Below are positions 1 through 30,048 of a DNA stretch of 30,048 nt, one piece after another; position 1 is the stretch's first letter, and the number at the start of each line of letters is the position of its first letter. The notes beneath the pieces were generated by a model. That model saw nothing but the letters and a program-made list of their open reading frames with translations, was not told where the DNA came from and ran no database searches. The position numbers were made by a program, and so were the translations under genes. The stretch comes from a virus. The DNA lies in IMG/VR virus record IMGVR_UViG_3300021963_000463, positions 1 to 30,048 of that record; one strand, written 5' to 3'.

Positions 1-392
1 TCAACAAGGTGTTTATTTAGAAGTAGCACCTGAGAAAGACCCACGAACACAGCAAATGCCACAATTACCATACATTGTGTTTAGTAGGTCTGGATCTGAT
101 ATTACTGATGAATCTGCCTTGTGTGGTACCAGATATTATTCCATTCCAGTATATAGAATAACTGTATGGGATAATAAAAATGGAAGTATCAGTTATGCAA
201 GGCTTAAACAAATTATAGAAAGAGTGGATACATTGCTTTCTAATCAAAGCGTTGTTGATTCTGGCATTAAGTTTTATTGTCAGAGATTTGATACTGATCA
301 GCCGTTTGAAGTCGGTTCAGATGGCAGAGTCGATTATGGGTTAACCATTTTATATCGTTTCAATACAATAGTATAAGAGGTAATAATTATGC
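1..392. repeat. Terminal overlap of the contig, left copy
   Basis: These bases align without gaps to 29657-30048, with 11 substitutions, all between 127 and 271; the outer 126 and 121 bases are identical. The repeat carries the 3' part of the tail completion gene and the start of the tail tube gene. The simplest reading is that the contig is a circular or circularly permuted phage genome of 29,656 bp, with the two ends taken from two co-existing variants. Of the nine altered codons, five changes are synonymous and four are conservative (T/S, A/S, R/K, Q/N), which looks like real variation rather than sequencing error. A true tandem duplication is less likely but possible. Confidence 0.9.
2..376 (+). 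CDS. Tail completion/tail terminator-like protein, 5'-truncated copy
   Basis: This is the C-terminal 124 residues of the protein encoded in full at 29556-30032. The reading frame is open from base 2, so the first in-frame ATG at 56 is internal and not the true start. Its position between an HK97-gp10-like protein and the tail tube gene, and its size, fit the tail terminator/completion family (DUF3168-like), which caps the tail tube at the head end. It differs from the right-hand copy by four conservative substitutions. The family call rests mainly on gene order and length, since no catalytic motif is expected. Confidence 0.75.
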   Translation, partial: QQGVYLEVAPEKDPRTQQMPQLPYIVFSRSGSDITDESALCGTRYYSIPVYRITVWDNKNGSISYARLKQIIERVDTLLSNQSVVDSGIKFYCQRFDTDQPFEVGSDGRVDYGLTILYRFNTIV

Positions 393-829
393 CACAACCG
401 GTTTTAGTTTCTGACGCAACAGTCGAGGTCAGCTTTGGAGTTGATCCTCAAAGTACAGGTGGTGCTGGTAGTATTCCTGCAACACCAACCAATGACATTC
501 AATGTTTAGCTACTAGTGTAAGAGTTAGCATTTCAGGTAGAACAATTGATCTTTCAACTCTTTGTTCAACAACTGAAGCTACATTCCAAACAGGTCAAAC
601 TGGTACACTTGAATTAGAGCTTTATGTTGACGATACACAAGGTCCAGTATTCCTTTACAAAGAAGGATATCTCTGCAAGGTTAAAATTATTCCAGGTGGT
701 TCTGGAAGTACATTAACTTACCAAGGTCTTGTCACTGATGTTACAAATACATTTGCACCTGGAGAAGTCGAGCGAGAGACAGCGACTATCAAACTTGGAG
801 CATTTGGATTTACAGCTGTTTATGTTTGA
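389..829 (+). CDS. Major tail tube protein
   Basis: This 146-aa protein is rich in beta-branched residues, Gly and Thr, with no signal peptide or membrane segment. Such proteins form the hexameric rings of the siphovirus tail tube. The family is inferred from size, the predicted all-beta character and above all the order: terminator, tube, chaperone with frameshift, tape measure. AGAGG lies 9 nt before the ATG. The gene starts 12 nt after the terminator gene's stop and is followed after 18 nt by the chaperone gene. Short tube proteins diverge quickly, so sequence alone gives weak support. Confidence 0.75.
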   Translation: MPQPVLVSDATVEVSFGVDPQSTGGAGSIPATPTNDIQCLATSVRVSISGRTIDLSTLCSTTEATFQTGQTGTLELELYVDDTQGPVFLYKEGYLCKVKIIPGGSGSTLTYQGLVTDVTNTFAPGEVERETATIKLGAFGFTAVYV

Positions 830-847
830 TAATTAAAAAGGATATAT

Positions 848-1228
848 ATGATTAAAGGTTTATCAAAGGTCAAGAAAGTTGAGTCTAGACCATCGGTTAA
901 AATCGATTTAAGTGAATATGCTGAAGAAGATTGTTTTGTAGAACTAAGGGAGCCAAGTGCAAGTTCATTGTTTCCTGATAATGCTGTTTTACATAAGCTT
1001 AAAATCAAGTTTCCTGCATATCCTGAAGCAATGATTTATCAAATTGCTTTACTAGGCAAATGTTATGTTGACCAACCTGGCGAACCTGAATCTATGAATC
1101 CAATGGTAGATTTTGGTGAGTTGGCTAAGAACAATAAAGAATGTTTTTACCACATTCTTACAGAGTTTTTAAATGCCTTCCCAACTTCTAACTTTGATGA
1201 ACGGGTAACAGAAGCAAAAAACGGTTAA
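848..1228 (+). CDS. Tail assembly chaperone, zero-frame product (gpG-like)
   Basis: This 126-aa, acidic, mostly helical protein lies directly before the tape measure gene, where lambda gpG/gpGT-type chaperones sit. Such chaperones bind the tape measure protein and recruit tail tube subunits, and are absent from the finished virion. An AAGGA ribosome binding site lies before the ATG. The last sense codons GCA-AAA-AAC-GGT contain the heptamer A AAA AAC in the correct phase for -1 slippage, immediately before the TAA. A minority of ribosomes would make the longer form described separately. Confidence 0.85.
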   Translation: MIKGLSKVKKVESRPSVKIDLSEYAEEDCFVELREPSASSLFPDNAVLHKLKIKFPAYPEAMIYQIALLGKCYVDQPGEPESMNPMVDFGELAKNNKECFYHILTEFLNAFPTSNFDERVTEAKNG

Positions 1229-1407
1229 TCGGATGTTCGCCCCAGATATTGTATTTCAGCGTTAAGTATCTGGGGAGACATCCGAAAGAAACCAATCTTT
1301 CAATAGATGATTTTGCTGAAGTTGCTTATATTTGTAGAGAAATTGAAAAGGCTGAAAACGAAAAAGCAACAGCAATATTAAAAGCGTTGATGGGAAGTAG
1401 ACTATGA
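848..1407 (+). CDS. Tail assembly chaperone, -1 frameshift product (gpGT-like)
   Basis: Reading the zero frame through AAC (1220-1222) and then stepping back one base gives an open -1 frame from CGG at 1222 to a TGA at 1405-1407. This adds 61 residues for a total of 186 aa. The extension contains the helical acidic stretch IDDFAEVAYICREIEKAE and ends KALMGSRL. Its TGA overlaps the tape measure ATG (ATGA at 1404-1407), the usual arrangement for a T-domain extension. The coordinates span both frames: 848-1222 in frame 0, then 1222-1407 in frame -1. The G/GT pair is well known in siphoviruses; frameshifting here is inferred from the sequence signal. Confidence 0.88.
1216..1284 (+). promoter_or_regulatory. 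Programmed -1 ribosomal frameshift signal
   Basis: The slippery heptamer A AAA AAC occupies 1216-1222. After a 7-nt spacer an RNA hairpin begins. Bases 1230-1236 (CGGATGT) pair with 1278-1284 (ACATCCG). After a 3x2 internal loop, 1240-1248 (CCCCAGATA) pair with 1267-1275 (TATCTGGGG), leaving an 18-nt loop. That is 16 Watson-Crick pairs at the spacing normally seen for stimulatory structures. Heptamer, spacer, stem and an open downstream frame agree with one another. Confidence 0.9.
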
Positions 1408-3416
1408 CATTCGCAGAATTAGTTATTAAATTCGAAACACAAGGTGATAGCACTACTAAAACATCAATTCGTAATGTCACTGCTGAATTAAAAAATGTTG
1501 AAAATGCTTCTGTGTCTGCAAGTAATAAATTTCAACAGTCTTTTGGAAAAATAACTACATCTATTCGGTCAATTAATTTTAATAACTTAAACTCTCAGTT
1601 TTCTCAAATGTCTACTGCAATTACTCCAGCTATGAGTAATTTACAGAGTACAGTTACTACTTTATCTGTTTTAAAATTAGCATTAAAAGACAGTTCAGCT
1701 GGAAATTTTGCAAAGAACTTTACTACTGGTATTTTTCAAATGCAAAAATCTCTATTAGATTTTCAAAGAAAAAGATTAGTAAATAAAACTTTTGATTTCA
1801 TAGGAAAATTACCAGGTGTAGAAACCATTCAAGAAGAAGGTAGAACTGGCTTTAGACCAATGGCTGATGCTACTATTGCACAAAGATTAGCTTTTGAAAA
1901 ACTTAGAAAAAAAATGGAAGAGTCTTATCTAGCAAAACAAAGACTTGACCAAAAATTAAATACACCTGCTGGACAAGAACAAATTCAAAAATATGCAGAA
2001 GGTATTCAATCTGTAATTACTGGATTTGCAGGTGTAGCTAGTGTAATTCTTCAAGTGGCTAAAGCTATCACTGTTGCAATATCAGCTATTTATGCTTTTA
2101 ATGCTGCAGTTATTCAATCTACAGTTCAAGCAGCATTTAACTTTGAGGAATTACAAGGAAGATTAGCTGCATTAAAAGGCCCTGCAAAAGCTAATGATAT
2201 TATTGACTTTGTAAGAAAATTAGCAGAACCATCAAACTTTACCACTGACCAACTTGCAAATTCAGCTGTTCAATTAGAAGCTTTTGGATTAAATGCAAAA
2301 CGTATCCTTCCTACAATTGCTCAACTTGGAATGGCTTTTGGTGCTGATGCTGAAAAGCTTAGACTTCTCACTGATATGTTTGGAAGATTAAGCCAAGGAC
2401 AACTTCCTGATGTTCAAGTAATGGCTCAATTTGGTCTTTCTAAATCTAAGTTGATGAAAGAAGGCATCAAGTTTGACAATCAAGGTTCATTAGTAAGCTC
2501 AACAAGAGAAGTATTTGTTGCTATTGAAAAGATAGTCAACAGAGAATATAATAAAATCTTTGAAACTATGGCTAACACTGGTAATGCAAAGTTAGCTTCT
2601 GTTACTGACGTATTTGAAAGATTAAAAATACAAGTTGGTAATTCCTTGATGGATGTAGCTAAAAACTCATTAAATAGTTTAGCTGGACTTTTATCTGCTA
2701 TTGAAAGAACTGGCATATTAGAAAAAGTTGCACAAACAATGATTTTGCCTTTTCAAGCTTTAGCAAATGTATTTACTGGAAAAGATAAAAGCATTGGAAA
2801 TATTCAAATGACAATGGCCACTTGGACTGGTGGTTTACTTGCTGCATTTGAAGAAATTAATATTCAAGTATCTTTATTTGTTGAACAACTTGCAAGAGTT
2901 TCTAAACTAGCTTTAATATTTCAAACAGGCCAAGGATTTACTAAAATAAAAGAAGTTGGTGGTTTGATTGCTGATATTGCTAAAGGTACAAGAGGTCAAT
3001 TTGCACCAGGAAGAGCAATCAATAAAGGCACTGACTATGCAATGATGATATTAGACCAGCTGCAAAATCCTGGTAAAGCAACTAATATTAATGATTTAAT
3101 TAACAAATCTAAACTCACAGATTTTGGTAAGCTTGAAGACTTACTTAAAAATGATAAAACAAAAGATAAACAAACAAGAGCTTTAGATTTAATCGCACAA
3201 AACACTAAGACTCAAAATGAATTAACACTTAGAAATATGACTTATGGTGGTGGAGAATTAGCTGCTCAAGGTTTATCAATGGTTCAAATGAGTGGCTTTA
3301 GAACTGTATCAAGTCCACAAATAAATGCTGCTAACGATATACAAAGAGGCGTTGAAAAAATTGTCAGAGGATATGCTAACTCTAACACATTGAACTTTAG
3401 TTTTCGGAGAAGTTAA
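1404..3416 (+). CDS. Tape measure protein
   Basis: This 670-aa protein lies immediately after the tail assembly chaperones. Its long helical, Gln/Lys/Ala-rich composition and a hydrophobic segment near residues 200-250 (starting around VITGFAGVASVILQVAKAI) are typical of siphovirus tape measure proteins. These set tail length and are ejected during DNA entry. At the usual rule of about 0.15 nm per residue the tail would be near 100 nm, which is an estimate. The ATG at 1404 overlaps the frameshift product's stop (ATGA), and the stop overlaps the next start (TAATG at 3414-3418). No lysozyme or peptidase motif was noticed. Confidence 0.9.
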   Translation: MTFAELVIKFETQGDSTTKTSIRNVTAELKNVENASVSASNKFQQSFGKITTSIRSINFNNLNSQFSQMSTAITPAMSNLQSTVTTLSVLKLALKDSSAGNFAKNFTTGIFQMQKSLLDFQRKRLVNKTFDFIGKLPGVETIQEEGRTGFRPMADATIAQRLAFEKLRKKMEESYLAKQRLDQKLNTPAGQEQIQKYAEGIQSVITGFAGVASVILQVAKAITVAISAIYAFNAAVIQSTVQAAFNFEELQGRLAALKGPAKANDIIDFVRKLAEPSNFTTDQLANSAVQLEAFGLNAKRILPTIAQLGMAFGADAEKLRLLTDMFGRLSQGQLPDVQVMAQFGLSKSKLMKEGIKFDNQGSLVSSTREVFVAIEKIVNREYNKIFETMANTGNAKLASVTDVFERLKIQVGNSLMDVAKNSLNSLAGLLSAIERTGILEKVAQTMILPFQALANVFTGKDKSIGNIQMTMATWTGGLLAAFEEINIQVSLFVEQLARVSKLALIFQTGQGFTKIKEVGGLIADIAKGTRGQFAPGRAINKGTDYAMMILDQLQNPGKATNINDLINKSKLTDFGKLEDLLKNDKTKDKQTRALDLIAQNTKTQNELTLRNMTYGGGELAAQGLSMVQMSGFRTVSSPQINAANDIQRGVEKIVRGYANSNTLNFSFRRS

Positions 3417-6400
3417 TGCAAAATAATTACTATTCTCTTTGTGATATCAAAGTTATTGTAGATTATCCTCAAGAAAGACAAAACAGATTAGGTCCATATA
3501 CATTTGCTACTGACGGAACACAATTAGATGCTGGTTCTGCAGTCAATTGTATGATTGATCCTGTTACTTTGTCTGTTTTTGGTACTCCACTTCCAAGGAC
3601 AGAAGAATGGAATGATAAAACTACTCCATGTACAGGCCATTATTATAGATTTCAAAAGAGTGATTTCACATTTACTGGAACTGGTGGATCAACACCATGG
3701 CTTGTAAACAACTATAGAAAAGCTGGAGATACCTATATAGTTTGTGGTTCAGGTACTACTGCTGTTCAGCAAGCTCCAGTGCAATTAACTAATGGTGTTT
3801 CAAGAAATGAACCATTATTCTTTTCATATTCTAAACTTCAAAAGAAAGAATCTTATGATGGAGTATTAGTTAAACTTTTCTGGGCTAATTCTACAAATCC
3901 TGATAAAGATACTCAATTACATTTTAAAACTGATGGTTCTTGTGATGTTTACAGAGGATATAAAACTCTTACTGGAAACATTTTTGTAGAGGTAGGAACA
4001 TCTTTAGTAACAACAGTTTATGAACCTATAAGTGGTGTTTATCCTGGTAAGTTTTTAACAGAAGTTTCTGCAGGTGATAAAATTATATTACCAAATGGAA
4101 TGATTCTTGGTACTGTTGCTTCTGTTGCAAGTGATGCTCAGTTTTCATTAACTGCTAACGTTACTGAAACTTATGAAGGTGCAGCAAGTTGTACTAAAAC
4201 TCCTAATAAAGTTCAGTCTTATTCTAGAACTGAATCAAATTATAATCAGTCTAGACCAATAAGTACAACCGCTAATCCTAACGATCAATATAATGATGTT
4301 TATATAATTCCATGTAGAGGTAAAGAATTATTAATTTTAACCTCTTATGGTCTTAATTTTAGTCACAGTTTTGATGATTTAAATGTTCCAGATCCTCCAG
4401 CAAATATGTCGATTTATAATCTACAAATTGCTCCAGTAGATCCTCCAAACTTTACAAGTCAAAACATAATTTTGCCTTCTGGAGACTTTAGTATTGTAAT
4501 TCCTGCTGGTAAAGTGCAATTTCAGTTAGCTAAGTTATATTTCTTAGATAACTGGTCAATTGTATCACAGAAAATACAAACATCTTCTGCACCACCTCAA
4601 TTACCATCATTTTTAAATGGTACATTATCATGTGCATTTGGAAGTACTGAAATTACTGGAACAGGAACTTCTTTTTCAACTCAATTATCTGCTGGTAATG
4701 AAGTTTATTTTTATAGTGGTTTAACAGATACTTATTTAGGCACAATTCAAAGCGTAACTAATAATACTAGTGCATATTTAACTCAACCAACAGAATATAA
4801 GCTTACAGATTCGAATTACAATGTTCAAGGAAATCTTACTGGAACTATATCTGTTAATAAAAACTCAGCCGTTGTAACTGGTACTGGAACATCATTTATT
4901 CCACAATTAGCAGTTGGAGATTGGATTTTTACTAGTGATGGTAGACAAATAGGACAAATTGCTCAAGAAATAAGTAATACAACTGTTAATATATTTGATA
5001 ATGCAAACTTTACTTATTCTGGAACATATAGAAAAAATATAAATCAATATTCAGATAATTTTACCAATGCACAAGCTGAGTTTTTTAGCAGTGTAATTCC
5101 AACTTCTGCTGATAATTTATCATTAAATTACTATATCACTAACAGTACTAACTCTTATGAAAATAGTCAATTAGAAGCTGGATTAAAATTATTTAATAAT
5201 GTTAACGATTCTTTTAAGATCAAAATAATTCAAAAGAACGAAGATGATGCTTCATCTACTGCATCTTCAGATAAAGGATTCATGTTTTATTCTGTTGATG
5301 ATATTTTTGTCTTAAAAAATGAAAAAACATCTGATTCTTCAGTAGATATTACAAGTGCTATTGAACAAATGAGTATTGATCGTTCGGAAACAGGTCAATA
5401 TACTCTTAATTTCTCTGCTAGAAAACAATTACTTGATGATTTAGGAATGTCTAAACCATTACAAACTGCAAATAGATCAGTTAAAGTAATGCTTTCTCCA
5501 AGACAAATATTAATTACAGGTACTATTTCAAAAACTGGAAATACAATTAATGGAGTAGATACTTTATTTACTCAAGAATTATCAGTTGGTAATTATTTAT
5601 ATTTAGAAGATGGAACTTTCTTAGGCATAATTGAAAGTATTGCTAGTGATATTCAATTAACTATATGGTCTTACACAGCTAACACTTATATAGCTGAAAA
5701 CGCCTCAATATATCCAAAATACAGCGATTTTTTACTATATGAAGGATATTTAAGCTCACCTGAAATAACTTACTTAAATGCCGCTTTAAGTAGTGATAAT
5801 GGATATGTTCCTAACTACGAAAAATATGCTCTATTATCTTATTCTGCTATAGATAAATTGCAATATTTAAACAAAATATATTATTCAGAAGCACCTAACT
5901 TTGATAGTGTAGCTCTTCCAGACATTATTGAAACAAATATAATTTTTGGTGGACAAGGCAACAATGATATTAATAATAATGATTTAATAATATCAGATAC
6001 TATCAGTACATATCAAGTACCATTAAACAGAAACAACAGTAATGGACAATACAATTTTATAGCTAATCTTGGAGACAACGTAGGTGGATATATTGAAAAA
6101 CTACGTTCAGATTATGCTCAAAACTTTGTATTCTTCTCAAGACCTGACTGGTATCCAAAAGATGTTAGTCAAAATGGATGGACTAATTATTCAGCTTTTA
6201 AATTCATGGATCAAGACTATACAGTTGATTATTCACCAACATATAGTTTGTTTTTAAATGAATTTCTTGCCACTGATTTATTTGGAGTTGATACTTGGGA
6301 TGCTTGGAAACCATCAATTAGAAGCTTAAAAAGAACTTATGAAGCACCAGAAGCAAATAGGATTTATATTGTTGGTTTAGATAAGACAAATGGATCAAGA

Positions 6401-7375
6401 TTACAATATCTTTTGAACGATCATGATTCTCAAAATCCTTACACTTTACCTGCTGATAGACCTACAAATTGGCTTGGTGCAATTAGTCCTTTTGTTATGA
6501 TTAATGATAAGCTTAACACCACTACTGATGTTGTTCAAGCTGCAAATCAATTCTATGCAAAATTGTCATCAGGAAGAAATATAATTGAGTTTGAAGCTGA
6601 TTTAATTACAGCAATTGATCCGTTCCAATTTTATCTTCCAAATAATAGAGTTTCATTATCTGGATCTATTATTGTTGATCAAGGAAGTACATCTGTTTTA
6701 GGTACTTCAACTTATTTCACTACTGAGTTACAAGTTGGAGATTATTTATATCTAGAAAATGGTGCGAAAATTGGATATGTAAAATCAATTGAAAGTGATT
6801 CTGGACTTACTCTTGTTAATGGTTCTTTAGCAGATAGTAATGGTGAAGAAAAGTTTTTCAATGATTACACACAATATTTAGAGCAATATAGATATTATGA
6901 TATTGGTGATATTGTTGGATTATATGATGAGTTTGGAATTGTAGTTTATTATAAGATTCTTTCATGGTCTTGTCAGTTTATTAAAGAAACTACTACAGCT
7001 GATTATATCAATGCTAGACGTGCAATTTATAGAGCTAAACAGATTAATTATGATCCACTAATTGTTACATCTAATGCTCCAATATTTGCATTTAATTATA
7101 ATCAAATACCTGCTGCTAACCAATGGATTGTTACTCAAGGTAATGAATTAAACTTTACTGTTCTTGCAATTGAACCAAGTACAACAGATACTATTACATA
7201 TACTTTGAATAACGAACCAACTGGAATGACTATTGGTTCGTCAACTGGAACTATTAGTTGGACACCTACCTCTTTACAACAAAATCAAATATTCGAAGAT
7301 ATAGAAGTAGTAGCATTTGATGGGGTTAATTCAACATCATATTTCTTTAGCGTAAGGGTTTACGATACAATCTAA
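3416..7375 (+). CDS. Large distal tail/baseplate structural protein with internal repeats and a C-terminal Ig-like domain
   Basis: This 1319-aa protein is encoded right after the tape measure, where distal tail and tail-associated proteins lie. About five copies of a 55-60 residue beta repeat start near residues 186, 401, 475, 701 and 1082. The repeat core resembles TGTGTSFxxQLxVGDxIxxxDG, followed by IGxIxSIxSDTxLTL. The last 90 residues (NELNFTVLAIEP, then PTGMTIGSSTGTISWTPT) look like a cadherin-like/He_PIG Ig fold, common in adhesins and tail fibres. It is probably a hub or receptor-contact protein at the tail tip. Start and stop overlap both neighbours by TAATG, indicating translational coupling. 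The exact family is not recognised. Confidence 0.7.
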   Translation: MQNNYYSLCDIKVIVDYPQERQNRLGPYTFATDGTQLDAGSAVNCMIDPVTLSVFGTPLPRTEEWNDKTTPCTGHYYRFQKSDFTFTGTGGSTPWLVNNYRKAGDTYIVCGSGTTAVQQAPVQLTNGVSRNEPLFFSYSKLQKKESYDGVLVKLFWANSTNPDKDTQLHFKTDGSCDVYRGYKTLTGNIFVEVGTSLVTTVYEPISGVYPGKFLTEVSAGDKIILPNGMILGTVASVASDAQFSLTANVTETYEGAASCTKTPNKVQSYSRTESNYNQSRPISTTANPNDQYNDVYIIPCRGKELLILTSYGLNFSHSFDDLNVPDPPANMSIYNLQIAPVDPPNFTSQNIILPSGDFSIVIPAGKVQFQLAKLYFLDNWSIVSQKIQTSSAPPQLPSFLNGTLSCAFGSTEITGTGTSFSTQLSAGNEVYFYSGLTDTYLGTIQSVTNNTSAYLTQPTEYKLTDSNYNVQGNLTGTISVNKNSAVVTGTGTSFIPQLAVGDWIFTSDGRQIGQIAQEISNTTVNIFDNANFTYSGTYRKNINQYSDNFTNAQAEFFSSVIPTSADNLSLNYYITNSTNSYENSQLEAGLKLFNNVNDSFKIKIIQKNEDDASSTASSDKGFMFYSVDDIFVLKNEKTSDSSVDITSAIEQMSIDRSETGQYTLNFSARKQLLDDLGMSKPLQTANRSVKVMLSPRQILITGTISKTGNTINGVDTLFTQELSVGNYLYLEDGTFLGIIESIASDIQLTIWSYTANTYIAENASIYPKYSDFLLYEGYLSSPEITYLNAALSSDNGYVPNYEKYALLSYSAIDKLQYLNKIYYSEAPNFDSVALPDIIETNIIFGGQGNNDINNNDLIISDTISTYQVPLNRNNSNGQYNFIANLGDNVGGYIEKLRSDYAQNFVFFSRPDWYPKDVSQNGWTNYSAFKFMDQDYTVDYSPTYSLFLNEFLATDLFGVDTWDAWKPSIRSLKRTYEAPEANRIYIVGLDKTNGSRLQYLLNDHDSQNPYTLPADRPTNWLGAISPFVMINDKLNTTTDVVQAANQFYAKLSSGRNIIEFEADLITAIDPFQFYLPNNRVSLSGSIIVDQGSTSVLGTSTYFTTELQVGDYLYLENGAKIGYVKSIESDSGLTLVNGSLADSNGEEKFFNDYTQYLEQYRYYDIGDIVGLYDEFGIVVYYKILSWSCQFIKETTTADYINARRAIYRAKQINYDPLIVTSNAPIFAFNYNQIPAANQWIVTQGNELNFTVLAIEPSTTDTITYTLNNEPTGMTIGSSTGTISWTPTSLQQNQIFEDIEVVAFDGVNSTSYFFSVRVYDTI

Positions 7376-10335
7376 TGTCTTTATCTGGCGATTATTTAGA
7401 TACTATAACTTCTCGTGGTGGAAGAAACTCTGGAATTACTTTTTTAGGTAATTTCGATATTAAAATATTGATGGTTGATCCTTCATTTCCTTTACCACCA
7501 GAGTTTTATGAATATAATAGATTAGTTGACAAAGTATACATTGGAAGTCATTTTGGTTTTGAGTTCCAATTAGATTTTTACTATGTTTTAAAAGGATCAG
7601 CTGTACCACCAAATGTAGGTTTTTGGCGTTGGACAGTACTATGTGATGTCAAGATTGTATATCCTGATGGTTATATAAAATCTCAAACAGTTTCTTTAGG
7701 AACAGAATTGGTTGATCCTGCTATTGAAGATTACAAAGAAGTTGCTTTTCCAATTTCTTTTAGTTCTACAAGTGTTTTTAATCCTGATAAAAGAGTAACG
7801 CTAACTGAGGATGCATCATATTTTTATCATCCTCCATTTACTACTTTAGATTTATATGAAGAAATACCAACTACAACAGTAGAATCTCTTTCAGTTACAG
7901 TAACAGGATTAGATTCTGCTACAGTTACAGAAAATGCACATGCTTTAACTGTTGATGCAACTACTGAATATAACTATACTATTACTACTGATTTGCATTC
8001 AAAAGGTTCTACTGCTGGTGTTCAACCATTACAGATTTCTAATTTAACCTTAAATGAATTAATAATTCCAGACTATACATATTTGCATGTAATTAATAGT
8101 AATAACTACTTTTATCAAACTACTTCTGTTGATGCAAAAATACAGGGTACAGATGATGCTTTTGGTGTTTCTGTTGAAAATCAAATATCTGCATCAACAA
8201 ATGTTACTTTAGAAAGAAATATTAAAAATAAAGGCATTATTAATTCTTGGCAAAGTTCTTATCCAGATGCATTAGATGTTGATATTGCAAAGTTTGATAT
8301 TACAGGAAGAACTATCACTGTACCTGGTGGATCTTTTGATGAATCTGAAACTTATCAAAAATATAGTTTTAATTCAACTATTACAATTGCAGGAACAGGA
8401 AATACACAATCTTTAATTTTTAATAATTTACCAACTGGATATATTCAAAATACAATTGATTCTGCTTCTTTAGTTGCAAATGGTGATTATGCTGATGCTG
8501 TAAGGCTTCCATTTAGAGGTTGGTGGAAGCCTGGTGCTGATATTTATCATTCTAAAAATACTGTTTTATCTGGAGTTGGAAATACTAGAAATGTTGATTA
8601 CAATTTTTCAGGATACAGATATTTAGATATTACTGGTGCATCTACAACTGCTTCTGATGAAACTGCAAAATTCACTGTTTCTTGGGATGGTATTGATGTA
8701 ATTTTAGAGAAGGATTTAATATTTTCTCCAGGTTCACAAACTAAAAGAATTGATTTATGTTTTGGTGGTATAGCACATACTTTATTTCCTGATATACAAG
8801 GTCAAGATAATCCTTATCCAAGAGTTAATTACATATTTGGTAATACAGTTGGAGCAGTTCAATACAATTCTGATATGTTTGGTATTGGACAAGTTAAAAA
8901 AATACAAACCACTGGAAATGTAAATATAAGTGAATATAAACTAACTCGTGAAGATAACACTGGAAAAGCATCATTTATTGCTCCATTTTCTACAGGTCAA
9001 ACAGCTGCAGGTACTTCTTCTAATGGATTCTCTAATTGGCAAACTGATTCTCCAACTAGATCATTTTGGAGTAGAAGATTTTGGGAACAAGATGTAAGTG
9101 GAAAAAATGAAGAAGAGTTTGATTATGGTTTTGAATACCTTTTAACTAGTGGTATAGCAGCAAGTCAATACGCAATATCTGTACAGGTATTATGCGACAA
9201 TATAAATGACCGTAGAGATATTAATAATGTTAAAATACATACAGGTTGGTTAGCTTCTCCATCTTATGATTCTGGAGCTGTAGGTACTAATGAATCATTA
9301 TTTAATAAAGATGCAGCTTATTGCTCATGGTTGAATGGTTTTGGTCAACAATGTATTGCTGGAATTAGTGATTTTTCAATTCTTAGAGATTTATCAGAAG
9401 AATATGGTAGTAGAGATATTTACACTCAACTAATATTTGATCGTTTAAATTGTAATTATCCTCCAGATTACTATGATCCTTTCCAATTAGAAGCACCTGG
9501 AGAAACAGATCTTTTACTTTACTCTTTTAGCTGTTTAAGATCAGCAGCACATGGACTAGTACAAGAATCTTTATTAGGACAAGTAGTTAACTTAGAAGAT
9601 ACAAGTGCAAATATATGGGGTCAAGGTACTACAGATATAGTAGGTTCTTATCAAACTGGATTACCTGGAGGATTACCTGAGAATGCTGGAAGAATTGGAT
9701 ATGTTACTGGCATTATTCCAATTACAAAAGTATTTACTGCTAAAAGAGATAGAGGTTCTTTTTATCTAAACATTCCTACTACAGGTAATATTCTTTCTGC
9801 TGATATCAGCGGTTTTTACCAACATTTGATAGGTTTTAGTAATGCTGGGACTCTAAACCTTATTCTTTCAGATTCATTCAATTTTTCCACCTTTATTTAT
9901 CTAGTAACAAACGTAACTAGTATTACAAATGGTGCAGTTAGATGGAAAAGAAAAACTAGTGATAATCAAATTATTGCTACAGTTGAAGAATCATCTGGAA
10001 GTGTTAAAAGATATGAATTTGATAATTTAATTACTGGAGTAGCTGGAATGGCAACAACTTTAGGTACTGGAACACAACCAGCATTAGCAATTAATAATAA
10101 TGGATTTGAATTACATTTCTTTAGAACTACTGATGCTGGTGGATCAATTAAAAGAGTTGGTATTGACAATAATGGAGATATTATAATTCCAGCTTCAATT
10201 GTAGTATCTGGAAATGTAACTACTAATGGATTAGCAGCATACTGGTATGACGATATACCTTATTTAGTTTATTCACATGCTACTAATGGAATCACAGTAG
10301 TCAAATCTGATGACTATGGCAATACATTCAGTTAA
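7375..10335 (+). CDS. Large tail fibre/tail tip protein ending at an Asp-box-like motif
   Basis: This 986-aa, beta-rich protein is coupled by TAATG to the gene before it and is the last gene of the tail operon, a common place for receptor-binding proteins. The N-terminal 150 residues include TFLGNFDIKILMVDP, probably an attachment region. The rest is Ser/Thr/Asn/Gly-rich. The last 70 residues resemble BNR/sialidase-type beta-propeller strands and end in KSDDYGNTFS, which fits the Asp-box pattern SxDxGxTx. One such motif does not show sialidase activity. The protein stops directly at the motif, so it may be shortened relative to an ancestor. A strong terminator follows 2 nt after the stop. Confidence 0.65.
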   Translation: MSLSGDYLDTITSRGGRNSGITFLGNFDIKILMVDPSFPLPPEFYEYNRLVDKVYIGSHFGFEFQLDFYYVLKGSAVPPNVGFWRWTVLCDVKIVYPDGYIKSQTVSLGTELVDPAIEDYKEVAFPISFSSTSVFNPDKRVTLTEDASYFYHPPFTTLDLYEEIPTTTVESLSVTVTGLDSATVTENAHALTVDATTEYNYTITTDLHSKGSTAGVQPLQISNLTLNELIIPDYTYLHVINSNNYFYQTTSVDAKIQGTDDAFGVSVENQISASTNVTLERNIKNKGIINSWQSSYPDALDVDIAKFDITGRTITVPGGSFDESETYQKYSFNSTITIAGTGNTQSLIFNNLPTGYIQNTIDSASLVANGDYADAVRLPFRGWWKPGADIYHSKNTVLSGVGNTRNVDYNFSGYRYLDITGASTTASDETAKFTVSWDGIDVILEKDLIFSPGSQTKRIDLCFGGIAHTLFPDIQGQDNPYPRVNYIFGNTVGAVQYNSDMFGIGQVKKIQTTGNVNISEYKLTREDNTGKASFIAPFSTGQTAAGTSSNGFSNWQTDSPTRSFWSRRFWEQDVSGKNEEEFDYGFEYLLTSGIAASQYAISVQVLCDNINDRRDINNVKIHTGWLASPSYDSGAVGTNESLFNKDAAYCSWLNGFGQQCIAGISDFSILRDLSEEYGSRDIYTQLIFDRLNCNYPPDYYDPFQLEAPGETDLLLYSFSCLRSAAHGLVQESLLGQVVNLEDTSANIWGQGTTDIVGSYQTGLPGGLPENAGRIGYVTGIIPITKVFTAKRDRGSFYLNIPTTGNILSADISGFYQHLIGFSNAGTLNLILSDSFNFSTFIYLVTNVTSITNGAVRWKRKTSDNQIIATVEESSGSVKRYEFDNLITGVAGMATTLGTGTQPALAINNNGFELHFFRTTDAGGSIKRVGIDNNGDIIIPASIVVSGNVTTNGLAAYWYDDIPYLVYSHATNGITVVKSDDYGNTFS

Positions 10336-10336
10336 C

Positions 10337-10374
10337 AAAAAAAATACCTCTAAGAAATTAGAGGTATTTTTTTT
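10337..10374. terminator. Bidirectional intrinsic terminator at the end of the tail operon
   Basis: A perfect 17-bp stem (10337-10353 with 10358-10374) encloses a GAAA tetraloop. The stem core is TACCTCTAA/TTAGAGGTA, flanked by an A8 tract and a T8 tract. It starts 2 nt after the stop of the 986-aa tail gene. Confidence 0.93.
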
Positions 10375-10405
10375 AGGTTAGGAGAAGGTATTTGTATGTA
10401 GTTAA

Positions 10406-10594
10406 ATGATAGATACAAACATATTATACCAAATGATTAATCAAAATCAATACATACCTGAGCCTTGTTTTTTCCTATCAATTTTAAGTGATAGGGATCA
10501 ATTAACGTTCATTCTACTACAACAACAAATTATTGAAGAAATCACTAGTAAAACCAGTCGTTTTCATGTGATTGAGGATATTCTCTTATGTTAA
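10406..10594 (+). CDS. Small hypothetical protein (62 aa), doubtful
   Basis: This is a short ORF between two terminators. A purine-rich GGAGAAGG at 10381-10388 is too far (17 nt) from the ATG to be a normal ribosome binding site, and the codon before the ATG is a stop. The product has no recognised domain or membrane segment. Its last codons overlap a possible 20-aa ORF at 10588. It is listed because it fills the only open space in this interval and the following terminator reads in its direction. Confidence 0.35.
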   Translation: MIDTNILYQMINQNQYIPEPCFFLSILSDRDQLTFILLQQQIIEEITSKTSRFHVIEDILLC

Positions 10595-10650
10595 TTAACA
10601 TCACCGATAAAAGAATTTTAGTTTGGTTAGCTAATGAATTGAAACGATAA
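10588..10650 (+). CDS. Possible 20-aa peptide ORF overlapping the preceding gene
   Basis: An ATG at 10588 overlaps the end of the preceding 62-aa ORF (ATGTTAA) and opens a 20-codon frame ending LANELKR and TAA, directly before a terminator. The overlap resembles the coupled starts seen elsewhere in this genome, but nothing else supports translation and it could be chance. Confidence 0.2.
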   Translation: MLINITDKRILVWLANELKR

Positions 10651-10656
10651 AAAAAG

Positions 10657-10686
10657 AAAGACTGGGATTTTACTCTCAGTCTTTTT
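10657..10686. terminator. Bidirectional terminator between convergent genes
   Basis: AAAGACTGGGA (10657-10667) pairs with TCTCAGTCTTT (10674-10684), giving 11 bp with one G-U pair and a 6-nt loop. An A-run lies on one side and a T-run on the other, so it can serve the rightward ORFs and the leftward gene at 10718-10918. Confidence 0.85.
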
Positions 10687-10717
10687 AATATCAATTATAA
10701 AATGGCTCTACTTTATT

Positions 10718-10918
10718 TTACATACAAGATTCATGTAAAAACTCTCTTGTATATTTTTTCTGTAATTCTTTCAAATTGATCATTTGATATCTAAGATGGA
10801 TCTCTTTGTAATCCTCTTTCTTCTTCTTCTCAAATTCCTCATCTTGCTTTCTAATCTTTTCAAGATCAACATCTTCAAATGCTTTCATAAACTCTTCAAA
10901 TACTTGCTCTTTATCCAT
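10718..10918 (-). CDS. Small charged hypothetical protein (66 aa), probably from a leaderless mRNA
   Basis: This Lys/Glu-rich helical protein begins MDKEQVFEEFMKAFEDVDLE and has no recognised domain. The frame is open upstream to an ATG at 10996 (92 aa). However, a perfect sigma70 promoter (TTGACA, 17 nt, TATAAT) lies inside that longer frame, with its -10 box ending 6 nt before the ATG at 10918. Transcription should therefore begin at or next to this ATG, and I take it as the start. The opposite-strand ORF at 10784-11152 looks like a shadow, because its apparent hydrophobicity is the complement of Lys/Glu codons. It lies beside the iteron array, so a regulatory or copy-control role is conceivable but not shown. 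Confidence 0.6.
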   Translation of the reverse strand: MDKEQVFEEFMKAFEDVDLEKIRKQDEEFEKKKKEDYKEIHLRYQMINLKELQKKYTREFLHESCM

Positions 10919-10924
10919 GCTCTT

Positions 10925-10953
10925 ATTATAACTGTATTTCTTATAATTGTCAA
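10925..10953 (-). promoter_or_regulatory. Consensus sigma70 promoter for the leftward 66-aa gene
   Basis: On the minus strand TTGACA (10953-10948) and TATAAT (10930-10925) are separated by exactly 17 nt, matching both consensus hexamers fully. Only six bases (AAGAGC) separate the -10 box from the ATG, so the transcript should start at or near the start codon. Confidence 0.85.
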
Positions 10954-11066
10954 ATTCAGTTTTTCCTGTAATCAAACTTTCTTTGATAGGAAACATGATA
11001 ATTCTATTCTTATTATCTTAGAGAATTCTTGGATCTTGAGAAAGAAGACGAATTGTTTAGCCTATG

Positions 11067-11188
11067 ATTGTTTGACACCTAATAAAATCGTCAAACAAAA
11101 ATTAGCTAATCGTCAAACAAAAAATACTCAAGTGTCAAACAAAAATTACTAAATCGTCAAACAAATATTATTTGTATTTTTGTTTGAC
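11067..11188. repeat. 22-bp iteron array, candidate replication origin or operator cluster
   Basis: Four direct copies of GTCAAACAAA start at 11090, 11112, 11134 and 11156, exactly 22 bp apart. The 22-bp units run 11084-11105, 11106-11127, 11128-11149 and 11150-11171, with consensus core AATCGTCAAACAAAAATTA. Inverted copies flank them at 11067-11076 (9 of 10 matches) and 11179-11188 (10 of 10), also close to the 22-bp grid. Between the last direct and the right inverted copy is an AT-only-stemmed palindrome, ACAAATA T TATTTGT with C/G only at the outer pair region (11161-11175). Two-turn phasing upstream of a DNA-binding protein gene is typical of iteron origins of plasmids and some phages; an operator cluster is the alternative. 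Confidence 0.8.
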
Positions 11189-11221
11189 GGTTGTATGTTG
11201 CAGGTCAGTTTTATTTGGTTG

Positions 11222-11230
11222 TGGTATAGT
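11222..11230 (+). promoter_or_regulatory. Extended -10 promoter for the structured leader and the DNA-binding protein
   Basis: TGGTATAGT carries the TGn extension and a one-mismatch -10 hexamer. No good -35 lies at 16-18 nt. Transcription would begin near 11237, just before the pairing elements of the leader. The iterons lie directly upstream, so binding there could control this promoter. Confidence 0.5.
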
Positions 11231-11240
11231 ATATTTGGAA

Positions 11241-11332
11241 GTCATTCCACTCGCCTCAAAATGTCTGTAGAGAGATTGCAAGCTCTCTACAGATCAGCGA
11301 ATAGGAATGGTCCAGAGGCGAATTATGAATGA
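11241..11332 (+). promoter_or_regulatory. Structured 5' leader that can sequester the SD and start codon; possible pseudoknot switch
   Basis: A central hairpin pairs CTGTAGAGAG (11265-11274) with CTCTCTACAG (11283-11292), loop 8 nt. TCGCCTC (11251-11257) is complementary to GAGGCGA (11315-11321), which contains the GAGG Shine-Dalgarno of the ATG at 11325. CATTCC (11243-11248) can pair with GGAATG (11304-11309), giving a pseudoknot with the previous helix. Alternatively TCATTC (11242-11247) can pair with GAATGA (11327-11332), giving a nested stem over the start codon. The two options exclude each other. This fits translational control, as in plasmid rep leaders regulated by pseudoknots; it has not been tested. 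Confidence 0.65.
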
Positions 11333-12101
11333 AAAAGTGTATGAGTCTGTAAAGTCTCAAGTAGAATCAATTATTTTTAACAGAGAGCTTGATAATCTTT
11401 CTGGTTACTATCTTTCTTTTCCTGATTATATCAACGTAATCCATGATAATCAAAATCTTTACAAATCAGAATTACAAACTTTTATTAATTATGCAATATG
11501 TAATAACTTATCGATTGATAAAAATACAGTTGGATATGATTTTTTAACTGAAAGATTAGGTCACCTTTCTTACAAATATGCTAATCAAAAAAAAGAAAAT
11601 ATTGAGGATATCATTATCAGTCCAGAAAATCAAGAGATAAGCAATAAAAGAAAAGTTGGAAGACCTAAAGGTTCAAAAAATATTATTAAAGTAAATATTC
11701 CAAGACATAAAATTATTGATAGTCAAATAATTCCTGCAATTCAAGATTTAATTTGGTATCGATCTGGAATGTTAGCAAAAGAAATAATTAATCAATTAGA
11801 TCTTGATGAATCAATTGTGAAATTAGCATTTGGTAAATTGCATGAATATTCAGGGACTCATTGGATTAAACAAAAGAAAAAACTTCCTAATGGTGGAATA
11901 TGTGAAAGATATTATCCAATTAAGGACAGATCTGGATATTTTTATGATGGTAAATTGATGTCCCTCGGTGAAATATCTAAAATAACTGGAAAATCTAAGC
12001 AAATCCTTTCATATAGAATAAAGAAAGGCTTGAACCATATTGAAGCTATAAACAATCAAATTAATGATAAAATGATACGAAGAAATCCAAATAAACAATA
12101 G
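11325..12101 (+). CDS. DNA-binding protein with AT-hook-like and HTH motifs; candidate replication initiator
   Basis: This 258-aa protein has no family I can name with certainty. Around residues 110-120 it has KRKVGRPKGSKN, an AT-hook-like GRPKGSK motif. Next comes a possible winged-helix region (IPAIQDLIWYRSGMLAKEII onward), then a C-terminal HTH-like segment LGEISKITGKSKQILSYRIK, a type also seen attached to phage nucleases. I choose the ATG at 11325 because GAGG lies 6 nt upstream. The frame is also open to an ATG at 11307 (264 aa), which lies inside a paired element and lacks an SD. Position just downstream of iterons and a structured leader suggests a Rep-like initiator or regulator, by inference only. 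A GIY-YIG gene follows 11 nt later. Confidence 0.7.
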   Translation: MNEKVYESVKSQVESIIFNRELDNLSGYYLSFPDYINVIHDNQNLYKSELQTFINYAICNNLSIDKNTVGYDFLTERLGHLSYKYANQKKENIEDIIISPENQEISNKRKVGRPKGSKNIIKVNIPRHKIIDSQIIPAIQDLIWYRSGMLAKEIINQLDLDESIVKLAFGKLHEYSGTHWIKQKKKLPNGGICERYYPIKDRSGYFYDGKLMSLGEISKITGKSKQILSYRIKKGLNHIEAINNQINDKMIRRNPNKQ

Positions 12102-12112
12102 AAAGCATAGAA

Positions 12113-12643
12113 ATGCAAGATTTTGAAAAATTACTTGATAGAGTCATTCCAGAATCAGACAAGCTTAAAGATTATGTTTACACTCTTTTACTCGAAAATA
12201 ATAATTATTATGTTGGATATACTAACAACATATATAAAAGAATGAAACTACATTTTACAGGCAAAGGTAGTGACTGGACTAAATTACATAAGCCAATTAA
12301 AATAATCAAAATAGTAGAAGGTAATACAAAAACAGAAACTCAAGAAACTTTGAACTTGATGAAGAAAAAAGGTTCAAGAGTTAGAGGTGCTGGTTGGTGT
12401 GATGTAATTATGGATAGCCCACCAATTGAATTATATGAGCATTTCAATTGGAAACCATATTATTTAGCTAAAGCACCAAATGGAACTACCTTATATTATA
12501 AATTTGATGGTGAAAAACATGTATGCCTTACTGGATTGAACAGAAATACATTTGCTGACATAAATTATGATCTAAAAGCTTTTAAAAAATTAGCTAGATG
12601 TAAATTAGTTAAATATAAAGAAGAAGATGAAGTAACAGAATAA
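12113..12643 (+). CDS. GIY-YIG endonuclease-like protein
   Basis: The 176-aa protein has the family's N-terminal signature: VYTL at residues 22-25 in place of GIY, YVG at 33-35 in place of YIG, and a conserved Arg near 43 (YKRMKLH). A region around 95-105 (RVRGAGWCDVI) is of a kind found in other phage GIY-YIG proteins. These are single-domain nucleases or homing-type enzymes that cut DNA with a metal ion. It begins 11 nt after the preceding gene, probably in the same transcript, with only a weak ribosome binding site. It may be mobile, or act in replication or recombination. A strong terminator overlaps its stop codon. Confidence 0.8.
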   Translation: MQDFEKLLDRVIPESDKLKDYVYTLLLENNNYYVGYTNNIYKRMKLHFTGKGSDWTKLHKPIKIIKIVEGNTKTETQETLNLMKKKGSRVRGAGWCDVIMDSPPIELYEHFNWKPYYLAKAPNGTTLYYKFDGEKHVCLTGLNRNTFADINYDLKAFKKLARCKLVKYKEEDEVTE

Positions 12644-12670
12644 AAAAACCCCAGGAAACTGGGGTTTTTT
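12643..12670. terminator. Bidirectional terminator with GAAA loop
   Basis: AAAAAACCCCAG (12643-12654) pairs perfectly with CTGGGGTTTTTT (12659-12670) around a GAAA tetraloop. It ends the rightward DNA-binding/GIY-YIG unit and, read on the other strand, the leftward gene ending at 12688. Confidence 0.92.
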
Positions 12671-12687
12671 AAGTTATTTAAAAGAGT

Positions 12688-13086
12688 TTAAACCTTTCTC
12701 ATTCTCAAATTGTAACCATTAGAATTAACTAGCAAAAACATATTGTCATAGTTGCTATAAAATAATAAACCGTTTTGTTTATTATCTTCTTCAAATCTAC
12801 AAATCTCTTGGTTATTCAAATAGTCCAAAGTACATAAGTCTTTCAAGCCATAAGTGTTGTAATTGAAAAAATCTATATGATACTTTCCAGATAAATAAAA
12901 CTTAACTAAAAAGAAAGACTTATTCATGTAATTAAAATATAAACTTAATTTAACTCGCTCATAATTATTCACAGCTATTAATTCTAAATCACCAATAATT
13001 CTATATGATCCAAATACATTTACAATTGGATTGACCTCTTTCTCATTAAACATATCATCAGTAATCAAACTTTTAACCTTCTTCAT
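12688..13086 (-). CDS. Hypothetical protein (132 aa), divergent from the HTH operon
   Basis: The product, starting MKKVKSLITDDMFNEKE, has many Asn, Tyr and Phe residues and no recognised domain, signal or membrane segment. I use the ATG at 13086, since GAGG lies 7 nt upstream inside the predicted leader and transcription should start about 13098-13096. The frame extends four codons further to a GTG at 13098, only 5 nt from the -10 box, which would make a leaderless alternative. It has a perfect sigma70 promoter back-to-back with that of the Cro-like gene, so it is probably an early gene under the same operator, as in phage immunity or switch regions. Confidence 0.7.
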   Translation of the reverse strand: MKKVKSLITDDMFNEKEVNPIVNVFGSYRIIGDLELIAVNNYERVKLSLYFNYMNKSFFLVKFYLSGKYHIDFFNYNTYGLKDLCTLDYLNNQEICRFEEDNKQNGLLFYSNYDNMFLLVNSNGYNLRMRKV

Positions 13087-13103
13087 TTGTAACCTCACCT
13101 ATC

Positions 13104-13132
13104 ATTATAACGAATACTGTAATAAATGTCAA
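13104..13132 (-). promoter_or_regulatory. Consensus sigma70 promoter, leftward
   Basis: On the minus strand TTGACA (13132-13127) and TATAAT (13109-13104) stand 17 nt apart, a full consensus match. It drives the 132-aa gene ending at 12688. Confidence 0.85.
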
Positions 13133-13145
13133 ACATCCTTGGACA
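13127..13145. promoter_or_regulatory. Candidate operator dyad between divergent promoters
   Basis: TGTCAAA (13127-13133) and TTGGACA (13139-13145) form an imperfect inverted repeat (6 of 7 pairs, 5-nt centre). It covers the -35 boxes of both divergent promoters. A dimer of the adjacent Cro-like protein binding here would block both. Because the arms overlap TTGACA-type boxes, part of the symmetry may come from the promoters themselves. Confidence 0.5.
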
Positions 13146-13168
13146 AATATACATAAAAATGTTATAAT
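13140..13168 (+). promoter_or_regulatory. sigma70 promoter of the HTH-sigma-terminase operon
   Basis: TGGACA (13140-13145, one mismatch) and TATAAT (13163-13168) are 17 nt apart. Six bases (AGAGGT) separate the -10 box from the ATG at 13175, so the mRNA is probably leaderless for the first gene, like lambda cI transcribed from PRM. Confidence 0.8.
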
Positions 13169-13174
13169 AGAGGT

Positions 13175-13384
13175 ATGGCAAAACGAAATGATTTGTTGAT
13201 CACAGAATTAACACAAATGCAAATAGCGGAAAAGCTAGGAGTAGCTCAACCACTTATAAGTAGATGGATGTCAGGAAGGTGTATGCCACGTCCATCAACA
13301 ATAACTAAATTAGCAGAAGCATTAGGTGTAGATGAAAAAGAGTTATTAGTTTATATATATGACAAAAATAAGAAGATGGTCTGA
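13175..13384 (+). CDS. Cro/C1-type (XRE family) HTH transcriptional regulator
   Basis: This 69-aa protein is little more than one XRE helix-turn-helix: LTQMQIAEKLGVAQPLISRW at about residues 12-31, then STITKLAEALGVDEKEL. It lacks the C-terminal peptidase or oligomerisation domain of CI repressors, so it resembles Cro or a plasmid copy-control regulator. It is the first gene of an operon and lies beside a dyad overlapping both divergent promoters, so autoregulation is likely. The ATG is 6 nt from TATAAT. Its 3' end overlaps the next gene's start by 26 nt in another frame. Confidence 0.88.
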   Translation: MAKRNDLLITELTQMQIAEKLGVAQPLISRWMSGRCMPRPSTITKLAEALGVDEKELLVYIYDKNKKMV

Positions 13385-14126
13385 ATATTACAAGGTCAAG
13401 AAGGATAATGAGGGAAGACCAACATTATCTCAAGACGCTTTTTTGTCATCTCAATTAAACACTAAAAACAGAGAGAAAGCCCTCAACGAATACATTGAAC
13501 TAAATATGCTAGTAGTCCATAAAATCTGCAAAAATTATAGGTGGAGTAATATTGATTATGAAGATTTAGTGATGTATGGAGTTGAAGGATTAATAGCTGC
13601 AGCCGATTGTTATGATCCAAGTAAAGGATTCAAGTTCCACACCTTTTGCTATCATTATATACTTGGAAGAATTAGAAGAGCTTTAGAACATCACAACAAT
13701 ATTATCAAGATACCAGCACATATAAACTTAGCAAAATTAAGAATCAACCATTTAGACGAAGATAAAGAATACTCTGATGAATTCTTATTGACACTTACAG
13801 ATGAAAGATACACTTTGAATGATATTAAAACAGCATTAAGTGTTAGAAAATTATATGCTATTGATAACTTGGATTTGATTGTAGATAGAGTAGATGAAAG
13901 TATTAAAAATCCTGAGGTTAAGATATGTATTGATGAGATTCTAGATACATTAAAACCTATAGAAAAACAGGCAATAGAACTCAAATTTGGATTGAATGGA
14001 CATAAACCACATTACTATAAAGAGATTGATAAAATATTAGATATTGATAGTGATGGTGTAATTAACAGGGCATTAGTAAGATTGCGTAATAAGGGTTTGG
14101 AAAGTTTACTGGATTATTTAAAATGA
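13359..14126 (+). CDS. Phage RNA polymerase sigma factor (sigma70 family)
   Basis: The 255-aa protein has a clear region 2 at about residues 41-110, with DYEDLVMYGVEGLIAA, YDPSKGFKFHTFCYHYI and RIRRALEH, the core-binding and -10 recognition segments. A short region 3-like part follows (IKIPAHINLAKLRI). A region 4-like HTH lies near the C-terminus (LKPIEKQAIELKFGLNG to NRALVRLRNKG). Region 1.1 is absent. It should redirect host RNA polymerase to phage late promoters; the repeated 14-mer upstream of portal, protease and connector genes is the obvious candidate target. The start overlaps the HTH gene by 26 nt, and its stop overlaps the terminase small subunit start (ATGA), so it is made before or with the packaging enzymes. 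Confidence 0.9.
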   Translation: MTKIRRWSEYYKVKKDNEGRPTLSQDAFLSSQLNTKNREKALNEYIELNMLVVHKICKNYRWSNIDYEDLVMYGVEGLIAAADCYDPSKGFKFHTFCYHYILGRIRRALEHHNNIIKIPAHINLAKLRINHLDEDKEYSDEFLLTLTDERYTLNDIKTALSVRKLYAIDNLDLIVDRVDESIKNPEVKICIDEILDTLKPIEKQAIELKFGLNGHKPHYYKEIDKILDIDSDGVINRALVRLRNKGLESLLDYLK

Positions 14127-14554
14127 GTTTTAACCAAGCAAAACAAATAGGGGATAAAGAATCTGAATGTGTTGCTTTATTAATTGCTGGAAAAGGAATT
14201 ACTGAAGTAGCAAAATTAACTAATACTGCTAAAAGTACAGTAGCTAGATATAAGGATAATTTGATCTCTGGAAAATACGATACTCAATTAACTAAAGTCC
14301 AGAATAACATGGCAGAAATTATAGCAAATAGTTTGATAGTACATTTAGAAGCTATGAATACTATCGCAAGAGTAGCAACAGATGAAAACTACATACAACA
14401 ACAAGATGCAAAATCCATTGGCGAATTACATAACCAACTTAGGGCTTGGTCAATGGACATTCTCACGGCAGGAAGTAACCTCAAGAGCACAGTATCTTCC
14501 GACCCTGAACCAGAACTCATTGACGCCTATATCGAACCAGAAGATAAAGTTTAA
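14123..14554 (+). CDS. terS: Terminase small subunit
   Basis: This 143-aa protein directly precedes the large terminase gene. Its N-terminus carries a resolvase-like HTH: SECVALLIAGKGITEVAKLT followed by NTAKSTVARYKDNL. A helical region (EIIANSLIVHLEAMNTIARV) suited to oligomerisation comes next, then an acidic tail. Small terminases bind the pac or cos site and hand DNA to the large subunit. Assignment rests on the HTH, size and position. The ATG overlaps the sigma factor stop (ATGA). Sequence similarity between small terminases is low, so the family is not fixed. Confidence 0.82.
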   Translation: MSFNQAKQIGDKESECVALLIAGKGITEVAKLTNTAKSTVARYKDNLISGKYDTQLTKVQNNMAEIIANSLIVHLEAMNTIARVATDENYIQQQDAKSIGELHNQLRAWSMDILTAGSNLKSTVSSDPEPELIDAYIEPEDKV

Positions 14555-15860
14555 AAACAAATACATAGAGTTCTTGCATCAAACTAGTCCAAGATCTTTC
14601 AAGTTTAATTACAAACATATAGAGCTTTTATCTGAAGTTTTATTAAAAGTATTCAACGGAGAAATTAAAAGATTAATTATTACAATGCCTCCAAGACATG
14701 CAAAAAGTGAAACTGTTACTATGAGATTTGCTGCTTACTGGATGCAATATAAAGCTAATCAAAATGTTCTTGTTGCTGGATATAATCAAAATATTGGACG
14801 TAGATTTTCCAGACGTACTAGAAATATATTAATGGAAAGAATTGGTTTAAATAATAATCACCAATCTATCGATGAATGGTCTACTCCAAACAATTCCACT
14901 TATTATGTCGGAAGTGTAAACAACGCAAAAACTGGCATTGGATTTAATTTGATTCTTTTAGACGACCTTATTAAATCCAGAGAAGAAGCAAATAGTCCTC
15001 AAATACGTCAAAGATTAGAAGATTTTTACTCCGAAGATCTGTATTCTAGACTTGAACCCAACGGAACCTTGATAATTACTCAGACTCGTTGGCATGAAAA
15101 TGACGTTGTTGCTTACGCTATGTCTAAAGAACCAGATGCATGGACAGTTATTAATTTACCAGCATTAGCAGAAGATGAGAACGATATTTTAGGAAGAAAA
15201 ATTGACGAACCACTTTGGCCAGAACGTTATAGTCAGGAAACATTATTTGGCATTCGCAGTGTACTTGGAGATTATTCCTTTCAAGCTCTGTACCAAGGCC
15301 GACCAACTTCAAAGGATGGTGATTTTTTTAAACCAAATAATATTAGTCTTAAAAATACACCAGGAAATATCGTTAGAAAAGTACGAGCTTATGATGTGGC
15401 CAATTCTCAAGGAAAAGGCGACTATACTGTTTCGGCCTTACTTGGTATAGACGATAAAGATCACTACTGGATTCTTGACTTATGGCGAGCTCAATTAGGA
15501 ACCAAAGAACGTGATGAAAAAATACTTGAAACAGCAATTAAAGATGGCCAAGATGTAAAAATAATACTTCCCAATGATCCTGCAGCTGGAAAGAGTATGA
15601 CATTTTACTGGACTAAACTTCTTGCTGGTTTTAATGTTGTTTTTGAAAGGCCGACAAACTCTAAAGAATCAAGGGCATCAGCATTTAGTGTTCAGGTAAA
15701 TAATGGAAATGTTTCTATGCTGCAGGGAAATTGGAACTATGATATGATAAATGAGTTAAGGTCGTTTCCAAGTTCTAAGCATGACGACCAAATAGATGCT
15801 TTAAGTTCTGGTTTCAATGACTTAGCAATTAAAATTACAAGAAAGTTCCGTGCAATATGA
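14520..15860 (+). CDS. terL: Terminase large subunit (packaging ATPase and nuclease)
   Basis: Counting from the TTG at 14520, Walker A is PPRHAKSE (residues 57-64) and Walker B LILLDD (144-149). The C-terminal RNase H-like nuclease shows RAYDVANSQGKGDYT and HDDQIDAL, whose Asp residues would bind metal. It cleaves concatemeric or circular DNA and pumps it into the prohead through the portal. The start is uncertain: homologous sequence seems to begin near 14544, no ATG is nearby, and the in-frame ATG at 14382 would overlap the small terminase gene by 173 nt. I use the TTG at 14520, giving 446 aa, though no clear SD precedes it; TTG at 14574 is another option. The stop overlaps the next ATG. 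Confidence 0.92.
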   Translation: MTPISNQKIKFKNKYIEFLHQTSPRSFKFNYKHIELLSEVLLKVFNGEIKRLIITMPPRHAKSETVTMRFAAYWMQYKANQNVLVAGYNQNIGRRFSRRTRNILMERIGLNNNHQSIDEWSTPNNSTYYVGSVNNAKTGIGFNLILLDDLIKSREEANSPQIRQRLEDFYSEDLYSRLEPNGTLIITQTRWHENDVVAYAMSKEPDAWTVINLPALAEDENDILGRKIDEPLWPERYSQETLFGIRSVLGDYSFQALYQGRPTSKDGDFFKPNNISLKNTPGNIVRKVRAYDVANSQGKGDYTVSALLGIDDKDHYWILDLWRAQLGTKERDEKILETAIKDGQDVKIILPNDPAAGKSMTFYWTKLLAGFNVVFERPTNSKESRASAFSVQVNNGNVSMLQGNWNYDMINELRSFPSSKHDDQIDALSSGFNDLAIKITRKFRAI

Positions 15861-16237
15861 ATAAGTTATATAATTTTGATCCTTTTGATGGAGAAACTAC
15901 AACTAGATTAATGGATTGGCGGATATTGATACCGATAAACGATGTAGATATGGAGAAAGTAAATACCATTGCACAATCAATCCGAGAAAATGGTTGGAAT
16001 GATAGACCTTTATTAGCCATTGGAAACGAGGAAGATGCTTGTTTGATCACTGGCTCTCATCGTTTAAAAGCTTGTCAAATTCTAGATATTGATGTGCCAG
16101 TAGAGTTAATTTATGCTGATTATTTTGACTGGTATGATAAGGGATTAAGATTGGATAACGAAGGTGCAAGATTTGAATTATTGGAAGAGTATGGTAATGA
16201 ATATCAAAAGAGATTATTATCTTTAGAAGAAGAATAA
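15857..16237 (+). CDS. ParB/sulfiredoxin-fold domain protein
   Basis: The 126-aa protein has the compact ParB N-terminal (ParBc/Srx) pattern: a helix DMEKVNTIAQSIRENGW, a short strand RPLLAI, then ITGSHRLKACQIL with the GSHR motif at 66-69 corresponding to the GxxR nucleotide-binding box of ParB. There is no HTH or dimer domain, so it is not a complete partition protein. Free-standing ParBc proteins are common near phage terminases, with suggested roles as CTP-binding switches or nucleases. The ATG overlaps the large terminase stop (ATGA), pointing to translational coupling and a link with packaging or DNA handling. Confidence 0.8.
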   Translation: MNKLYNFDPFDGETTTRLMDWRILIPINDVDMEKVNTIAQSIRENGWNDRPLLAIGNEEDACLITGSHRLKACQILDIDVPVELIYADYFDWYDKGLRLDNEGARFELLEEYGNEYQKRLLSLEEE

Positions 16238-16260
16238 TCGGGCTAAGTAATATAAAAACC

Positions 16261-16722
16261 ATGGGAAGAAAACCAGTAGATCCAATTATAAGATTCAATA
16301 AGAAATATATAATTGATGAAGAAACGCAGTGTTGGTTATGGACAGCTTGCAAGAACCAAAACGGATACGGACAATTTAGAGTTGGTAATGTTTTAATGAA
16401 AGCACATCGTTATGCATACGAATATTTCATTGGTCCTTTAGATCCTGAATTAGAAGTTTGCCATAATTGTGCTACGCCATCTTGCTGTAATCCTCGACAC
16501 CTCAGACAAGATACACGCAGCAGTAATATGATTGATATGTCTTATGCAAAAACTAACAATATGCAAAAGCTAACAGTGGAACAAGTAATAGAAATAAAAC
16601 AAAAATTACAAAACTATTACTTTGGATTAGGAAAAAAATTAGCTAGAGAATATGGTGTTGATTCTCGAACAATATCAGTCATTAAAACAGGCAGAAATTG
16701 GAAGCACTTAGATATATCGTAA
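16261..16722 (+). CDS. HNH endonuclease with C-terminal HTH
   Basis: The 153-aa protein begins with CWLWTACKNQNGYG and has the HNH_3-type core: AHRYAYEYF (His49), EVCHNCATPSCCNPRHL (Cys67, His68, Asn77, His80). The cysteines probably form a zinc site. Residues 115-150 (KLAREYGVDSRTISVIKTGR) form a small HTH for DNA recognition. This layout is typical of free-standing phage homing endonucleases. A packaging-associated HNH role is also possible, because it lies between terminase and portal genes and such nucleases assist cos cleavage in some HK97-like phages. It starts 23 nt after the ParB-like gene with no strong SD. Its TAA stop lies inside the candidate late promoter motif of the portal gene. 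Confidence 0.85.
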   Translation: MGRKPVDPIIRFNKKYIIDEETQCWLWTACKNQNGYGQFRVGNVLMKAHRYAYEYFIGPLDPELEVCHNCATPSCCNPRHLRQDTRSSNMIDMSYAKTNNMQKLTVEQVIEIKQKLQNYYFGLGKKLAREYGVDSRTISVIKTGRNWKHLDIS

Positions 16723-16727
16723 AATAA
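16714..16727 (+). promoter_or_regulatory. Candidate phage-sigma late promoter upstream of portal
   Basis: ATATCGTAAAATAA is identical to the copies at 21220 and 23997. Its last base lies 31 nt before the portal ATG, and a GAGGATT ribosome binding site stands between. The motif overlaps the HNH stop codon. There is no sigma70 -35 box at a suitable distance. Confidence 0.7.
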
Positions 16728-16757
16728 CATTAGATTACATCGAGGATTTTAAAAAGC

Positions 16758-18401
16758 ATGGGAATATTTGACCGTTTTTTAGGTAGAGGACAAAAGAATC
16801 AACCAATAGCAACTGTAAACCAAAATTTACCATTGCCGCAAACGATGAGAGGCTACAACTACCTCTCTGGAATTGGTTTACAGGATTTATTTGCTAACTT
16901 AAGTAGACGATTACCTAATACAAACAAAGACTGGCAAAATATCGCTGGTGACTTGATGCTTAACTCCATTGTAGCGATAGGAATGGACTATTATATCAGA
17001 GCATTTAGTCAAGCGCTTCCAATGGTTTACAGATTAGTTCCAGGTTCAGAATCAGAATATGAAAAATATCCTGAACATCCTATGCTTGCACTTTTAGCCA
17101 ATCCTCAATACCAATTAGCTCCAACACGTTTCTGGTCTAATTGTATCATAGATTACAAGATTTATGGCAACGTTTATATCAGAAAAATTAGAAAATCAAA
17201 AGGCGGTCCAGTTATAGGATTGCAGTTTTTACCTTCTCAACAATGTCAGCCAGTTGGAGATAATGTTAATCCAATCACACACTATAATTATGTTGTTGAC
17301 GGTACTCCATATGCTGTTTCCGTAGAAGATATCATTCACATTGCTTACGGTCGTGATCCAGTTGACTACAGACTTGGACGTTCACCTCTTATGTCAGTTT
17401 TAAGAGAGATAGCTACAGATAACGTAGCTTCTTCTTGTGCTTATGGTTTAATGAATAACTCTGGATTACCTTCTATTATGGTTAGTCCTGATGCTACTGA
17501 TCAAATTGTAGACGTAAGTGATGATGATTTACGAACGCTTAAAAGACGATTAGAAGATTCATTTTCCGGTGATAATGCTGGTTCTGTTGCTGTTATGTCC
17601 GGACCATTTAAAGTGGAGCGTATCAGTTTTAGTCCTAACGATATGGCTCTTGATTCTATTCGTCACACCCCCGAAGAAAGAGTTAGTTCAAGTATGGGAC
17701 TTAACTGTATGGTCTTAAATTTGTCGGCAGGTCTACAAAACTCAACCTATAGTAACATGCAAGAAGCAGAACAAGCAGCATGGAACCAAGGTGTAATTCC
17801 TCTTCTCACTGTGTTTGCTGAATCAATTACTCAACAACTTTTAAATGAATATAGTGAAAGTGTTGATGGTGATTTCTTTAACTGGGACCTTTCGAAAATT
17901 AAAGCATTACAAGAAGACAGTTATCAAGAAGCTAAAAAGGCTGAATTACTCTATAAATCTGGAATTATAGATAGAGCTGAAGCAAAGAGATTAGTTGGCT
18001 ATGATTACAATGAAACTGATGAACAAATCTACCATCCAGAAGCCACACCTATATCTACTCAAAATCCTAATAGTTTTGTAAGATCAATCAAAGCAATGCC
18101 AAATAAAGGTATGCAAGATGAAGCTAAAAGAGGATTAGCGTGGAGAGAAGAGTTTAATCGTGGTGGAACAGAAGTAGGAATTAATAGAGCAAAACAAATA
18201 TCTGCAGGACGTGAATTATCTGAACGTGATATTTTAGATATGTATAGTTTTTTTGCTAGACACGAAGTAGATAAAACAGCTGAAGGATTTAAACCAGGTG
18301 AAGACGGATATCCTAGTAATGGAAGAATTGCATGGAGTCTTTGGGGTGGTGATGCAGGATATGAATTTGCAAAGAGAGAAAGAAACAAAATAAAAGATTA
18401 G
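16758..18401 (+). CDS. Portal protein with an extra C-terminal domain
   Basis: The first 420 residues follow the HK97-type portal pattern: a Gly-rich start, LMLNSIVAIGMDYYIRAF, a central WSNCIIDYKIYGNVYIR region and EDIIHIAYGRDPVDYRLGRS, then QEAEQAAWNQGVIPLLTVFA and helical MDYYIR/EAKRLVGYD-type segments. Twelve portal subunits form the DNA channel at one capsid vertex. From about residue 444 a separate domain follows (MQDEAKRGLAWREEFNRGGT, then SFFARHEVDKTAEGFKPGED and GRIAWSLWGGDAG), which I know as a domain also fused to other phage portals or proteases. A GAGGATT SD precedes the ATG. The gene is followed by a strong terminator and preceded by the repeated 14-mer, so it seems to be a single-gene late unit. 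Confidence 0.92.
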   Translation: MGIFDRFLGRGQKNQPIATVNQNLPLPQTMRGYNYLSGIGLQDLFANLSRRLPNTNKDWQNIAGDLMLNSIVAIGMDYYIRAFSQALPMVYRLVPGSESEYEKYPEHPMLALLANPQYQLAPTRFWSNCIIDYKIYGNVYIRKIRKSKGGPVIGLQFLPSQQCQPVGDNVNPITHYNYVVDGTPYAVSVEDIIHIAYGRDPVDYRLGRSPLMSVLREIATDNVASSCAYGLMNNSGLPSIMVSPDATDQIVDVSDDDLRTLKRRLEDSFSGDNAGSVAVMSGPFKVERISFSPNDMALDSIRHTPEERVSSSMGLNCMVLNLSAGLQNSTYSNMQEAEQAAWNQGVIPLLTVFAESITQQLLNEYSESVDGDFFNWDLSKIKALQEDSYQEAKKAELLYKSGIIDRAEAKRLVGYDYNETDEQIYHPEATPISTQNPNSFVRSIKAMPNKGMQDEAKRGLAWREEFNRGGTEVGINRAKQISAGRELSERDILDMYSFFARHEVDKTAEGFKPGEDGYPSNGRIAWSLWGGDAGYEFAKRERNKIKD

Positions 18402-18454
18402 GTATAATAATTGTGTTGGTTCGTTATTTCCTAGATTCCTTAAACTGAGAGAGA

Positions 18455-18488
18455 CAAAAACACCAGACTGAAAAGTCTGGTGTTTTTG
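18455..18488. terminator. Bidirectional terminator after portal, GAAA loop
   Basis: A 15-bp perfect stem runs from 18455-18469 (core CACCAGACT) to 18474-18488 (core AGTCTGGTG) around GAAA, with A and T tracts. It separates the portal gene from the convergent leftward gene ending at 18494. The 53-nt stretch between portal stop and hairpin contains GGTATAAT (18401-18408) without a -35 box; I see no ORF in it. Confidence 0.93.
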
Positions 18489-18493
18489 TTTAT

Positions 18494-18784
18494 TTACTTA
18501 TTTGGAGAGTATCCAAAAGTATAAGCATAAAAACCTCTTGCATTATCTTGTTTGCTTACATATTCTGCTTTTGTGAAATCCATAACCCACTTATTTTTAT
18601 ATTGATCCTTAACACCAAAGGTTTCTGGTTTTGAAACATCTTCAAGATATAAGTCATTGATCATGGCAAAATTATATAACTCATCCAAATATTCTTCACT
18701 AATCCCTTTAGACTTATCTCTTACAACTATACAACCACATTGACCTGATTCAAAAACTCTAATGCTTTTTGTGTTCTTAAACAT
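18494..18784 (-). CDS. Hypothetical protein (96 aa)
   Basis: The product begins MFKNTKSIRVFESGQCGCIV and includes YLDELYNFAMINDLYLEDV and a C-terminus rich in Tyr and Phe. I recognise no domain, signal peptide or membrane segment. It has its own sigma70-like promoter (TTGCAT, 17 nt, TATTAT at 18850-18822). The promoter block is repeated upstream of the next leftward gene, so the two are probably co-regulated early genes. GGA lies about 7 nt before the ATG. It is bounded on both sides by terminators, hence a stand-alone unit, as is usual for accessory 'moron'-like genes. Confidence 0.7.
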   Translation of the reverse strand: MFKNTKSIRVFESGQCGCIVVRDKSKGISEEYLDELYNFAMINDLYLEDVSKPETFGVKDQYKNKWVMDFTKAEYVSKQDNARGFYAYTFGYSPNK

Positions 18785-18813
18785 TTAATTCCAACTTTCT
18801 AACTAAACTTCCA

Positions 18814-18856
18814 ACACCAATATAATACCAAAGGTTATAAAGTAATGCAAGAAAAA
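18814..18856 (-). promoter_or_regulatory. Promoter block of the 96-aa gene, copy 1 of a repeated element
   Basis: On the minus strand TTGCAT (18850-18845) and TATTAT (18827-18822) are 17 nt apart. About 30 nt around them (ACACCAATATAATA, then CAAAGGTTATAAAG on the plus strand) match 19164-19206 with one mismatch. The spacer contains TATAACC-TTT-GGT, an imperfect dyad that could bind a regulator. Confidence 0.7.
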
Positions 18857-18881
18857 ACCCTCATTTATTTTTGAGGGTTTT
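18854..18881. terminator. Terminator of the leftward 85-aa gene
   Basis: AAAACCCTCA (18854-18863) pairs with TGAGGGTTTT (18872-18881), loop 8 nt, with A-rich sequence that reads as a U tract on the minus strand. It lies just after the stop of the leftward gene at 18886. Confidence 0.85.
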
Positions 18882-18885
18882 CTTT

Positions 18886-19143
18886 TCAAACACTAATCTG
18901 ATAAAATCTCTGGTTGATCTCTTTAATGAAATAATAGAAACTTGCTTGAAAGCTACATTCTTCTAAATCAACATTCTTACAATTCTTTATAGCTTTCATT
19001 ACATCTTTCTTATCTACAATTCCTTCAGTTTTTAAATTGTCTTTGATTTCATAATAAAAACTATCAAAATCACCAGAAAGATATCTTCCACTAATATCAA
19101 TCATCTCTTCAACTAAAAACTTCAAATCAATAATTTTCTTCAT
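18886..19143 (-). CDS. Hypothetical protein (85 aa)
   Basis: This small, helical, charged protein begins MKKIIDLKFLVEEMIDISGR and contains VDKKDVMKAIKNCKNVDLEE. No family is recognised and there is no membrane segment. A promoter with full -35 consensus (TTGACA, 17 nt, TATTAT at 19201-19173) lies upstream, followed by a leader of about 25 nt with AGGAAAGG. The gene is divergent from the rightward unit at 19262, and its promoter block is a copy of the one before the 96-aa gene, suggesting shared control. Confidence 0.7.
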   Translation of the reverse strand: MKKIIDLKFLVEEMIDISGRYLSGDFDSFYYEIKDNLKTEGIVDKKDVMKAIKNCKNVDLEECSFQASFYYFIKEINQRFYQISV

Positions 19144-19163
19144 AACTTTAACTCAACCTTTCC

Positions 19164-19206
19164 TACACCAATATAATATCAAAGGTTATAAAGGATGTCA
19201 AGAAAA
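19164..19206 (-). promoter_or_regulatory. Promoter block of the 85-aa gene, copy 2 of a repeated element
   Basis: On the minus strand TTGACA (19201-19196) and TATTAT (19178-19173) are 17 nt apart, inside a sequence that nearly repeats 18814-18856. The -10 and spacer are conserved while the -35 differs slightly (TTGACA against TTGCAT), so this copy should be the stronger promoter. Confidence 0.72.
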
Positions 19207-19226
19207 TAGTGAAAAAAGTTTTGCAA

Positions 19227-19255
19227 TTGCTATATATAACGTTTTAGTGTATAAT
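19227..19255 (+). promoter_or_regulatory. Rightward promoter with -10 box 6 nt from ATG
   Basis: TATAAT at 19250-19255 is followed by six bases (ATAGCT) and the ATG at 19262. The -35 (TTGCTA, 17 nt upstream at 19227-19232) is weak. The spacing equals that at 10918 and 13175, and again predicts a leaderless mRNA. Confidence 0.55.
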
Positions 19256-19261
19256 ATAGCT

Positions 19262-19555
19262 ATGAAGTACAGAGATTTGATTACATTGGCTAAGTTTAAG
19301 GCTATGGGTTTTAAAAATATTGAGATGAAATATATCTCTGAAATTAAACTTAACAGAATAGCTTGTGAGATTGATTTAAAAGTTGGCAAAGGTACGTACA
19401 CAATTCCTTTTGAATGCTATAGTAATGTCCAGCCAAAGATTGTTTTATCAAGGCATTCTTTATTTCAAGAAGTGTTAAAGCAATTGGAAGAGTTTAGTGC
19501 CAAAGAATATAAAGAAAAACTGGCATATTTAGAAAAGATTGGAGTAAGGGATTGA
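19262..19555 (+). CDS. Hypothetical protein (97 aa), first gene of a small operon
   Basis: The product starts MKYRDLITLAKFKAMGFKNI and has a likely helical C-terminus, SLFQEVLKQLEEFSAKEYKE. No domain is recognised. An in-frame GTG at 19247 would add five residues but overlaps the -10 box, so the ATG at 19262 is preferred. Its TGA overlaps a TTG that seems to start the next gene (TTGA at 19552-19555). It heads a run of five overlapping or closely spaced genes (19262-21043), all unknown, between portal and protease; they could be early functions or lysis genes. Confidence 0.65.
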   Translation: MKYRDLITLAKFKAMGFKNIEMKYISEIKLNRIACEIDLKVGKGTYTIPFECYSNVQPKIVLSRHSLFQEVLKQLEEFSAKEYKEKLAYLEKIGVRD

Positions 19556-19770
19556 AGTTTAATTATCTTTTAGAGCAGCAAGTAGGATGTTGTTCTTGTG
19601 ATAAATATGAACGAGCTTATATTATTTATTGGTATTACAGCTCTCCATATTGTGTAGATTGCTGGTGTAAATTGATGGATTTTAACGCCGCAAGAAGGAC
19701 TATTGTAATGTTCGAGACTGAGAAATATAGAAGCAAAAACAATGGAAAAAACAAGGCTAAGAAATCCTAA
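19552..19770 (+). CDS. Small cysteine-rich protein, possible zinc ribbon (72 aa)
   Basis: The start is a TTG overlapping the previous stop (TTGA), with GGAG 8 nt upstream and AAGGG closer. Near the N-terminus is GCCSCDKYERAYI and about 20 residues later YCVDCWCK, an arrangement of two close cysteine pairs that could bind one zinc ion. The C-terminus is basic (RSKNNGKNKAKKS). Small zinc proteins of this kind often bind nucleic acid or a host protein; no specific family is recognised. It overlaps the next long frame by 29 nt. Confidence 0.6.
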   Translation: MKFNYLLEQQVGCCSCDKYERAYIIYWYYSSPYCVDCWCKLMDFNAARRTIVMFETEKYRSKNNGKNKAKKS

Positions 19771-20269
19771 AAAAGATATAATGGTCCAACTCAAAAGCCT
19801 AGAATGTTTGAATAGTGGAAGTTCTGATTGGCATATGAGTCTTGCTATATATAAAAAGATTGAAGAAAGAATTAAGTGGGAGGAAATAATGGATAAAGAA
19901 CGTTTAGATGCAATTGTAAAGCAATGGTTCGTTAGTGGTAAACCTAATCAAAGCATCAAATTAGATCGTGGTTTTTTGATTAATATTAGTTGTGTTAGAA
20001 ATAAACATGACAATATGTGTGATTACAGATTTACATTACAATCACCTAATCATCACAACACTAAATGGATTGATGGTGATACAATAGATTCTTATTTTGA
20101 TCCAGTTAATATAATCTCTGAAGTATTATGGGATGGATTTAAAACTTTATTCAAATTAGAAGGCAAGTATTTGATTAATCTTGAGCAATTAGAAATCAAA
20201 GAAGGCAATATTACTCAAAGCTACGATAAATATACTTTGCCTCCATCAATAGACAAAGACGGATTTTAA
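19742..20269 (+). CDS. Hypothetical protein (175 aa; or 126 aa from an internal start)
   Basis: No domain is recognised. Two starts are credible. The ATG at 19742 overlaps the preceding gene by 29 nt and has a weak SD. The in-frame ATG at 19889 (MDKERLDAIVKQWFVSGK) has an excellent GGGAGG 5 nt upstream and gives 126 aa. The upstream 49 codons are free of stops and look protein-like, so both products may be made. The C-terminal half contains DGDTIDSYFDPVNIISEVLW and KYLINLEQLEIKEG. The stop overlaps the next ATG (TAATG), a coupling used repeatedly in this genome. Confidence 0.62.
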   Translation: MEKTRLRNPKKDIMVQLKSLECLNSGSSDWHMSLAIYKKIEERIKWEEIMDKERLDAIVKQWFVSGKPNQSIKLDRGFLINISCVRNKHDNMCDYRFTLQSPNHHNTKWIDGDTIDSYFDPVNIISEVLWDGFKTLFKLEGKYLINLEQLEIKEGNITQSYDKYTLPPSIDKDGF

Positions 20270-20433
20270 TGGATTTTTTAGATAGATTACTTTTATTTAC
20301 CTTTGCCGTGTTTAATTTATATATTCTTTGGAGAGTAAATAAAATTGAAAATGAAAGACCAAGTTATGAAGATATCAAAAACATCTTCGAAATTATGATT
20401 GATAAGATAGAAAGTAAGGATATATATGAATAG
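20269..20433 (+). CDS. Small membrane protein (54 aa), candidate holin or lysis accessory
   Basis: An ATG at 20269 overlaps the previous stop (TAATG) and opens a 54-codon frame ending DIYE and TAG at 20431-20433. It overlaps the next gene by 8 nt. Residues 7-21 (LLLFTFAVFNLYILW) form one hydrophobic segment near the N-terminus. After it comes a charged helical tail (NKIENERPSYEDIKN to DKIESK). One membrane span and a charged tail fit a small holin, a spanin-like part or a membrane-targeted inhibitor. The coupling at both ends makes translation likely. Function is unknown. Confidence 0.6.
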   Translation: MDFLDRLLLFTFAVFNLYILWRVNKIENERPSYEDIKNIFEIMIDKIESKDIYE

Positions 20434-21043
20434 TGTTTACAAGTTTATTGCTAAGAGTGTTAACAAGTTAGATGGAACTCACAAGCAATATTTTATGGAT
20501 GAAAGATTACGAATTATTATTGAGATTTATACTCATGCATTATCTTGTGAAACATATGATTATTGGATCACTGTAGGAAATAGTTCATCTAAGGCTTATT
20601 TAAACTCTGGATGCAAAACAAAAGATGAATTAATTGATAAGATTTATGATTCTTATGTTAAAGACTTTGCAAAATATGATGAAATGCTCAATGATCCTTT
20701 ACTTTATGCAGGATATTTGAACAATAAAATCTATAGTCTTGAACTTGAATTAAAAATGCAAAAGAATGCAAGACAAGAAATGAAAGAAGATATTGAGAAA
20801 TTGCAACAACAAGTAAGTGATCTTCTTAAAAATAACCAATCATTAATAGAGTATTCTTCTAAAACAGTCAAAGAAAATTATGAACTGAGATCTGAATTAA
20901 GAAGACTTATAGCAGATTTACAAGAAGAAAAAAATGCTCATACCACAACACAATGTAGAGCTATTTTTGCCACTCATATTCTTAATGGACACAGAGATGA
21001 AAGAGTGAAAGAGTTTATTAAAGAGCATGATATAATAATTTAG
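20426..21043 (+). CDS. Coiled-coil hypothetical protein (205 aa)
   Basis: The ATG has AAGGA 7 nt upstream and overlaps the membrane-peptide gene by 8 nt. Residues 1-95 look globular (YFMDERLRIIIEIYTHALSC, then DYWITVGNSSSKAYLNSGCK). Residues about 105-170 form a strong coiled coil (LELELKMQKNARQEMKEDIE, KLQQQVSDLLK, then ENYELRSELRRLIADLQEEK). No family is recognised. It is the last gene of the 19262 unit. Its tight linkage to a small membrane protein could mean that they act together. Confidence 0.65.
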   Translation: MNSVYKFIAKSVNKLDGTHKQYFMDERLRIIIEIYTHALSCETYDYWITVGNSSSKAYLNSGCKTKDELIDKIYDSYVKDFAKYDEMLNDPLLYAGYLNNKIYSLELELKMQKNARQEMKEDIEKLQQQVSDLLKNNQSLIEYSSKTVKENYELRSELRRLIADLQEEKNAHTTTQCRAIFATHILNGHRDERVKEFIKEHDIII

Positions 21044-21096
21044 TCGAAAGACAAATCCAGACCATTGGTTAATACTTTAGAATTATTTTAACTACC

Positions 21097-21170
21097 TGGT
21101 ATAATTCTCATGTCTTAATAGCATGAGACCTGGGGAAAAAAGAATCAGCCTAAAAAACTGATTCTTTTTT
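21097..21170 (+). ncRNA. Candidate short RNA: extended -10 promoter, 5' hairpin and terminator
   Basis: TGGTATAAT (21097-21105) is an extended -10 box; the -35 region is poor. Right after it TCTCATG (21106-21112) pairs with CATGAGA (21122-21128). Next come CCTGGGG and a 13-bp terminator, AAAAAAGAATCAG (21136-21148) with CTGATTCTTTTTT (21158-21170). No ORF fits in the interval. A transcript of about 60 nt would be made and stopped before the late promoter at 21220. The hairpin could instead be an operator or simply the end of the 19262 operon transcript. Confidence 0.4.
21136..21170 (+). terminator. Intrinsic terminator before the protease-capsid unit
   Basis: A 13-bp stem (21136-21148 with 21158-21170) has a 9-nt loop and a T6 tail. 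It ends transcripts from the 19262 operon (or the candidate short RNA), so that protease and capsid genes depend on the following promoter motif. Confidence 0.88.
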
Positions 21171-21219
21171 GTTTTTAAGGCATATAACTGTAAATGTGTA
21201 ATACTTTAAAATATCTTAA

Positions 21220-21233
21220 ATATCGTAAAATAA
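21220..21233 (+). promoter_or_regulatory. Candidate phage-sigma late promoter upstream of protease-capsid
   Basis: ATATCGTAAAATAA is identical to the copies before portal and connector genes. Its last base lies 31 nt before the ATG at 21264, with TTGAGGATT as SD. It lies 50 nt after a strong terminator, so a promoter is needed here. Confidence 0.72.
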
Positions 21234-21263
21234 AATAAGACAAAGCTTCTTGAGGATTGAAAT

Positions 21264-22604
21264 ATGTTTAAAGCAATGCCAGATGATTTAAAAATGGGTG
21301 ATTATGTTTCTTGGGGCACTTCTGCTTCTGATGCTAGGGGTAAAATTGTTGATATCAGAACAGATGGCGAAGTTGAATCTAGCATTTCTGGCTATACATT
21401 AACAGGAACACCACGAGATCCAGTGTATGTTATTAAATTAGTGCAAAAAGATCAAGATGGCAAAGATGTTTTAACAGAGCAAACAGTAGTACATAGAGCT
21501 GATGCATTAAGAGTAATTCCTGATCCTATAAAGTCAATGAAGACTTTTTTTAGTGCAGAATTAAAAGCAAAAGAAAATGGAATTGTTGAGGGATATTTAG
21601 TTCGCTTTGGCAATCCTAATGACACTGACCTTGAAAAAGATTATTTTACCAAGTCCACTGATTTTGGATTTGAGTTTGATAATGGTGAAAGTCATAAACT
21701 TGGTCTTTATTATAATCACGGAATGGATAAAGTTCTTGGTACTAAAAAGATTGGTTATGGCGAAGTAATGATGGATGATAAAGGTCTTTGGTATTCTGCT
21801 CAACTTAACATGGCAGACGAATATTCCAAGATGATTTATGATCTTGCTAAAAAAGGTCAATTAGGTTTCTCAAGTGGTTCAGCAAGTCATATGGTTGAGA
21901 GAGAAATGATGGGCAAAGCTTATGAAATTAAAAGATGGGCATTAGCTGAAGCATCATTAACACCTACACCTGCTGAATATCGTAACAAAGCAGAAGCCAA
22001 GAGATATTTTGATGAAGAGGGCAGATTTATTGACTATACCGAAAAAGAAAAAATGGAAATGTCAAAGAAATCTGAAGATGAATACGAAGATGAAGGTGAG
22101 GACGTTGATGAAATGGTGGAAGGATTAATGATGATTAATGCTACACCAGAAGAAATTGCCTCTACTATTTATGATGGAGTAGAGGAAGACTTGGTCGCTG
22201 ATTCTATTCATTGCCTCTATAAACGTATGATTGAGGGTGTTTTAGGCATTGTTGAATCTGGTGGTGATATTGCTACTATCAATGCAGTAATTCAAGGATT
22301 CCACGATAGAGCTTTAATGGTTGCAGAGAAATATGTTGCAATGCCAGAAGCTCAAATGTCTATGGAAATGGAAGCGATGAAATCAATTGTTGCTAAATCA
22401 CCTGAAAATATTAAAGAATGTGAAAGAGCCTTGCGTGATGCTATGGACCTTTCTCGCAGCCAAGCTAAAGGTTTGGCAAAATTGGTTTGGAATCATTTGT
22501 GTGATGCAAATGAAACTCAAGAACCAGAAATAAAAACAACCAATATTGAAAAAGATTCTGAGAGAAATGCGCTACTTAAGGAAGCTTTGAAATATTTAAT
22601 TTAA
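21264..22604 (+). CDS. HK97-type prohead protease with N-terminal TUDOR-like domain
   Basis: The 446-aa protein has three parts. Residues 10-85 (GDYVSWGTSASDARGKIVDI and VVHRADALRVI) resemble the DUF2945/HVA1 TUDOR-like domain. Residues 93-250 are the S78 prohead protease: EGYLVRFGNPNDTDLEKDYF, YYNHG with the probable catalytic His152, and GFSSGSASH with the nucleophile Ser203 or 204. Residues 260-446 are acidic and helical, possibly a scaffolding or substrate segment. The enzyme cleaves the capsid N-terminal delta domain during maturation, which agrees with its position just before the capsid gene. The TUDOR-like role is unknown; binding to portal or host factor is a guess. Confidence 0.9.
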   Translation: MFKAMPDDLKMGDYVSWGTSASDARGKIVDIRTDGEVESSISGYTLTGTPRDPVYVIKLVQKDQDGKDVLTEQTVVHRADALRVIPDPIKSMKTFFSAELKAKENGIVEGYLVRFGNPNDTDLEKDYFTKSTDFGFEFDNGESHKLGLYYNHGMDKVLGTKKIGYGEVMMDDKGLWYSAQLNMADEYSKMIYDLAKKGQLGFSSGSASHMVEREMMGKAYEIKRWALAEASLTPTPAEYRNKAEAKRYFDEEGRFIDYTEKEKMEMSKKSEDEYEDEGEDVDEMVEGLMMINATPEEIASTIYDGVEEDLVADSIHCLYKRMIEGVLGIVESGGDIATINAVIQGFHDRALMVAEKYVAMPEAQMSMEMEAMKSIVAKSPENIKECERALRDAMDLSRSQAKGLAKLVWNHLCDANETQEPEIKTTNIEKDSERNALLKEALKYLI

Positions 22605-22635
22605 GTCGAAGTACAAGACTAAAAAGGTAAAAAAA

Positions 22636-23937
22636 ATGACACTTGAAGAAATCCAAGCCAAAATCAAAGAAAATGCGATTAAGGCTACAGAAATCCTTGA
22701 TGCTGAAAATGCAGACACAACTGCAGCTAAAGCTCTTATTGATCAAAATAAGCAATTGGAAGAAAAAGCAGAAATGATTAAAGCTCTTGCTGAAGTTCCT
22801 GTTGCTAATGAAAACGTAGAGGTTAAAAAAATGTCCGATATTATCATTCCTGGTGCTAGCTCTTATGGTAACGTAAAGAGTTTCTCACCAGATACTCGTG
22901 CTGAAAAAGAAAAGATGGGTTTTGCTTTTGGTCAGATGGCTAAGATGGTTGGCCGTAATGACAAGAAGGCTCATCAATGGTTAGTAGAAAATGGCTACTA
23001 CACCAAAGGTCAAAACGAAACAACCGATGCAGACGGTGGATATTTAGTCCCACAGATTCTTGCAAATGAAATTATCTTCCTCAGAGATAAGTTTGGTGTA
23101 ATTCGCCAAAACGCCCGTGTCATGGGTATGTCCAGTGACAACTTGAACGTCCCGAAGAACTCTGCTTCCACAACTGCTTACTGGCCAAATGAGAACACCA
23201 ACATTACTGCTTCTCAAGTAACCTTTAGCAATGTTCAAGTTCTTGCAAAGAAACTTGCTATTCTTACTCAAGTTTCTTCAGAATTGCAAGAAGATTCAAT
23301 TGTAGACGTCGGAGCAGCTTTAGCCGAAGATATGGCCTATGTCATGGCTTACAACGAAGACCTTGCTTGTCTATTTGGTGACGGTACGTCAACATACGGC
23401 GGAATCACTGGTATCTTCAAGGAAATCGCTGATATTGCTGGAAACGCTGGTTATATTGAAACTGGTGCTGCAACAACTGGTAACTGGGGTGCTGCTACTC
23501 TTGCTGACCTTAGAAAACTCGCTGGTGCTGTTTCTCAATATGCAGATAACCAAGACCTCAAATGGTACATGTCTCGTGCATTCTTCCAATCTGTAGTATG
23601 TGCTGACCTTGATGCCCTCACTGGAAATGGTTTCTTTGACTTAACTAATGCACCAGGACCAAACCCAACATTGTTCGGTTATCCAGTTGTTTACACTCAA
23701 GTTATGACAAGTGATCCAACTCCTGCTGCTGGAACTGTTCTTGCTATGCTTGCAAACCTTAAGACTGGTTCTATCATGGGCTCTAGACGTGATCTTAGAA
23801 TCCAAGTTAGTGATCAAGTTGGATTTATTTCTGACTCACTTTACTTTAGAGCTACAGAGCGCTTCGGGTTCAAATACCATGACCTTCCAACAGCTACAAG
23901 TGCAAATTCTGCAGCTGTTCTTGTTGCTAAAGCATAA
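22636..23937 (+). CDS. Major capsid protein, HK97 fold
   Basis: The 433-aa protein opens with a helical, charged delta-like domain (about residues 1-65: EEIQAKIKENAIKATEILDA, KQLEEKAEMIKALAEV), which the upstream protease should remove. The rest follows the HK97 family: DADGGYLVPQILANEIIFL, a Y/W-P-N-E region (TTAYWPNENTNITASQVTFS), KKLAILTQVSSELQEDS, YNEDLACLFGDGTSTYGGIT and C-terminal FRATERFGFKYHDL. AAAGG precedes the ATG. It is the most strongly expressed gene to be expected; codon choice is less extreme than in its neighbours (more C-ending codons), and a strong terminator follows. Confidence 0.96.
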   Translation: MTLEEIQAKIKENAIKATEILDAENADTTAAKALIDQNKQLEEKAEMIKALAEVPVANENVEVKKMSDIIIPGASSYGNVKSFSPDTRAEKEKMGFAFGQMAKMVGRNDKKAHQWLVENGYYTKGQNETTDADGGYLVPQILANEIIFLRDKFGVIRQNARVMGMSSDNLNVPKNSASTTAYWPNENTNITASQVTFSNVQVLAKKLAILTQVSSELQEDSIVDVGAALAEDMAYVMAYNEDLACLFGDGTSTYGGITGIFKEIADIAGNAGYIETGAATTGNWGAATLADLRKLAGAVSQYADNQDLKWYMSRAFFQSVVCADLDALTGNGFFDLTNAPGPNPTLFGYPVVYTQVMTSDPTPAAGTVLAMLANLKTGSIMGSRRDLRIQVSDQVGFISDSLYFRATERFGFKYHDLPTATSANSAAVLVAKA

Positions 23938-23953
23938 TCTTATCACACACAAG

Positions 23954-23983
23954 AAAAAGAGCAAGAGAAATCTTGCTCTTTTT
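23954..23983. terminator. Terminator after the major capsid gene, GAAA loop
   Basis: AAAAAGAGCAAGA (23954-23966) pairs with TCTTGCTCTTTTT (23971-23983) around GAAA, followed by further T residues. It isolates the capsid transcript from the connector and tail genes. Confidence 0.93.
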
Positions 23984-23996
23984 TTCTTTATCACTA

Positions 23997-24010
23997 ATAT
24001 CGTAAAATAA
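23997..24010 (+). promoter_or_regulatory. Candidate phage-sigma late promoter upstream of connector and tail genes
   Basis: This is the third identical ATATCGTAAAATAA, 30 nt before the ATG at 24040, with TTGAGGATT between. It lies 13 nt after the capsid terminator. From here no further terminator was found until 10337 across the map closure, so it may serve about 16 kb of structural genes. Confidence 0.72.
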
Positions 24011-24039
24011 AATAGTAATACAATTGAGGATTTAAAACT

Positions 24040-24543
24040 ATGCCATTAAGTCGTTTGCAAGCTATTAAAAAATTAAGCTGGATGTGTCAAGCAGAAGCAT
24101 TTCCAGAGCTAGATTCTAATGCGCTTGGAGAATTAATTGATGAGCACAAAAGATACTCAACTTGGACAGCTTCTGAAAGTTATAGTGTTGGAGATCAAAT
24201 TGTTCCGACAGTTCCTAATGGACGTGTTTATCTGTGTACTATTGCTGGTACAAGTGGCACTGTGGAGCCTAATTTTCCTCAAATTATGTATGCTGTTGGT
24301 CAAAACTTTCAAGATGGTGTAATTCCAGCAGATGCAGATCCTTTAACATGGAGAGATGCTGGTTTTACTCAACAAGAAATCTATGATGTTAGAGCTTCCG
24401 CAAGAGAAGGATGGATGAGAAAAGCTAGTATTGCAGCTAATTTACTCAATACAGATGATGGTGCAACAAAGGTAGATCTCAATAAATTAATTCAAAATTG
24501 CCATGAACAAGCAGCTAAATTCAGGTCATTTGGAATACTCTAA
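24040..24543 (+). CDS. Head-tail connector (adaptor) with an inserted carbohydrate-binding-like domain
   Basis: The ends of this 167-aa protein (MPLSRLQAIKKLSWMCQAEA and a helical C-terminus with VRASAREGWMRKASIAANLL) fit the helical gp6-like adaptors that dock under the portal. Between them, residues 42-110 contain WTASESYSVGDQIVPTVPNG, RVYLCTIAGTSGTVEPNFP and TWRDAG, the pattern of a small chitin-binding-type (CBM5/12-like) beta domain common in phage structural proteins. The insertion may project from the neck. It is the first gene of the long late unit. The stop overlaps the next ATG (TAATG). Confidence 0.75.
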   Translation: MPLSRLQAIKKLSWMCQAEAFPELDSNALGELIDEHKRYSTWTASESYSVGDQIVPTVPNGRVYLCTIAGTSGTVEPNFPQIMYAVGQNFQDGVIPADADPLTWRDAGFTQQEIYDVRASAREGWMRKASIAANLLNTDDGATKVDLNKLIQNCHEQAAKFRSFGIL

Positions 24544-24920
24544 TGCCTACTCCAACCACCCTTTTAAATACACTTAGAGCCGCATCAGCTTATTATATGA
24601 TGTCTGATAACGTTAAGATATTACGATCAGAAAGCTGGAATGATGAGTATGGTGGTGTGTATACAGATTACACAGTTGTCAGTACCACAAAAGCTAGATT
24701 AACACATAGGCAATATCAAGAAGAGCCTATTGGTGGTGGAATTACTAACAAAGATGAATATTATTTCATTTTTGAAGATAACATTGACATTAGATTTGAA
24801 GACAGAGTGCAAATTGTAAATGATCCGAACAGTACTAGATATTTCCTTGTTGTTGGTGTTGATGATGTTGTTACACAAGGTATTTTTAAAACTGCCAAAG
24901 TAGAGGTTAATTATAACTAA
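24543..24920 (+). CDS. Head closure / head-tail joining protein
   Basis: This 125-aa, mostly beta protein contains SESWNDEYGGVYTDYTVVST, a pattern seen in phage head-tail joining proteins (Phage_H_T_join, SPP1 gp16-like), and IRFEDRVQIVNDPNSTRYFLVVGVDDV, where such proteins have a strand-rich end. It would seal the connector and form the surface for tail binding. Both ends are coupled by TAATG or ATG overlap to the neighbours. The family call is based on pattern, size and place. Confidence 0.75.
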   Translation: MPTPTTLLNTLRAASAYYMMSDNVKILRSESWNDEYGGVYTDYTVVSTTKARLTHRQYQEEPIGGGITNKDEYYFIFEDNIDIRFEDRVQIVNDPNSTRYFLVVGVDDVVTQGIFKTAKVEVNYN

Positions 24921-25162
24921 TGGGAACCATCGACTGGCCTAATTTAATTCTAGGTATAGGATCTAATGCAATCTTGATTGTATCAGGCTTTGTATCTATG
25001 CAAGTTAAAATAGCAGGATTACAAACAAAATTAGAAGGCTTTGAGAAATCATTTGAAAAGCTTGTAAATAAAGTTGATACCTTAGATAAGCATCAATTAG
25101 AGCTTCACACTAATTTAACAAGATTAGAGACTCGTTTTGAAATGATAGAAAGAGAGAGATAA
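24920..25162 (+). CDS. Membrane-anchored coiled-coil protein (80 aa), XhlA/holin-like candidate
   Basis: Residues 8-27 (NLILGIGSNAILIVSGFVSM) form one hydrophobic segment. They are followed by a regular coiled coil to the C-terminus (LQTKLEGFEKSFEKLVNKVD, then TNLTRLETRFEMIERER). Size and layout resemble XhlA/BhlA-type haemolysin or holin accessory proteins, which have the hydrophobic part at the other end in XhlA, so the match is loose. Its place inside the head-tail operon is odd for a lysis gene. It may instead be a structural or superinfection factor. The ATG overlaps the previous stop, and the next gene begins 4 nt later. Confidence 0.6.
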   Translation: MGTIDWPNLILGIGSNAILIVSGFVSMQVKIAGLQTKLEGFEKSFEKLVNKVDTLDKHQLELHTNLTRLETRFEMIERER

Positions 25163-25166
25163 TAAA

Positions 25167-25889
25167 ATGCCTATTCCACCATCAGCAAACGTATTTTTAG
25201 ATTTTGGTAATGCATCTTGTTTCGTAAATGGCGGAACAGCAGTAAATGACTTATCTGGAAATGGTAAAAACTGGACTTTAAACAACACTTCTTACACTTA
25301 TGATGGAACTGTTGGTGCCGTTACATTACCACCAGGAACATATGCAGACGGAAATAACACACAATATGGTTATGGGACAGCTGCGTTTACTATTTTAACA
25401 TGGCTAAAATTAGATCCTGTAACAAGTAGTTCAGCTAATATTTGTATTTTTGGTCCTGATGGTAGTGGAACTAGACTTTGGTATTTTTTGAATGGTAATA
25501 ATGGAGCATGTTCCGATACTGGTAGTTCTGCAATTGTATGGGGTGGATCTACTTTCGATGGTAACTGGCATTTAGTAGCTTTAACAAGACCAGCAAATGG
25601 AACAGCTGGACAACAAAATTTTTATATCGATGGTGCACCATTGTCTCAAACTGCAACATTAGCACCAGGAACAAACTTAAACCTTGGAAATGGTGGATAT
25701 GCAACTATTCACACAACTTTTAATCCAGATCCAATTACAATATCTACTTTTAAAATATATATGGCTGAATTAACTGCTGGAGAAATATTATCTATCTATA
25801 CTGCAGAAGCTGGAAGATATACAGGTGGACCAACACCTTATGTAGGTAAATCAAATGGAAGAAGCTTTGGTCAAGGCTTTTCACAATAA
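25167..25889 (+). CDS. LamG/concanavalin A-like beta-sandwich protein
   Basis: The 240-aa protein follows the LamG-like jellyroll pattern: VFLDFGNASCFVNGGTAVND, FTILTWLKLDP, SIVWGG-type strand with DGNWHLVALTRPANGTAGQ, NFYIDGAPLSQ and ISTFKIYMAELTAGEILSIY. Such domains bind carbohydrate or mediate particle decoration. It ends with a Gly/Phe-rich tail (KSNGRSFGQGFSQ), which may be an assembly or attachment peptide. GAGAG precedes the ATG closely. Being placed between head-closure and tail-completion genes, it could be a head or neck decoration rather than a tail fibre. Confidence 0.78.
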   Translation: MPIPPSANVFLDFGNASCFVNGGTAVNDLSGNGKNWTLNNTSYTYDGTVGAVTLPPGTYADGNNTQYGYGTAAFTILTWLKLDPVTSSSANICIFGPDGSGTRLWYFLNGNNGACSDTGSSAIVWGGSTFDGNWHLVALTRPANGTAGQQNFYIDGAPLSQTATLAPGTNLNLGNGGYATIHTTFNPDPITISTFKIYMAELTAGEILSIYTAEAGRYTGGPTPYVGKSNGRSFGQGFSQ

Positions 25890-25930
25890 TGAATAATATT
25901 ATTAATAGCACTATATCGGAGTAATAAATA

Positions 25931-28900
25931 ATGTTTTATGTAAAGCAAAACGAAACTACAGCTTCTTTAAAAAGAGTTCCAATCTTAATGGTTGATGAAA
26001 CAGATGGAGCAACACCTGAAACTGGATTAACTTTATATCCAGAAGTTTCAATTAATGGTGGTGCTTATGCTGGTGCTGCTGGAACATGGTCTGAAGTAGG
26101 ATATGGTGTTTATTATTATCAATTAGATTCCACTGAAATATCTACTTTAGGTTGGGCAGGAATCCATGTTACTGCTTCTGGTGCTAGAAATTATGATGCA
26201 ATTGCTCAAATAGCTGCTTTTAATATGTATTCAGCTGCTGGTGTAGGAATCACTGCAGGCGATGTATGGTCATATGATATCTCAGCTGAAACTACTGCTG
26301 GTACTGCTGGAAGTCAATTAAATCTAGCTGCATTACCTTCTGGTGCTGGCGCTACTGCTGGTGATGTCTGGGATTATGTTATTGGTGGAGATAGTGCTCA
26401 ATTCCTTCTTGGTAATATTAATACCAATGTAAACAACCTTCCTAGTGCAAATACTATCAGAGATGCAGTCTGGAATGCTCAATTAGATGAATCTGCTGGT
26501 TTCTCAACATCACCTCCATATGCTAGTGGTTTAATGAGTCAAGCTGGTACTGCTGCTACAACTCTTCCTGCTGACGTTTGGTCATATGCTACCAGAACAT
26601 TAACATCTGGTGGTGGTGCAACAGCTGGAGACATCTGGACTTATGATATCTCTGCAATCACTACTTCCGGTACTGCTGGAAGTCAATTAAATCTTGCAGC
26701 AATTCCTTCTGGTGGCGCAGGATTGACAGCTGGAGACGTTTGGGATTTCAATATTACTGGATTTGGTGTAACAGGTTCTGCAGCTGAGTATGTTACTCAA
26801 ACAAACTTTACTGTTGGTAATATTGAAACTTATGTAGCTAACCAAACTCCACAAGATATTTGGACATATGCAGGTATTGAAGGAAGAACAATTACTGGTG
26901 GTTCTGTAACAAGCGTAGTTGATCCTGTTTCTATTACAACTGCTGCTATGGCTGGTGTTGCTAATACTGTTTGGACAGTTGCAAGCAGAACAATTACTGG
27001 TGGTACTGCAGATACAGTAACCAGTGTTACTAATACTGTTGATATTTCAACTCAATCCGTAACTGATATCTGGTCTGAGGATGTTTCTTCATACTCAACA
27101 CCTTCTGCTGGTTATGATTTAACACAAGCAGCAAGTGGTGGTGCGGGAATCACTGCTGGTGATGTCTGGTCCTATGATATTTCTGCTATAGTTGGAGCAG
27201 GTTTAGCAGGATCACAACTTAACTTAGCTGCTTCTGCAATTGGTGCTACAAGTGGTGATATTGCTACAGCTGTATGGGATTACACTGGAACAACTATACC
27301 AACATCAACCAAGGAAACTCTAGAATCTGCAAATACTTATGCTTCTAATGCTTCATCTCAAACTGGTGCGTCTGCAATTAGGGATGCAGTTTGGGATACA
27401 GATCTTTCATTCCTTAGTGGAACAACTCAAGCAGCTGGTATTCTTTATGAAGCAGCTGCAGGTACTACACTTAATGCTCCAAGTGCAGTATGGTCTTATG
27501 CAACTCGTACATTAACTTCTGGTGGGGGAATCACAGCAGGTGACGTATGGTCATATGATATTTCTGCAATCACTTCTGCTGGTACTGCTGGTTCACAACT
27601 TAACTTAGCTGCTTTACCAAGTGGAGGAAGTGGATTGACTGCTGGCGATGTCTGGGCATATGATATCACTTCTGCAGTTCCTAATTCATCTGCAGAAGTG
27701 TTAAACTTTGCTAAATATTATGCTGATGTAGCTCAAGCTAATACTAATGATATTGGTGGTACTGTTTGGGGATATAATGCAACTTTAGGTGGAAGCATTC
27801 CTGCAGCTGGTGGATATTTAGTACAAGCTGGAGATGCAACAACCACTGCAATTACAGCTGCTGATGTATGGTCTTACAGCCCTAGAACAATTACTGGTGG
27901 ATCTGTCACTAGTGTTGTTGATGGCGTAACTGTAACTACTAACAATGATAAAACTGGATATTCTTTATCTGCAAGTCAAACATTTGATTTAACAGGCAAT
28001 ATCACTGGTAATTTGAGTGGTTCTGTTGGTTCTGTCACTGCTAATGTTGGTTTATCCACTGCAACTCAATCTTCTATTGCTAACTCTGTATGGGGATATG
28101 CAACCAGAACATTAACAAGTTCAGGTACTGCTATCACTGCTGGAGATGTCTGGGATTATGCGGGTGGAAGAACAATTACTGGTGGTACTGTTGCTGATGT
28201 AACAAATCCAGTTTCAATTACAACTGCATCTATGAGTGGAGTAGCTGGAACAATTTGGAATTCTGCAGTTGCTTCTTACAGCACTAATGGTACTTATGGC
28301 AAGCTTGTTTTACGTTCTGATCAAGCATCACAAACAGGCAATGTTACTTTAAGAAGTGCAGCTGGCATTAACATGGTTGATGCAGATGTTCATAGAATTG
28401 ATAATGATGTTGATGCTGCAACAAACCTTAAGAATGCTTTAACTGGTATTGGCGCTTCTTGGACAGGAAATGTTGTTGGTAATGTCACTGGTTCTGTCAA
28501 TTCAGTTGTTAATCCAGTTGATGTTTCTTCTGCTTCTATGAGTGGAATTGCTAACACAGTATGGACAGCTGCTACTAAGACAATTACTGGTGGAACTGTT
28601 GATACTGTAACAAATCCAGTCAATGTATCTTCTGCATCTATGAGTGGAGTTGCTGGAACTGTATGGTCATATGGTTCAAGAACTCTAACAAGTGGTGCAG
28701 GCGCTACAGCAGGTGATATCTGGACTTATAATATTGCTTCTATTTCAACATCTGGTACTGCTGCTAAACAACTTAATGATGCAGCTGTTTCTGGAAGTGT
28801 AGTAACAGTTGTCAATGGTCCTTATGTTCTCACCTCAATTGCTGAAGGAACAGATGGTCAATTAGATATCTTGAGAAATAGTGTTCAAAGCATCCAACTT

Positions 28901-29155
28901 AACCTTGTTGATGGTAATGGTTCTCCATTCAATATTGGTGGAAATTACACTGTAGATGTGGATGTTTACGATGTATCTGGAGCTCTTGCAGCTAATTACA
29001 CTCCAACTGTTGATTTTGCAGGAAATGGCATTATATCCTTCGATATTGACACAGATGTAACTGGTACAGATGGAAGATACACCTTGGTAGTATCTCTTAC
29101 TGATGGAGATGTAATCAAGCTTGGACCACTCAACATTCTTGTGAGACCACTCTAA
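25931..29155 (+). CDS. Giant repeat fibre protein with AGDVWSYDISA-type repeats
   Basis: The 1074-aa protein begins with a folded region (FYVKQNETTASLKRVPILMV, then ETDGATPETGLTL) that I know from phage structural proteins with similar repeats. From residue 110 to about 980 it is made of short Trp-containing repeats of three types: AGDVWSYDISA-TTAGTAGSQLN (five copies), VWSYATRTLTSGG (four), and RTITGGSVTSVVDPVSITTA with its variants (about six). The C-terminal 90 residues (YTVDVDVYDVSGALAANYTP) look like one beta domain. A long trimeric fibre is likely. CGGAGT lies 10 nt before the ATG. The repeats make copy-number change by recombination or assembly collapse possible. Confidence 0.8.
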   Translation: MFYVKQNETTASLKRVPILMVDETDGATPETGLTLYPEVSINGGAYAGAAGTWSEVGYGVYYYQLDSTEISTLGWAGIHVTASGARNYDAIAQIAAFNMYSAAGVGITAGDVWSYDISAETTAGTAGSQLNLAALPSGAGATAGDVWDYVIGGDSAQFLLGNINTNVNNLPSANTIRDAVWNAQLDESAGFSTSPPYASGLMSQAGTAATTLPADVWSYATRTLTSGGGATAGDIWTYDISAITTSGTAGSQLNLAAIPSGGAGLTAGDVWDFNITGFGVTGSAAEYVTQTNFTVGNIETYVANQTPQDIWTYAGIEGRTITGGSVTSVVDPVSITTAAMAGVANTVWTVASRTITGGTADTVTSVTNTVDISTQSVTDIWSEDVSSYSTPSAGYDLTQAASGGAGITAGDVWSYDISAIVGAGLAGSQLNLAASAIGATSGDIATAVWDYTGTTIPTSTKETLESANTYASNASSQTGASAIRDAVWDTDLSFLSGTTQAAGILYEAAAGTTLNAPSAVWSYATRTLTSGGGITAGDVWSYDISAITSAGTAGSQLNLAALPSGGSGLTAGDVWAYDITSAVPNSSAEVLNFAKYYADVAQANTNDIGGTVWGYNATLGGSIPAAGGYLVQAGDATTTAITAADVWSYSPRTITGGSVTSVVDGVTVTTNNDKTGYSLSASQTFDLTGNITGNLSGSVGSVTANVGLSTATQSSIANSVWGYATRTLTSSGTAITAGDVWDYAGGRTITGGTVADVTNPVSITTASMSGVAGTIWNSAVASYSTNGTYGKLVLRSDQASQTGNVTLRSAAGINMVDADVHRIDNDVDAATNLKNALTGIGASWTGNVVGNVTGSVNSVVNPVDVSSASMSGIANTVWTAATKTITGGTVDTVTNPVNVSSASMSGVAGTVWSYGSRTLTSGAGATAGDIWTYNIASISTSGTAAKQLNDAAVSGSVVTVVNGPYVLTSIAEGTDGQLDILRNSVQSIQLNLVDGNGSPFNIGGNYTVDVDVYDVSGALAANYTPTVDFAGNGIISFDIDTDVTGTDGRYTLVVSLTDGDVIKLGPLNILVRPL
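26260..28790 (+). repeat. Internal coding repeats of the giant fibre gene
   Basis: Near-identical stretches recur, for example around 26255-26340, 26620-26710, 27145-27240, 27520-27620 and 28700-28780 (AGDVWSYDISA and AGSQLNLAA segments). The DNA copies differ mainly at third codon positions, so they are old enough to have diverged while the protein motif stayed fixed. Confidence 0.8.
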
Positions 29156-29157
29156 TT

Positions 29158-29556
29158 ATGGTTAAAACCAAAGTTGAATTAAAGATTAATTCTGCTGCTT
29201 TAGACAATGTTCTTAAAGCAGCAGAAGGTCTTGTCAATAATTCAGCAGAAGAATTAGCAAAAGAGATGAAAAAAAGTATCATTTCAGGTTCTAAATCTGG
29301 AAATCAATACTTTATTAATGGACGTAGACATCAAGCTTCTGCACCTGGACAAGCACCTGCAAATAGCACTGGAAACTTAGTAAAAAGTATTAAAGCTAAG
29401 AAATTAACTAATGGTCAAGAAGTAACTATTGATGCTAATTATGCAGCATTTCTTGAATATGGTACTTCTAAAATGAGACCTAGACCATTTATATTTCCTG
29501 CATTGATGAAAATCAAAAAAAGGTTATTATCAAAACTTAAAGGATTATCAAGATAA
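29158..29556 (+). CDS. HK97 gp10-like tail completion/head-tail joining protein
   Basis: The 132-aa basic protein has the family's signature in order: APGQAPANSTGNLVKSI, YAAFLEYGTSKMRPRPFIFP and a Lys-rich C-terminus. This family joins connector and tail. It begins 2 nt after the giant fibre gene, without a strong SD, and overlaps the following gene (ATG at 29556 within TAATG). The signature is one of the most reliable in phage neck modules. Confidence 0.92.
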   Translation: MVKTKVELKINSAALDNVLKAAEGLVNNSAEELAKEMKKSIISGSKSGNQYFINGRRHQASAPGQAPANSTGNLVKSIKAKKLTNGQEVTIDANYAAFLEYGTSKMRPRPFIFPALMKIKKRLLSKLKGLSR

Positions 29557-30032
29557 TGTCATTTGAACCATTAGTAATCTCTAAATGGATTTACGATACT
29601 TTAAGCACTGATGATACTTTAGCTGCATATTTATCAGGATCTAAAGCACCATACTATCAACAAGGTGTTTATTTAGAAGTAGCACCTGAGAAAGACCCAC
29701 GAACACAGCAAATGCCACAATTACCATACATTGTGTTTAGTAGGTCTGGATCTGATATTACTGATGAATCTGCCTTGTGTGGAAGTAGATATTATTCAAT
29801 TCCAGTATATAGAATAACTGTATGGGATAATAAAAATGGAAGTATCAGTTATTCAAAGCTTAAAAATATCATAGAAAGAGTGGATACATTACTTTCTAAT
29901 CAAAGCGTTGTTGATTCTGGCATTAAATTTTATTGTCAGAGATTTGATACTGATCAGCCGTTTGAAGTCGGTTCAGATGGCAGAGTCGATTATGGGTTAA
30001 CCATTTTATATCGTTTCAATACAATAGTATAA
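29556..30032 (+). CDS. Tail completion/tail terminator-like protein, complete copy
   Basis: The 158-aa protein starts at the ATG overlapping the gp10-like stop. It contains WIYDTLSTDDTLAAYL and PQLPYIVFSRSGSDITD, compatible with DUF3168/gpU-like tail terminators, which stop tube growth and bind the neck. The last 124 residues are repeated with four conservative changes at 2-376. In the closed genome it is followed directly by the tail tube gene (ATG at 389; AGAGG SD preserved in both copies). Confidence 0.8.
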   Translation: MSFEPLVISKWIYDTLSTDDTLAAYLSGSKAPYYQQGVYLEVAPEKDPRTQQMPQLPYIVFSRSGSDITDESALCGSRYYSIPVYRITVWDNKNGSISYSKLKNIIERVDTLLSNQSVVDSGIKFYCQRFDTDQPFEVGSDGRVDYGLTILYRFNTIV

Positions 30033-30048
30033 GAGGTAATAATTATGC
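29657..30048. repeat. Terminal overlap of the contig, right copy
   Basis: This copy corresponds base for base to 1-392 with 11 substitutions (left-copy positions 127, 129, 130, 142, 197, 201, 209, 211, 214, 235 and 271). It ends two bases into what is the second codon region of the tail tube gene start in the left copy. Confidence 0.9.

Follow-up and report, generated by a model that had tools for sequence, protein, structure and literature searches.

The block at positions 10718-13384 of the window (the whole analysed stretch of 30,048 bases, a complete tailed-phage genome) contains an origin-like iteron array (11056-11188), a structured leader and the gene of a 258-aa predicted initiator, Rep (11325-12101, plus strand). 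These are followed by the gene of a GIY-YIG nuclease (12113-12643, plus strand; Pfam PF01541, 1.3e-10), a bidirectional terminator-like hairpin closing the rep unit (12643-12670), the gene of a small all-beta protein (12688-13098, minus strand) and, behind divergent promoters, the gene of a 69-aa Cro/CI-type HTH regulator (13175-13384, plus strand; Pfam HTH_31/HTH_3), whose gene order is conserved in relatives. In this phage family the Cro-type gene overlaps the gene of a phage sigma-70-like factor (13359-14126, plus strand; PHROG 351, 5e-33, and NCBIfam), which flanks the replication module and is not part of it. The nuclease and the sigma factor, lying in or against the block, had been left unnamed in the first-pass annotation of this DNA.

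Genome context

The gene order runs from tail genes through the block to the Cro-type regulator, sigma factor, terminase, portal, protease, capsid, head-tail joining and again tail genes, so that structural and packaging genes (TerL, capsid, protease, tail genes) are present. The map of the window closes into a circle of about 29,656 bp: the first and last 392 bases of the record align at 97%, and the join is spanned by G020, a contig of 99.9% identity from a different sample, at the distances that a circle would give. Such a map cannot separate plasmid from virion DNA, as circularly permuted packaged DNA assembles identically. Scans of viral contigs gave about 45 related contigs. Relatives were absent from 72,556 plasmids, 50,697 phages and 84,980 genomes; scans of these 84,980 genomes with the major capsid protein (MCP) found no relative and hence no host is named. 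The best NCBIfam match of the sigma factor, a cyanobacterial subfamily model, lay far below its cut-off and was not used. GC skew is monotonic with gene strand and points to no origin.

Several neighbouring genes bear on how the block is read. The GIY-YIG gene was found only in the window genome pair and in L085, where the product is 56% identical and encoded downstream of a different rep type, and it is missing from the sister genome of L085, L086. Because of this patchy distribution the nuclease is, as far as comparison of genomes goes, a passenger downstream of rep; BLAST gave no similarity between it and Rep. The all-beta protein occurs with both types of replication module described below and has no interpretable fold match. 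The divergent promoters (13104-13168) are near-perfect, with 12/12 matching positions on the minus strand (13132-13104) and 11/12 on the plus strand (13140-13168), the number of promoter-like sites overall being at chance level. The regulator of Cro/Cop size noticed earlier is a real HTH protein with promoters of this kind; as its gene overlaps the sigma gene, it is probably better seen as part of the gene-expression switch than as a copy-number regulator. A ParB-fold protein had also been placed in the block. A ParB-like gene does exist, at 15857-16237; it lies outside the interval, matches no Pfam model, was not found in relatives and is present only in the near-identical contig pair to which the window belongs.

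The iteron array and the origin-side motif

The array consists of four direct 15-bp iterons (GTCAAACAAAWATTA) starting at 11090, 11112, 11134 and 11156, i.e., at intervals of exactly 22 bp; inverted copies and a short motif lie on its flanks. Repeat search, shuffles and periodicity analysis identified all four on the plus strand: GTCAAACAAAAATTA at 11090-11104, GTCAAACAAAAAATA at 11112-11126, GTCAAACAAAAATTA again at 11134-11148 and GTCAAACAAATATTA at 11156-11170. An inverted iteron, GTCAAACAATCATA, lies on the minus strand at about 11063-11076 and has a matching inverted copy in the related genomes G002 and L106; a second one (11174-11188, minus strand) separates the array from the rep promoter region, with the same placement in G002. 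The iterons proposed by the first-pass annotation are real: seven matches with at most two mismatches were counted against 0.92 expected, none of 100 shuffles reached this number, and the 22-bp periodicity was not reached in any of 500 shuffles. Four direct copies at 22 bp fall within the pitch of iteron-type theta replicons (about 17-22 bp). The GC content of the array is 23-28%, and it contains no DnaA box; the whole genome has two exact DnaA boxes, neither at the array.

On the outer side of the array an origin-side motif, TAGGCTAAA on the minus strand (TTTAGCCTA on the plus strand), occupies 11056-11064 and is the counterpart of TATCCTAAA in relatives. It occurs once in the window, where 0.44 copies are expected, so that the single copy alone is not improbable. 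The motif set lies beside the outermost iteron in 10 of 11 genomes of the HTH-protein initiator type, across iteron types; the eleventh, G007, has a one-base variant, and the few remaining copies fall within genes. As the motif accompanies arrays of different iteron types and its other copies are inside genes, it is probably not the initiator's own site and would rather serve something else, e.g., a host factor or a melting region.

The leader of the rep gene

Between the array and the rep gene, a candidate rep promoter with an extended -10 element, TGGTATAGT (TGGTATATT in G002), can be read at 11222-11230 on the plus strand. It is followed by a leader hairpin with the loop TTGCAAG (11264-11293, plus strand; TCTGTAGAGAG-ATTGCAAG-CTCTCTACAGA). 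The structured, rep-like leader described earlier was borne out, with a fold z-score of -3.2 (-5.3 for the G002 leader). In a comparison of these two sequences, the hairpin persists in G002 although both partners differ in 8 of 11 stem pairs; such covariation is better explained by a folded RNA than by a dyad that binds protein. The fold of lowest energy has CGCCUC paired to GAGGCG across the weak ribosome site and UCAUUC paired to the start region; judged by this one fold, the leader may hold back translation. A hairpin leader of this kind is absent upstream of those type II and type III rep genes that were read. An Rfam scan of the block gave nothing above the gathering score, and a PK-repBA match at 10421-10468 (19.9 bits, cut-off 45) was regarded as chance.

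The predicted initiator

The 258-aa protein consists of a helical N-terminal domain, a GRPKGSKN linker, a winged helix and a C-terminal HTH. An AlphaFold run with seven family members (mean pLDDT 75, pTM 0.46) predicted a helical domain at residues 1-88, a disordered linker including GRPKGSKN, the winged helix at 126-198 and a β-hairpin with the HTH at 205-243. No Pfam or NCBIfam family scored above cut-off, which agrees with the first-pass description of a DNA-binding protein without a nameable family, and for the window Rep and six relatives there was no Pfam match to Rep_3, RepA_N or Phage_rep_O at E <= 1. A remote relation to these three families may exist at the level of the fold. The profile of Rep gave no match among PDB sequences. 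With no homology to any plasmid Rep, the predicted initiator would likely be a functional analogue. The predicted winged helix aligns to MecI/MarR-type domains with Z about 8, which indicates a shared generic fold and no more. A fold search of the PDB returned generic winged helices and methyltransferases only, with poor rmsd.

The C-terminal part has a more specific resemblance. Residues 180-252 match PHROG 3377 (phage HNH/homing nucleases with a C-terminal HTH) at E 2e-4, and the top viral fold match of the C-terminal HTH is 'HTH homing endonuclease', with a probability of 1.0 but E 0.02. The possibility raised earlier, that the protein is only a nuclease-associated HTH, thus applies to its last ~50 residues; it does not extend to the whole protein, in which Pfam, PHROGs and NCBIfam detect no nuclease domain and the HTH is fused to a winged helix.

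Covariation of iterons with the C-terminal half of Rep

Comparison of related genomes showed that the iteron sequence tracks the C-terminal half of the predicted initiator. The window and G002 have a common recognition stretch, TGKSKQILSYRIKKG, and a common iteron, GTCAAACAAA (type TGTCAAACAAA). Likewise, L095 and G007 have the HTH NNVKMGTIQRRFQKMS and the iteron TTTTGTAGAT, at 21 bp, in common; L004 and L085 differ in both HTH and iteron. One iteron accompanies one C-terminal half of the protein in three genomes. An unplanned test was provided by L106, a phage of another group (its sigma factor is 29% identical), which was retrieved by protein similarity alone, together with type II proteins and with no use of the iteron. 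Its Rep has the N-terminus and linker of type II and a C-terminal half 47% identical to that of the window protein. If the C-terminal half reads the iterons, L106 should have the window-type iteron, and this was found: TGTCCAACAAATAAT is present four times at a 22-bp pitch (expected 0.01), along with an inverted copy and the side motif. A distance of 2.6 kb separates the L106 array from the rep gene, so that the array must be more than an operator of rep.

When 2.9 million viral contigs were scanned for the pattern, at least three window-type iterons turned up in seven. Three of these seven show a rep gene, each encoding the window C-terminal type; in the other four (L111, L113, L115 and L119) the array is near the contig end and the rep region apparently lies past it. 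In L112, L117 and L118 the iteron pattern occurs as one pair each, and these look like other repeats. A periodic array is absent from G006 and weak in L086, L096 and G008; with few genomes, the Fisher test of periodic array against module type gave p = 0.08.

Module exchange at the locus

Between the tail/lysis genes and the Cro-sigma pair, the HTH protein is encoded in 10 genomes of the family and an AAA_25 ATPase in 5; none has both. The count refers to distinct genomes with blocks seen complete, in the stretches in hand, and the HTH proteins are of three sequence types. The sole exception is L091 and L092, apparently one phage, in whose visible stretch both modules are missing. The ATPase hits Pfam AAA_25 (3e-26); among named PHROGs, primase/helicase proteins match it best. 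Judged from gene content, this exchange is the best evidence that the locus serves replication. No DNA polymerase, helicase, primase or integrase was found in the window phage. In ten records searched with working controls there was no tyrosine or serine recombinase (integrase, resolvase), DNA polymerase A or ParA (positives were detected in 14/14 cases in the ParA control), and AAA_25 appeared only in the two records of the AAA_25 type. For the window, these controlled searches turned up no integrase, resolvase, ParA, DNA polymerase A or AAA_25 helicase.

Proposed mechanism and alternative explanations

It is likely that the block is a compact replication module with the 258-aa protein as initiator, and that the phage is copied by host enzymes. 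The iterons, the module exchange, the covariation and the missing replication genes give good support to the earlier suggestion of a phage that relies on host replication through its own initiator. The protein would bind the iterons through its C-terminal half and melt AT-rich DNA in the array or next to it, and the variable N-terminal domain would recruit the host helicase and replisome, so that the phage is replicated by host enzymes. More tentatively, synthesis of the initiator could be limited by the inverted iteron close to the promoter and by the structured leader, which can base-pair to the start codon and the weak ribosome site. On balance, the protein would represent an undescribed initiator family that recognises iterons through a winged helix with a homing-nuclease-type HTH attached. 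The recognition half and the origin would be exchanged together between phages, the replisome-facing N-terminus separately, and the whole module would be interchangeable with an AAA_25 helicase-type module.

Some observations weigh against the initiator reading: known initiator families give no sequence match, the winged helix is of a generic kind, the array is not periodic or is weak in the four genomes mentioned above, L091 has neither module, and the array lacks a DnaA box. It could be supposed that the protein is a transcription regulator with the iterons as operators, and that replication begins elsewhere by an unrecognised route. The array is immediately upstream of the rep gene, an iteron copy of L004 lies in phase between the -10 element and the start codon, and the winged helix resembles MarR/MecI repressors. 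However, the distant array of L106, the replacement of the module by a helicase/primase-type ATPase and the closed genome with no other recognisable replication gene make this improbable. The array is also very unlikely to act as the centromere of a single-protein segregation system or as a site of packaging. Partition systems also include repeat arrays bound by winged-helix proteins, but a ParA-type partition NTPase was not found, the module is replaced by a replication-type ATPase, and terS is 3 kb away from the array. Least credible of all is that the 258-aa protein is a DNA-binding partner of the adjoining GIY-YIG homing nuclease, with the array as nuclease target. The homing-type HTH and the position of the nuclease as the next gene would fit, but the GIY-YIG gene is absent in 8 of 10 genomes with a 258-aa-type protein, and Rep has neither a nuclease domain nor BLAST similarity to the nuclease.

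A phage-plasmid, one of two options in the first-pass annotation, is a claim on lifestyle that comes in addition to the initiator reading, and the probabilities of the two overlap. The block would then maintain a non-integrating temperate prophage, with the Cro-type protein in copy control and the ParB-like protein in segregation. Such a lifestyle accords with an iteron initiator, a circular map, a Cro-type regulator and the integrase not being found. It is nevertheless unlikely, given that ParA and a cassette of ParA, ParB and site were not found in 10 records, the ParB-like gene is limited to one near-identical contig pair, and no relative occurs among plasmid, phage or genome records. In addition, the Cro gene overlapping the sigma factor upstream of terminase resembles a gene-expression switch, and headful packaging equally gives a circular map.

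Comparison with known systems

Lambda O, P1 RepA and PLE RepA already follow the plan proposed here; what is undescribed, as far as the libraries used show, is the initiator family and the way it is built. In lambda, the O protein is the initiator and the ori-lambda iterons lie within the initiator gene. The window phage is likewise a tailed phage with iterons, its own predicted initiator and presumed use of the host replisome; unlike lambda, it has no recognised P-like loader, no O-family match and iterons outside the initiator gene. With P1 RepA and the Rep proteins of iteron plasmids (Rep_3, pi, RepE) it has in common the spacing of its direct iterons, about two helical turns, as well as inverted copies close to the promoter of rep and a predicted winged-helix initiator. 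It differs in the missing Rep_3 match, in one winged helix plus a homing-nuclease-type HTH instead of two winged helices, in an array with no DnaA box and in the absence of parABS.

In the Vibrio cholerae satellite PLE, RepA acts at an iteron origin, its DNA-binding part covaries with the origin as the other domain stays, and modules are swapped (PMC7145576, PMC8263062). An initiator with iterons, a covarying DNA-binding part and module swapping are found here as well. However, PLE RepA belongs to the RepA_N family with an N-terminal binding domain, whereas here RepA_N is unmatched and the C-terminal half tracks the iterons; PLE moreover requires ICP1 for replication. Odn, a nuclease of the GIY-YIG superfamily, has the DNA-binding domain of RepA and cuts the iteron origin (PMC8263062). 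The GIY-YIG gene next to rep is only suggestive of this pair, as the nuclease has no detectable sequence in common with Rep. Extrachromosomal mycobacterial prophages with repA were shown to be lysogenic plasmids, and parABS was studied in them (PMC7157519); there, as would be the case here, a RepA-like protein replicates the phage genome.

For small uncultured phages with no annotated replication genes, an initiator of an unnamed family, with iterons marking the origin, would be one concrete reason, and iteron arrays could locate origins in further such phages. Protein and iteron variants that match each other occur here as a natural series, which offers a ready test of how initiator specificity is rebuilt. 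The C-terminal cassette of ~50 aa, similar to that of phage HNH/GIY-YIG homing nucleases (PHROG 3377), differs from those in three ways: no nuclease domain accompanies it, it is joined to a winged helix, and it is coupled with iterons. It would link initiators with homing-nuclease DNA-binding parts, as in the PLE/Odn pair.

Circular map of the genome

The two ends of the record (positions 1-392 and 29657-30048) overlap over 392 bp at 97% identity. The record therefore closes into a circular map with a length of about 29,656 bp, even though this overlap is not classed as a terminal repeat. The join of the ends is crossed by G020, a 99.9% identical contig from another sample.

Replication modules in related genomes

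The all-beta protein family, represented in the window at 12688-13098, accompanies both types of replication module. In three genomes carrying the AAA_25 ATPase (L098, G005, and L100), its gene lies directly upstream of the ATPase gene, and the protein may therefore be a replication accessory. Short repeats of the form GGTTCTTCGGTTCTTC are placed after the AAA_25 gene in this alternative module (L083, reverse strand, 1630-1700; L079; L098, 1350-1400; L100, 5340-5380), and constitute a possible origin or terminator of the AAA_25-type module. In contigs L091 and L092 (3300036398_004195 and 3300042569_002538), the block encodes nothing but the all-beta protein and an HNH nuclease; both the initiator gene and the AAA_25 gene are missing from it. 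Genome G002 has two initiator genes: its type I gene is immediately followed by a shorter paralogue of type II (L078, 8675-9196); the 33-bp gap preceding it holds no array of its own.

Genes flanking the module

In many relatives (L004, G002, G008, and L091), the last tail gene is followed by a CHAP-type lysin. Such a lysin is absent at this position from the window (10335-10996), L085, and L086, and no lysis gene was recognised in the clade of these three. The same three lack (13098-13175 in the window) the 76-87-aa gene found just upstream of the Cro-type regulator gene in most relatives. A perfect TTGACA-17-TATAAT motif lies on the minus strand at 10919-10953, within a predicted 92-aa ORF, which suggests from sequence that the true start of this ORF would be at ~10919, with little or no leader. 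The arrangement of motif and ORF is the same in L085.

Follow-up and report, generated by a model that had tools for sequence, protein, structure and literature searches.

The 14-mer ATATCGTAAAATAA, which is present in three identical copies in the genome of an uncultured phage, is likely the core of a late promoter for host RNA polymerase carrying a sigma factor of the phage itself. The DNA analysed, called the window in the following, is a stretch of 30,048 nucleotides (IMG/VR record IMGVR_UViG_3300021963_000463, positions 1 to 30,048). The motif recurs throughout a phage clade and is very probably a promoter element. The result is a candidate sigma-promoter pair, defined in base-level detail, in a clade of uncultured phages whose genome is about 30 kb in size; its two parts are a small protein and a site of 13 bp, which should make it tractable. 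If true, it would represent another route by which a sigma factor loses the −35 contact and alters its reading of the −10 region.

Copies of the motif in the window

An earlier note on this DNA had described identical copies of the 14-mer, and exact identity was borne out at all three positions (Table 1). Only 0.0006 exact copies would be expected on both strands from a first-order Markov model, against three found. A scan of the window with up to two mismatches gave no further copy, in agreement with the earlier note, and hits with three mismatches were at chance level (16 matches in total, compared with 11.7 ± 3.5 expected). A search of Rfam gave no match.

The copies stand only ahead of the portal gene, the prohead protease gene and the first connector gene. 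This assignment had been proposed before and agrees with Pfam and PHROG matches; the gene that follows next on the capsid gene matches phrog_20658 (head decoration, 1e-9). The distance to the start codon had been given as 30–31 nt, with a GAGGATT ribosome site; 30, 30 and 29 nt, respectively, separate the 14-mer from the ATG, and GAGGATT lies in each of these gaps. At copy 1, the motif shares sequence with the stop codon of an HNH gene, and no terminator lies immediately upstream. Copies 2 and 3 are preceded by hairpins with a T run, as had also been noticed; the terminator before copy 3 is clear, and that before copy 2 (about 21142–21173, with a 9-nt loop) was read by eye. Promoters of the host type (TTGACA/TATAAT), which the earlier note had ascribed to the early genes, were located at three places (Table 1). 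The ends of the window overlap, and on this basis the third unit was joined across them.

Table 1. Features of the window which are relevant to the proposed late promoters. Transcription starts are predicted from promoter geometry.
Feature	Position	Strand	Remarks
Candidate late promoter block 1 (ATATCGTAAAATAA)	16714..16727	+	Before portal; exact copy; same site in relatives, flanks diverged; predicted +1 16732 (A), leader 26 nt
Candidate late promoter block 2 (exact copy)	21220..21233	+	Before prohead protease; predicted +1 21238 (A), leader 26 nt
Candidate late promoter block 3 (exact copy)	23997..24010	+	Before first connector/decoration gene; predicted +1 24015 (G), leader 25 nt
Putative late unit 1: portal	16758..18401	+	Pfam PF04860 (Phage_portal), 4e-43
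Terminator after portal (unit 1)	18452..18491	+
Putative late unit 2: prohead protease and major capsid protein	21264..23937	+
Prohead protease	21264..22604	+	Peptidase_S78, 4e-12
Major capsid protein	22636..23937	+
Terminator, boundary of unit 2 and promoter block 3	23954..23983	+
Putative late unit 3, first part: connector, fibre and tail genes	24040..30032	+	Runs on across the joined ends into 56–10335
Putative late unit 3, second part: major tail protein, tape measure and tail genes	389..10335	+
Hairpin with T run after unit 3	~10340–10375		Read by eye
Phage sigma factor, 255 aa	13359..14126	+	Proposed reader of the motif; Sigma70_r2; PHROG 351; fold match SigA/RpoS
XRE-type HTH protein	13175..13384	+	Overlaps start of sigma gene; always adjoins sigma in relatives
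Host-type promoter TGGACA-17-TATAAT of HTH-sigma-terS-terL operon	13140..13168	+	Directly upstream of operon
Host-type promoters TTGACA-17-TATAAT	13132 and 10953	−

Conservation in related phages

About 45 IMG/VR contigs of one phage clade were used as relatives; they were gathered with three kinds of query, namely the capsid protein, the motif together with the ribosome site, and a sigma profile. The earlier note had suggested looking in related genomes for the motif upstream of the same three genes. It was found, with up to three changes, in 82 of the 83 regions upstream of portal, protease and connector genes, and 65 of these 82 contained exact TATCGTAAAATA; the regions upstream of the capsid, HTH and sigma genes of the relatives contained it in no case. 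Collapsing of similar sites left 50 distinct ones (13 portal, 13 protease, 21 connector and 3 holin sites). Identity among these sites was 92% at positions −18 to −6, compared with 36% upstream and 37% downstream; between gene classes the motif was 91% identical and the flanks 32% and 35%. C-14, G-13, T-12, A-11, A-9 and A-8 were invariant in 50 of 50 sites, and at the remaining positions from −18 to −6 the consensus base was present in 43–49 sites.

Eleven longer contigs (278 kb) contained 17 exact 12-mers, all of them upstream of late genes (16 before portal, protease or connector genes and one before a holin gene), with 0.05 expected. The portal site is kept whether the upstream gene is HNH, terL or another one, and in contig G022 the portal site shares the inversion of the module HTH-sigma-terS-terL-portal. 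An extra exact site precedes the gene for a protein of 93–96 amino acids in four contigs (L214, L216, L217, L219); the copy of this protein in L216 matched a holin family at 1.5e-16. The holin gene of contig G027 has a degenerate site only, which lies directly after the tail gene. This holin was looked for in the window and not found. The motif may allow late transcription units to be recognised in the sequences of other uncultured phages related to this one, which the extra holin sites illustrate.

An exact scan of IMG/VR with the 14-mer alone yielded, among the matches listed, mostly unrelated chance hits, and such a scan gains meaning only when the ribosome site or the protein context is considered as well. 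Neither the sigma factor nor TCGTAAAAT is present in four named phages that have distant portal or protease relatives; these phages are too distant to serve as a strong control.

Wherever a contig extends over the place ahead of terS, it contains the sigma gene, in the order HTH-sigma-terS-terL, with identities of the sigma proteins of 39–100%. The profile detected 22 sigma loci, all within this clade, and the HTH protein is linked to sigma at each of them. Approximately 20 sigma-bearing contigs include the portal start; the portal motif is present in all except L130, in which terL ends directly upstream and the protease gene has the motif. Apart from this portal site, no relative with the sigma gene and without the motif was seen, a combination which the earlier note had named as contrary evidence. 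Since the linkage of sigma and motif lies within one clade, it amounts to a single evolutionary association, which supports the phage sigma as reader short of establishing it.

Predicted promoter geometry

The consensus of the 50 distinct sites is aTATCGTAAAATA, with TAAAAT at the place of the −10 hexamer and a TATCG block upstream. TAAAAT was taken as −12 to −7, and +1 was set 7 nt past its last T, which leads to the predicted starts and leaders in Table 1. A purine is at the predicted +1 in 42 of 50 distinct sites; this is compatible with a start there, and says no more.

The earlier note had spoken of little −35 conservation. This holds for the 16 distinct portal and holin sites, which have no terminator before them: no position of their −35 region was significant, and A-18 was the clear extra base. 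A TTGACA-like −35 element with a spacing of 16–18 nt, as in housekeeping promoters, was not a feature of the 50 sites; TTGGAA at 16698, with a 4/6 match and a spacer of 16, occurs at the portal copy only. Given the −10-like block and the lack of a significant −35 position, the geometry looks like that of a single-element promoter. A −35 element was considered from the T-rich stretch at −34 to −30 over all sites and was rejected, since the stretch is due to the T runs of terminators. TTGG at −34 of several portal sites was likewise discarded, as it coincides, by eye, with a Trp codon close to where the HNH gene ends. A reading of the motif as a dyad operator was abandoned because conservation is one-sided.

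The phage sigma factor

The sigma70-family protein which had been recognised earlier at 13359 was supported by matches to Sigma70_r2 (7e-10) and to the PHROG sigma family (5e-33). PF04542 (Sigma-70 region 2, the domain for core binding and −10 recognition) was detected in 11 of 11 sigma members, the window protein scoring above the cut-off. Among curated families, the cyanobacterial SigA/RpoD-like subfamily TIGR02997 is the best match of the window protein (2e-23), with a score of 83 bits, far below the cut-off of 384.5; the best solved-sequence match is cyanobacterial SigA (PDB 8gzg, 1e-15). An AlphaFold model had a mean pLDDT of 78 and matched SigA/RpoS chains in Foldseek over approximately the full length (regions 2–4, E 1e-6); its TM-score is low (0.4) because of uncertain domain orientation. 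Judged by these matches, the 255-aa protein is a member of the sigma-70 family, with predicted core binding and function in transcription. Region 4 is covered by the HMMER alignment to SigA, and Pfam Sigma70_r4 was found in only one of 11 members.

Regions 2.3–3.0 align to sigma-70 without gaps. In E. coli numbering, which together with the residue roles we take as generally accepted, F427, T429, R441, P453 and H455 are kept; W433-W434 are replaced by H or Y, followed by Y, Q437 by G103, A438 by R104, T440 by R or K, and E458 by L, M or R, next to N123. G103, R104 and N123 are invariant among the phage sigma members. The last four of these changes are at positions aligned with the sigma-70 residues that read T-12 and G-14. 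These changes and the weak region 4 fit an altered −10 preference and a lack of −35 reading, with specificity itself unproven.

A search of bacterial genomes with the sigma profile gave only partial matches of 23–38%, in assemblies of Armatimonadetes, Roseovarius, Synergistaceae and Bacillota, and identified neither a host nor a prophage. The cyanobacterial leaning of the protein is only a hint to the host. It is conceivable, though we regard this tentatively, that the protein belongs to a separate phage sigma lineage which arose from a SigA-like ancestor and shifted to one extended −10 block with obligatory C-14 and G-13; its changed regions 2.4 and 3.0 (G103, R104, N123) would read this block, and its region 4 would have lost the reading of a −35 element. 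The nearest known sigma factors are cyanobacterial.

Alternative explanations

It appears unlikely that the motif serves as an unusual −10 element for a host sigma factor, be it the housekeeping or an alternative one, and that the phage sigma has its targets elsewhere. TAAAAT does retain the three strongest −10 bases (T-12, A-11 and T-7), and one copy has TTGGAA 16 nt upstream. However, housekeeping promoters do not need C-14 and G-13, which are present in all 50 distinct sites; there is no −35 consensus, and TTGACA/TATAAT is used within this genome by early and accessory genes. Even less probable is a binding site for a phage activator, e.g., the HTH protein at 13175, which would recruit host holoenzyme. 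The linkage of this protein to sigma and a partial dyad in the motif (TAT..TA..ATA) would agree with such a site, but C-14 and G-13 have no symmetric partner in the one-sided conservation, the left end varies (TAT, TGT, TAC, TCT, GAC) with a constant right half, and an activator site at a fixed place overlapping the −10 region would be unusual.

The fixed orientation of the block and its nearness to the ribosome site could also be expected of an mRNA element for processing or translation control. Such a role is highly improbable, as the distance from the motif to the start codon is variable among relatives, the sequence downstream is at background identity except for the ribosome site, and two of the three copies in the window immediately follow terminators, where transcription has to begin anew. 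A chance repeat or a recent duplication of upstream regions can hardly be maintained; the window has only three copies, but the motif is conserved alongside sigma genes with identities as low as about 40%, and the placement of the 12-mers, the expected counts and the divergence of the flanks between gene classes already exclude this explanation.

Proposed mechanism

Late promoters recognised by the phage sigma factor appear to be the probable explanation. The 14-mer would be the core of the promoter aTATCGTAAAATA, from which units of virion genes start at three places. TAAAAT would take the −10 place, with TATCG as an upstream extension in which C-14 and G-13 are obligatory, and initiation 7 nt past the last T would produce leaders of 25–26 nt with the GAGGATT ribosome site. 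Host polymerase would make the HTH protein, sigma factor and terminase early from the promoter TGGACA-17-TATAAT; this host-type start of the sigma operon suggests an early-to-late order. The phage sigma, probably the reader of the motif, would then bind host core polymerase, direct it to the late sites without sequence-specific −35 contact and open the three late units. These are set apart by terminators, and each unit would therefore depend on its own promoter. Points against this explanation are the portal of L130 without a site and the degenerate holin site of G027; furthermore, a housekeeping sigma could recognise TAAAAT by itself.

Comparison with known systems

The nearest described system is gp36 of phage phiEco32. 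Phi32_gp36 reads a single element, tAATGTAtA, with starts 6–8 bp downstream and no −35 element (PMC8948821). Common to it and the proposed system are a phage-encoded sigma factor, few promoters before structural units, a single element near −10 without −35, and early genes under host sigma-70 promoters; as in phiEco32, the repeated block stands before middle or late structural genes only. The motif of the window, aTATCGTAAAATA, differs from tAATGTAtA, its genome has about 30 kb, and phi32_gp36 is without region 4 homology, whereas the window sigma has a region-4-like C-terminus according to alignment and model.

SaPh711_gp47 of phage 7-11 recognises bipartite promoters, GTAAtg-(16)-aCTA (PMC8948821). 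It resembles the proposed system as a phage sigma with late promoters before structural genes; its region 4 would have a weak counterpart in the window sigma, but no second promoter element was seen here. A promoter predicted for phage 7-11 from the genome alone (PMC4331800) disagrees with the mapped promoters (PMC8948821). The present prediction is better supported, since the motif is conserved across dozens of diverged contigs.

Late promoters of phage T4, TATAAATA, are read by the sigma-like gp55 and likewise consist of a single −10-like element without −35. T4 late transcription requires the gp45 clamp and gp33; in the 30-kb window, no gene for a clamp or for replication was recognised. 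Compared with cyanobacterial SigA and TIGR02997, the window sigma is altered in regions 2.4 and 3.0 and has a weak region 4. SigA-like late promoters were reported for Microcystis phage Ma-LMM01 (PMC5780444). The open-access papers searched contained no report of the motif. The kind of system is known; the sigma-promoter pair is new, as far as these papers show.

Genome form

End-to-end comparison revealed an overlap of 392 bp between the ends of the window (1–392 versus 29657–30048) with 11 mismatches, which were clustered at 127–271. From this overlap, the record is likely to represent a complete genome in circularly permuted form, with a length of about 29.66 kb and ends derived from two strain variants. 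The iteron-like AATCGTCAAACAAA repeats (see Table) are located upstream of the gene at 11307, with an inverted copy at about 11176. The window proteins that were scanned included no recognisable replication gene, so this repeat cluster could act as origin or operator.

Table. Sequence features in the window and in related contigs
Feature	Record	Position	Strand	Remarks
Iteron-like repeats AATCGTCAAACAAA	window	11086, 11108, 11152		within 11086–11190
Divergent gene	window	12688–13098	-	perfect TTGACA-17-TATAAT promoter
Accessory block	window	18494–21043	both	small genes, between late units 1 and 2
Extra late-promoter site	L214	14867	-	before holin-like gene
Extra late-promoter site	L216	4606		before holin-like gene
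Extra late-promoter site	L217	833		before holin-like gene
Extra late-promoter site	L219	3705		before holin-like gene

Late units in the window and in relatives

Some contigs of the same phage clade contain an additional copy of the putative late-promoter site (see Table); a counterpart of the relatives' holin was searched for in the window and was not found. In the related contig G022 (L197) the HTH-sigma-terS-terL-portal module (585–6100) is in opposite orientation to the other late genes, and the promoter block was inverted together with it. The gene content of the accessory block differs from relative to relative; in the window it contains host-type promoters, e.g., TTGACA-17-TATTAT at 19201 (minus strand). 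Between the late units, the segments 18400–18491 and 21076–21175 each comprise GGTATAAT boxes and, at most about 100 nt downstream, terminators; short transcripts from these boxes are possible.

Sigma locus

The XRE-type HTH gene (13175–13384) shares 26 nt with the start of the phage sigma gene (13359), and both genes were side by side in every sigma locus found. This pair, together with the divergent gene and its own promoter, resembles a switch region.
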